NCBI GenBank assembly: GCA_017618275.1
Contig: JAFZUS010000111.1
Location: 1-39,572 of the forward strand
DNA length: 39,572 nucleotides
Source: Prevotella sp.
GTDB lineage: Bacteria > Bacteroidota > Bacteroidia > Bacteroidales > Bacteroidaceae
Direction of reading: 5' to 3'
Shown: positions 1 to 39,572 of the stretch, one piece after another
Layout of the letters: every line of letters starts with the position of its first letter
Position numbering within the stretch: the stretch's first letter is position 1
The notes under the pieces: model-generated
The model's database searches: none
Told to the model about the DNA's origin: nothing
What the model saw: the letters and a program-made list of their open reading frames with translations, nothing else
Made by a program: the position numbers and the translations under genes

Positions 1-81
1 TACGCTGTTGTCGCCACTTAAAAATACTGCGACAATCTCGTCTCTTTTCTCCTTCGGAGTCCTTTGATACATTCTTTTCAT
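1..81 (-). mobile_element. Transposase N-terminus (insertion sequence, partial at window edge)
   Basis: Reading the minus strand from 81 gives 27 open codons that run off the window: M-K-R-M-Y-Q-R-T-P-K-E-K-R-D-E-I-V-A-V-F. A basic N-terminus followed by R-T-P-K-E-K-R-D-E-I-V and a short helix resembles the helix-turn-helix start of IS3/IS911-type OrfA transposases. The family assignment is inference from 27 residues. A second possible start lies at 72. Its 5' flank contains an inverted repeat, and the neighbouring regulator remnant starts abruptly just beyond, which fits an insertion-sequence end between about 116 and 142. Confidence 0.55.
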
Positions 82-88
82 AAGTTTA

Positions 89-115
89 ACACATTTATTA
101 AGTTCCTAAATGTGT
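89..115. repeat. 9-bp perfect inverted repeat in the transposase leader
   Basis: ACACATTTA (89-97) and TAAATGTGT (107-115) are exact reverse complements separated by 9 bases. The hairpin sits between the transposase start and the presumed insertion-sequence end, a position where such hairpins can limit read-through expression of the transposase. That role is inferred from position only. Confidence 0.45.
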
Positions 116-139
116 CAACCTATATCAGTATAAGACAAT

Positions 140-349
140 ATGACCGGCCTGCCCGTCAGTGAGTTCATCCGCAACATCCGCCTGGAGCAGGCCGTCAGAC
201 TTTTAAAGGAACAGAAGGTCAACGTCACACAGGTGGCCTATGCTGTCGGGTTCAGTTCCTTGGCGCATTTCTCAACCGTATTCAGGAAACAGTTTGGTGT
301 TTCACCTTCCGACTATATTGAGCAAAACACACCGTCAGAGACAAATTGA
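140..349 (+). pseudogene. AraC-type HTH remnant of a PUL regulator (probably a hybrid two-component system), 5'-truncated
   Basis: The 69 codons match only the C-terminal half of an AraC/XylS DNA-binding domain: the second helix-turn-helix with the signature V-A-Y-A-V-G-F-S-S-L-A-H-F-S-T-V-F-R-K-Q-F-G, then a short tail. Such a domain ends the hybrid two-component sensors that control PULs in Bacteroidota. There is an in-frame TAA at 131, only nine bases before the apparent ATG, and everything upstream belongs to the insertion-sequence end, so the sensor, receiver and first HTH are missing. The ATG at 140 probably began as an internal codon. It stands directly upstream of susC on the same strand, consistent with the lost regulator of this PUL. 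A fragment this short is unlikely to bind DNA normally. Confidence 0.75.
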
Positions 350-394
350 CAACGAAACGAAACATACGTGAAAGCCATGAGACACAAATGATAG

Positions 395-402
395 TAATTT
401 TG
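395..402 (+). promoter_or_regulatory. Candidate -7 element for susC
   Basis: TAATTTTG matches the Bacteroidota -7 consensus TAnnTTTG and lies 52 bases before the susC ATG. No clear TTTG -33 element is present at the usual distance, which is common for promoters that depend on an activator. The activator expected for this PUL appears truncated upstream. Confidence 0.5.
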
Positions 403-454
403 CGCCCAAAATTCTGAGCAAACAAAATTATTATTCACTAACAAAACCAAACGT

Positions 455-3400
455 ATGAGTTTCAAAGCAAAGAAAACAGCCCTCTGCGTCGGATTGTGCT
501 TCTTGGGCATGATCAGCGCACAGCAGGCTTCGGCAGTTACCGAATCAGTAACTTCCGTACAGCAAACGAAGCAGGCCACTGGTCATGTTGCAGACTCACA
601 GGGTCCGCTGATCGGTGCCACCGTCATGGAGAAAGGTACCAACAATGGCACCGTTACCGATTTTGATGGTAACTTCTCACTCAATGTCAAACCAGGTGCT
701 ACACTCGTCATCTCTTATGTAGGCTATCAGAGCATAGAGGTGAAGGCTGGTGACAATCTGCACGTGAATCTTAAGGAAGACGGTCACCTCGTCAACGAAG
801 TGGTGGTCATCGGTTACGGTACTCAGCGCCGTGAGGCTGTCACAGGTTCTGTGGCCAACGTCGGTGGTGAGAAACTGAATCAGATTGCAGCCACCAACGC
901 TGCTCAGGCCCTGCAGGGTCGTGTGGCCGGTGTGCTGATGACACAGACAGGTTCGAAGCCTGGTGACGAGATGCAGATCCGTATTCGTGGCCAGCGCTCA
1001 CTGAGTGCAAGTAACGACCCGCTGATCGTGCTCGACGGTATCCCCTTTATGGGCGTTCTTTCTGATATCAACCCTGCTGATATCAAGTCACTTGATATTT
1101 TGAAGGATGCCTCTGCCACTGCCATCTATGGTTCGCGTGGTGCCAATGGTGTGATTATCATTACCACCGTCAAGGGTAGTCAGGGCTCTCCTGCCAAGGT
1201 GAGTTATAACGGCTATGTCAGTTTCAAGAAGATTTTCAATAAGTATCCTATGATGGACGGTCCTACCTTTACGAAGTTCCGTCAGTATGCCGGTAAGTAC
1301 CAGAACTCTCTTGATGAGAGTGATAACACCAATACCGACTGGCAGGATCTGTACTATCAGACAGGTGTCAGCCACAACCACGATGTCAGTGTCGCTGGTG
1401 GTACCAATGGTGGTAGTTACAGTTTCGGTGCTGGTTACTATCACGATGAGTCGGTTGTTCCTACCGAGGGTTACGATCGTATCTCAGTACGTGGTAACTT
1501 TGACCAGAAGGTGGGCAATTGGTTCCGTTTCGGTCTGAGCACAAACAACAGTTATCGCAAGACCCAGGGTGTTAACAATATGTATAACATCCTGAGCACG
1601 ACTCCTCTGGCAAGTCCATACGATGAGAACGGCAACCTGAAGCGTTACAACGCTCTTCCCGCTGATGACCAGGTGGTTGTCACCAAGGAGACCGTTGAGC
1701 GCGACAAGGATGTTTGGCTGAGCGAGAACAAGGGTATCGGTTCTTACAACACGCTCTTCGCAGAGTTAAAGTGTCCGTGGATTGAGGGTCTGAGTTATCG
1801 TGTCAACGTCGGTCTGAACTTCCGTTCTTCTAAGAGTGGCAGTTTTACTGGTACAGGTATCAATAATAAGGATGCCAATGCTGTCAACAGCGGTTCCGTT
1901 TACGAGAATCAGACCAGTAACTGGGCTGTTGAGAACCTGCTTACCTATGATCGCGCCTTTGGCAAGCACAATATTAACTTAGTAGGCATGTACTCTGCCG
2001 AGCAGACCACATACGAACAGACTGGTGGCTCTGCACAGGGTATTCCCGCCGACTACTTCCAGTACTATGCACTCGATAAGGCTACTGGTCAGGCAAATCT
2101 CGTTGGTTATAACTACTGGCAGAGCGGCCTGATCTCTTGGATGGGACGTGCCATGTATTCTTATGATAATAAGTATATGCTCTCTGTTGCCCTCCGTTCT
2201 GATGCTTCTTCACGTCTGGCCGAAGGTCACAAGTGGCACACCTACCCCGCTGTTAGTGCTGGTTGGAACATTGCCCGTGAAGCCTTCATGGAGGACGTGA
2301 AGTGGGTTGACAACCTGAAACTGCGTGTAGGTTACGGTGAGACCTCTAACCAAAGTATCAGTCCTTACTCTACTCTCGGTGGACTGGCTATCCGTAACTA
2401 CAATTTCGGTAACGGTACCAACTATATGGCTGGTTACTATGTGAACGCACTGCCTAACCCCGAACTGGGCTGGGAATATTCAAAGACTTGGAACTTCGGT
2501 CTCGACTTCTCGCTGTTTAGCGGTCGTCTCTATGGATCATTAGAATACTATATCCAAAAGACTAACGACATCCTGCTCGATGTTTCTCTGCCTTCTACCT
2601 CTGGTGTAAGCAGTTATACTGGTAACATTGGTAATACAGAGAACAAGGGTTGGGAACTTACCTTGAACGGCATCATCATCGACAATAAGAACGGATGGAA
2701 CTGGGAGGCTGGTATCAATCTCTATCAGAACCGCAACAAATTGACCAAGTTGACTGGTGCTGTTGATGAGAATGGTAACCCCGTGCCTGATAAGGCTAAC
2801 CGCTGGTTCGTTGGCGAGCCTATTGACGTGATCTATGATTATGAATATGATGGTCTTTGGAATGAGGAGGATGTCTATGAAGTGACATTGGCCGATGGAA
2901 CCAAGACCACGAACTTTGCTATTCTCGAGCCCGGTGGGAACCTCGGTATGATCAAGGTAAAGTATAATGATGACGTGCTCGATGCCAACGGTGTGCCCAC
3001 ACGTGCCATCGGTGACGATGACCGCCGCGTACAGAGCATGGAGCCAGACCTGATTGGTGGTTTCCATACGACGGTTGGCTATAAGGGCTTCGACCTGAAT
3101 GTGATCGGTGCGTTCCAGATTGGTGGTAAACTGATCTCTGCCATTCACTCTTCTAACGGTTACCTGAACATGCTGACAGGTCGTCGTAACAATATCGACA
3201 TTGACTACTGGACGGAACAGAACACGGGCGCCAAGTATCCTCGTCCCGGTGGTATCCAGAGCGGTGATAACCCCAAGTACGGCTCTACCCTCGGCTACTT
3301 CAACGCCGGTTACCTGAAGATCCGTGCCATCACTCTTGGCTACAACTTCGACAACCTGAAGGCCATCAAGGATCTCGGCATCAGCCGTCTGCGCCTCTAT

Positions 3401-3598
3401 GCTACGGTTCAGAACCCGTTCGTACTCTTCTCGCCATTCAACAACGAGAGCGGACTTGATCCAGAAACCAACTCTTGGGCCAACCAGAACACGGCTGTTG
3501 CCGTGGATGGTTATACCGGCAAGCATAAGATGCCAATCGTAGGTTACAATACACCTGCTACCCGCAACTTCATCTTCGGATTAAACGTCACATTCTAA
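455..3598 (+). CDS. susC: SusC-like TonB-dependent outer-membrane transporter
   Basis: This 1047-residue protein imports oligosaccharides across the outer membrane using TonB energy, with the SusD partner encoded next as its lid. A signal peptide covers roughly residues 1-27 (ending in Q-A-S-A). Next comes a carboxypeptidase-regulatory-like beta domain (about 38-105, with G-A-T-V and S-Y-V-G-Y-Q-S motifs). The plug follows from about residue 113 and opens with the SusC signature N-E-V-V-V-I-G-Y-G-T-Q. The remainder is a long beta-barrel ending in N-F-I-F-G-L-N-V-T-F, with the terminal aromatic typical of barrel proteins. Length is normal for the family. With GH115, GH51 and an esterase downstream, the likely cargo is decorated xylo-oligosaccharide; the exact substrate is inferred. 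Confidence 0.95.
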   Translation: MSFKAKKTALCVGLCFLGMISAQQASAVTESVTSVQQTKQATGHVADSQGPLIGATVMEKGTNNGTVTDFDGNFSLNVKPGATLVISYVGYQSIEVKAGDNLHVNLKEDGHLVNEVVVIGYGTQRREAVTGSVANVGGEKLNQIAATNAAQALQGRVAGVLMTQTGSKPGDEMQIRIRGQRSLSASNDPLIVLDGIPFMGVLSDINPADIKSLDILKDASATAIYGSRGANGVIIITTVKGSQGSPAKVSYNGYVSFKKIFNKYPMMDGPTFTKFRQYAGKYQNSLDESDNTNTDWQDLYYQTGVSHNHDVSVAGGTNGGSYSFGAGYYHDESVVPTEGYDRISVRGNFDQKVGNWFRFGLSTNNSYRKTQGVNNMYNILSTTPLASPYDENGNLKRYNALPADDQVVVTKETVERDKDVWLSENKGIGSYNTLFAELKCPWIEGLSYRVNVGLNFRSSKSGSFTGTGINNKDANAVNSGSVYENQTSNWAVENLLTYDRAFGKHNINLVGMYSAEQTTYEQTGGSAQGIPADYFQYYALDKATGQANLVGYNYWQSGLISWMGRAMYSYDNKYMLSVALRSDASSRLAEGHKWHTYPAVSAGWNIAREAFMEDVKWVDNLKLRVGYGETSNQSISPYSTLGGLAIRNYNFGNGTNYMAGYYVNALPNPELGWEYSKTWNFGLDFSLFSGRLYGSLEYYIQKTNDILLDVSLPSTSGVSSYTGNIGNTENKGWELTLNGIIIDNKNGWNWEAGINLYQNRNKLTKLTGAVDENGNPVPDKANRWFVGEPIDVIYDYEYDGLWNEEDVYEVTLADGTKTTNFAILEPGGNLGMIKVKYNDDVLDANGVPTRAIGDDDRRVQSMEPDLIGGFHTTVGYKGFDLNVIGAFQIGGKLISAIHSSNGYLNMLTGRRNNIDIDYWTEQNTGAKYPRPGGIQSGDNPKYGSTLGYFNAGYLKIRAITLGYNFDNLKAIKDLGISRLRLYATVQNPFVLFSPFNNESGLDPETNSWANQNTAVAVDGYTGKHKMPIVGYNTPATRNFIFGLNVTF

Positions 3599-3626
3599 TT
3601 AAGAATTAAGAGTTAAGAATTAAGAA
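3599..3626 (+). repeat. Four tandem 7-bp units in the susC-susD gap
   Basis: TTAAGAA, TTAAGAG, TTAAGAA, TTAAGAA follow each other exactly, starting right after the susC stop codon. Together with 11 further bases they form the whole susC-susD spacer. Other heptad runs occur at 14931-14965 and 18534-18575. Confidence 0.85.
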
Positions 3627-3637
3627 AAATAAGCGTT

Positions 3638-5584
3638 ATGAAAACGAAAAGTATCAAATATATTCTTGCTGCGGGTCTCGTTTGCTGTGGTTTGTCCACA
3701 AACCTGACATCCTGTGATGTGCTCGACGAGCAGCCGCGCAGCCAGTTCGACCCGACATTCTTCAATACGAAGGCGGGTATCGAGGGCGGTCTGACATCGC
3801 TCTATGCGCACTTGCGCTATTTCTATGGCAACGGTTATTGGCTGAATGCCTGTGAAACAGGTACTGATGAGTACACCTACGCACAGTCGGCCGACGGCAA
3901 CTTCAAGGATGCTGACCTCAGCGGTGTTGGTCAGATGTCGCCATCAAACAGTATTGCTGGTGGATGCTGGGGAACAGCATTCGCTAATATCAACACTGCC
4001 AGCGGCATTATCGAGAACGGCGCTTCTGCAGGCATCGATGCTGCTCTGCTTGCTGAGGCCTACTTCTTCCGCGCTTTCGACTACTTCATCTTGGTGCAGT
4101 ACTATGGTGGTGTGCCCCTTGATCTGGGTGCCGGCGAACTGAAGTTCAATACCTCTACCGTTCGTACCTCTGTCCGTAACACGGTTCCCGAGGTTTATGC
4201 CGCTATCTTCAGCGATCTGGAGAAGGCCGTGGCCGACCTGCCTGAGACCCCACGTCTCACAGGTACCGTTACCAAGAACGTAGCCCGTCTGTATCTCTCT
4301 AAGGCTTATCTGACCTATGCATGGTGGTTGGAGAATCCCAACAACATTCCTACGTATCCTGAGTGCACACGTAATTCCGGTGAGGCTCAGAGTTATTTCC
4401 AGAAGGCTTACGACACCGCTAAGCAGGCCATCAATAATCCTGGTCCGTACGCCCTGCAGCCCACATTCTATGATGTGAATGTAGCCACCAACGACCGCAA
4501 CTCGGAGATCATGCTCTATGCTGATCACGACGAGGACGAGAAATTTGGTAACGGTGGTACCGGTTATGGCTGGGGTAGCGGTGGCTCTCCTGAGAACTTC
4601 GCTTACTGGATGGAGACCTGGAACTACACCGAAATGATTGCCAAGGATCCTGAAGGAAACAATATCAACCCCGTTCAGCGTGAGGCTGTTCAGGGCCTCG
4701 GACGTCCCTGGACCCGTATGGCTCCTGTCGCCGATGCCTTTATGGCTGGTGGTGTGTGGGAAGATGCCGTCAAGGCTATCGACTCCCGTTACGATGCAAC
4801 CTTCACTCTGAGTTACTTCACCAACTGGGACAAGTCTGGTGGTTCAGCCGCTTATGTTGCTGGTGCCAACGGTTCACAGATCAAGCCGGGCGAGAGTTAC
4901 TTCAGTTGGGTTCCCGAGAGCGAGGACAGCAAGATTAACTACACTGGTGCCGACGGTAAACTTGGCTTCGGAGAGATGCCCGGACATGATGATTTCGTTG
5001 TAGCCGTCAACCACATCAGCCGTAAGAAGTACCCCTGCAACTGGAAGATCGGTATCTATCGTACCGACAATGCTGGTGGCCTTGGTTCAAAGGTGAACGG
5101 TGGTAGTCCCCGTCCTTGGAGTATAGCCAAGTTCTCTGAGTTCTATCTGATCGCCGCTGAGGCTGCTGTGAAACTCAACAACAATGCTGAGGCTGTGAAG
5201 ATGGTCAACGTGCTCCGTGAGCGTGCCGGTAAGCAGACCTATTGCGTGAATGCCCGTGCACCCTTCACTGCCGACCACAGTGCTGAGATGCTGGCTGCTA
5301 CACCTGCCACCATCACCATCGACTTCATCCTCGATGAGCGTAGTCGTGAGTTCTGGGGTGAGGGATACCGTTGGTTCGACCTCGTTCGTACCCAGAAGTG
5401 GGCAGAGCGTTCTGCCGTCTATCATATTGCCGGTTCTGGCTATACCGACATGGAACTTCAGGAGTTCCGTCGTGACATTCCCGCTGGTTACTACCTCCGT
5501 CCGATTCCCCAGGGTCAACTCGACGGTATGATGATGTCAAAAGAAGAAATAGCAGCCTATCAAAATCCTGCATACAGAAATTAA
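3638..5584 (+). CDS. susD: SusD/RagB-like surface glycan-binding lipoprotein
   Basis: This 648-residue lipoprotein binds glycan at the cell surface and caps the SusC barrel. The signal peptide ends in the lipobox L-T-S-C (Cys at about residue 26), so the protein is lipid-anchored. The N-terminal SusD-like region carries the helical TPR-type segments (A-Y-F-F-R-A-F-D-Y-F-I-L-V-Q-Y-Y-G-G-V-P-L) that pack against SusC. The C-terminal RagB/SusD half contains F-Y-L-I-A-A-E-A-A and the family-typical D-E-R-S-R-E-F-W-G-E-G-Y-R-W-F-D-L-V-R motif. The length is slightly above the common 500-600. It is co-transcribed with susC across a 39-base repeat-filled gap and followed by a terminator. Confidence 0.95.
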   Translation: MKTKSIKYILAAGLVCCGLSTNLTSCDVLDEQPRSQFDPTFFNTKAGIEGGLTSLYAHLRYFYGNGYWLNACETGTDEYTYAQSADGNFKDADLSGVGQMSPSNSIAGGCWGTAFANINTASGIIENGASAGIDAALLAEAYFFRAFDYFILVQYYGGVPLDLGAGELKFNTSTVRTSVRNTVPEVYAAIFSDLEKAVADLPETPRLTGTVTKNVARLYLSKAYLTYAWWLENPNNIPTYPECTRNSGEAQSYFQKAYDTAKQAINNPGPYALQPTFYDVNVATNDRNSEIMLYADHDEDEKFGNGGTGYGWGSGGSPENFAYWMETWNYTEMIAKDPEGNNINPVQREAVQGLGRPWTRMAPVADAFMAGGVWEDAVKAIDSRYDATFTLSYFTNWDKSGGSAAYVAGANGSQIKPGESYFSWVPESEDSKINYTGADGKLGFGEMPGHDDFVVAVNHISRKKYPCNWKIGIYRTDNAGGLGSKVNGGSPRPWSIAKFSEFYLIAAEAAVKLNNNAEAVKMVNVLRERAGKQTYCVNARAPFTADHSAEMLAATPATITIDFILDERSREFWGEGYRWFDLVRTQKWAERSAVYHIAGSGYTDMELQEFRRDIPAGYYLRPIPQGQLDGMMMSKEEIAAYQNPAYRN

Positions 5585-5606
5585 TTAGTTAGATAATCTC
5601 TCTTAG

Positions 5607-5645
5607 TGCCAGTCACGTTTCCTTAATTGTGGCTGGCATTTTTTG
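5607..5645 (+). terminator. Rho-independent terminator after susD
   Basis: TGCCAGTCAC pairs with GTGGCTGGCA (one G-T wobble) across a short AT-rich loop and is followed by a run of T. It separates the abundantly needed SusC/SusD transcript from the enzyme genes, which have their own -7 element downstream. Confidence 0.8.
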
Positions 5646-5709
5646 TTGAAATGAAACAAAAGCGAAAAATTTTGTAACAAGAATAGAGGCTATTCTAATT
5701 GTTTTTTCG

Positions 5710-5717
5710 TAATTTTG
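5710..5717 (+). promoter_or_regulatory. Candidate -7 element for the enzyme operon
   Basis: TAATTTTG fits TAnnTTTG and is identical to the element before susC. It lies 25 bases upstream of the GH115 start. No good -33 element is visible, which again suggests activator dependence and possible co-regulation with susC. Confidence 0.5.
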
Positions 5718-5742
5718 CCGCAGAATAATAGTAATCCCTTTT

Positions 5743-8217
5743 ATGAAAAAATCGTTGATTATCTCCATTTCAATGCTGTTGGCGCTGACAATGCAGGCCG
5801 CAGAGCAGTTCGTCGTTTTCCAGGCTCAGTCTGATGTGATTTCCCTGCAAAATGCCAGTATCTCCTTCGATTCCCAGGAACATAGTTGTGTGCAGCGGGC
5901 CGTTGCGAACCTCCAACAGGACTTTCAACGCGTCACCGGGAAATCCGAATTATCCGGAACTTCCGGGAAATCCATTCTCATCGGCACCGTAGGCTGTAAC
6001 AAGCAGATCGACCAATGGGTGAAGAAAGGAGAACTCCGCGACCTGAAGGGTAAGACGGAGAAGTACATCATCAAGACCATCGGCGATCAACTCGTCATTG
6101 CGGGTAGCGACAAGCGTGGAACCGTCTTCGGCATCTATGAGTTGTCTAAGCAGATGGGTGTCTCTCCCTGGTACTACTGGGCCGACGTGCCTGTAGAGAA
6201 GCACGACGCTATATATATAAAGAAAGGTGAATATACCGACGGTGAGCCTGCTGTGCGCTATCGTGGTCTTTTCCTCAACGACGAGGCGCCTTGCCTCACG
6301 ACTTGGGTGAAGAATACCTTTGGCACCGACTATGGTGACCACCGTTTCTATGAGAAAGTCTTTGAACTCATCCTCCGTCTGAAAGGTAACTTCCTCTGGC
6401 CCGCCATGTGGGGCTGGGCCTTCTATGCCGACGATCCAGAGAACGGCAAACTGGCCGACCAGATGGGGGTCATCATCGGTACCTCCCATCATGAGCCGAT
6501 GGCGCGTAACCATCAGGAATATGCGCGCCGTCGTCAGGAGTGGGGCGCCTGGAACTACCAGACCAACAAGGAAAATCTCGACCGTTTCTTCCGTGAGGGT
6601 ATCGAACGGATGAAGGGTACCGACGATATTGTGACCATCGGTATGCGTGGTGACGGCGATGAGGCGATGAGTGAGAGTGCAGACACCAAACTGCTGGAAA
6701 ATATCATCGCCAACCAGCGTAGGATTATCAAGGAGGTGACGGGCAAGCCCGCTGAGAAGACTACCCAGGTGTGGGCACTGTATAAAGAGGTGCAGGACTA
6801 TTACGATGCCGGCCTTCGTGTGCCTGACGACGTGATGATTCTGATCAGCGACGACAACTGGGGCGACATCCGTCGTGTGCCCACTGCTGCCGAGCGCAGT
6901 CGCAAGGGTGGGTGGGGTATCTACTACCATGTGGATTACGTGGGTGCGCCCCGTAATACGAAATGGCTCAACGTCACCCAGACGCAGCAGATGTTCGAAC
7001 AGTTGTCGCTGGCTTATGATTTCGGCATCGAGCGCATGTGGATTCTCAATGTCGGTGATCTGAAACCGATGGAGTATCCCATCACCCTGTTCATGGACAT
7101 GGCCTGGAGTCCGAAGGAATATACCGTCCAGACCGTCAAAGATCATACGCGTAAATTTTACGGTTCTGTGTTTAGCGATGCCATCGCTGAAGAAGCCACA
7201 GACATCTACAATCGCAACTGCCAATATATGGCCCGTGTCACCCCTGAGATGCTCGACGCCCGTACCTATAACGTTGAGACGGGTGAATGGAAACAGGTGG
7301 CCGACGACTATCAACGTCTGGAACTGCGTGCGCTGCGTCTCTTCGAGAAGGTCCCTGCCGAGGCCCGCGACTTCTATCGTCAACTTATCCTCTTCCCTGT
7401 GCAGGCGATGGCCAACCTTTACGACATGTACTATGCTCAGGCCATGAACCAGTATATGGCCGCCAACAAGAACCCCGATGCCAACGTGTGGGCCGACAGG
7501 GTGAAGGACTGTTTCCGTCGCGACTCGTTGCTCTGTGCGGCTTATAACACCGATATCGCAGGTGGCAAGTGGAAGGGTATGATGATCCAAAAGCATATCG
7601 GTTACCGTTCGTGGAACGATAATTTCCGTGCGGATATGTTGCCGCGTACCACTGCTGTTGCCGATAGTACGGCAGGCGGTTATACCTTTACCCCCAGCAA
7701 TGGCTATGTGGCGATGGAGGCAGAACATTACTTTAGTGCCAAGGCCGTTGAGGGTACTCAGTGGACGGTCTATCCCTACTACGGTCGCACCCGCAGTGCC
7801 GTTGCCTTGACACCCTATACGAAACCTGTCGGCGACGCTTCACTGACCTATAGGCTGACGTTGCCTGGTGATGTGAAGTCCGTGAAAGTTCATGTTGTGG
7901 TGAAATCTACGCTTGATTTCCTCAACGTCGGTGGTTTCGAATATGCCGTCAGCCTCGACGGAGGGGAACCGCAGGTGGTCAACTTCAACAAGACACTTGT
8001 CGACCGTCAGCCCTATATGTACTCGGAATACTATCCGGCCGTTGCCAGTCGCGTGGTGGAGAAAGTGGTGGAGTTGCCAGTCGGCGAAGGCTCTGACCAC
8101 GAGTTGACGTTGCAGCCTAAGCATCCTGGTATCGTCTTTGAGAAGATTGTCGTTGACTGTGGCGGCTACAAACCCTCGTATCTCTATATGGATGAGTCGC
8201 CCTGTACCCGCAAATAA
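5743..8217 (+). CDS. GH115 family alpha-glucuronidase (xylan alpha-1,2-glucuronidase)
   Basis: The 824-residue secreted enzyme is expected to remove glucuronic acid or 4-O-methyl-glucuronic acid from xylan, including internal substituents. A signal peptide covers about residues 1-19 (ending M-Q-A). The N-terminal region resembles the glycosidase domain-2-like fold often seen before such catalytic domains (I-A-G-S-D-K-R-G-T-V-F-G-I-Y-E-L-S). The core carries strong GH115 signatures: N-F-L-W-P-A-M-W, G-T-S-H-H-E-P-M-A-R-N and G-M-R-G-D-G-D-E-A-M-S. The C-terminal part (from about residue 650) is the beta-rich extension with G-Y-V-A-M-E-A-E-H-Y. Length is normal. It is first in a tight operon with the next three genes (gaps of 18, 45 and 27 bases), all xylan side-chain functions or their partners. 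Confidence 0.9.
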   Translation: MKKSLIISISMLLALTMQAAEQFVVFQAQSDVISLQNASISFDSQEHSCVQRAVANLQQDFQRVTGKSELSGTSGKSILIGTVGCNKQIDQWVKKGELRDLKGKTEKYIIKTIGDQLVIAGSDKRGTVFGIYELSKQMGVSPWYYWADVPVEKHDAIYIKKGEYTDGEPAVRYRGLFLNDEAPCLTTWVKNTFGTDYGDHRFYEKVFELILRLKGNFLWPAMWGWAFYADDPENGKLADQMGVIIGTSHHEPMARNHQEYARRRQEWGAWNYQTNKENLDRFFREGIERMKGTDDIVTIGMRGDGDEAMSESADTKLLENIIANQRRIIKEVTGKPAEKTTQVWALYKEVQDYYDAGLRVPDDVMILISDDNWGDIRRVPTAAERSRKGGWGIYYHVDYVGAPRNTKWLNVTQTQQMFEQLSLAYDFGIERMWILNVGDLKPMEYPITLFMDMAWSPKEYTVQTVKDHTRKFYGSVFSDAIAEEATDIYNRNCQYMARVTPEMLDARTYNVETGEWKQVADDYQRLELRALRLFEKVPAEARDFYRQLILFPVQAMANLYDMYYAQAMNQYMAANKNPDANVWADRVKDCFRRDSLLCAAYNTDIAGGKWKGMMIQKHIGYRSWNDNFRADMLPRTTAVADSTAGGYTFTPSNGYVAMEAEHYFSAKAVEGTQWTVYPYYGRTRSAVALTPYTKPVGDASLTYRLTLPGDVKSVKVHVVVKSTLDFLNVGGFEYAVSLDGGEPQVVNFNKTLVDRQPYMYSEYYPAVASRVVEKVVELPVGEGSDHELTLQPKHPGIVFEKIVVDCGGYKPSYLYMDESPCTRK

Positions 8218-8235
8218 CCAATAGTCGTAGAGAAG

Positions 8236-9090
8236 ATGAAGAAAGCCTATAGAACAATACTAATAGCCATACTGTCTGTGTTGACTTCCGGTGTGTCGGC
8301 ACAGACAAGAGTAGAGGGAGACAAGACGCTTCCAACGGACTCCCTGCATCTCGACGGGGACGTACAGAAGGTCGACTCGCTTTTGACAGAGCGTGACTCC
8401 CTGCAATTATTCAGGCCTGTTATGCCTGCGAATGAGGCCGATGCAGCAACCAGGCTCGACGTGGACCCCAGCCTCCTTGACTACCGTCGGGGCAGTTGGG
8501 AAGTGAACTCGATACAGGGTGGTAAGTTGTTTACTCCGTGGCATGGATCGGCAATTGTCGTTAGCGGAGATGCTCAATCTATGCCAGGCCTGCTCGACCG
8601 TGAGTCAGGTGCCCTAACGTTTTATCAGGATATCGGACGATGGAGTTTCTCCGCCTCTGCACTCGCCGACAAGTACCGTTTCATTGGAATGGGATTCCTG
8701 CAGACGCGCTATGGTGTAGGCGGTACGGTGGGCTATCAGGTGAGTGATGCTCTCTCGCTTCATGCCTTCGGCTATTATTATGGTAATTCGTTGATGATAA
8801 GCCCTGCGGTGAATCCCTATCTGGCTACCACCACCTACGGTGGCTACGCAGACTTCAAAATCCACAAGAACTTCGGTGTGGATGCCGGTGTCAGACGCTA
8901 TCTGGATCCCATGACGGGCAAATGGGTGACGGACCCTATTGTCAGTCCCTATATCAAGTTCAACAACGGCCAGAAGTTCGGCTTCGACTTCGGCCATATG
9001 CTGAAAGGACTCATCTGGGGGCATGAGGACAATAAGATGCCACGCGGTCCCGTTCGCATGCCGCCTTCCGCCCAGCCCCAACGCCGTTAA
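8236..9090 (+). CDS. Secreted/outer-membrane protein of unknown function, PUL-associated
   Basis: The 284-residue protein starts with a signal peptide (about 1-22, ending V-S-A). A linker rich in D and S follows. From about residue 80 it reads as alternating aromatic and glycine-rich strands (for example Y-G-V-G-G-T-V-G-Y-Q-V and H-A-F-G-Y-Y-Y-G-N-S), and it closes with a Pro/Arg-rich tail. This pattern suggests a small outer-membrane beta-barrel or surface beta-sheet protein. I do not recognise a named family. Similar short proteins occur as unknowns in Prevotella xylan loci (from memory, not checked). Its place between GH115 and GH51 suggests a role in presenting the substrate or an envelope function. 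Confidence 0.6.
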   Translation: MKKAYRTILIAILSVLTSGVSAQTRVEGDKTLPTDSLHLDGDVQKVDSLLTERDSLQLFRPVMPANEADAATRLDVDPSLLDYRRGSWEVNSIQGGKLFTPWHGSAIVVSGDAQSMPGLLDRESGALTFYQDIGRWSFSASALADKYRFIGMGFLQTRYGVGGTVGYQVSDALSLHAFGYYYGNSLMISPAVNPYLATTTYGGYADFKIHKNFGVDAGVRRYLDPMTGKWVTDPIVSPYIKFNNGQKFGFDFGHMLKGLIWGHEDNKMPRGPVRMPPSAQPQRR

Positions 9091-9135
9091 TGCCCAACTG
9101 AGCCGTTCAAATCAGAATCACTAAAAAAAGAAATA

Positions 9136-11316
9136 ATGAAAAAGTTATTATTTGTAACCGCAGTGTTACTGGGAACAATACTGACGCAAGGCGCTGCACA
9201 GACTGAGACACGACAACTGAGTATCGACACGAAGTCGCTGGGCATCGAGATCAGTCCCACGTTGAGTGGCATTTTCTTCGAGGACATCAACCAGTCGCTC
9301 GACGGTGGAATCTGTGCACAGATGATCCAGAACAATTCCTTCCAGGCGTACAACGTGCCTGATGGCCCTGCCAACGAGTTCTCGCAGAGCGACACCATCT
9401 TCTTCGGATGGACGGTGGTGAGCAAGGACGGTGCCGTAGGCAAGGCCCGTGCCGTGAGCGACCACCCGCTGGTGACTCTGGAGCGCAAGTACGACTACGA
9501 TCCGAACGACAAGTACGACGATGAGTTGCGCTATGTGCAATATTGTGTGCGCTTCGACATCCAGAAGGCAGGTGCTGGCTATGGTATTGCTGCCAACGGC
9601 TATGGTATCACTCCCAGTTCACGTGACCGCGGCGCCATCTACAGCAACAACACCCAGCGCCCGTCATTGGCTGTAGAGGCTGGTGTGGGCTATGACCTCG
9701 GCCTCTATCTGCAGGGCGAGAAATATAAGGGTAAGGTGAGCGTATGGCTGGAGGATATCGATGGTCAGGTGAACTCGAATGTCATCAAACTGCCGAAACT
9801 GAAGGATGCGTGGAAGAAATATACGGGATGCCTGAAGGCCCTGCGCACGAAGGACAGCCGACTGGTGATTACAGGCGACAAGGCAGGGACCTTCTTCCTC
9901 GATTTTGTGACGCTGTTGCCTGAGGCCTCAAAACTGTGGAAGGACGGCAAGGACGGACCCTTCCGTAAGGATTTGATGGAAGCCCTCGCCGCCCTGCATC
10001 CGAAGTTCATGCGCTTCCCTGGCGGCTGTGCCTCGGAAGGTCCCAACTACTTCGGACAGGTGTTCTGGAAGAACAGTGTGGGAAAGCCCGAGGAGCGTAT
10101 CGGGTTCCGCAATCACTGGGGCTACTGGACGTCGCAGTATGTGGGTTTCTATGAGTATTTCCTCATGGCAGAGTCGCTGGGTGCCAGTCCGCTGCCTGTG
10201 CTCAACAACGGCGTGACCTGCCAGTTCGTGGGTCATTCGTATATCGCACCTCTCGAGACCGAGGCCGACCGCAAACGGTTCCACGATATCTTCGTGAAGG
10301 ATGCCCTCGACCTCATTGAGTTCTGCAACGGTCCCGTCACCTCAAAGTGGGGAAAACTCCGTGCCGAGATGGGTCATCCCGCCCCGTTCAACCTGAAGTA
10401 CCTCGGTGTGGGCAACGAGAATCAGGGCAAGGAGTTCTGGGAGCGTTTCGACATCATGTACAAAGCCATCAAGGCGCAGTATCCCGACATCATCATCGTC
10501 TCTACCGCCGGTGCCCGTGATGCCGGACGTGAGTTCGACAACAACTATGCAGAGATCGATGCGCACTATCCCGACACCTACGTAGACGAACACTATTATA
10601 AGAATGACGAGTGGTTCTTCAGTCAGGGCAACCGATATGCGCCTGGTGCCAAGCGCGGCAAGGACGGCCTGACCTACGACCGTAGCCGTCCGACACGTGT
10701 CTTCGTGGGTGAGTTTGCCAACAACAACACCAACAACGCCTATCGTTCCACTCTCGCTGAGGCTGCTTATTGGCTCAGTCTGGAGCGCAACTCCGACATG
10801 GTGGTGATGGCGGCTTATGCACCGCTGTTCTGCAAGAAGGGCTATAACAAGTGGAACTCCAACCTCATCTGGTTCGACAACCGAGGCCTGTGGCGCACCA
10901 CGAACTACTACTATCAACAACTCTTCTCACTCGGTGGCAACCGTGCGCTGAAGTATCAGGATGTCAAAAATGGTACGGAGATCGACGAAAAGGTCTACAC
11001 TTCGCCCACCATCGATACGAAGACGGGTACCGTCTACCTGAAGTTCGTGAATGCCGAGGCGAAGGATAAGCAGGTCAGCATCAGCCTGGATACTACTGAT
11101 GCTTATACCGCCGAGGTAGAATACATGACTGCCCACGACACCAACGTGAAGAACCAGGGCGACCAGAACTATTATTCGAGTCATCCCGATGTGCCTGTCG
11201 ACTTCAACTATGCTGAGGCCATCACGCCACAAACAAAGTCCATCGGCACGGTGAAATCATCCTTCACCTTCACGATACCCGAGAACGCCGTCGGCGTGCT
11301 GCGATTGAAAAAGTAA
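9136..11316 (+). CDS. GH51 alpha-L-arabinofuranosidase
   Basis: This 726-residue secreted enzyme should release arabinofuranose side chains from arabinoxylan. A signal peptide spans about residues 1-21. The N-terminal region has the GH51 hallmark G-I-F-F-E-D-I-N-Q-S-L-D-G-G, then a carbohydrate-binding-like beta domain (about 130-270), then the (beta/alpha)8 barrel. Within the barrel, E428 in V-G-N-E-N-Q is the predicted acid/base and E526 in F-V-G-E-F-A the predicted nucleophile; assignments are by family pattern. The C-terminal beta domain typical of alpha-L-arabinofuranosidases ends the protein. It is co-transcribed with the GH115 and CE1 genes, consistent with coordinated debranching of glucuronoarabinoxylan. 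Confidence 0.92.
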   Translation: MKKLLFVTAVLLGTILTQGAAQTETRQLSIDTKSLGIEISPTLSGIFFEDINQSLDGGICAQMIQNNSFQAYNVPDGPANEFSQSDTIFFGWTVVSKDGAVGKARAVSDHPLVTLERKYDYDPNDKYDDELRYVQYCVRFDIQKAGAGYGIAANGYGITPSSRDRGAIYSNNTQRPSLAVEAGVGYDLGLYLQGEKYKGKVSVWLEDIDGQVNSNVIKLPKLKDAWKKYTGCLKALRTKDSRLVITGDKAGTFFLDFVTLLPEASKLWKDGKDGPFRKDLMEALAALHPKFMRFPGGCASEGPNYFGQVFWKNSVGKPEERIGFRNHWGYWTSQYVGFYEYFLMAESLGASPLPVLNNGVTCQFVGHSYIAPLETEADRKRFHDIFVKDALDLIEFCNGPVTSKWGKLRAEMGHPAPFNLKYLGVGNENQGKEFWERFDIMYKAIKAQYPDIIIVSTAGARDAGREFDNNYAEIDAHYPDTYVDEHYYKNDEWFFSQGNRYAPGAKRGKDGLTYDRSRPTRVFVGEFANNNTNNAYRSTLAEAAYWLSLERNSDMVVMAAYAPLFCKKGYNKWNSNLIWFDNRGLWRTTNYYYQQLFSLGGNRALKYQDVKNGTEIDEKVYTSPTIDTKTGTVYLKFVNAEAKDKQVSISLDTTDAYTAEVEYMTAHDTNVKNQGDQNYYSSHPDVPVDFNYAEAITPQTKSIGTVKSSFTFTIPENAVGVLRLKK

Positions 11317-11343
11317 GATTTTAAGCATTGTTTATCAAGTGAT

Positions 11344-13137
11344 ATGAGAAAAATTACAATTACACTTTTATTGATTCTCCTTACGGCCTTGCAGGCATCT
11401 GCCTATAAGAGAGAGTCAATTAACATCAACGTGAATGGCAAACAGCGCAACATGGTGGTCTTCACCCCCACTAAGTTGCCAGCCAAGTCGCCCCTGTTTA
11501 TCGTCACACACGGCATGAACCAAGACCCCGAATACCAGTATGGTTCCGACAAGATGTACGAGATGATCGACACGGCCAAGTTTGTCATCACCTACCTGCG
11601 GAGCGACGGCAGTACATGGGATGTGTGGGGTGGTGGCGATCAGGCCTTTGTCCTGAAGACTATCGACGAGATGGCAAGCCGTTTCGACATCGATACCGAT
11701 CGCGTCTACTGGTCGGGCTTCTCCATGGGCTCGATGCTCATCCACAGCAGCATTGGCAACATGCAAAACAAAATAGCGGCTTTTGCACCCACCAGCGGTA
11801 TCATGCAGAACTCAACACCTTGGACCAACTGCAAGAAGCCCGTCAACCTGCTGGAGGTCATTGCATACGACGACAATGTGTTCGGCTACCAACAATACGA
11901 CATTCATGGCTACATTGAAAAATATGCCAAGCACGACAAACATACGAAATACTCGAAGACTACCAGTTATAAGCCGATCAGCAGCAGTTGGTTCAACGGC
12001 GACCTGGAGAAGTGGACCGGGGGACCTAATGGCGGCGAAGTATGGCTCTACTCCTATAACAACGGTGGACACTGGCCCATGGACCTGAACCGTCACCTGA
12101 TCTGGAATTTCTGTAAGAGATTCTCGCTGAATCAGCCAAAGGTGAAAATCACTGAGCCGGCAGGCGATATCACCCATCTCTATTTGGCACCGCCCGAAAA
12201 GATGGTCTTCCCAGACATCACAATTGGTGCCACCGCCCAAGCCGTCAGTGGCGAGGTGGCAAAGGTGGACTTCTATGACGGTAGGAAACTGATAGGCTCG
12301 CAGGAAGCCTCTCCCTACACGGTGACGCTGACAGCCCCTGCATCCGGTAAGCACAATCTGCGCGTAGAGGTGACTGACGACAAGGGTAAGACGGCGGAGG
12401 CTTGGTGCCTCGTGAATTATGCTACGACAAAGAGTTCATACAACCTGTTGCAGAATCTCAAGATCGAGGGTACGGTACCACAAGACTGGTATGCGTGCAG
12501 TGGTTCTACCAAACGTAGTGGTGGTGGGCTTCCTTATACCGCAGGACCTCGCACCCTGCGTTTCACAAGTACCACCCGTGCCTTCCAGTATGGTTTGCTG
12601 GTTCAAAATACTTCGGGAAAGGAGAAGGCCGCGTGGGCACGATTCGGCGACAAGGAAGGCCGTTCACGTATGACATTGCACGAGGGACATTATGTCATCA
12701 AGTACAAAGTGTGCAACTGGAACCGGCCTGAGTTCTCACCGGTGACCATTGCCATCGAGGACCTTAACGGTCAGGAAATTGTCTCTCAAACATATACGCC
12801 CACCGTGAATATCGGTAACAAAACGGACAATAAGTTCACAGGAGTCACCCAACAGACCTTTGAGTTCGATATTCCAAAGACGGGCGATTATGTCATTGCC
12901 ATCTATGCCGATGCTGTTAGGAATGCCGATTTCGTGCTGGGACAACTCAGCATTCAGGCGATGGAATTCTATGATACAGGTATCAAGGATATCCTCAACG
13001 ACGATTTGCAAATTATGAAAAACGGATGCTATGACCTCAACGGACGTAAGATAGATGAAAGCCAGTGGTCGAACGGTCAATTGTCCCCAGGCATATACAT
13101 CATCCATGGCCGTAAAGTCGTGATTAAGCGAGAATAA
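11344..13137 (+). CDS. Multidomain CE1-type carbohydrate esterase (feruloyl/acetyl-xylan esterase-like) with C-terminal sorting-like tail
   Basis: The 597-residue protein has a signal peptide (about 1-20) and an alpha/beta-hydrolase domain to about residue 262. The nucleophile is S127 in G-F-S-M-G-S, H243 in G-G-H-W-P is the likely general base, and D176 or D177 in A-Y-D-D-N is the likely acid. An Ig-like domain follows (about 267-360), then a beta-sandwich (about 365-540) that may bind carbohydrate. The tail, with C-Y-D-L-N-G-R-K and P-G-I-Y-I-I-H-G-R-K-V-V-I, matches the short C-terminal domain of many Prevotella secreted proteins, related to type IX secretion signals. It probably cleaves ferulate or acetyl esters on xylan; which one cannot be told from sequence. 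It ends the enzyme operon and is followed by a terminator hairpin. Confidence 0.82.
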   Translation: MRKITITLLLILLTALQASAYKRESININVNGKQRNMVVFTPTKLPAKSPLFIVTHGMNQDPEYQYGSDKMYEMIDTAKFVITYLRSDGSTWDVWGGGDQAFVLKTIDEMASRFDIDTDRVYWSGFSMGSMLIHSSIGNMQNKIAAFAPTSGIMQNSTPWTNCKKPVNLLEVIAYDDNVFGYQQYDIHGYIEKYAKHDKHTKYSKTTSYKPISSSWFNGDLEKWTGGPNGGEVWLYSYNNGGHWPMDLNRHLIWNFCKRFSLNQPKVKITEPAGDITHLYLAPPEKMVFPDITIGATAQAVSGEVAKVDFYDGRKLIGSQEASPYTVTLTAPASGKHNLRVEVTDDKGKTAEAWCLVNYATTKSSYNLLQNLKIEGTVPQDWYACSGSTKRSGGGLPYTAGPRTLRFTSTTRAFQYGLLVQNTSGKEKAAWARFGDKEGRSRMTLHEGHYVIKYKVCNWNRPEFSPVTIAIEDLNGQEIVSQTYTPTVNIGNKTDNKFTGVTQQTFEFDIPKTGDYVIAIYADAVRNADFVLGQLSIQAMEFYDTGIKDILNDDLQIMKNGCYDLNGRKIDESQWSNGQLSPGIYIIHGRKVVIKRE

Positions 13138-13143
13138 AAATAA

Positions 13144-13170
13144 GAGGGTGTGCCATTTTGACACACCCTC
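13144..13170. terminator. Bidirectional terminator hairpin between the esterase gene and tRNA-Leu
   Basis: GAGGGTGTG (13144-13152) pairs perfectly with CACACCCTC (13162-13170). T-rich sequence follows on both strands: ATTGCTTTT on plus, and TTATTTTTATT when read on minus. It can therefore end both the esterase transcript and the convergent tRNA transcript. Confidence 0.8.
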
Positions 13171-13189
13171 ATTGCTTTTGGTACTTTCG

Positions 13190-13271
13190 TACCCAGAGCC
13201 GGGGTCGAACCGGCACGGGTTGCCCCACTGGTGTTTGAGACCAGCGCGTCTACCGATTCCGCCATCTGGGC
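13190..13271 (-). tRNA. tRNA-Leu, anticodon CAA
   Basis: On the minus strand the 82-base sequence starts GCCCAGA, which pairs with TCTGGGT before discriminator A. It has a D-arm, an anticodon stem CTGGT/ACCAG around loop CTCAAAC (anticodon CAA, reading UUG), a short variable arm and the T-loop GGTTCGAACC. The short type II variable arm and total length fit leucine. The 3' CCA is not encoded; CGA follows the discriminator base. A good upstream promoter is visible at 13297-13327. Confidence 0.95.
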
Positions 13272-13296
13272 ATTGCACTTAACCTCAAAAGCGCTG

Positions 13297-13327
13297 CAAA
13301 GGTACTACAATTTTCTGAAACTGCAAA
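13297..13327 (-). promoter_or_regulatory. Promoter for tRNA-Leu
   Basis: On the minus strand TTTG (13327-13324), a 19-base spacer and TACCTTTG (13304-13297) form a full match to the Bacteroidota primary-sigma consensus. It lies 25 bases before the mature tRNA 5' end. Confidence 0.8.
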
Positions 13328-13354
13328 GAATTATGGTAAAAAAATAAAAAATAC

Positions 13355-13386
13355 TTGTTTATATCAATAATAATGCTTATCTTCGC
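13355..13386 (+). promoter_or_regulatory. Promoter for manC
   Basis: TTG at 13355-13357 and TATCTTCG at 13379-13386 (one mismatch to TAnnTTTG) are separated by 21 bases. The manC ATG lies 37 bases further on. The element is divergent from the tRNA-Leu promoter, with the two -33 boxes about 28 bases apart. Confidence 0.55.
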
Positions 13387-13423
13387 AGCATAAAAGTGTG
13401 ACTATAAGTATTGTCTAATATAA

Positions 13424-14512
13424 ATGGAATATAGTAAGGATTTTTGCGTGATTCTCGCAGGAGGTCGCGGAAAACGTTTGTGGCCATGTAGCAGAGAGAC
13501 GATGCCCAAGCAGTTTATCGACTTCTTCGGAACGGGAAGGACACAGTTGCAGGCCACCTATGACAGAATAGTGAAACTATTGCCGGTAGATCATATCTAT
13601 GTATGTACCTGTCGGGATTATCTGGAACTGTCGAGGGAACAGTTGCCCGATGTGCCTGAGCTGAATTTCATCGTAGAGCCCATCAACCGAAATACGGCGC
13701 CGAGTGTGGCTTGGGCTGCCGTCAGGATATTGAGGCGTCAGGCGGATGCCAACTTGATTGTGTTACCGTCGGATCAGATGGTACTGAACGAGGCTTCGTT
13801 TTCTCGAAGTGTGGAACTCGGCTTCAGTTATGTCGCGGAAAATGATGTGCTGATGGTGATGGGTGTCAAACCGACGCGCCCAGAACCGGGTTACGGCTAT
13901 ATCCAGATGGGTGACATGAGTTGTAAGCCGGATGTGTATGCCGTCAAGTCGTTTACGGAGAAACCTGAACGGGAGTTCGCCACGCTGTTTATGAACAGTG
14001 GCGAGTTCTACTGGAACACGGGTATCTTCCTCTCGAATGTGAGTTTTCTGTTGAAGTCGTTCGAGCAGATATTCCCTGATGTGCTCCGAAAACTGAAGTA
14101 TGACCGACTGAATTTCACCTACGAGGAGGAGATGGAGTTTGTGGCACATAACTATCCTCGCTATCCGAATATCTCGCTCGACTATGCCGTGTTGGAGCAG
14201 TGCAAGAACGTGTTTGTGATGCAGTGTGACTTCGGCTGGGCCGACTTAGGTACGTGGCACGCCATCTATGAGTCGATGAGCAAGGTGGAGGGTGATAATG
14301 TGGTAATCGATTCGATGGTAGAACTTGAGGACTGTAAGAATAATGTGATCAAACTGCCGAAGGGAAAGATCGGCGTGTTTAATGGCCTTGAGGGCTATAT
14401 CGTGGCGGATAGTGAGGATGTGCTGTTGGTGTGTAAGAAGAATGATGACTCTTCGCTCATCCGCAAGTATGCCAGTGAGATAGGACTTAAATACGGCGAT
14501 GGGTTTGTCTAA
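13424..14512 (+). CDS. manC: Mannose-1-phosphate guanylyltransferase
   Basis: This 362-residue enzyme makes GDP-mannose from mannose-1-phosphate and GTP, feeding capsule, O-glycan and GDP-fucose synthesis. The nucleotidyltransferase signature V-I-L-A-G-G-R-G-K-R-L-W-P lies at about residues 9-21, followed by M-P-K-Q-F. Further family motifs are V-E-P-I-N-R-N-T-A-P-S, V-L-P-S-D-Q, F-T-E-K-P and F-Y-W-N-T-G-I-F. It is the short, single-domain form without the C-terminal mannose-6-phosphate isomerase half. Its last codons lie inside a palindrome shared with the convergent HIT gene, so the two stop codons overlap. Confidence 0.93.
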   Translation: MEYSKDFCVILAGGRGKRLWPCSRETMPKQFIDFFGTGRTQLQATYDRIVKLLPVDHIYVCTCRDYLELSREQLPDVPELNFIVEPINRNTAPSVAWAAVRILRRQADANLIVLPSDQMVLNEASFSRSVELGFSYVAENDVLMVMGVKPTRPEPGYGYIQMGDMSCKPDVYAVKSFTEKPEREFATLFMNSGEFYWNTGIFLSNVSFLLKSFEQIFPDVLRKLKYDRLNFTYEEEMEFVAHNYPRYPNISLDYAVLEQCKNVFVMQCDFGWADLGTWHAIYESMSKVEGDNVVIDSMVELEDCKNNVIKLPKGKIGVFNGLEGYIVADSEDVLLVCKKNDDSSLIRKYASEIGLKYGDGFV

Positions 14513-14526
14513 GCGACAAACCCATC
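14498..14526. terminator. Perfect 12-bp palindrome forming the 3' ends of both manC and the HIT gene
   Basis: GATGGGTTTGTC (14498-14509) and GACAAACCCATC (14515-14526) are exact reverse complements around loop TAAGC. The left arm encodes the end of manC and the right arm, read on minus, the end of the HIT gene. Both stop codons fall in or beside the loop. T-rich stretches follow on plus (TTGAATTTTC). It probably works as a two-way transcription end. Confidence 0.7.
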
Positions 14527-14904
14527 TTGAATTTTCTGAGCGATTTCCTTGAATTCCTCTTCCGTTAGTTTTAACTTCTCACGGCGGAAATCCACATCCT
14601 GTTCCGACTGCATCGGAATGAGGTGGATATGGGCATGGGGCACTTCGAGACCCAGCACCACTTGAGCCACCTTCTTACAGGGGAAGGCTTTTTTGATGGC
14701 GAGGGCCACCTTCTTGGCGAAGACCTCAAAGCGTGCAATCTCATCGTCGTCCATATCGAAGATGTAGTCTACTTCGCGGCGGGGAATCACAAGGGTGTGA
14801 CCCTTCACCAGCGGGTTGATGTCGAGGAAGGCATAGAACTCCTCGTTCTCGGCGCATTTGTAACTGGGAATCTCCCCAGCAGCAATCTTTGAAAAGATAT
14901 CCAT
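14509..14904 (-). CDS. HIT family nucleotide hydrolase (histidine triad protein)
   Basis: The 131-residue cytoplasmic protein belongs to the Hint/HIT branch, which hydrolyses nucleoside phosphoramidates or related nucleotide conjugates. The catalytic triad motif H-A-H-I-H-L occupies residues 90-95 with the middle catalytic histidine at 92, followed by I-P-M. The N-terminal I-F-x-K-I-A-A-G-E-I-P and the V-I-P-R-R pattern are typical of the bacterial group. Length is usual for the family. It is downstream of greA on the same strand, separated by a 58-base gap that contains a heptad repeat. The physiological substrate is not predictable. Confidence 0.92.
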   Translation of the reverse strand: MDIFSKIAAGEIPSYKCAENEEFYAFLDINPLVKGHTLVIPRREVDYIFDMDDDEIARFEVFAKKVALAIKKAFPCKKVAQVVLGLEVPHAHIHLIPMQSEQDVDFRREKLKLTEEEFKEIAQKIQDGFVA

Positions 14905-14930
14905 AATTGTTATTTTAATGTGTAATCATC

Positions 14931-14965
14931 ATTACTAATTACTCATTTCTAATTACTAATTATTA
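14931..14965 (-). repeat. Five tandem 7-bp units between greA and the HIT gene
   Basis: ATTACTA, ATTACTC, ATTTCTA, ATTACTA, ATTATTA (plus-strand reading) are contiguous and end on the greA stop codon. This is the same 7-bp period as at 3599-3626 and 18534-18575 but with a different unit sequence. Confidence 0.8.
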
Positions 14966-15430
14966 CCCGACGGTGATTCTGTCGATACGGAGTTTGATGG
15001 TGCCACGTGGAATCTTCACTTCCACCTCGTCGCCTACCTTGTGGTTCAGGAGTCCCTGTGCGATTGGGGTCTTGATGGAGATCTTGCCCTCGCGGAGGTT
15101 GGCCTCACTCTCGCTGACGATGGTGTAGGTCATCTTGGCCTTGTTGGTCATGTTGGTCATCTCCACCTTCGAGAGGATCTGCACGGCATCGGTACTCAGG
15201 CGACTGGTATCCACAACCTTGGCCTCTGAGATGGTCACCTTCAACTGGTTGATCTTGTCTTCCAGATGAGCCTGAGCCTCCTTGGCGGCATCATACTCGC
15301 TATTTTCACTCAAGTCACCCTTCTCGCGGGCTTCAGCAATGGCTGCTGAGGCCTTGGGGCGCTCGATGCTTTCTAAACGTTTCAGTTCGGCTATCAGTTT
15401 GTCGTAGCCTTCTTGTGACATATATGCCAT
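14963..15430 (-). CDS. greA: Transcription elongation factor GreA
   Basis: GreA rescues backtracked RNA polymerase by stimulating transcript cleavage. I chose the ATG at 15430 (M-A-Y-M-S-Q-E-G-Y), giving 155 residues, the normal family length. The ATG nine codons upstream adds a non-conserved leader. The N-terminal coiled-coil has the family signatures R-P-K-A-S-A-A-I-A-E-A-R-E-K-G-D-L-S-E-N-S-E-Y, including the acidic D and E tip residues. The C-terminal FKBP-like domain ends with V-E-V-K-I-P-R-G-T-I-K. Its leader contains a terminator-like hairpin downstream of a strong promoter (see 15473-15511). Confidence 0.95.
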   Translation of the reverse strand: MAYMSQEGYDKLIAELKRLESIERPKASAAIAEAREKGDLSENSEYDAAKEAQAHLEDKINQLKVTISEAKVVDTSRLSTDAVQILSKVEMTNMTNKAKMTYTIVSESEANLREGKISIKTPIAQGLLNHKVGDEVEVKIPRGTIKLRIDRITVG

Positions 15431-15472
15431 GATATTTACTATTTGACTATTTAACAATTTTCATTAGGCGGA

Positions 15473-15511
15473 CAAAAAAGAAAGAATCCCGACGTTCTGC
15501 TGTCGGAATCC
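15473..15511 (-). terminator. Terminator or attenuator hairpin in the greA leader
   Basis: On the minus strand GGATTCCGAC pairs with GTCGGGATTC (10 bp including two wobbles) around an 8-base loop, followed by TTTCTTTTTT. It lies 48 bases downstream of the end of the PAP2 gene, so it can end that transcript. It also lies inside the leader produced by the promoter at 15547-15578, so it could attenuate greA. Confidence 0.7.
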
Positions 15512-15546
15512 TCGGTGCTATCATGTCTTATCCTTACTTTCGTTTG

Positions 15547-15578
15547 CAAAGGTAGACATTATTTTCGAAACTTACAAA
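15547..15578 (-). promoter_or_regulatory. greA: Promoter for greA
   Basis: On the minus strand TTTG (15578-15575), a 20-base spacer and TACCTTTG (15554-15547) match the Bacteroidota consensus fully. Part of it overlaps the last codons of the PAP2 gene. The expected transcript has a leader of about 110 bases before the greA ATG. Confidence 0.75.
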
Positions 15579-16530
15579 TTTTTCCGCCAAAAAAATGCAA
15601 AACGGTATAAATCACGATGGCAGAGACCCAGCCGGCAAAGACATCGACGGCATAATGGGCATAGATATACACGGTAGAGAGACATAGTAGCACAAATACG
15701 GGAACCATGACCCAGAAGAGCCATCGGCAACGGGTTTTCCAAGCCAGGAATACCAGAATGGTAGTGATTCCAACATGACTGCTGGGGAAGGCTGCCGTGG
15801 GTCGTTCGCCTGCATCATGGGCGTGTTCCACCATGTGGTAGAAGAAACCGTCGCTCCATCCGGGCAGCGTCACCATCTCCTGATGGTCGGCGAAGTAGTG
15901 GCCTAAGTCGGGGAATATGCCTTGGGCAATCTGATCCATACCTACCGCCGGATAATAGAACTGCGGTCCGGCGACTGGGAGGAAGATGAAGATGACGTAA
16001 TAGGCAAAGAAGGCTGTTAGGATGATAAAGGTGGCACGCTCGAACTCTGCATATCTACATAGGAAATAGTAGAGGGTGACGAGGGCTATCAATGGGAAAT
16101 ACGAGGTATAGCCAAAGTGCATCAGTTCACTGAACACTGGATGACTGAATGTCTGCGAGAAAAGCAGGGCAGGTTGAAAACCGAACAACTGTTGGTCATA
16201 GGTGGCGAAGAGGTGGTCGTAACAGGGGAAGATCCTGTTCAACTCATAGGTATCGGGATACCACCACGACAATAGGCCCATCTGGGCCACTACGCGACAG
16301 AAGATGGTGAAACGACAGGGATACAGTCGGTAGACAAACCAGAGGGCCAACGTCATCATCACAATGCGGAAACGCCCCCATAGCATCGGTTCTGGGTTCT
16401 GTACCTTCGTATAGGTGAACAGAATCAGCAACAATGTCAGCAGCAGATAGCCCATGATGACCCATTCCACAGTCAACAGCCCCTTCCGCGGCTTCTTCTC
16501 AATCGCAAATATGTCTCTTATAAATCTCAC
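15559..16530 (-). CDS. PAP2-superfamily integral membrane phosphatase/lipid phosphotransferase
   Basis: The 323-residue multi-spanning membrane protein has the two C-terminal PAP2 motifs: F-P-S-S-H at about residues 248-252 and the H292/D296 pair in Y-A-H-Y-A-V-D-V. The usual K-x6-R-P first motif is degenerate (perhaps the G-E-R-P at 241-244). The layout, with an aromatic R-F-R-I segment and the P-V-A-G-P-Q-F-Y loop, resembles the PAP2_3 subgroup that includes inositol phosphorylceramide synthases. The product could act on phospho- or sphingolipid head groups or on polyprenyl phosphates. The start is a GTG inside the first unit of an 8-bp tandem repeat, which is an unusual position. It follows the epimerase gene on the same strand. 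Confidence 0.8.
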   Translation of the reverse strand: MRFIRDIFAIEKKPRKGLLTVEWVIMGYLLLTLLLILFTYTKVQNPEPMLWGRFRIVMMTLALWFVYRLYPCRFTIFCRVVAQMGLLSWWYPDTYELNRIFPCYDHLFATYDQQLFGFQPALLFSQTFSHPVFSELMHFGYTSYFPLIALVTLYYFLCRYAEFERATFIILTAFFAYYVIFIFLPVAGPQFYYPAVGMDQIAQGIFPDLGHYFADHQEMVTLPGWSDGFFYHMVEHAHDAGERPTAAFPSSHVGITTILVFLAWKTRCRWLFWVMVPVFVLLCLSTVYIYAHYAVDVFAGWVSAIVIYTVLHFFGGKICKFRK

Positions 16531-16602
16531 CTTCTCACTTTCTCACCTTCTCACTTTCTCACCTTCTCACCTTCTCACTTTCTCACCTTCTCACCTTCTC
16601 AA
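16526..16602 (-). repeat. 8-bp tandem repeat array (nine units) joining the epimerase stop to the PAP2 start
   Basis: Nine consecutive units of CTCACCTT or CTCACTTT (16526-16597) plus a partial tenth fill the whole gap. On the minus strand the unit reads GTGAGAAG or GTGAGAAA. It supplies the TGA stop of the epimerase at one end and the GTG start plus purine-rich ribosome-binding sequence of the PAP2 gene at the other. Length variation between strains is likely. Confidence 0.9.
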
Positions 16603-17594
16603 AGCCACCTGTTATCCTTGTACCACTGGATGGTCTCTTTCACCCCTTGCTCCAGATTGTAGGTAGGCCGGTAGCCCAACTCGTCGATAGCAGGCTGGAT
16701 GTCGCACCGCCAGTTACGCTGTTTCAGGATGTTGTATTTGTCATTGTTCAAGGCCGTCACCTTACCCGTCATCCGTCCGATATACTCGCCGAAGAACGTC
16801 ACGATGCGCAGCACCCAGACAGGAGCCGTGATGCGTATCCACCAAGGACGACCCAGTTCCTCGTGGATGAGGTTGCTGAAGGTGGCGCTCTGATATACCT
16901 GTCCGTCGCTGAGGAAATACTTGCGTCCGTTTTCTCCTTTGTCGAGTGCGAGGAAAACGGCCTGCACCACATCCTTCACATAGACGAAGGTAATGTCCTG
17001 GCGCTTATATCCTACAGCAAAGTCGCTGTGCTGCTTGATGCTCTTCGCCATGATGAAGTAGTCTTTTTCTCGTGGACCGTAGACGCCCGTTGGCCTTAAT
17101 ATAATATAAGGTAGGCGCGCGCGGAGTGTTTCAAGATATTTTTCTGCCGCCAACTTGCTCCGTCCATATTCCGTATTCGGCTGTGGTGTATCTGTCTCTT
17201 TGATTTCCTCGTAGGGCTGTTGCTCCTTGATGGCACCGAAGATGCTGAGGCTACTCACGAAGACAAAGCGCTTCAGGGACATCTTCACTTCGAGCAGCGC
17301 ATCCACGAGGTGTTTTGTCCCCTCGGTATTGATGCGATGGAAGTCCTGTTTGTTGAGGCACTTCGTCACACCGGCCGCATGCACCACATAATCGAAGTCT
17401 TTATCACGCAGTTGCTCCACGAGTTGCTCTTTCGACGAGAGGTTGAGTTCGATGAAGTGGATGCGCTCATCCTGCAACCATTCCCTCGAACTGCTCTTGC
17501 GTACGGCAGCCCACGTCTCGAAGCCTCTCTTGAGAGACTCCTCCACGATAAAAGAGCCTATAAACCCGCTCGCACCGGTGATTAATATCTTCAT
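16599..17594 (-). CDS. NAD(P)-dependent epimerase/dehydratase (extended SDR)
   Basis: The 331-residue protein (start taken at M-K-I-L-I-T-G, 17594, rather than an upstream ATG at 17624 that lies beyond the promoter) has the Rossmann motif G-A-S-G-F-I-G at residues 7-13. The catalytic Y-x3-K is at Y143 and K147 (E-Y-G-R-S-K), with S-S-L-S before it and the substrate-side L-R-P-T-G-V-Y-G-P-R. These define the extended SDR family acting on nucleotide sugars or similar substrates; the exact substrate is not visible. It is divergent from RNase R and precedes the PAP2 gene, so a role in lipid or glycan head-group chemistry is possible. Confidence 0.88.
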   Translation of the reverse strand: MKILITGASGFIGSFIVEESLKRGFETWAAVRKSSSREWLQDERIHFIELNLSSKEQLVEQLRDKDFDYVVHAAGVTKCLNKQDFHRINTEGTKHLVDALLEVKMSLKRFVFVSSLSIFGAIKEQQPYEEIKETDTPQPNTEYGRSKLAAEKYLETLRARLPYIILRPTGVYGPREKDYFIMAKSIKQHSDFAVGYKRQDITFVYVKDVVQAVFLALDKGENGRKYFLSDGQVYQSATFSNLIHEELGRPWWIRITAPVWVLRIVTFFGEYIGRMTGKVTALNNDKYNILKQRNWRCDIQPAIDELGYRPTYNLEQGVKETIQWYKDNRWL

Positions 17595-17611
17595 TTTGTT
17601 AAATTTGGGTG

Positions 17612-17619
17612 CAAAGTTA
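17612..17619 (-). promoter_or_regulatory. -7 element for the epimerase gene
   Basis: TAACTTTG on the minus strand matches TAnnTTTG exactly and lies 17 bases before the chosen ATG (17594). This supports the downstream start, since the upstream ATG at 17624 would lie before the promoter element. No clear -33 box is present. Confidence 0.6.
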
Positions 17620-17641
17620 CTCATTTTTCCCGAAAAATCAC

Positions 17642-17649
17642 TATCTTTG
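17642..17649 (+). promoter_or_regulatory. -7 element for rnr
   Basis: TATCTTTG matches TAnnTTTG exactly, 24 bases before the RNase R start. It is divergent from the epimerase element 22 bases away, so the two polymerase footprints overlap and the genes may compete for initiation. Confidence 0.6.
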
Positions 17650-17673
17650 CAGAAAACTTAAAGGAATAAGTCT

Positions 17674-19905
17674 ATGGGAAAGAAAAAAGGAGGCAAACGG
17701 TTAGGGAAGAAGCAGGTCAGCGAACTGCTGCAGAACCTCTTCCAGCACAATCCGAACGAGACATTCTCGTTCAAGCAGATTTTCAAGGCACTGAAACTCG
17801 ACACGCATCCATTGAAGATGCTCGCCATCGATGTGATGGAGGAGATGGCGTGGGATGACTTCCTGAGCAAGGTCAGCGACAACTCCTATCGTCTGAATAT
17901 GAAGACGCAGGTACAGGAGGGTACATTCCGCAGGAAAGCCAATGGACGCAACTCGTTCCTGCCGGATGACGGCGGTACGCCTGTCTTCGTGGCCGAGCGC
18001 AACTCGATGTCGGCAATGGACGGTGACCGTGTAAAAGTGTCGTATATGGCCCGTCGCGACAAACATATCAAGGAGGCGATGGTGATAGAGATCGTGAAAC
18101 GGGCTCACGACCAGATTGTCGGTAAACTGCGTGTGGAGAAAGACTTCGCCTTCCTCATCCCGCAGGACAACACTTTTGTGCATGACATCATCATCCCCAA
18201 GCGAAAACTGAAGGGTGGCAAGACGGACGACAAGGCGGTGGTCAAGGTGATACAGTGGCCCGATGCTGAGCACAAGAACATCATCGGTTCTGTCGTGGAT
18301 ATCCTTGGTAAGACGGGTGAAAACAATGCTGAGATGCACGCCATCCTGGCGCAGTACAACCTGCCCTATAAGTATCCGAAGAATGTGGAGGAGGCTGCCG
18401 AGAAGATCAACGCCACCATCACACCTCAGGAGATTGCCCGACGGGAGGACTTCCGTGATGTGTTCACTTGTACCATCGACCCGAAGGATGCCAAGGATTT
18501 CGACGATGCCCTGTCAATTAGGAGATTAGAGTGTAGAACTGAGAACTCTAAACTCTCCACTCTAAACTCTCCACTCTGGGAAGTAGGCGTTCATATCGCC
18601 GATGTCTCCCATTATGTCAAGGAAGGTTCCACCATCGACAAGGAAGCCTACAACCGTGCCACGAGCATCTACCTCGTAGATCGTACCATCCCCATGTTGC
18701 CGGAACGCCTATGCAATTTCATTTGTTCCCTCCGTCCTGACGAGGAAAAACTCTGTTACAGCGTCATCTTCGTGCTCGACGATGAGGCGAACATCAAGAA
18801 GTGGCACCTGGCCCATACCATCATCAAGAGCGATCGTCGCTATGCCTATGAGGAGGTGCAGCAGATCCTTGAGGACAATGGTGTGAAGGATGGTACTGGT
18901 GAACCTGCACCTCCTGCTACAAAGAAGAATCCCTATAAGGGCGAATATGCCGCAGAACTCATCAAACTCGATGCCCTCGCCAAGAAACTCCGTGCGGCCC
19001 GCTTCAAGAACGGCTCCGTGAAGTTTGACCGTGAGGAACTGCATTTCGACATCGACGAGAAGGGTAAGCCCATCAAAGCCTACTTCAAGACCTCGAAGGA
19101 TGCCAACAAACTGATTGAGGAATTCATGCTACTGGCGAATAGGACGGTCGCTGAATCGATAGGTCGCGTTAAGAAAGGACAGAAGGCCAAGACGTTGCCT
19201 TACCGTATCCACGACCAACCCGATCCCCAGAAACTCGAGAACCTCCGTGAGTTCGTGGTGAAGTTCGGTTATAAACTGAAGACCAGCGGCACAAAGGGTG
19301 CCATCACGAAGTCGCTCAATGCCCTGATGTCTGATGCCGAGGGTACCCGTGAACAGAACGCCATCGAGACCGTCGCCCTGCGGGCCATGATGAAGGCGAA
19401 GTACAGTGTGCATAACATCGGGCACTATGGACTCGCTTTCGACTACTACACCCATTTCACTTCACCCATCCGTCGTTATCCTGACATGATGGTACACCGT
19501 CTGTTGACGAAGTATCAGGACGGTGCCCGTTCGGCCAACAAGGACAAGTACGAGGAGTTCTGTGAGCACTGCAGCGACATGGAACAGATCTCGCAGAATG
19601 CAGAGCGCGACAGCATCAAGTACAAGATGGTGGAGTTTATGGCGGATAAGATTGGCAACACCTACGATGCCCATATCTCCGGCCTCACCTCGTATGGCAT
19701 CTATGCCCAGATCGACGAGACCCACTGCGAGGGCATGATCCCCATCCGCGACCTCGGCGACGACTACTACGACTTCGACGAGAAGAATTTTGTGATCGTA
19801 GGTCGCCGTCATCACACGAAGTACCAACTCGGTGATGCCATCCGCATCCAGGTGGCCCGCGCCAGCCTCGAGCGCAAACAACTCGACTTCACCCTCGCAG
19901 AGTGA
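17674..19905 (+). CDS. rnr: Ribonuclease R (RNB/RNase II family exoribonuclease)
   Basis: This 743-residue 3'-to-5' exoribonuclease degrades structured RNA. The order is a basic N-terminus with a winged-helix-like region (about 1-70), two cold-shock-like domains (about 70-230), the RNB catalytic domain (about 255-590) and a C-terminal S1 domain (about 655-740). The RNB active-site motif D-P-K-D-A-K-D-F-D-D-A is at about residues 269-279 and G-V-H-I-A-D-V-S-H-Y-V at about 305-315. Between them lies an additional segment of about 14 residues (R288-L301) encoded by a 42-bp heptad repeat. Removing it keeps the frame and restores the usual spacing. Length otherwise fits the family. Confidence 0.93.
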   Translation: MGKKKGGKRLGKKQVSELLQNLFQHNPNETFSFKQIFKALKLDTHPLKMLAIDVMEEMAWDDFLSKVSDNSYRLNMKTQVQEGTFRRKANGRNSFLPDDGGTPVFVAERNSMSAMDGDRVKVSYMARRDKHIKEAMVIEIVKRAHDQIVGKLRVEKDFAFLIPQDNTFVHDIIIPKRKLKGGKTDDKAVVKVIQWPDAEHKNIIGSVVDILGKTGENNAEMHAILAQYNLPYKYPKNVEEAAEKINATITPQEIARREDFRDVFTCTIDPKDAKDFDDALSIRRLECRTENSKLSTLNSPLWEVGVHIADVSHYVKEGSTIDKEAYNRATSIYLVDRTIPMLPERLCNFICSLRPDEEKLCYSVIFVLDDEANIKKWHLAHTIIKSDRRYAYEEVQQILEDNGVKDGTGEPAPPATKKNPYKGEYAAELIKLDALAKKLRAARFKNGSVKFDREELHFDIDEKGKPIKAYFKTSKDANKLIEEFMLLANRTVAESIGRVKKGQKAKTLPYRIHDQPDPQKLENLREFVVKFGYKLKTSGTKGAITKSLNALMSDAEGTREQNAIETVALRAMMKAKYSVHNIGHYGLAFDYYTHFTSPIRRYPDMMVHRLLTKYQDGARSANKDKYEEFCEHCSDMEQISQNAERDSIKYKMVEFMADKIGNTYDAHISGLTSYGIYAQIDETHCEGMIPIRDLGDDYYDFDEKNFVIVGRRHHTKYQLGDAIRIQVARASLERKQLDFTLAE
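18534..18575 (+). repeat. Six tandem 7-bp units inserted in frame inside rnr
   Basis: TAGAACT, GAGAACT, CTAAACT, CTCCACT, CTAAACT, CTCCACT run without a break for 42 bases. Six units of seven are divisible by three, so the reading frame is kept. The bases just before (two units resembling TTAGGAG and ATTAGAG) may be older copies. Confidence 0.85.
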
Positions 19906-19990
19906 CTATGACTTGAACGATGTGGTAATACGCGTACCTATTATTTCTTCGCACGCGAGGAAATGTTAAATTTGATTTTAAAGTGAAAGA

Positions 19991-20027
19991 TTTCCCGATA
20001 TTTATTTGGAAGATATCGGGAAATTTT
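19991..20027 (+). terminator. Terminator after rnr
   Basis: TTTCCCGATAT (19991-20001) pairs perfectly with ATATCGGGAAA (20013-20023) around an 11-base loop and is followed by TTTT. The loop holds the -33 box of the next promoter. Confidence 0.75.
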
Positions 20028-20037
20028 CATATCTTTG
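20005..20037 (+). promoter_or_regulatory. Promoter for the CbxX-type AAA+ gene
   Basis: TTTG (20005-20008), a 21-base spacer and TATCTTTG (20030-20037) match the Bacteroidota consensus. The -33 box lies in the loop of the rnr terminator. The expected transcript has an unusually long leader of about 380 bases before the ATPase ATG. Confidence 0.65.
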
Positions 20038-20080
20038 CCCCCGCAAATTAAAAATCCACTATCACAAAAGATTAAAGCAA

Positions 20081-20421
20081 ATGAAAAGAATTGATTCCAA
20101 CGAACGTTTTGTCTGTCGTCGAGCGACATAGTACGACTACGTTTCGTCGGAGCGATCCTTGAGGCTGCGGCTGCGCTTTCTTTGAGGCTACGCCTCGAAG
20201 ACCTTTGGCGCTCGAAAGAGTTTGAAAGCACGCTTTCACTCTTTGCTCGCTGATGCGGTCTTTGACTTATTGCTACAATTCTGTTTGTGATAGGAATTTC
20301 GAGTAAGTTTCTATGATACTCACTGGGCATTGGCCTCAACGGCTTTGCCCAAATACCCCTTGCGCCCTTATTTACAGGGCATACCATACATACTTTATTC
20401 ACTTTCAACCATTATATATTT
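20081..20421 (+). other. Long hairpin-rich leader with a 16-codon ORF
   Basis: This gene-free stretch opens with ATG and 16 codons (M-K-R-I-D-S-N-E-R-F-V-C-R-R-A-T) ending in TAG at about 20129. It then becomes locally GC-rich and self-complementary, for example GAGGC-TAC-GCCTC at about 20182-20194 and the long arm AAAGAGT-TT-GAAAGC with GCTTTCACTCTTT at about 20215-20245. No protein family is visible on either strand. It could be a regulatory leader, a small RNA or a dispersed repeat; the sequence alone does not decide. Confidence 0.35.
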
Positions 20422-22692
20422 ATGGAAAAAGATCTGTTGAACCTTGAAAACGAACTGTGCGAAGAAGAATTTGAGAAGATGCTTCAGGACTTCATCAACA
20501 AGGAGTTCGAAGAAACGAACAATGACCATGACTCTGATGACAATCAAGATGATGCTGATACCCATGAAGAAGACGATGAGCCACAGAAAGACATCTTACC
20601 GATGAGAAATCGGAAGGAAACAGGAAGGCAGGCTTCTTACACCCTTTCTGTCTGTGTGCTTGAAGACTGCGACAAGTCATGCTTTTGCAGTGGACCGGTG
20701 ACGGTGCATTTTGATATTCAGGGAGACGATTTGCCAGATACGGACAGGTTCAAGTGCTTTATCTACACTGACACCTACTACCCGATGTGCTCCTCCTATA
20801 AGTCAAGCGAGGTGTATCGCAACGGTATGGAATTGTCCTACGAGATACCCTGTTCCCACATCTGGCTACCAGGAAAGTATATCCTCCTCGTCCGTGACAA
20901 GGACGAGCCACTTGTCAGGATTAACTTCCAACTCGATGAACACCTTCATACCGAATTCAGCGAACCTATGCTCGTTGAAGACCTCAGTATAGAGGATGTG
21001 CTTACCACCGTACTCCAGGGTGATGAGCATTGGCAATATCTGTCTGTCAGACCTGGGACTATCCAGATGCGCCAGAAGATGTTGGAACGGATGCAACTGA
21101 GGTGCTACAATGACCTGCGCGAAGCACTGGGAAGTGGGTTTATCAGAAGCAATCGGAACCTGCTGATCTGTACCCGCAATAAGGACCTGACGGAATATGA
21201 CCTCCATCATTTTCGGATAGATTTCAGCCATTCCTTATCGTTGGAATATGTTGATTGCTCGATGCTCTACGATCCGGCCTGCAACAACCCGTACGAACAT
21301 CTGAATGATACATTGTTGTCGATATCATCAGATGATATAGTCTGCCTGACCAATCTCAGTGCACTGCTCTCCACAGGTGGAAAGGTGATTGTACGACGGT
21401 TGGTTGAGAAGGTGAAGGATACCACTATCAGGAAATCTCTCTGGCTCTGTGGTACGCGACAGGAGATCCTGACCTTGTTCGATCAGTTCCCTTCGTTGAA
21501 GGAGTTCTATACCGACGACAGTTGGGTGGAGCATGGCCCCTACAGTGCCTTTGACATGATACAGGCATTCTTCCAGATGATGCAGGATGAGAATCTGACA
21601 CCTTCGTTGGCTGTGATGGACCAGGTGTCGCGGGCCATCATCGAGGGTTATCGTCAGTGCAGACTTGTCAGTTGGTCGCTCAGCGACCTGCGCCACATCA
21701 TCACCGACAGCATCCGTCCGCGTTATCTGAAAAGGGCGATGGAGGATATTGACATTGAGGTGTTACCCATCGTGTCGCCTGAGGATGTGGATATGAGCTT
21801 GTTTACTGGTAGCGCCGACACCCTTGAGGACTGTCTGGGTGAACTCAACAAGATGGTGGGTCTCGAACAGGTGAAACAGGGGATAGCCACCTTGGCCAAC
21901 AACACCCGATTCTTCTTGGAGCGTCGCCGCAGAGGACTGCCTACCTCCGGCAATGTGGCCTACCACGCCATCTTCACGGGTAATCCTGGTACGGGTAAGA
22001 CCACCGTAGCCCGTATGCTCGGACGCATCTACCATTCGCTGGGACTGCTCAGCAGGGGAGAGGTGATCGCCGCCGACCGTACCCGTCTTGTGGGCCGTTA
22101 TATTGGTGAGACCGAAGAGAATATGAAGGCTGTACTCGAAGAGGCACGCGGCAATGTACTCTTCATCGACGAGGCCTACAATCTCTACGATGGCTCAGGC
22201 GACCGTAAGGACTTCGGAGCCCGTGTCATCGACTCGCTGCTCACCGTCCTCTCGCAGCCCGATCCTGATATGATGGTCATCTTCGCTGGTTATGAGAAGG
22301 AGATGGACGCTATGCTCAACACCAATCCTGGTCTGACGGGACGTTTCCCTTATAAGTACAGGTTCAGCGACTATAGTCCTGAGCAGTTGATGGAGATTGC
22401 CCTCCGACTGTTGGAGCGTGATGCGTACCTTCTGACTGATGAGGCTTCTGCCGTCCTGAAAGACTCCATTGCCCAGACCTACAAGAGTCGCACCACGAAC
22501 TTCGGCAATGCCCGCTGGGTGGAGCAGTTCGTCCGCAATGGCATCATCCCTGCAATGGCAGACCGTCTCGCTGCTACCCCCTCTGACGACTACCAGCACA
22601 TCGAGGCCTCCGACATCCGCAGGGCCTACGAGAAGTTCAACCCCAAGGCCACTGAACTGAAGCCCCGCCAAAAGGTGGGCTTCAGTGCCTGA
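20422..22692 (+). CDS. CbxX/CfxQ-type AAA+ ATPase with N-terminal extension
   Basis: The 756-residue protein ends in a CbxX/CfxQ AAA+ domain (about 475-745). The Walker A is G-N-P-G-T-G-K-T at 520-527 and the Walker B V-L-F-I-D-E at 579-584, preceded by the family entry motif M-V-G-L-E-Q-V-K. CbxX proteins remodel other proteins (rubisco activation in phototrophs) and elsewhere occur in conflict and secretion loci. Residues 1-70 are very acidic and low-complexity. Residues 75-180 look like a beta-sandwich (L-P-G-K-Y-I-L-L-V). Residues 215-400 may be a degenerate AAA-like domain without a Walker A. No signal peptide. It is followed by two small unrecognised genes on the same strand. The target is unknown. 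Confidence 0.85.
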   Translation: MEKDLLNLENELCEEEFEKMLQDFINKEFEETNNDHDSDDNQDDADTHEEDDEPQKDILPMRNRKETGRQASYTLSVCVLEDCDKSCFCSGPVTVHFDIQGDDLPDTDRFKCFIYTDTYYPMCSSYKSSEVYRNGMELSYEIPCSHIWLPGKYILLVRDKDEPLVRINFQLDEHLHTEFSEPMLVEDLSIEDVLTTVLQGDEHWQYLSVRPGTIQMRQKMLERMQLRCYNDLREALGSGFIRSNRNLLICTRNKDLTEYDLHHFRIDFSHSLSLEYVDCSMLYDPACNNPYEHLNDTLLSISSDDIVCLTNLSALLSTGGKVIVRRLVEKVKDTTIRKSLWLCGTRQEILTLFDQFPSLKEFYTDDSWVEHGPYSAFDMIQAFFQMMQDENLTPSLAVMDQVSRAIIEGYRQCRLVSWSLSDLRHIITDSIRPRYLKRAMEDIDIEVLPIVSPEDVDMSLFTGSADTLEDCLGELNKMVGLEQVKQGIATLANNTRFFLERRRRGLPTSGNVAYHAIFTGNPGTGKTTVARMLGRIYHSLGLLSRGEVIAADRTRLVGRYIGETEENMKAVLEEARGNVLFIDEAYNLYDGSGDRKDFGARVIDSLLTVLSQPDPDMMVIFAGYEKEMDAMLNTNPGLTGRFPYKYRFSDYSPEQLMEIALRLLERDAYLLTDEASAVLKDSIAQTYKSRTTNFGNARWVEQFVRNGIIPAMADRLAATPSDDYQHIEASDIRRAYEKFNPKATELKPRQKVGFSA

Positions 22693-22726
22693 AGGCACCT
22701 TTCTCCCCCTCCTAAGTTAGGAGGGG
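22685..22726 (+). terminator. Two hairpins after the CbxX-type gene
   Basis: GTGCC-TGA-AGGCAC folds around the stop codon itself (22685-22698). CCCCTCCT (22706-22713) then pairs with AGGAGGGG (22719-22726). No strong T-run follows the second one, so it may be a transcript-stabilising or dispersed intergenic repeat instead of a terminator. Confidence 0.4.
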
Positions 22727-22771
22727 TCAGGGGAGGTCTGAACAATCATTTATTCAAATGTATTTTAGTCT

Positions 22772-23056
22772 ATGTATCAAATTTTACAGCACAAAGATGG
22801 CGACCTGATGCTCGTCATCGAACAACAAATGAATGATCCCGAGGATCCGATGTTTATCTACGACGGTGGCGACACCGCTCTCCTTTTCCGCAATTGGGAC
22901 AGCAGCCTCCGCCTCAATAACCTGAGCGAGCAAGCCCGTCCCTCTCTACAAAATGCAGATGAAATCCTTGTCATAGAGAAACAGGACGAGCGTGTCATCC
23001 GCAACTACACCGCCCCCATCCGCCTCGTCCGTGATGTGAAAAGCCTGATGGCGTAA
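22772..23056 (+). CDS. Small acidic protein of unknown function
   Basis: This 94-residue cytoplasmic protein has no signal peptide. It starts M-Y-Q-I-L-Q-H-K-D-G-D and alternates short hydrophobic strands (L-M-L-V-I-E, T-A-L-L-F-R, E-I-L-V-I-E) with acidic loops, suggesting a small beta-rich fold. There is no C-terminal Gly-Gly, so it does not look like a classical ubiquitin-like protein as encoded. I do not recognise the family. The 79-base gap to the AAA+ gene and the shared strand suggest co-expression, perhaps as an adaptor or substrate. Confidence 0.7.
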   Translation: MYQILQHKDGDLMLVIEQQMNDPEDPMFIYDGGDTALLFRNWDSSLRLNNLSEQARPSLQNADEILVIEKQDERVIRNYTAPIRLVRDVKSLMA

Positions 23057-23070
23057 ATAACTATGTAAAT

Positions 23071-23781
23071 ATGATTGATAAATTCTTTATACAGACCAAT
23101 GATACTATCTGGGATTTCCTGTCTGAGATAGGCAAGAGCAAGGAGGTCTTTTCTTGCTATTCTTATTATGAGATAGAAGGCTTCATTTTGTTCTTTTACA
23201 CTATGCCCAAGGAAATTGTTTTGGTTTGCTTGGATATAGTAGACGAAGGAACTGTAGAATATGCAGACGAAGGTGTGTTATGGTCGGAACCTTATTATAA
23301 ACTCTTCTATAAAGTCCTACCTAATGGCAAATTCAGTAGTGAAAAAAGTAGGATTAGTCCTGTCATGGAGTTATATAATTATGCACGTGAAATGCGTAAA
23401 TTCTTTGAGTTATCTTGCCAGTTTGATTTAATTCCAGCCATTCATCTTGTGTTTTTGACAAATTCTCACATTGTGAACTACCCAGAAGTGTTGAGAACCT
23501 GGCAACAGAATCTGTTTGGTTTTTCCGCTTTGCAGAACCTTTCAGGTTTAAGGCCTGGTATCATTTATGATAGTTACTGTGATGGACATCCATTCATCCC
23601 TGTCAACCCTGATGGGAGCATTGAAGGCGCAGACTATTGGAATAAATGGCATAAGTATCTTGAGAACAGAGGCTGGTATGATTGGACTAATGATCTTTAT
23701 GATGACTGTCCACTACCTTCAGATAAAAGGTATCGTTGGAAAGGGGAAATGGGACATCTGATTTCCGACGAGTTTAAATGA
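23071..23781 (+). CDS. Protein of unknown function, 236 residues
   Basis: I do not recognise this protein. It is cytoplasmic by appearance, aromatic-rich (many Y, W, F) and AT-rich in codon choice compared with the upstream gene. Residues about 30-80 show alternating hydrophobic strands; the middle (about 125-165) has V-F-L-T-N-S-H-I-V-N-Y and W-Q-Q-N-L-F-G-F-S-A-L. The C-terminal part contains N-K-W-H-K-Y-L-E-N-R-G-W. It starts 15 bases after the 94-residue gene, so the two are probably co-transcribed. The stop lies three bases from that of the convergent transglutaminase-like gene. Confidence 0.7.
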   Translation: MIDKFFIQTNDTIWDFLSEIGKSKEVFSCYSYYEIEGFILFFYTMPKEIVLVCLDIVDEGTVEYADEGVLWSEPYYKLFYKVLPNGKFSSEKSRISPVMELYNYAREMRKFFELSCQFDLIPAIHLVFLTNSHIVNYPEVLRTWQQNLFGFSALQNLSGLRPGIIYDSYCDGHPFIPVNPDGSIEGADYWNKWHKYLENRGWYDWTNDLYDDCPLPSDKRYRWKGEMGHLISDEFK

Positions 23782-23783
23782 CA

Positions 23784-24701
23784 TTAGGGAAGCCAATGAG
23801 TAAATGAGAAGAACTGTTCTGTCATGTCAAAATTGGCAATTGACAACAGTTCTTTACTTTTGTAAAACTCACCTTTTTCATACTTATTCTGACTATCTCG
23901 TGCGGGGTCTAGGATAACCCAACGGCTGTCAACGTATGCGGCAGCAACAACATGATTGGTCTTAGGTATGACATGTTCAACATCAATTATCTGTCCGGGC
24001 TTTGCCAAGTAACAAGGCAACTGTTGGGCTGGTATATTCATAGCACGCAACAATGAGACACACAGACTGACATAGCCACGGCATGTCGTACGCCGACGGT
24101 TGAGCACGGCGACTGCCGAGTCATCTTGTCGCACCTTAGCCTGAAGTTCATCATAATCATAAAACAAATTACGAACTACGAATTTGTGTGTTGCCAATAC
24201 TTGGAGGTATTTGTCTTCTGGGCATTTTTCTACAATCTTTGCAGCAATATTCTTTATTGGCTCTTCACTGCTTTGGAAATAGTCGTTGCCCTCAAGACAT
24301 AATTGGAGATGAACTGTGTCTGTTGGAATCCGTTTTAGTTTGTTCATGTTATTGATGATTGCTGGTGTGTTGTGAAAATATGCTTCACGTACATTAACAG
24401 ATATCGGAACACGTATATAAGTTGAATAGTAATCGGAATCAGGAATATGACTACATAATGAAAGGACTTGATGAGCATACGGCAAGATGCTGAGATCATA
24501 TCCTCCATCTGTGTCAGGTTTTATAACTGTACGTTTACCATCTCCTTCTGACGATGCACCAACTAAATTGCGTCCTCGCAATGGTTTTGATTTTCGTAGA
24601 AAGAACATTTTTTTACCCCTAATGACGAGTTTGACAGCCGCGTCGCGGTAAAATGAAGAACAGAATCTATGTTTGAAATCAGTATTCATTGTTTCTGTCA
24701 T
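23784..24701 (-). CDS. Transglutaminase-like cysteine peptidase family protein (copy 1)
   Basis: The 305-residue protein has the transglutaminase-core triad in order: C207 in T-C-R-G-Y, H250 in T-N-H-V-V and D265 in I-L-D-P-A. In bacteria this fold is usually a peptidase or amidase rather than a cross-linker. The core resembles the copy at 32772-33728: both have F-Y-D-Y-D before the core and a C-x-G-Y-x2-L-x-V-S-L-L-R-A-x2-I-P stretch. The N-terminal part (about 1-150) is different and unrecognised. There is no signal peptide, so it acts in the cytoplasm. It is on the opposite strand from the rest of the island and divergent from the WG-repeat gene. Confidence 0.8.
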   Translation of the reverse strand: MTETMNTDFKHRFCSSFYRDAAVKLVIRGKKMFFLRKSKPLRGRNLVGASSEGDGKRTVIKPDTDGGYDLSILPYAHQVLSLCSHIPDSDYYSTYIRVPISVNVREAYFHNTPAIINNMNKLKRIPTDTVHLQLCLEGNDYFQSSEEPIKNIAAKIVEKCPEDKYLQVLATHKFVVRNLFYDYDELQAKVRQDDSAVAVLNRRRTTCRGYVSLCVSLLRAMNIPAQQLPCYLAKPGQIIDVEHVIPKTNHVVAAAYVDSRWVILDPARDSQNKYEKGEFYKSKELLSIANFDMTEQFFSFTHWLP

Positions 24702-24740
24702 TAACGTTATTCTAAGGATTTTATCTATTCAATGGATTTG

Positions 24741-24748
24741 CAAATATA
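24741..24748 (-). promoter_or_regulatory. Candidate -7 element for transglutaminase-like copy 1
   Basis: TATATTTG on the minus strand fits TAnnTTTG and lies about 40 bases before the start. A TTG occurs 23 bases further upstream, slightly beyond the usual spacing. Confidence 0.4.
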
Positions 24749-24919
24749 CATAAAAGTGATATAATAGAGGGCAATTAGATGCAGGATTTAAGAATTCTTT
24801 AGAGAAACGGGTGGTGGAGACTGTTAGATTTTGTGTGCAAAGATGCTCTATTATTTATATAGCCTTACAATATATCGACATGGCAATCTTATAATAATAA
24901 CAATTTAAACAAAACGACT

Positions 24920-26014
24920 ATGAAAGTTTGTAATTCATCCAAGATGCGGATGCTCCGCATTTTTGTCTATTTCAAGAAGGTAGGTGTTTTTGTGTTAGGT
25001 GCTTTTTTTATTTTGTGTTTTATCACGGGCTGTTATAACATCTGTCATCGGCCGTTTAGTGGTTTCGTTCATTCGGTCATCCTTGACGACCGCTATGACA
25101 AGTATAATTATCATGAGAACATCAGTGAGCAGATTACCTTTTATGGAAATGGGGCTCATGGTTACATCAGAAACAACGTAACAGGAAAGAAAGTGCTTCG
25201 TGATGTCAGATGGGTCAGGACATCCAGTAAAGAGACCGACACGTTGGCTTGTTATGCCAGTAATGGCTTTCGTGGTTATCTCGATGTCCGGACAGGAAAG
25301 CCAGTTATTCCTGCAGAGCGTTATATAAAGGCATGGCTGTTTTCAGAGGGGCTCGCAGCTATCATGGAGAAGGATAGTACCATCAAGTTCATTGACACCC
25401 GAGGTCAGGTGGTGATTGACAAAGGCTTCCGCTATCCGACTTTTGCTTACGGCTATCTTTTCTATGACAGTCTTTGCGCCATGACTGACAGATCTGGTAA
25501 GTGGGGTGTCATCAATAGGGCAGGTGAGTGGGTTGTCCGTCCGGAATACGATGGTATAGCACATAATGATGCTGGTTTTTGGCAATTGAGCAAAGATGGT
25601 AAGAAAGGTCTGCTTGATAAGAAAGCGATATCTATACTTCCAATGGAATATCGAAATATAGAAGTTCTGGAACAAGGCATCTCCGTTGTGCTCGACGACT
25701 ATACTATGCGTATGATGAATTATGATGGTTCACTTAAGTACAAGTTTGTCTGTGATGAATTGGATGATCTTTATTATTCCACTCCAGAGACCGATGAAAC
25801 GGGTTGTGATATACGGAAGTTGGCACCATGCAAGGCTTACAATACATATGAGGGGCATTGTGGCTTGCTGGGGCCAGATGGTATACCTCTCACACTGCCG
25901 CTCTTCACCGGCATATCAGCAGTTAATGCCAACCTCTATTATTGTAGGTTTGACCATTCTGACAGTGGTGTTATCATGGATAGTAAAGGCAGAATAGTTA
26001 ATGAGTCATACTGA
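24920..26014 (+). CDS. WG-repeat protein with N-terminal membrane or lipoprotein anchor
   Basis: The 364-residue protein has a hydrophobic segment at about 20-38 ending in F-I-T-G-C, compatible with a lipobox or a single membrane anchor. The rest is built from WG (KWG) beta repeats, seen as G-K-W-G-V-I-N-R-A-G-E-W-V-V-R-P-E-Y-D, K-D-G-K-K-G-L-L-D-K-K and more diverged copies such as R-G-Y-L-D-V-R-T-G-K-P-V-I-P. WG-repeat proteins are common in Bacteroidota and are thought to be binding scaffolds; no partner is known. The first codons contain other possible ATGs (residues 9 and 11). Gene debris follows it. Confidence 0.78.
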   Translation: MKVCNSSKMRMLRIFVYFKKVGVFVLGAFFILCFITGCYNICHRPFSGFVHSVILDDRYDKYNYHENISEQITFYGNGAHGYIRNNVTGKKVLRDVRWVRTSSKETDTLACYASNGFRGYLDVRTGKPVIPAERYIKAWLFSEGLAAIMEKDSTIKFIDTRGQVVIDKGFRYPTFAYGYLFYDSLCAMTDRSGKWGVINRAGEWVVRPEYDGIAHNDAGFWQLSKDGKKGLLDKKAISILPMEYRNIEVLEQGISVVLDDYTMRMMNYDGSLKYKFVCDELDDLYYSTPETDETGCDIRKLAPCKAYNTYEGHCGLLGPDGIPLTLPLFTGISAVNANLYYCRFDHSDSGVIMDSKGRIVNESY

Positions 26015-26390
26015 CCGCTATGAGGTTCTTCGTCAAAATGGTGAGGACCCGATGGATCTTACCACCGTTCATTCTGGAAAGATTCCAAGACCCTCGACGA
26101 CCTCCGTAAGAAACCAGATAAAGTGACGCTCATCTCTTCTTACAAATACTAATACTAACATCTTAATCTTCAAAATAATGGATACTATTATATAATTCCA
26201 TTTCACGACTATAACCTGATTATCGTTCAAGTTCAAAATTAGCAGGAAATTGAATGATTTTGTCAGATTCGGACGAGTTGTTGAATAGATTAAAGCTGTG
26301 TATCAGGAGATGGGTGATTCCCGTTTTCTAATGCTGGGACAGATGTATGAAGATAATTACACAAAGGTAGTAAAATATTGTTAAACGACC
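26015..26390 (+). pseudogene. Gene debris: coding-like fragments broken by stops and frameshifts
   Basis: Three stretches read as protein but are interrupted. One is V-L-R-Q-N-G-E-D-P-M-D-L-T-T (about 26031-26072) that shifts frame into F-W-K-D-S-K-T-L-D-D-L-R-K-K-P-D before a stop near 26151. One is Y-Y-Y-I-I-P-F-H-D-Y-N-L-I-I-V around 26182-26241. One is K-L-N-D-F-V-R-F-G-R-V-V-E, then a stop, then I-K-A-V-Y-Q-E-M-G-D-S-R-F-L-M-L-G-Q in the same frame (about 26245-26384). They look like remains of one or more small genes. The families are not recognised. Confidence 0.5.
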
Positions 26391-26481
26391 AAATTATTAG
26401 ATACTTTTTTGCAGAGATAGAGTGATCGCAACCCGTGTGTTAAAGAATATTAAATACGAATAATAAATATTAGTCTTTGAG

Positions 26482-26499
26482 TAACTTTGTGTATATTTG
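26482..26499 (+). promoter_or_regulatory. Two overlapping-range -7 elements before the sigma-factor gene
   Basis: TAACTTTG (26482-26489) and TATATTTG (26492-26499) both match TAnnTTTG. Neither has a TTTG at the standard distance. The transcript would carry a leader of roughly 80 bases containing a short ORF (26564-26587). Confidence 0.45.
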
Positions 26500-26563
26500 C
26501 GACTGAGAAATAAAAAACCTAACATTTGGGTAGCTCTATAGTAAGTGCTAATTAAATAAGGAA

Positions 26564-26587
26564 TATGAAAATGACAGAAGACAAATG
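26564..26587 (+). other. Seven-codon leader ORF coupled to the sigma-factor start
   Basis: ATG at 26564 opens M-K-M-T-E-D-K followed by TGA. That TGA overlaps the sigma-factor ATG as ATGA (26585-26588), the classic arrangement for translational coupling. It may equally be an accidental short frame. Confidence 0.3.
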
Positions 26588-27157
26588 ACAGATCAGGAAA
26601 TTATACAAGGATTGATAGAGCGGAACAATCGGGTAACGACAGAATTCTTCTTTAAGGATTGTCGTCCGCTCTTCTGTAGTATCATCAACTATGTTTTTGA
26701 CTATGAGGTGGACTACGATGAGTTCGTGAATGAGTTGTATATGTATCTGATGGAGAATGATGCGCAGAAACTAAGGAACTTCCAGTTCCGCAGTTCAGTG
26801 TACATGTGGCTGAAGATTCTTGCTATCCGTTATTTCATCAAGAAACGTGCTTTCATGATAGATGATAGCAGCCAAGAGACTCCTTATGATGGGCGAGACC
26901 AAAAAGCAGCCACAGAATCAGATATGACTGCAGGGGGAGATTTAGAACGACTTTTTATGGCGATGTCTAATCAACGCTATGTGTGTGTTCTCAGGAAACT
27001 GGTTATCGAAGATATGGAGCCAGAGCAACTGGCTAAAGAGATGGGAACTACGACTGCAAACCTATATAATATAAAAAAGCGTGCGATGGCTCAACTGACC
27101 CGTGTCGCTCTTAATGACAGTAAAGAATATGGCAAAAAAAGATTATATATCCGATGA
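26585..27157 (+). CDS. ECF-like sigma-70 family RNA polymerase sigma factor
   Basis: The 190-residue protein has the two-domain layout of extracytoplasmic-function sigma factors. A region-2-like helical segment covers about residues 10-95 (Y-D-E-F-V-N-E-L-Y-M-Y-L-M and S-S-V-Y-M-W-L-K-I-L-A). A region-4-like helix-turn-helix covers about 125-180 (D-M-E-P-E-Q-L-A-K-E-M-G-T-T-T-A-N-L-Y-N-I-K-K-R-A). A linker of about 25 residues joins them. It overlaps the following gene by 29 bases (27129-27157). The next protein starts with an anti-sigma-like segment, so the two probably form a regulatory pair for the island. Confidence 0.82.
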   Translation: MTDQEIIQGLIERNNRVTTEFFFKDCRPLFCSIINYVFDYEVDYDEFVNELYMYLMENDAQKLRNFQFRSSVYMWLKILAIRYFIKKRAFMIDDSSQETPYDGRDQKAATESDMTAGGDLERLFMAMSNQRYVCVLRKLVIEDMEPEQLAKEMGTTTANLYNIKKRAMAQLTRVALNDSKEYGKKRLYIR

Positions 27158-28052
27158 AATGCTGGCTGCTTATCTTGAAGGTAACACCAACGAGGAAGAA
27201 ACGAGAAAAGTAATTCGGGCCCTGAATACCGACAAGGAATTGCAGGAAGTGCTTGACATTGCTCTGAAAGTAGAAGAACTTGAGTATATTCCCATGCTTC
27301 AGATTGCTGCTGCTAGCGGTGAGAATATCTGTGCAGTACTCTGTGAGATGTTTATCCTTCATCGACGACAACTACCATACGATGAGGAATGGCTTGTAAA
27401 TATAGCAAGAAGGAAAGATTGGCTAAGACCCGAAGGTACACCGCTTTATTGTGTAGGCAACCTTTTGGCATATTCTGGATTGTTTGTAAGCAGGAAATAC
27501 AATGCCACACTTGATGATATCCAACGGGCTATCCAGATGGATAATGATGTTGTCGTGGGTGTAGATCGTGAAAAACTCTATGCAGAAGCAGTAGATGCGG
27601 AAGACTTGACAAACCATGCAGTGGTTGTGACCCATATAGATAATGATGTCATTAGGGTTTTTGACCCATATGAGCCACCGTATTATTCTAATGTACCGCT
27701 TTCAGATTTTCTTAATGCATGGAAGGAATCGTGTAATTATATGATTCAAGTTCTCCAGTCGGTGGAAGAATATGAACCTCATCCAATTGATGTCGATGAC
27801 ATTCCTTTAGATGGCGATTTGGAAGAATTGCAGGAAGCGATTGCTGAAAATGCTCATGATGTTTGGGCGGAAGCCAGGATAAAGGAGGGATGGTCATATG
27901 GTAAGGAAAGAGATGATGTGAAAAAGCATAATCCTGACATCATTCCATATACAGCATTATCTGATAGTGAGAAAGAGTATGATCGTATTATGGCATTTAA
28001 AACGATAAAACTGGTTAAGAAACTAGGATTTGATATCGTAAAACGTCGTTAG
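27129..28052 (+). CDS. Anti-sigma-like / C39-type peptidase-like / RyR-domain fusion
   Basis: I place the start at M-A-K-K-D-Y-I-S (27129), giving 307 residues; upstream ATGs only extend into the sigma gene. Residues about 5-50 (I-S-D-E-M-L-A-A-Y-L-E-G-N) resemble the N-terminal part of anti-sigma factors. Residues about 55-210 look like a C39/papain-like cysteine peptidase with C68 or C72 as nucleophile (E-N-I-C-A-V-L-C), H163 in T-N-H-A-V-V-V and D179 in V-F-D-P-Y. Residues about 243-304 fit the RyR domain: H-D-V-W-A-E-A-R-I-K-E-G-W, Y-G-K-E-R-D and L-G-F-D-I. Prokaryotic RyR domains are proposed ligand sensors in conflict systems. The architecture suggests ligand binding that triggers proteolysis and sigma release; that mechanism is inference. 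Confidence 0.7.
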   Translation: MAKKDYISDEMLAAYLEGNTNEEETRKVIRALNTDKELQEVLDIALKVEELEYIPMLQIAAASGENICAVLCEMFILHRRQLPYDEEWLVNIARRKDWLRPEGTPLYCVGNLLAYSGLFVSRKYNATLDDIQRAIQMDNDVVVGVDREKLYAEAVDAEDLTNHAVVVTHIDNDVIRVFDPYEPPYYSNVPLSDFLNAWKESCNYMIQVLQSVEEYEPHPIDVDDIPLDGDLEELQEAIAENAHDVWAEARIKEGWSYGKERDDVKKHNPDIIPYTALSDSEKEYDRIMAFKTIKLVKKLGFDIVKRR

Positions 28053-28117
28053 TTGGATGAATTATGGGCTAACGCAACACGAACTCACGTTAGATTAGCA
28101 TTTCTTTTTCTTGTCTT

Positions 28118-28158
28118 ACATGCCCCAACGCACCACAATGAAGTGCGTTGGGGCATGT
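28118..28158. terminator. 16-bp perfect inverted repeat between the sigma/RyR pair and the JAB-E1 operon
   Basis: ACATGCCCCAACGCAC (28118-28133) is the exact reverse complement of GTGCGTTGGGGCATGT (28143-28158), with a 9-base loop. Only GTTATTAT follows, so it is a weak-tailed terminator for the upstream pair. On the minus strand it would be followed by AAGAAAAAG, so it is not bidirectional. The region 28053-28289 shows no convincing gene. Confidence 0.6.
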
Positions 28159-28289
28159 GTTATTATAAAAATCATTTAGTGTTAATAAATGTAAAACAGG
28201 GGGGCTCGGTGAAAGAAAAAAGAAATGAAAGCCTCATTATGAATAGAAACACCTGAAATGGTTCAGGCAAATAATAAAATAAAAGAAAA

Positions 28290-28736
28290 ATGAAACAATT
28301 CAATGAATTAAAGCACGGACAGCCTCAGATCAGTTTTTCAAGAGGTGCAGACAATAAGAGAGGCCCAGTGGAACTCCAGCCTGGTATTCTCTGCGTGGAT
28401 TATCTTTATGGAAGTCTTAAGAATATCCTCTATAGATCCAAGGTTACCGATTATGGACGATACTTTGATTTTGTGTTCAACTACATCAATGTTGGCCGTT
28501 ATTGGGAGATTGATATCGTACGATTTCCAGACTATAGAGGCAGAAGTACAAGTGCGTATGTTATTCATACCTTGCCTTCTGACCGTGGCGGGCGGAAGAT
28601 ATGTGTTGCCACTGGGCATGAGCCGAGAAGCGAGCGTGATGCCAAGAAACTGTCCATGAGTTGGGCGGACCTACAGGCAGAGTATATCAAGACCGGCAAA
28701 ACCCCTGATGATCAGATTAGAGACAATCATCGTTAA
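28290..28736 (+). CDS. E2-like or CEHH-type metal-binding protein linked to JAB-E1
   Basis: The 148-residue protein has no signal peptide. Two readings are possible. In the first it is a divergent E2 (ubiquitin-conjugating-like) fold: strands around Y71-R78, F79-P80, then H93 followed by G-G-R-K-I-C at C105, and W125, in the order F-P, H, G-x-I-C, W typical of E2 cores. In the second it is the predicted metal-binding domain with ordered C, E, H, H (here C35, E73, H93, H110) that I recall being described next to prokaryotic ubiquitin-system genes. Both fit its place 59 bases before the JAB-E1 gene. I cannot decide between them by eye. Confidence 0.5.
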   Translation: MKQFNELKHGQPQISFSRGADNKRGPVELQPGILCVDYLYGSLKNILYRSKVTDYGRYFDFVFNYINVGRYWEIDIVRFPDYRGRSTSAYVIHTLPSDRGGRKICVATGHEPRSERDAKKLSMSWADLQAEYIKTGKTPDDQIRDNHR

Positions 28737-28795
28737 GAGCAAAAAATTATTTTCAATAGAATATGTATATTATAAATTTATTAAAACTTACAATT

Positions 28796-30283
28796 ATGAA
28801 AAAGTTATCAAACCATCATTCTTACAGTATGCCAGAAGACCGTTTTGAGCACAATCCTTTTGGCGTGAAAAAGGTTGCCTTTTCGCCAAAGGCTATCAAG
28901 CAGATAGAGAAGACCATAGGAAGCCGACATGCGGAAGACGGAGGCGCTCTCTTCGGAAAACCTGAAGAACTCGCATCGTGCATCCCTTATATCCGCGAGT
29001 TTGTGTTTGACGATAGTGCCAATACCACCCATGTGACGTATACGATTAATACGAAGAAATTGAACCCCATTATCCATAAAATGTGGGAGCAGGATGGTCT
29101 AGAACTACAAGGTCTTATCCATTCTCATCCCATAGGATATCGTTATCCCTCAGGTCCGGACATGACCTATTTCCATCGTATGCACACATACATGGATCGA
29201 CGATTCCTTATTACCCCCATTGTCTTCACTCAGCCAGACGGAGGTTTTAAGTTATTCTGTTATCTGGTTGGTCCTGATACTCCCCCAATTGAGGTCGATT
29301 ATTGTATCATGGATGAAACCGAATATAAGAATGCCATAGATGAAGAGACGAAAGATATTGACTATTCCCGTGAGGAAGGCGCTGTCGACGTCGCAATGGT
29401 CAATAGAAGTAAAATAGTTACTGTTGGTACAGGTGGTTCGTACACAGTTTCCGGTATGTTTGCACGCAGCGGCGTTGGTGAAATGGTTGGAATTGATCCG
29501 GACACAGTTGATGCTACGAATCTGTGTCGTCAGGGTTATTTGCCTCGCCAAGTCGGTATGCTGAAGGTTGACGCTCTCGGTGAGTATGTAAAGGAGATTA
29601 ATCCACACGTAAAATATACTGGTTATCCTGTCAAACTTCAGGATCTTACTCCAGAACAGGAGCAGGAGATATTCGGTTCTGCAAGTCTTGTTATCTTTAC
29701 GACAGATTCTTTCGAGGCGCAGGCCTATGGAAACAAGATAGCGCTCCGCTATAACATTCCTGCCATCTGGGGTGGCTTTTATGAGAAGTCGATGGCTTCT
29801 GAAATTGTGTTTTACATTCCAGGAGTGACTCCGGCCTGTTTCCGTTGCGCAGTTTCAACACGCTACAAGTTTCAAGAAGAATACAAGGCCAAAAACAACG
29901 GCAAAGAACTCAGTGTCAGTTCTTCCTGTAACACAATTTTTCATTCTGCCCTTCTTGACGCCCAAATCGGAATGCTAGCCATGGCCATACTCCACAATAA
30001 GGTTGAAGGTAAGACTTTCTCGGGTTGGTTCGGTGATCATTTTGATCAAAATTTCATTCAGATGAAAGTTAATCCGCTGTACAAATCAGGTATCTTCAAT
30101 CGTGTGTTTGCCGGTTCTGGTGATTCCGCATACCTCTTTGAATCTGTTTGGCAGCACATTGAAGCAGAGGTCCCTCCAAAGTATGAACTTTGTCCAGATT
30201 GCCATGGAGGTGTAAACCTGCAAGACGCAATAATCGAACAAAAGGAAATAATTGAAGATGGCGAGGAGCGCCAATCTGCTTAA
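28796..30283 (+). CDS. JAB (JAMM) peptidase - E1-like (ThiF/MoeB) adenylating enzyme fusion
   Basis: With the start at 28796 the protein has 495 residues. Residues about 20-165 form a JAB domain with an intact JAMM zinc site: E47, H109, H111, S119 and D122 in H-S-H-P-I-G-Y-R-Y-P-S-G-P-D. Residues about 195-460 form the E1-like Rossmann domain with glycine loop G-T-G-G-S (211-215), G-I-D-P-D-T-V-D for ATP binding and N-L-C-R-Q-G. A zinc tetrad is suggested by C-F-R-C and C-P-D-C. JAB cleaves ubiquitin-like conjugates or processes precursors; E1 adenylates the ubiquitin-like C-terminus. Having both in one chain pairs activation with removal. It lies between the 148-residue gene and a PH-like gene. 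Confidence 0.85.
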   Translation: MKKLSNHHSYSMPEDRFEHNPFGVKKVAFSPKAIKQIEKTIGSRHAEDGGALFGKPEELASCIPYIREFVFDDSANTTHVTYTINTKKLNPIIHKMWEQDGLELQGLIHSHPIGYRYPSGPDMTYFHRMHTYMDRRFLITPIVFTQPDGGFKLFCYLVGPDTPPIEVDYCIMDETEYKNAIDEETKDIDYSREEGAVDVAMVNRSKIVTVGTGGSYTVSGMFARSGVGEMVGIDPDTVDATNLCRQGYLPRQVGMLKVDALGEYVKEINPHVKYTGYPVKLQDLTPEQEQEIFGSASLVIFTTDSFEAQAYGNKIALRYNIPAIWGGFYEKSMASEIVFYIPGVTPACFRCAVSTRYKFQEEYKAKNNGKELSVSSSCNTIFHSALLDAQIGMLAMAILHNKVEGKTFSGWFGDHFDQNFIQMKVNPLYKSGIFNRVFAGSGDSAYLFESVWQHIEAEVPPKYELCPDCHGGVNLQDAIIEQKEIIEDGEERQSA

Positions 30284-30299
30284 AGTACTTTATATTATT

Positions 30300-30593
30300 A
30301 TGCCACACGTATTCACTTCATCTCACCTAACGAAGGGAAACATGGTTTTTCCTATCACGATCATGATTGATGGTAGTCACTTGTATTACAGCAAGGACTT
30401 TGTCATAGGTCGAAACAGAATAGCCATCCCTTTGGCCAGTATTGCCAGTGTAGGTTTGGTTAACAAGATTCTTTTTTCTGATTTGGTTGTAGAGACAAGG
30501 GGAGGCCGTGTGCTTTATTTCAATGGTTTTACACATTCTGATGCAAGGAGGATGTACGACCTCTTAAGAAATATCGGTCGAATCAATAGGTAA
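30300..30593 (+). CDS. Small PH-like domain protein
   Basis: The reading frame extends upstream, but the ATG at 30300 (M-P-H-V-F) follows the JAB-E1 stop by 16 bases and is preferred over TTG or ATG codons inside that gene. The 97 residues contain seven short beta strands (I-T-I-M-I-D-G, L-Y-Y-S, R-I-A-I-P-L-A-S-I-A-S-V, D-L-V-V-E-T, V-L-Y-F-N) and a final helix (S-D-A-R-R-M-Y-D-L-L), the order of a pleckstrin-homology-like fold. Its function is unknown. It could tether the complex or bind a conjugate. There is no terminal Gly-Gly to suggest a ubiquitin-like modifier. Confidence 0.6.
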   Translation: MPHVFTSSHLTKGNMVFPITIMIDGSHLYYSKDFVIGRNRIAIPLASIASVGLVNKILFSDLVVETRGGRVLYFNGFTHSDARRMYDLLRNIGRINR

Positions 30594-30625
30594 TGTAATG
30601 AAAACATTTTTTAAGTTTGCAGGAT

Positions 30626-32755
30626 ATGAGATATAATGATTTGTTTGACCCCAAAGCACTTCGTGTAATGGCTTTAGCCAAAAGAGGCGCTATTTCTAAA
30701 AGCAAGCCCGCAATTACAAGTTTTATGGTTGCGAAAGTTATTATTATAAATAACGAGGATGTATCCAGAAGAGTCTTCGGCGAAATGCAATTGGATGCAA
30801 CAGAATTTCATAGAATGGCTAATGATCGAATCAATGAAATGCCCACTGTGTCAGATCCTTCTCCGTATGTTGACGATGAATTGGACGGAGTGGTTCGCGA
30901 AAATGTCAGTTATGACGGTGGCGGAAATGCCATCGCCGGTTCTGTGACGACAGAATCGATGCTTCGAACGATTCTTCAACATCATCGTGATGAATTCAAC
31001 GAATACATTCAGCATCAGCATGCTGCTCCCGGTAGAACTCAACCTCGAAATATCCTCGAGCGTTTCACTACAGACTGGACTAAACTGGCCTCAAGGGGAA
31101 GAATTTCTCCTGTAATTGGACGCGATAATGAATTGCAGGCGCTTGAAAGATCGCTACTTCGGAAAACGAAGAATAATCCTGTTTTGACAGGAGATGCGGG
31201 AGTTGGAAAAACTGCAATAGTTGAAGGCTTTGCCGTCAAGATTTCACAGGGAGATGTTCCCGAGAAACTATGTACGGCAAAAATTCTGGAACTTGATACC
31301 GTATCACTACTGGAAAGTTCTGGTTTAGGTGGTTTTAAAGATGCTATGACGATTGCTGCACAATCTAAAGACATTATTCTTTTCATTGACGAGATGCATG
31401 CTCTTCCTGCAGGTGTGCTTGACACTTTAAAGCCCTTCATGGCACGTGGAGAATTAAGGCTTATTGGTGCTACCACTGCAGAAGAGTATTCAAGAGTTCT
31501 TGAATCTGATAAAGCTTTTGCCCGCCGCCTACAAAGAATTGAGATTCCAGAATTGTCTGAGCCCGATACATTAGTTGTCCTTAAAAACATCAAACCAGGA
31601 TTCGAGGAACATCATGGTGTTCGGATTGGTGATGACGCATTGAAGGCTGCCGTTGAATTGTCGCAGCGATATCTCATCAACCGTAGGCAACCTGATAAGT
31701 CTATTGATCTTATTGATGAGGCTGCAGCAAAGGTCCGTATGGCAGGAGTGTCTGGGCAAGTATGTGAGGATGATATCCGTGAGATACTTTCGAAAAAGAC
31801 AGGCATTCCTGTGGAAAAGATTGGAACAGACGAAGCGGCTCGTCTGATGAATCTGGAACAGAATCTTGCAGCCGATGTTCTTGGTCAGTCAGAAGCGGTA
31901 TCTGTTGTCTCAAATGCAGTACGACGCAATGGTGTCGGTCTTTCAGATGCACATCGACCGATAGGATCTTTCCTGTTCGTTGGCTCATCCGGTGTCGGTA
32001 AAACCGCTCTTGCCCAAGCATTGGCAAAGATCCTTATGGGCACTCCTGATGCACTATTACGTATAGATATGAGCGAATACCGGGAGCCTCACACTGTAAG
32101 CCGTTTGATAGGTAGCCCTCCAGGATATGTTGGTTATAATGCTGGAGGTCAATTGACGGAAGCCGTAAGCCGCAGACCTTACCTTGTCGTTCTGTTTGAC
32201 GAGATAGAAAAGGCAGATAAAGCGGTATTTGAACTTCTCTTACAGGTTTTGGATTACGGTAGATTGACAGACGGACGCGGTCGAACCGTTGATTTTCGGA
32301 ATACCATTATTATATTCACGAGTAATCTTGGTTCACAAGACATCTCTATCCGGAAAAGAATTGGCTTTGAAACAACAGACGAAGATGCTTCAAAGTGTCA
32401 GGAGAATAGTTCCGCTATCCGTAACTATTTCACTCCAGAATTCCTGAACCGCTTAGATGGCATTGTACATTTCAACAAACTCAGTACTCCCGTTCTTCTT
32501 GACATTGCCCGCAAATTGCTGTCTGAATTACGTGAATCTCTTGACACCAAAGGATATATCGTCGAATTCGACAATTCTGTTGCAGAGTATATTGTTTCTT
32601 TAGACGCAGGTATGGGACAAGGGGCAAGACCAATCCGTCGGGCCATTGAGAAAAACATCACTGACGCCATCGTGTCGATGATTCTTTCAGGAAGATTGGC
32701 CAAAGGAGTAAGAACGACACTGTCCGTATCAAATGGTATTTTACAAATTGTATGA
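30626..32755 (+). CDS. ClpA/ClpC-type double AAA+ unfoldase
   Basis: I take the start at M-R-Y-N-D (30626), giving 709 residues. Residues about 1-130 are a divergent Clp N domain. The first AAA+ module has Walker A G-D-A-G-V-G-K-T at 189-196 and the second G-S-S-G-V-G-K-T at 453-460, with Walker B motifs I-L-F-I-D-E and V-V-L-F-D-E. There is no coiled-coil M domain between the modules, so it is not ClpB-like. The second module carries R-K-R-I-G-F (I579-F581), the place and form of the ClpP-docking loop of ClpA/ClpC. This suggests it feeds substrates to a peptidase. It lies in the JAB-E1 operon, so targets may be modified proteins. Confidence 0.9.
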   Translation: MRYNDLFDPKALRVMALAKRGAISKSKPAITSFMVAKVIIINNEDVSRRVFGEMQLDATEFHRMANDRINEMPTVSDPSPYVDDELDGVVRENVSYDGGGNAIAGSVTTESMLRTILQHHRDEFNEYIQHQHAAPGRTQPRNILERFTTDWTKLASRGRISPVIGRDNELQALERSLLRKTKNNPVLTGDAGVGKTAIVEGFAVKISQGDVPEKLCTAKILELDTVSLLESSGLGGFKDAMTIAAQSKDIILFIDEMHALPAGVLDTLKPFMARGELRLIGATTAEEYSRVLESDKAFARRLQRIEIPELSEPDTLVVLKNIKPGFEEHHGVRIGDDALKAAVELSQRYLINRRQPDKSIDLIDEAAAKVRMAGVSGQVCEDDIREILSKKTGIPVEKIGTDEAARLMNLEQNLAADVLGQSEAVSVVSNAVRRNGVGLSDAHRPIGSFLFVGSSGVGKTALAQALAKILMGTPDALLRIDMSEYREPHTVSRLIGSPPGYVGYNAGGQLTEAVSRRPYLVVLFDEIEKADKAVFELLLQVLDYGRLTDGRGRTVDFRNTIIIFTSNLGSQDISIRKRIGFETTDEDASKCQENSSAIRNYFTPEFLNRLDGIVHFNKLSTPVLLDIARKLLSELRESLDTKGYIVEFDNSVAEYIVSLDAGMGQGARPIRRAIEKNITDAIVSMILSGRLAKGVRTTLSVSNGILQIV

Positions 32756-32771
32756 AATAAACGTTATTGAC

Positions 32772-33728
32772 ATGGATACTTATCACACTTCATATTGTAA
32801 ACCACTTAATATGATTATAGATACAGAGGAACGTGGACTCTACTTCAGAAGAATCCCAATAGGGAGTTCTTTTGACAGGTTTCTTGTACGTGTTGTCGGC
32901 AGCGACGGACAATGTGCATTCTCAGGTGATTTCTATCGAAATGGGAGACTGTATCTGTCAACGGGTAACCTTCCTGATGGAGACTATTTCCTTGAGGTTT
33001 TCAATTGTGCAAGGGAATCTGGACGATTTAGAGGATATGTTCAAAACAATGAGGCTCATGTGAGAGTTGTTAATGGTACTCCATCATTCTGTGAACCGTG
33101 GTGTTTACGAGACAATACCTCGATTATCCAACGGTTCAGTCATACACGAAGGACGATCCAACAACTGCTTGCTGCAGATAGTTCCTATCCTTGTCATCAT
33201 CCGGAAATCAAACGACAGGCCGCTTCTATTACTGCAGGGATAGAGGATGACTATGGTAAATTGCTTGCCGTTCACGACTGGGTGGCAGAGAATGTCTTTT
33301 ACGACTATGACTCTTTGCGTCAGGACAGCCATCGGTTAGTTTCTGTCGGAAGGTCTACGATTGAAGTTTTAAGAACGAGGAGGGCAGTCTGCCAAGGTTA
33401 TTCTGACCTGGCAGTCTCTCTTCTCCGAGCCTGTGGTATCCCTTCGGTCAGTATCGGGTGCTTTGCCCTTGGACAGGGTTGTTCGGGAGGATGGGAGAGG
33501 CTGGAAAACCGCGTTAACCGTCCTAATCATGCTTTCACCACAGCCTTGATTCTCGGCAGATATGTCATGATGGATATAACTTGGGATTCCGACAACGAGT
33601 ATTCAGGCGGTCGGTATAAATATAAGACTGGATATGGCAAAACACGAAAGTACTTTGATGTTTCACCAATACTTCTTTCGGCAACCCACCGCCTTATTTA
33701 CAATTCTGAGGATTATAACTCTGATTAA
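32772..33728 (+). CDS. Transglutaminase-like cysteine peptidase family protein (copy 2)
   Basis: The ATG at 32772 gives 319 residues and lies 16 bases after the Clp-type stop; the earlier ATG at 32733 is within that gene. The N-terminal beta-sandwich (about 5-105, with N-L-P-D-G-D-Y-F-L-E-V) vaguely recalls the corresponding part of the CbxX-type protein. The core has C207 in V-C-Q-G-Y, H253 in P-N-H-A-F and D268 in M-D-I-T-W, the complete transglutaminase-type triad. No signal peptide. It ends the JAB-E1-Clp gene run. A second copy sits at the other side of the island on the opposite strand. Confidence 0.82.
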   Translation: MDTYHTSYCKPLNMIIDTEERGLYFRRIPIGSSFDRFLVRVVGSDGQCAFSGDFYRNGRLYLSTGNLPDGDYFLEVFNCARESGRFRGYVQNNEAHVRVVNGTPSFCEPWCLRDNTSIIQRFSHTRRTIQQLLAADSSYPCHHPEIKRQAASITAGIEDDYGKLLAVHDWVAENVFYDYDSLRQDSHRLVSVGRSTIEVLRTRRAVCQGYSDLAVSLLRACGIPSVSIGCFALGQGCSGGWERLENRVNRPNHAFTTALILGRYVMMDITWDSDNEYSGGRYKYKTGYGKTRKYFDVSPILLSATHRLIYNSEDYNSD

Positions 33729-33879
33729 AAGAATCTTAAGTATGTCTTCTTGAAAGGATAATGGGCTTTTAAATGTTTCAAAGATTCAAATAACCGTTAT
33801 TTATTCAATATATGTAAACAATTGAACACTCATATTTCATTTTTTCCATAAAAAAAGCCATATTCTCCAAAAATATACC

Positions 33880-33887
33880 TATCTTTG
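33880..33887 (+). promoter_or_regulatory. -7 element for the TIR operon
   Basis: TATCTTTG matches TAnnTTTG exactly, 25 bases before the TIR gene ATG. No TTTG lies at the usual -33 position. It marks the start of a separate transcription unit from the JAB-E1 island. Confidence 0.55.
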
Positions 33888-33912
33888 TGGCCAATAAACA
33901 ATTTATGGAAAT

Positions 33913-35217
33913 ATGGATCACGATGTTTTTATAAGCTACTCAAGCCAGGACATGAAGGCAGCCCAAGCCATTTGCCATGTCTTAGAACAGAACGAAATAA
34001 GGTGTTGGATGGCGCCTCGTAACATTCCACCAGGATCCGACTATGGTGATGTGATAGACGATGCCATCAAGTCATGTAAGGTTGTTGTCGTCATTTTCTC
34101 TGAAACAGCAGCAGAATCCCAATGGGTTAAGGGTGAACTTAACATCGCCTTTGAGGAGCAGAAAACCATCATTCCATTCCGACTTGACAATACGCCCTTA
34201 AAAGGCCAAAATCGGGTGATGCTCAATAAGACACACTGGATAGATGCCTATCCCGATTATAAGATCAAGTTTAACGACCTGGTGACTGCCGTAGCCTTGT
34301 CCGTTGGAAAGGAAGTCATTAGTGGCCCCCCCCCCTTGCCCCCAAAGACGACGGACTACAAGAAGCCCATCATCATCGGCGTGATTTCAATTCTGATCAT
34401 CGCAGCGATTTCATTTATATATCCTCTTATTGCCAAGCAGATGCATTCCTTTACCTACGACAAACAGGGACTGCATGTAAAGATAAAGGGGCTCACGACT
34501 CCGCAAGAAGAGGCTATAGCCACTCTATTAGACAATATGGTCTTAGTCGACGGAGGCATATTTGCCATGGGCAATACCGAGGAAATGGCCGACTATCTGA
34601 CAGAGCAAGACAGCCTGAGCAATACTATTCATGAAGTAGAATTGGATAAATTCTACATTTGCAAATATGAGGTAACTCAAAAACAATGGAGGGCGTTCTT
34701 TCCTACAGAAGGCAAATGTATTGCAGACGGAGAAGACACAGCCATGGACATGCTGTCATGGGAGGATGCGAAGGCATTTGCAGACACACTTTCCACCATC
34801 TCAGGACTTCGATTCGCTTTGCCTACAGAGGCACAATGGGAGTTTGCTGCCAGAGGCGGGACAAAAACTCACCATTACATTTTTTCCGGGAACGATGACG
34901 CGACAGAGGTCGGCTGGACTTCGTTTGAAGAACTGACTTCGGCACATGAAGTAGGCGGAAAGCGATACAATGAGTTAGATCTTTATGATATGACGGGGAA
35001 TGTGATGGAATGGTGCAGTGACTATTTCGACCTGTACTCATCAGAGAAAGTGGTGAATCCTCAGGGGCCGAGCAAGGGTGTCAATCGTGTGTTGCGTGGT
35101 GGAGATTTCCGGATAGAGAACCTCTACGACATGAAAACGGCTACCAGATATTTCGATTCTCCCTTTGTCAACAGACGGGGAGCCGGACTCAGACTAGTCA
35201 TTAACATTGAAAAATAG
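33913..35217 (+). CDS. TIR - transmembrane - FGE-fold (formylglycine-generating-enzyme-like) protein
   Basis: The 434-residue protein starts with a TIR domain (about 3-130): D-V-F-I-S-Y-S-S-Q-D, C-W-M-A-P-R-N-I-P-P-G, and the likely catalytic E75 in S-Q-W-V-K-G-E-L, as in NAD-cleaving TIRs. A proline-rich linker (138-144) encoded by a C10 tract leads to one membrane helix (about 152-174). Residues about 207-432 are an FGE-sulfatase fold: L-P-T-E-A-Q-W-E-F-A-A-R-G-G, G-N-V-M-E-W and V-L-R-G-G-D. The C-terminal region lacks the cysteine pair of true FGE, so it is probably a binding module. Expected topology is TIR inside and FGE outside the inner membrane. It leads an operon with an NTF2-like and two WD40 proteins. 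Confidence 0.88.
   Translation: MDHDVFISYSSQDMKAAQAICHVLEQNEIRCWMAPRNIPPGSDYGDVIDDAIKSCKVVVVIFSETAAESQWVKGELNIAFEEQKTIIPFRLDNTPLKGQNRVMLNKTHWIDAYPDYKIKFNDLVTAVALSVGKEVISGPPPLPPKTTDYKKPIIIGVISILIIAAISFIYPLIAKQMHSFTYDKQGLHVKIKGLTTPQEEAIATLLDNMVLVDGGIFAMGNTEEMADYLTEQDSLSNTIHEVELDKFYICKYEVTQKQWRAFFPTEGKCIADGEDTAMDMLSWEDAKAFADTLSTISGLRFALPTEAQWEFAARGGTKTHHYIFSGNDDATEVGWTSFEELTSAHEVGGKRYNELDLYDMTGNVMEWCSDYFDLYSSEKVVNPQGPSKGVNRVLRGGDFRIENLYDMKTATRYFDSPFVNRRGAGLRLVINIEK
34326..34335 (+). repeat. C10 homopolymer inside the TIR-FGE gene
   Basis: Ten consecutive C encode part of G-P-P-P-L-P-P in the linker between the TIR domain and the membrane helix. Such tracts can slip. A gain or loss of one base would leave a free cytoplasmic TIR domain with no membrane or FGE part. 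Confidence 0.9.
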
Positions 35218-35224
35218 TGTTGTT

Positions 35225-35827
35225 ATGAAAAAGGAGTTATCTATTATTATATTAATATTAGCGGTCATACCCGCCTCTGCTCAGGAAACTGCCGAACAGA
35301 AAGATGCCAGAAGACGTATGTTCATTGATGATTTCCTGACAACCTACGAAGCAGCATACGAAAAAAAGGAAATAGATTACATCGCCAATTTCTTCAGTGA
35401 CGATGCGCTGATTATCACGGAGACGAAGAAACTTAAGCCTGCGGGAACTAAAGAAATCATACCCTCCACCCAGAAGACCCGTCCCTATAAAACGATTGTG
35501 GAGAATCGCAAGGAATATATCCGGCGGTTACGGGATATCTTCAATTCAAACACATCCATCAAATTGAGTATCGCCAGCAAAAAAGTTAAGCAACATGCCA
35601 AATACCCCGAAATCTATGGCGTAAATTTCACTCAACTTTGGAAAGACCAGAATGGAGGGGATAACTTGGAAAGCCAGATGCCAGGATTCGTGTTCTTGAT
35701 GATCGATTTCAAGCATTCAGAACAGACGCCGATCATTCATGTCAGGACATGGCAGCCCAAAGACAACATTGAAAAAGAGCAAGACAAATATTTCCTCAGA
35801 GATTTTATGATATATGAAACGAAATAG
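35225..35827 (+). CDS. Secreted NTF2/SnoaL-like protein of unknown function
   Basis: I choose the ATG at 35225 (M-K-K-E-L-S), seven bases after the TIR gene stop; an earlier frame start adds M-K-N-S-V-V. The 200-residue protein has a signal peptide ending at A-S-A-Q (about 1-20). The body has the NTF2-like order of helices and strands: F-L-T-T-Y-E-A-A-Y-E-K-K-E-I-D-Y-I-A-N-F-F-S-D-D-A, then V-E-N-R-K-E-Y-I-R-R-L-R, then strands ending I-H-V-R-T-W-Q-P. The fold often binds small ligands or forms adaptors. The end overlaps the next gene by 14 bases, so the two are translationally coupled. Confidence 0.72.
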   Translation: MKKELSIIILILAVIPASAQETAEQKDARRRMFIDDFLTTYEAAYEKKEIDYIANFFSDDALIITETKKLKPAGTKEIIPSTQKTRPYKTIVENRKEYIRRLRDIFNSNTSIKLSIASKKVKQHAKYPEIYGVNFTQLWKDQNGGDNLESQMPGFVFLMIDFKHSEQTPIIHVRTWQPKDNIEKEQDKYFLRDFMIYETK

Positions 35828-38246
35828 CATCCTATTGCTGTGGATGGTGTTATCGGTTTTCATTGTGAACTTGCATGCACAGACCTTACAGGTAACACTA
35901 AGCCCTGATAAGACAAAAGTTAACCGCTCTACCCAAAATGGTATAGCGACTATCTTCTTTGACAGCAGTATAGAGGATTTAAACATTATCTGCACAGATG
36001 AAAATCCAAACGAGAAAGTCATTCGGGACGAAAATGATGACAATCGTTGGTATATCAAAATCGATGTAAAAAAGGATTTGGAAGAAGATGGTGTCTGTTA
36101 CCGAAATTTCCTTCTAAAGTGTTCTGCTTCTGCCGAGTATTATCTGACAACAGATACGATTGCCCCCAATCAGGTATTATACTATACTGTCACTTTGCCG
36201 AATGAACTAGAGCCGAAACTACTGGAAGAAAAGGCCAAAAGCATTGCGACGAAAGTGAATAATTTGGTAGATGAAGGTGATTCATATAGTGCACGGCTAT
36301 TAGCTTTAGAAGCCTTACCGCCAAATCTGCCATACACCTGGGAAGCAGAAATGGCCTTAAGGAAGGCAACGATGGAGAATAGTACAGCCCTGCAAGGACA
36401 CCGCGATCGGATTATCTCGACTTGCTTTAGTCCTGATAATCAACGTCTGCTATCATATTCAGGAGATGGAACTGCCAAAATATGGGACGCTTCGACTGGA
36501 CGAGTCCTTATGACGTTAGCAGAACAATCCCATGACATTTCTTTTGCATCGTATAGCCCAAGCGGAAATTATATTGTCACCACAAATAAAGATAGTACCA
36601 TCAGAATTTGGGAGTCACATTCAGCAAAGCCCTTAAAAACCATCCATGCCCCTGCGCGAAGTGTTTCTGCATCTTTCAGCCCTGATGAAAGGCAAATAGC
36701 AGTTGCTGATTTAGATCTTTCAATCCGAGTATGGGATATTAGTACAGGTAAAATAGTTACATCCTGCAAATTCAAAGAATTCTTACCCTGGAATGTCATA
36801 TATAGTGCCGATGGGAATAAAATAATCTTTAGTACAATGGGCGATTATTGTCCGGTTGTTGCTTTAGATGCGAAAACGGGAAATGAATTATTCAGGTCGG
36901 AGAAGCCAAAAGATCAGCATGAAATGATATTATCTCTCGCCTGCAGCCAAGACAGCAAAAAAATACTTACAGCCTCAACAGACAGTACTGTGAGAGTTTG
37001 GGATATCTCTACAGGCGACAATCTGCTTGTCTTAAAGAACAAACAGCCGCAAATGATGATTTTCTCTGCTTTCATTATGGAAGGGAAGGCCATCCTTGGT
37101 ATTTCGTTTAACAAAATCATTACCGTTTGGAATGCAGAAAATGGAAAAGAGGTGTTTACTACCTTAGATGAAATAAACTCGCCTACAATACAAAAAATGT
37201 ACACAGGGGCTTCCCTTTCTCCAAATACAGGCTTTCTTGCACTATGTTCCTCAGATAATGTTGGTTGGTTACAAGACGCCTTGCCTGGCCCCGACAATCA
37301 GAAATACAAATTAAAGGCTTTCGTTAATGACGTGACGTACAGTCCTTCAGGTGACACGATTGCCGTTGCTATTGACCATCAAGTTCAAGTGTTGGATGCC
37401 AAAACAGGCAAAGCCCTCTATACTCTAGATGATGGAAAGGATGACTTCGAAACAGTTTCTTTTAGTCCGAACGGCCAATATCTTGTTTCAGGTTCTCACT
37501 TCAGCAAAACGATAAGAATATGGGATACCCAAAACAAACGCCTGTATAAGACTTTTAGCGGGAACCCAGATTGGGTCTATTCTGCATTTTTTAGTCCCGA
37601 CGGGAACCGTGTCATCTCTACATCAGGCTCCTATATATATATCTGGGATATAAATACTGGAGACATCTTAAGTATCTTAAAAGGGCATGAGATTCTAGTA
37701 ACAAAGGCATGCTATAGCCGGGACGGTCATCTTATTGCATCAGCATCTATTGACAACACACTGAGATTATGGGATGCCAAAACATATATATGTTTGAAAA
37801 CCCTTAAAGGACATTCTTCCAATGTTGAAGATGTCGCTTTCAGTCCTGATGGGAAATATGTTGCGTCTGCATCTGAAGATGGTTCCGTCATATTGTGGAA
37901 TTGTGTGACTGGAAATATTGCGAACATGCTTAGGGGACATGTATATGGAGTAGAATCTCTTGCTTTCAGTCCTGATGGGAGGTGCCTAATATCCACCGGA
38001 AAAGACAAGAAATTGATTGTTTGGGATGTTCAAACAGGACAAAAGTTAAATGCCTGGAGATCTTATTCTGAACCATTCGGTTCTTTATCATTTAGTGCCA
38101 ACGGCAGTTCAATCCTTGCAAGTTGTAATCATTCTGTTTATATTTGGAACTTGCCACCTCTGCAAGAACTCATTGACAAAACCCGTGAACGATTTAAGGA
38201 CAGACCATTAACCCAAGAGGAGAAAGTGCTATATAATTTGGAGTAA
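35814..38246 (+). CDS. Secreted WD40-repeat protein (paralogue 1)
   Basis: The 810-residue protein has a signal peptide (about 1-23, ending L-H-A-Q). Residues about 24-130 form a beta domain, then a helical segment (about 140-185) with G-D-S-Y-S-A-R-L-L-A-L-E-A-L-P, a pattern that often precedes WD40 blades in STAND/TIR-linked proteins. From about residue 195 to 790 there are roughly 12-14 WD40 repeats (F-S-P-D-G-x-Y-x-x-S-A-S-x-D-x-T-x-x-x-W-D), enough for two propellers. It should sit in the periplasm or on the surface beside the FGE domain of the TIR protein. The first 150 residues are closely shared with paralogue 2. Confidence 0.88.
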   Translation: MKRNSILLLWMVLSVFIVNLHAQTLQVTLSPDKTKVNRSTQNGIATIFFDSSIEDLNIICTDENPNEKVIRDENDDNRWYIKIDVKKDLEEDGVCYRNFLLKCSASAEYYLTTDTIAPNQVLYYTVTLPNELEPKLLEEKAKSIATKVNNLVDEGDSYSARLLALEALPPNLPYTWEAEMALRKATMENSTALQGHRDRIISTCFSPDNQRLLSYSGDGTAKIWDASTGRVLMTLAEQSHDISFASYSPSGNYIVTTNKDSTIRIWESHSAKPLKTIHAPARSVSASFSPDERQIAVADLDLSIRVWDISTGKIVTSCKFKEFLPWNVIYSADGNKIIFSTMGDYCPVVALDAKTGNELFRSEKPKDQHEMILSLACSQDSKKILTASTDSTVRVWDISTGDNLLVLKNKQPQMMIFSAFIMEGKAILGISFNKIITVWNAENGKEVFTTLDEINSPTIQKMYTGASLSPNTGFLALCSSDNVGWLQDALPGPDNQKYKLKAFVNDVTYSPSGDTIAVAIDHQVQVLDAKTGKALYTLDDGKDDFETVSFSPNGQYLVSGSHFSKTIRIWDTQNKRLYKTFSGNPDWVYSAFFSPDGNRVISTSGSYIYIWDINTGDILSILKGHEILVTKACYSRDGHLIASASIDNTLRLWDAKTYICLKTLKGHSSNVEDVAFSPDGKYVASASEDGSVILWNCVTGNIANMLRGHVYGVESLAFSPDGRCLISTGKDKKLIVWDVQTGQKLNAWRSYSEPFGSLSFSANGSSILASCNHSVYIWNLPPLQELIDKTRERFKDRPLTQEEKVLYNLE
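36129..36208 (+). repeat. 80-bp block nearly identical to 38568-38647
   Basis: Only three substitutions separate the two 80-base blocks in paralogous WD40 genes, although flanking DNA is clearly more diverged. This points to recent duplication with local gene conversion. Confidence 0.85.
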
Positions 38247-38261
38247 TTTAATTCTGAATCA

Positions 38262-39572
38262 ATGAAAAAGGTCGCATCAATTATTGGTTTCTCGTTGTTC
38301 TTATTGAGCGTGACAACTTACGCCCAAACGCTGCAGGTGACACTGAGTCCAGACAAGTCGAAAGTTGACCGTTCTACTAAAAATGGTACGGCAACCATTT
38401 TCTTTGACAGCAACATTGAAGACTTGAGTATTGTCTGCACAGATGAGAATCCAGATGAGCCTATCACTAAGATCAATGATAATCTGTGGTTCACACATAT
38501 TGACGTAAAGAAAGATATCGAGTCAGACGGTGTCTGCTATCGTAATTACCTGTTGAAATGCGGGGCGTCTGCCGAATATTATCTGACGACAGATACGATT
38601 GCCCCCAATCAGGTATTATACTATACCGTCACTTTGCCGAATGAACTTGAACCAAAATATTTAGAAGAAAAAGCAAAAAATCTTTCTAAAGAGGCTATTA
38701 AGATTGCAAATGAGGGTGATTCATATACAGCAATGCGTCTCGCATTAGAGGCTTTGCCAAGTGATTTAAATAATCCCGACAAACCATATACCATTGAAGC
38801 AGAAGTTGCATTGAGGAAAGTTTGTAGCCACCCCTCGACTTCAACGAGTAAGGCTGTCTTTAGGATAGAAGGTGTTAATTCTGGTGTTTTCACTCCTGAT
38901 AGTAAAAGCATCGTCACCGCTTCAATTCTCGGCAATGTCAATGTGTGGGATACAGAATCAGGACAAAATATAAGGTCATTTTGTGGATATACTTTTGACA
39001 TCAGTCCTGATGGAAAGTACATTGTTACTGATTCTGATAGTGACACTTTGAAAATCTGGAGTGTTGATACTGGCCAACTCATCAATACATTGGTAGGACA
39101 TACTGATCAAATTAAAACACTTTCCTTCAGCCCTAACGGCAATTATGTTATATCCTCCTCCGATGATGATACCGTTAAATTATGGGATGTAAAAACAGGC
39201 AAACAACTCTGGTCAAAGACAGAGCCTGTTTACTTCATATCTTTCAGCCCAGATAATAAACGAATAGTGGTCAATAAAGACGTGAGTTCAACCTTAGAAT
39301 ATCTGGAGATCTGGGATACAGAAAGTGGTCAGAAGATCCATACACTTGAGGGACATTCAGACCATGTTCATTCTGCCATTTTCAGCCCTGACGGCAAACG
39401 CATCGTTTCTGCCTCTTCTGACAAAAGCGTAAGGATATGGGATGTACAGACAGGACAGCAGGTATGCAGTCCCCTGGAGGGACATACAGGCAGGGTAAGG
39501 TCTGCCATTTTCAGCCCTGACGGCAAACACATTGTGTCTGCTTCCGAAGATGCAACCATGATAATCTGGGAT
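38262..39572 (+). CDS. Secreted WD40-repeat protein (paralogue 2, 3'-truncated by the window edge)
   Basis: The ATG at 38262 opens a frame of 437 codons with no stop before the window ends. It starts with a signal peptide (M-K-K-V-A-S-I-I-G-F, ending T-Y-A-Q). The leader beta domain and E-G-D-S-Y-T-A-M-R-L-A-L-E-A-L-P helical segment match paralogue 1. At least six WD40 repeats follow. The last two (around 39361-39572) are almost identical at DNA level, with the shared run S-A-I-F-S-P-D-G-K. It starts 15 bases after paralogue 1 on the same strand. Confidence 0.85.
   Translation, partial: MKKVASIIGFSLFLLSVTTYAQTLQVTLSPDKSKVDRSTKNGTATIFFDSNIEDLSIVCTDENPDEPITKINDNLWFTHIDVKKDIESDGVCYRNYLLKCGASAEYYLTTDTIAPNQVLYYTVTLPNELEPKYLEEKAKNLSKEAIKIANEGDSYTAMRLALEALPSDLNNPDKPYTIEAEVALRKVCSHPSTSTSKAVFRIEGVNSGVFTPDSKSIVTASILGNVNVWDTESGQNIRSFCGYTFDISPDGKYIVTDSDSDTLKIWSVDTGQLINTLVGHTDQIKTLSFSPNGNYVISSSDDDTVKLWDVKTGKQLWSKTEPVYFISFSPDNKRIVVNKDVSSTLEYLEIWDTESGQKIHTLEGHSDHVHSAIFSPDGKRIVSASSDKSVRIWDVQTGQQVCSPLEGHTGRVRSAIFSPDGKHIVSASEDATMIIWD
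38568..38647 (+). repeat. 80-bp block nearly identical to 36129-36208
   Basis: Second copy of the shared block described at 36129-36208. It encodes the segment running from Y-Y-L-T-T-D-T-I-A-P to T-L-P-N-E-L-E-P. Confidence 0.85.

Follow-up and report, generated by a model that had tools for sequence, protein, structure and literature searches.

What would a set of bacterial ubiquitin-type conjugation enzymes attach when no ubiquitin-like protein (Ubl) is evident beside it, and do the genes around it belong to the same system? These questions are raised by a locus in the window analyzed here, which opens contig C191 of a Bacteroidales genome and covers 39,572 of its 163,837 bases. The GC content drops along the window, from 0.47-0.55 up to about 23 kb to 0.40-0.45 thereafter (profile windows). 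The locus lies in a defence-like island, which houses TIR, STAND and WD40 genes together with a separate sigma-C39-RyR regulator and continues past the window end on C191. An earlier, sequence-only reading had described seven open reading frames here, all on the plus strand, as one candidate system for tagging and degrading proteins, with a sigma factor of its own. The ORF list bears out the frames, their positions and their strand. Judged by sequence comparison, the conserved unit is best read as a putative four-part conjugation cassette, in which a short peptide goes with an E2-like protein, a JAMM peptidase and a ThiF-type E1.

Conjugation enzymes of the locus

The gene at 28796..30283 (plus strand; start at 28763 or 28796) encodes a JAMM peptidase (JAB) fused to a ThiF-type adenylating domain (E1) with four zinc-type cysteines, as assigned from Pfam matches and invariant residues. 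The JAMM motif is intact, as had been claimed: Prok-JAB (PF14464) matches at 1.8e-5 and 25.0 bits, just at the cut-off, and E47, H109, H111, S119 and D122 are invariant in all nine aligned JABs. The E1 part, which follows directly after the JAB, matches ThiF (PF00899) at 3.8e-24, and the window's genome has a single ThiF family match. The ATP-site motifs read earlier were found again, with G24, G26, G27, R58, K70, D117, C161, C164, C279 and C282 invariant (9/9); we take these residues to have ATP-site and zinc-type cysteine roles. Searched against the PDB, the E1 profile ranked UBA5 (3.5e-17) and MccB (7.4e-16) above both MoeB and ThiF. The E1-E2 and JAB models of PADLOC also match the fusion (best 1.1e-14 and 2e-7), which scores 56.2 bits against NCBIfam NF058523 (cap2_3, 6A-MBL anti-phage system) with its cut-off of 320. 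JAB and E1 are fused only in the window and are separate genes in all other core loci. Most of the related JABs carry a C-terminal membrane-type segment, and therefore the targets may be at the membrane.

The 148-aa protein encoded at 28290..28736 (plus strand) had been called E2-like or CEHH. Its E2-like (UBC) fold is supported by an AlphaFold2 model (pLDDT 79.9, pTM 0.72), for which the nearest fold in the VIA-align list is a CBASS CdnG-E2 complex, with UFC1 adjoining in the list. The CEHH pattern is not found: there is no His at +8 or +13 from C105 in the window E2, and the residues invariant in the alignment are C105, E111 and an upstream H93. Membership in a Pfam or PDB sequence family was dropped, as the sequence has no convincing Pfam match (only Inp1, E 0.086, under the cut-off), nothing at E <= 0.01 in NCBIfam or PADLOC, and none by PDB sequence; the E2-like assignment is due to the predicted fold, not to a family match. 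Comparison by hhalign of this E2 family with two related E2s, one of which (from L042) is matched by PADLOC E2 models, was not significant.

E2, JAB and E1 constitute the conserved core. Their row order is kept in nine other loci, drawn from 78 pattern matches in a genome contig scan, and the three genes are consecutive in all of them; L043, L045 and L050 are the same contigs as L040, L041 and L032 and were counted once. The hosts are Bacteroidota, Ignavibacteriales and Planctomycetota. The core is rare: it is present in one of 301 genomes of the family, the window's own, and at high score in three of 393 genomes of the order, where the G792 match at 2.6e-26 represents a more distant set. One of 246 genomes in the family of G575 has it, namely G575 itself. 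Within a phylum sample, 34 of 395 match at E <= 1e-10, mostly through lone ThiF-type domains at about 30% identity, and G575 is the clear relative among them. Searches of phages, plasmids and viral contigs for the core gave remote ThiF-type matches or none.

Genes flanking the conjugation enzymes

Three genes follow the fusion on the plus strand: a PH-like protein (97 aa, 30300..30593), a two-AAA+ Clp-type unfoldase (712 aa, 30617..32755) and a transglutaminase-like protein (32733..33728). The short spacing noted previously is real, with gaps of 16-59 bp from E2 through JAB-E1 and PH to Clp, depending on the starts chosen, and a 23-bp overlap between Clp and the transglutaminase-like gene. Profile searches agreed with the double-AAA+ call (AAA_2 5.4e-62, ClpB_D2-small 3.8e-13; Pfam) and the transglutaminase-like call (Transglut_core 3.9e-13; Pfam), as they did with JAB, ThiF and RyR; the PH-like call is weak (bPH_3, E 0.0076, 17.1 bits vs a cut-off of 23). 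A PH homologue is located two genes 3' of E1 in L044, from Ignavibacteriales (35% over 83 aa, E 2.5e-9). ClpA/ClpC-type partners of ClpP are marked by an IGF/IGL-type loop in their second AAA+ domain. The window Clp has such a loop (RKRIGFETT), as do the paralogues of the same genome that we name ClpA-like (ANIGF) and ClpC-like (GVGF), and the one that we name ClpB-like lacks it. A ClpP gene is present in the genome at C179, and the window unfoldase may perhaps deliver to ClpP. In gene order, PH, Clp and the transglutaminase-like gene appear as an addition to the core, and PH is found with the core once more.

On the 5' side lie an ECF-like sigma factor gene (26585..27157, plus strand; TIGR02937, 4.4e-10 and 39.4 bits, slightly below the cut-off of 42.9) and a gene for a C39-like cysteine peptidase with a C-terminal RyR domain (27138..28052, plus strand, alternative start 27102). 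Both earlier calls stand. RyR (PF02026) matches at 2e-29, and the C39 domain is supported via homologues: the window protein itself has no Pfam C39 match, Peptidase_C39_2 is matched in five of the eight aligned homologues (window protein counted), and Cys65 and His160 are invariant in all eight. A sigma homologue is immediately 5' of C39 in all seven other neighborhoods read, and the cargo beside the pair varies, consisting of unrelated genes in other genomes. The 237-bp gap with a hairpin that had been described between this pair and the E2 operon was confirmed (28053-28289); the perfect 15-bp inverted repeat at the boundary (28119..28157, plus strand) is putatively terminator-like or regulatory. 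Local alignment of the sigma leader with the E2 leader gave no common sequence above shuffles, and expression of E2 under the locus's own sigma factor was rejected for this reason. The sigma-C39 pair is, from its gene neighborhoods, a module apparently separate from the E2-JAB-E1 core.

In the stretches read, none of the nine other core loci has a sigma, C39-RyR or transglutaminase homologue adjoining E2-JAB-E1, and Clp is hinted at near just one of them, L051, by a weak P-loop match over 56 residues. The seven genes as a conserved unit were searched for around these nine loci without being found, and this unit was rejected. The proposed co-occurrence is thus borne out for E2-JAB-E1, not for the RyR fusion, Clp or the transglutaminase-like gene with it. 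A single system of seven genes that tags and degrades proteins, with a sigma factor of its own, would fit the tight spacing of E2, JAB-E1, PH, Clp and the transglutaminase-like gene, the IGF loop together with the presence of ClpP, and the recurrence of PH with the core in L044. Its composition is seen in no other locus read, the hairpin parts sigma-C39 from E2, the sigma-C39 cargo differs elsewhere, and the sigma and E2 leaders are unrelated. We hold it to be the least probable of the readings weighed here. What survives of the tag, unfold and degrade idea is the conjugation chemistry (E1, JAB and the E2-like fold), a Clp with a loop of the ClpP-docking type, and a ClpP in the genome.

A short peptide accompanies the core

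The statement that no Ubl is evident was right as far as tested: there is no Pfam ThiS or MoaD in the genome, no tandem ubiquitin-like domains were found among the operon's proteins (Pfam), and Multi_ubiq gave no Pfam match in the genome, with its control positive in just 1 of 14 genomes. All ten core loci (window's genome counted) have instead a peptide with the motif [IL]-x-[PDG]-G-[TV]-L-H. It is fused as three to five tandem units to the N-terminus of E2 in L040, L041, L044 and L046. In six genomes (the window's, G575/L032, L047, L048, L049 and L051) it is free, with a length of 19-71 aa, and LH stands 1-2 residues ahead of the stop in every one of these six.

The likely stand-in for a Ubl in the window's genome is a gene outside the window, at C191:41173-41388 (L072:1601-1816; the contig numbering continues that of the window) and 12.4 kb 3' of E2, which encodes 71 aa with four AGEDIEPGTLH units. 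Upstream of it, the E2 leader recurs in diverged form. The E2 leader (28187..28300, plus strand) contains the palindrome CCTGAA-N4-TTCAGG at 28252 and the copy has it at C191:40998, these being its two occurrences in 79.4 kb; the local alignment score of the two leaders is 92, vs at most 24 in 30 shuffles. The N-terminus of the window E2 retains a single degenerate unit, VELQPGILC.

The four C191 units are identical in protein sequence, with 39 synonymous differences over 48 sites and 0 nonsynonymous over 150 (summed over 6 pairs). The tiny ORFs of L048 and L049 differ by five synonymous changes and one nonsynonymous, and two full units of L051, behind AAAGGAGGTGAT, differ at seven bases, all synonymous. 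That selection acts on the peptide is apparent from these codon comparisons. The strict motif occurs in eight of the ten core regions vs 1 of 1000 dinucleotide shuffles; the window's own region is without it because the peptide gene is 12.4 kb away, and G575, whose peptide was found by motif search, is outside the count because its form is LQGGVLH. Among 344 order genomes, the unit pattern is matched more than once in G000 and G903 alone, and both of these have the core; the four matches in the window's own genome are all inside the one peptide gene. Single matches in G885, G910 and G976, one each, were taken as chance: no core match was found in these genomes (genome scan), the G976 match is inside a long open frame of a seemingly unrelated protein, and those of G885 and G910 have stops within 60 codons. 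The tandem-unit pattern is absent from viral contigs, and more distant E2-JAB-E1 sets are without the motif; the stretch VQQDTFHG in L033's E2-like protein, which could be a degenerate unit, was left out of the count. A literature search for 'PGTLH', with figures and most subscription journals outside its coverage, returned no papers, and the titles and abstract openings surveyed on bacterial conjugation systems describe no such peptide. The candidate partnership between the peptide and the enzymes is well supported.

Could the motif serve in docking? NEDD8's E2 has an N-terminal docking peptide. In this reading a disordered E2 N-terminus would bind E1 or JAB via its LH units, the free peptides would be regulators or inhibitors of that contact in trans, and what is conjugated would be an unrecognised Ubl or some protein of the host. 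Four genomes carry the units on the N-terminus of E2, the several copies are compatible with avidity, and residues 1-25 of the window E2 model have pLDDT < 50 (the modelling covered the window's E2, which is not one of the unit-bearing E2s). Docking does not require a motif 1-2 residues before the stop, yet all six free peptides have it there, and in these six genomes the peptide is a gene of its own, 19-71 aa long, that holds little besides the motif. Docking or tethering is a possible explanation, though a doubtful one.

The enzymes might also work without any Ubl in the style of type II CBASS, for which Cap2 and Cap3 provide a precedent in the portion of PMC10097602 consulted. What E1 and E2 conjugate through its C-terminus would be a larger protein, from the locus or from the host, JAB would reverse the reaction, and the peptide would be a regulator or pseudo-substrate. 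The PADLOC matches of JAB-E1 and the closest fold of E2, the CdnG-E2 complex, agree with this proposal. Against it, nothing beyond the peptide and the three enzymes was noticed to be shared by the ten loci in the gene lists read, and PADLOC found no CD-NTase among the eight window proteins scanned. We regard it as unlikely.

RiPP precursors can be very short or carry cores in tandem, and the high rank of MccB in the PDB search with the E1 profile raises a further option, in which the peptide would be a precursor with cores modified by E1 and released as a small product by JAB or another peptidase. Reading the gene lists by eye, we noticed no gene for export or self-immunity that the loci share, and the part of a review of ThiF-type RiPP pathways that was consulted (PMC12250964) does not contain 'JAB' or 'E2-like'. 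Such a RiPP-like pathway is very unlikely in our estimate.

Proposed mechanism and implications

We give not quite an even chance to the reading that the peptide stands in for a Ubl in an E1-E2-JAB cycle, of which we infer the chemical steps, the target, the role of Clp and the signal. JAB would trim or cut the precursor, which is often tandem, right after LH or LH-Gly/Ala. E1 would adenylate the freed C-terminus, the peptide would move to the E2 cysteine C105 and then to a target, and JAB could remove the attached peptide again. In the window's genome, the ancestral E2 appears to have divided into two genes, one for an E2 with almost no repeats left and one for the 71-aa peptide, with a copied leader; other changes would be the JAB-E1 fusion and the gain of PH, Clp and the transglutaminase-like gene. 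The fuller proposal is somewhat more tentative: an E1-E2-JAB cascade with an 11-residue peptide modifier, often in a polyubiquitin-like array and carried on E2 in four genomes, that is wired to Clp in the defence-like island of the window.

To our knowledge, ubiquitin-type conjugation is generally described as requiring a beta-grasp modifier, with CBASS as the known exception. Should the peptide be what is attached, proteins could be tagged without a ubiquitin fold, by a minimal and easily made peptide, and peptide-activating E1s such as MccB would be linked to E2 cascades. Where a conjugation operon looks 'incomplete', the missing partner may be encoded in a reading frame so short that annotation passes over it.

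Comparison with known systems

The comparisons below use the consulted portions of the cited papers. Bub operons resemble this locus as a bacterial ubiquitination-like pathway with switchable upstream regulators, but the regulators named there are CapW, CapH+CapP and CapK+CapS, not sigma-C39 (PMC13373217); the terms RyR, sigma factor and C39 are absent from the main text, as consulted, of an eLife 2020 paper on conflict systems (PMC7159879). In the UFM1 cascade, UBA5 is the top PDB match of our E1 profile and UFC1 is in the E2 fold list, but UFM1 is a Ubl and both similarities are distant.

The 6e polyUbl operons (Iyer et al. 2006, PMC1779556) have a JAB at the N-terminus of E1, as in the window only, and tandem Ubls that in some species are fused to an E2-like domain, much like the arrays here; they too are patchy and partly on mobile elements. 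They differ in that their arrays consist of two to three ubiquitin-like domains rather than 11-residue units, and their E2-like domain is without the cysteine that is invariant here. BilABCD likewise has E1, E2 and JAB in one operon, and C138 and E144 of BilB correspond to the Cys of the window E2 and the Glu at +6 (PMC11354881). H146 and H151 of BilB have no counterpart here, where the upstream H93 is invariant instead, and BilA has two Ubl domains, none of which is seen in our locus with its peptide gene.

In type II CBASS (PMC10097602), Cap2 conjugates cGAS, which is without a ubiquitin fold and has a C-terminal Gly or Ala, and Cap3 cleaves a tandem cGAS fusion. E1, E2 and JAB thus act on a C-terminus without a ubiquitin fold, as proposed here; the substrate there is a CD-NTase rather than a short peptide, and in the window E2 is separate and JAB and E1 are fused. 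For MccB/MccA of microcin C7 the product is a peptide-nucleotide antibiotic, and the consulted text mentions no E2 or JAB partner (PMC12250964, PMC13255007). MccB, which has a peptide-recognition (RRE) domain at its N-terminus (PMC12250964), activates a heptapeptide by adenylation at its C-terminus; when MccA-N7G is used, the peptide is trapped as a thioester by external thiols (PMC13255007). The likeness to our locus is that of a ThiF-type E1 acting on a very short peptide substrate by activation of its C-terminus, as would be the case for the LH peptide.

The E2-JAB-E1 core and its neighbors

The seven genes in question lie where the sequence-only reading had put them. Pfam supports its RyR, ThiF, Clp-type AAA+ and Transglut_core assignments, JAB at the cut-off of that family and the PH-like protein weakly. 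The sigma factor matched TIGR02937 slightly under its cut-off, C39 was supported via homologues of the window protein, and the conjugation operon described earlier is real. The same reading had proposed that all seven genes could form one tag-and-degrade system under its own sigma factor. This grouping is unsupported, as no sigma, C39-RyR or transglutaminase homologue adjoins the core of E2-like, JAB and E1 genes in any of the nine other loci within the stretches read. Nor was the conserved co-occurrence of the JAB-E1 fusion with Clp, RyR and transglutaminase genes found around these loci, where the sole Clp match is one of 56 residues to a P-loop in L051.

The JAB-E1 search matched only the window's own protein in the family sample (301 genomes). 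It yielded one clear relative, G575, in the phylum sample (395 genomes), and the window's own genome, G903, G1046 and the more distant G792 in the order sample (393 genomes). When genome_contigs was scanned with a four-sequence E1 alignment, 78 stretches matched and 9 of them encode relatives, three being contigs found earlier in the genome samples. The gene order E2-like, JAB, E1 was observed in 9/9 other core loci; JAB and E1 are separate genes in these nine and fused only in the window. Of the eight separate JABs measured (those of all nine loci but L051), seven have a hydrophobic, membrane-type stretch at the C-terminus (19-residue mean 1.86-2.96); the JABs of L041 (G1046) and the window are without one. 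Conjugation or mobilization genes were noted near the core in L040 (G903), L046, L047, L048, L049 and L032 (G575).

A scan of ten proteins confirmed three kinds of such genes near the core: VirD4/TraG-type coupling proteins (L048, G903, L046, L047 and G575), relaxases (L048, G903 and L046) and a serine recombinase (L049). Because of these nearby genes, the core often looks to be carried on mobile elements. The tight gene spacing in the window argues that PH, Clp and transglutaminase are co-transcribed with E2 and JAB-E1, and a PH homologue lies beside the core in L044. This locus (Ignavibacteriales) also has a CAP-domain gene of the cysteine-rich secretory family (10892-11407) between its E1 and PH-like genes. 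Since the Clp protein has an IGF loop of the kind present in the ClpA- and ClpC-like proteins of the same genome and absent from its ClpB-like protein, docking to ClpP is plausible.

The sigma-C39 pair and the surrounding island

A C39-RyR search of 295 genomes of the order gave some C39 or RyR match in 20, the window's own included. Eight further genomes matched in the C39 region, and in all seven whose neighborhoods were read (all but G836) a sigma homologue lies directly upstream of C39. The pair of a sigma gene and, directly after it, a C39-like peptidase that may or may not carry RyR thus recurs throughout L074-L080, seven other genomes of the order. The genes downstream are TIR (with weak SIR2), nSTAND1 and WG in L076, TIR, nSTAND1, WD40, RyR and WG in L078, dynamin-type GTPases with or without Hsp70 in L079 and L080, and genes without an assigned family in L077; L074 and L075 show no clear cargo there. 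With TIR/STAND or dynamin-like genes beside it in 4/7 neighborhoods, the sigma-C39 pair resembles a general regulator module combined with varied defense-like cargo. C39 may serve as the trigger.

The window covers the beginning of C191, a contig of 163,837 bases in a 3.6 Mb assembly of 213 contigs (92% complete). The island begins after an RNase R-like gene (named by eye) ending at 19905, roughly where GC falls. At its start, the minus strand encodes a CbbX-like AAA protein (20422-22692) and another transglutaminase-like protein (23784-24701), accompanied by a WG-repeat protein (24920-26014), homologues of which occur in L076 and L078 too. A TIR-FGE protein (33913-35217) comes after the transglutaminase gene. 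Past the window, the island contains WD40, the peptide gene treated below, DUF4062-NTPase-TPR and a TIR-hexapeptide protein flanked by two single RyR proteins (L072:9379-9693 and 11967-12260), the last three spanning L072:9379-12260 (C191:48951-51832).

A short peptide accompanies the core

The unexpected element is a conserved short-peptide partner of the conjugation core. In four relatives, E2 carries N-terminal tandem units such as GGEEIKPGTLH, numbering three in G903, which is of the same order as the window's genome, four in G1046 (two degenerate), five in L044 and four in L046. The window's E2 has a single remnant unit, VELQPGILC, and a free ORF of 71 aa with four AGEDIEPGTLH units (C191:41173-41388) lies 12.4 kb downstream. 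Upstream of this gene, the E2 leader recurs in diverged form, its palindrome CCTGAA-N4-TTCAGG included (local score 92 between the leaders; ≤24 for 30 shuffles), together with a truncated version of the E2 start. All 4 matches to the unit pattern in the genome are inside the gene. Free ORFs of 19-20 aa occur upstream of E2 in G575 (ending GVLHS), L048 and L049 (both GTLHA) and L047 (GTLHTN). In L051, E2 and JAB flank a 33-aa ORF that holds two full units plus a degenerate one and has a strong ribosome-binding site ahead of it.

Free or fused to E2, the peptide is present in 10/10 core genomes, and the strict motif in 8/10 core regions (dinucleotide shuffles, 1/1000). Among 344 genomes of the order, the unit pattern had any match in five and more than one only in the window's genome and G903. 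The claim is restricted to the family of ten core genomes because no motif was seen in the distant E2-JAB-E1 or JAB-E1 sets L033-L035 and L042. L033 has the order JAB, E2-like, E1 (4218-5159 and 2739-3656, minus strand, with the E2-like ORF in between), and its E2-like N-terminus holds a possible degenerate unit, VQQDTFHG.

The four C191 units are identical in protein, with 39 synonymous differences over 48 sites and 0 nonsynonymous over 150 (summed over six pairs). Synonymous versus nonsynonymous counts in the fused arrays were 25 v 5 (G903), 53.5 v 23.5 (L044), 37.5 v 20.5 (L046) and 37.2 v 32.8 (G1046), or pS 0.64-1.03 versus pN 0.07-0.22 per site for pairs that are not independent; these values suggest the same constraint as on the C191 units, applied less strictly. 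The free peptides of L048 and L049 differ by 5 synonymous changes and 1 nonsynonymous, and that of G575 differs from them by 7 v 10 and 6 v 9, respectively (pS 0.49-0.57, pN 0.20-0.22). On these counts, translation of the peptide is very likely and its sequence matters.

Possible role of the peptide

We are confident of the peptide's membership in the core. Whether it is the conjugated modifier we rate at slightly under an even chance, the main rival being a docking role. In 6/6 free peptides, one or two residues separate LH of the motif [IL]-x-[PDG]-G-[TV]-L-H from the stop, the placement expected if the peptide C-terminus is the part in use. The window's genome has a single ThiF-family match, JAB-E1 itself. 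It gave no ThiS/MoaD match at E ≤ 0.01 (control positive in 12/14 genomes) and no Multi_ubiq match (control positive in only 1/14). Alternatively, the modifier may be a Ubl of unrecognized type or one encoded in the missing 8% of this genome.

The cysteine of the 'SxCN' position, which we take to be the usual E1 crossover position, is present in 5/9 aligned E1 sequences and absent in L051. If this is the catalytic position, an E1-bound thioester cannot be needed in all relatives. The nine-sequence E1 profile ranked UBA5 first, followed by MccB and then MoeB. MccB acts on a heptapeptide and, if this ends in Gly, can transfer its C-terminal adenylate to an external thiol (PMC13255007).
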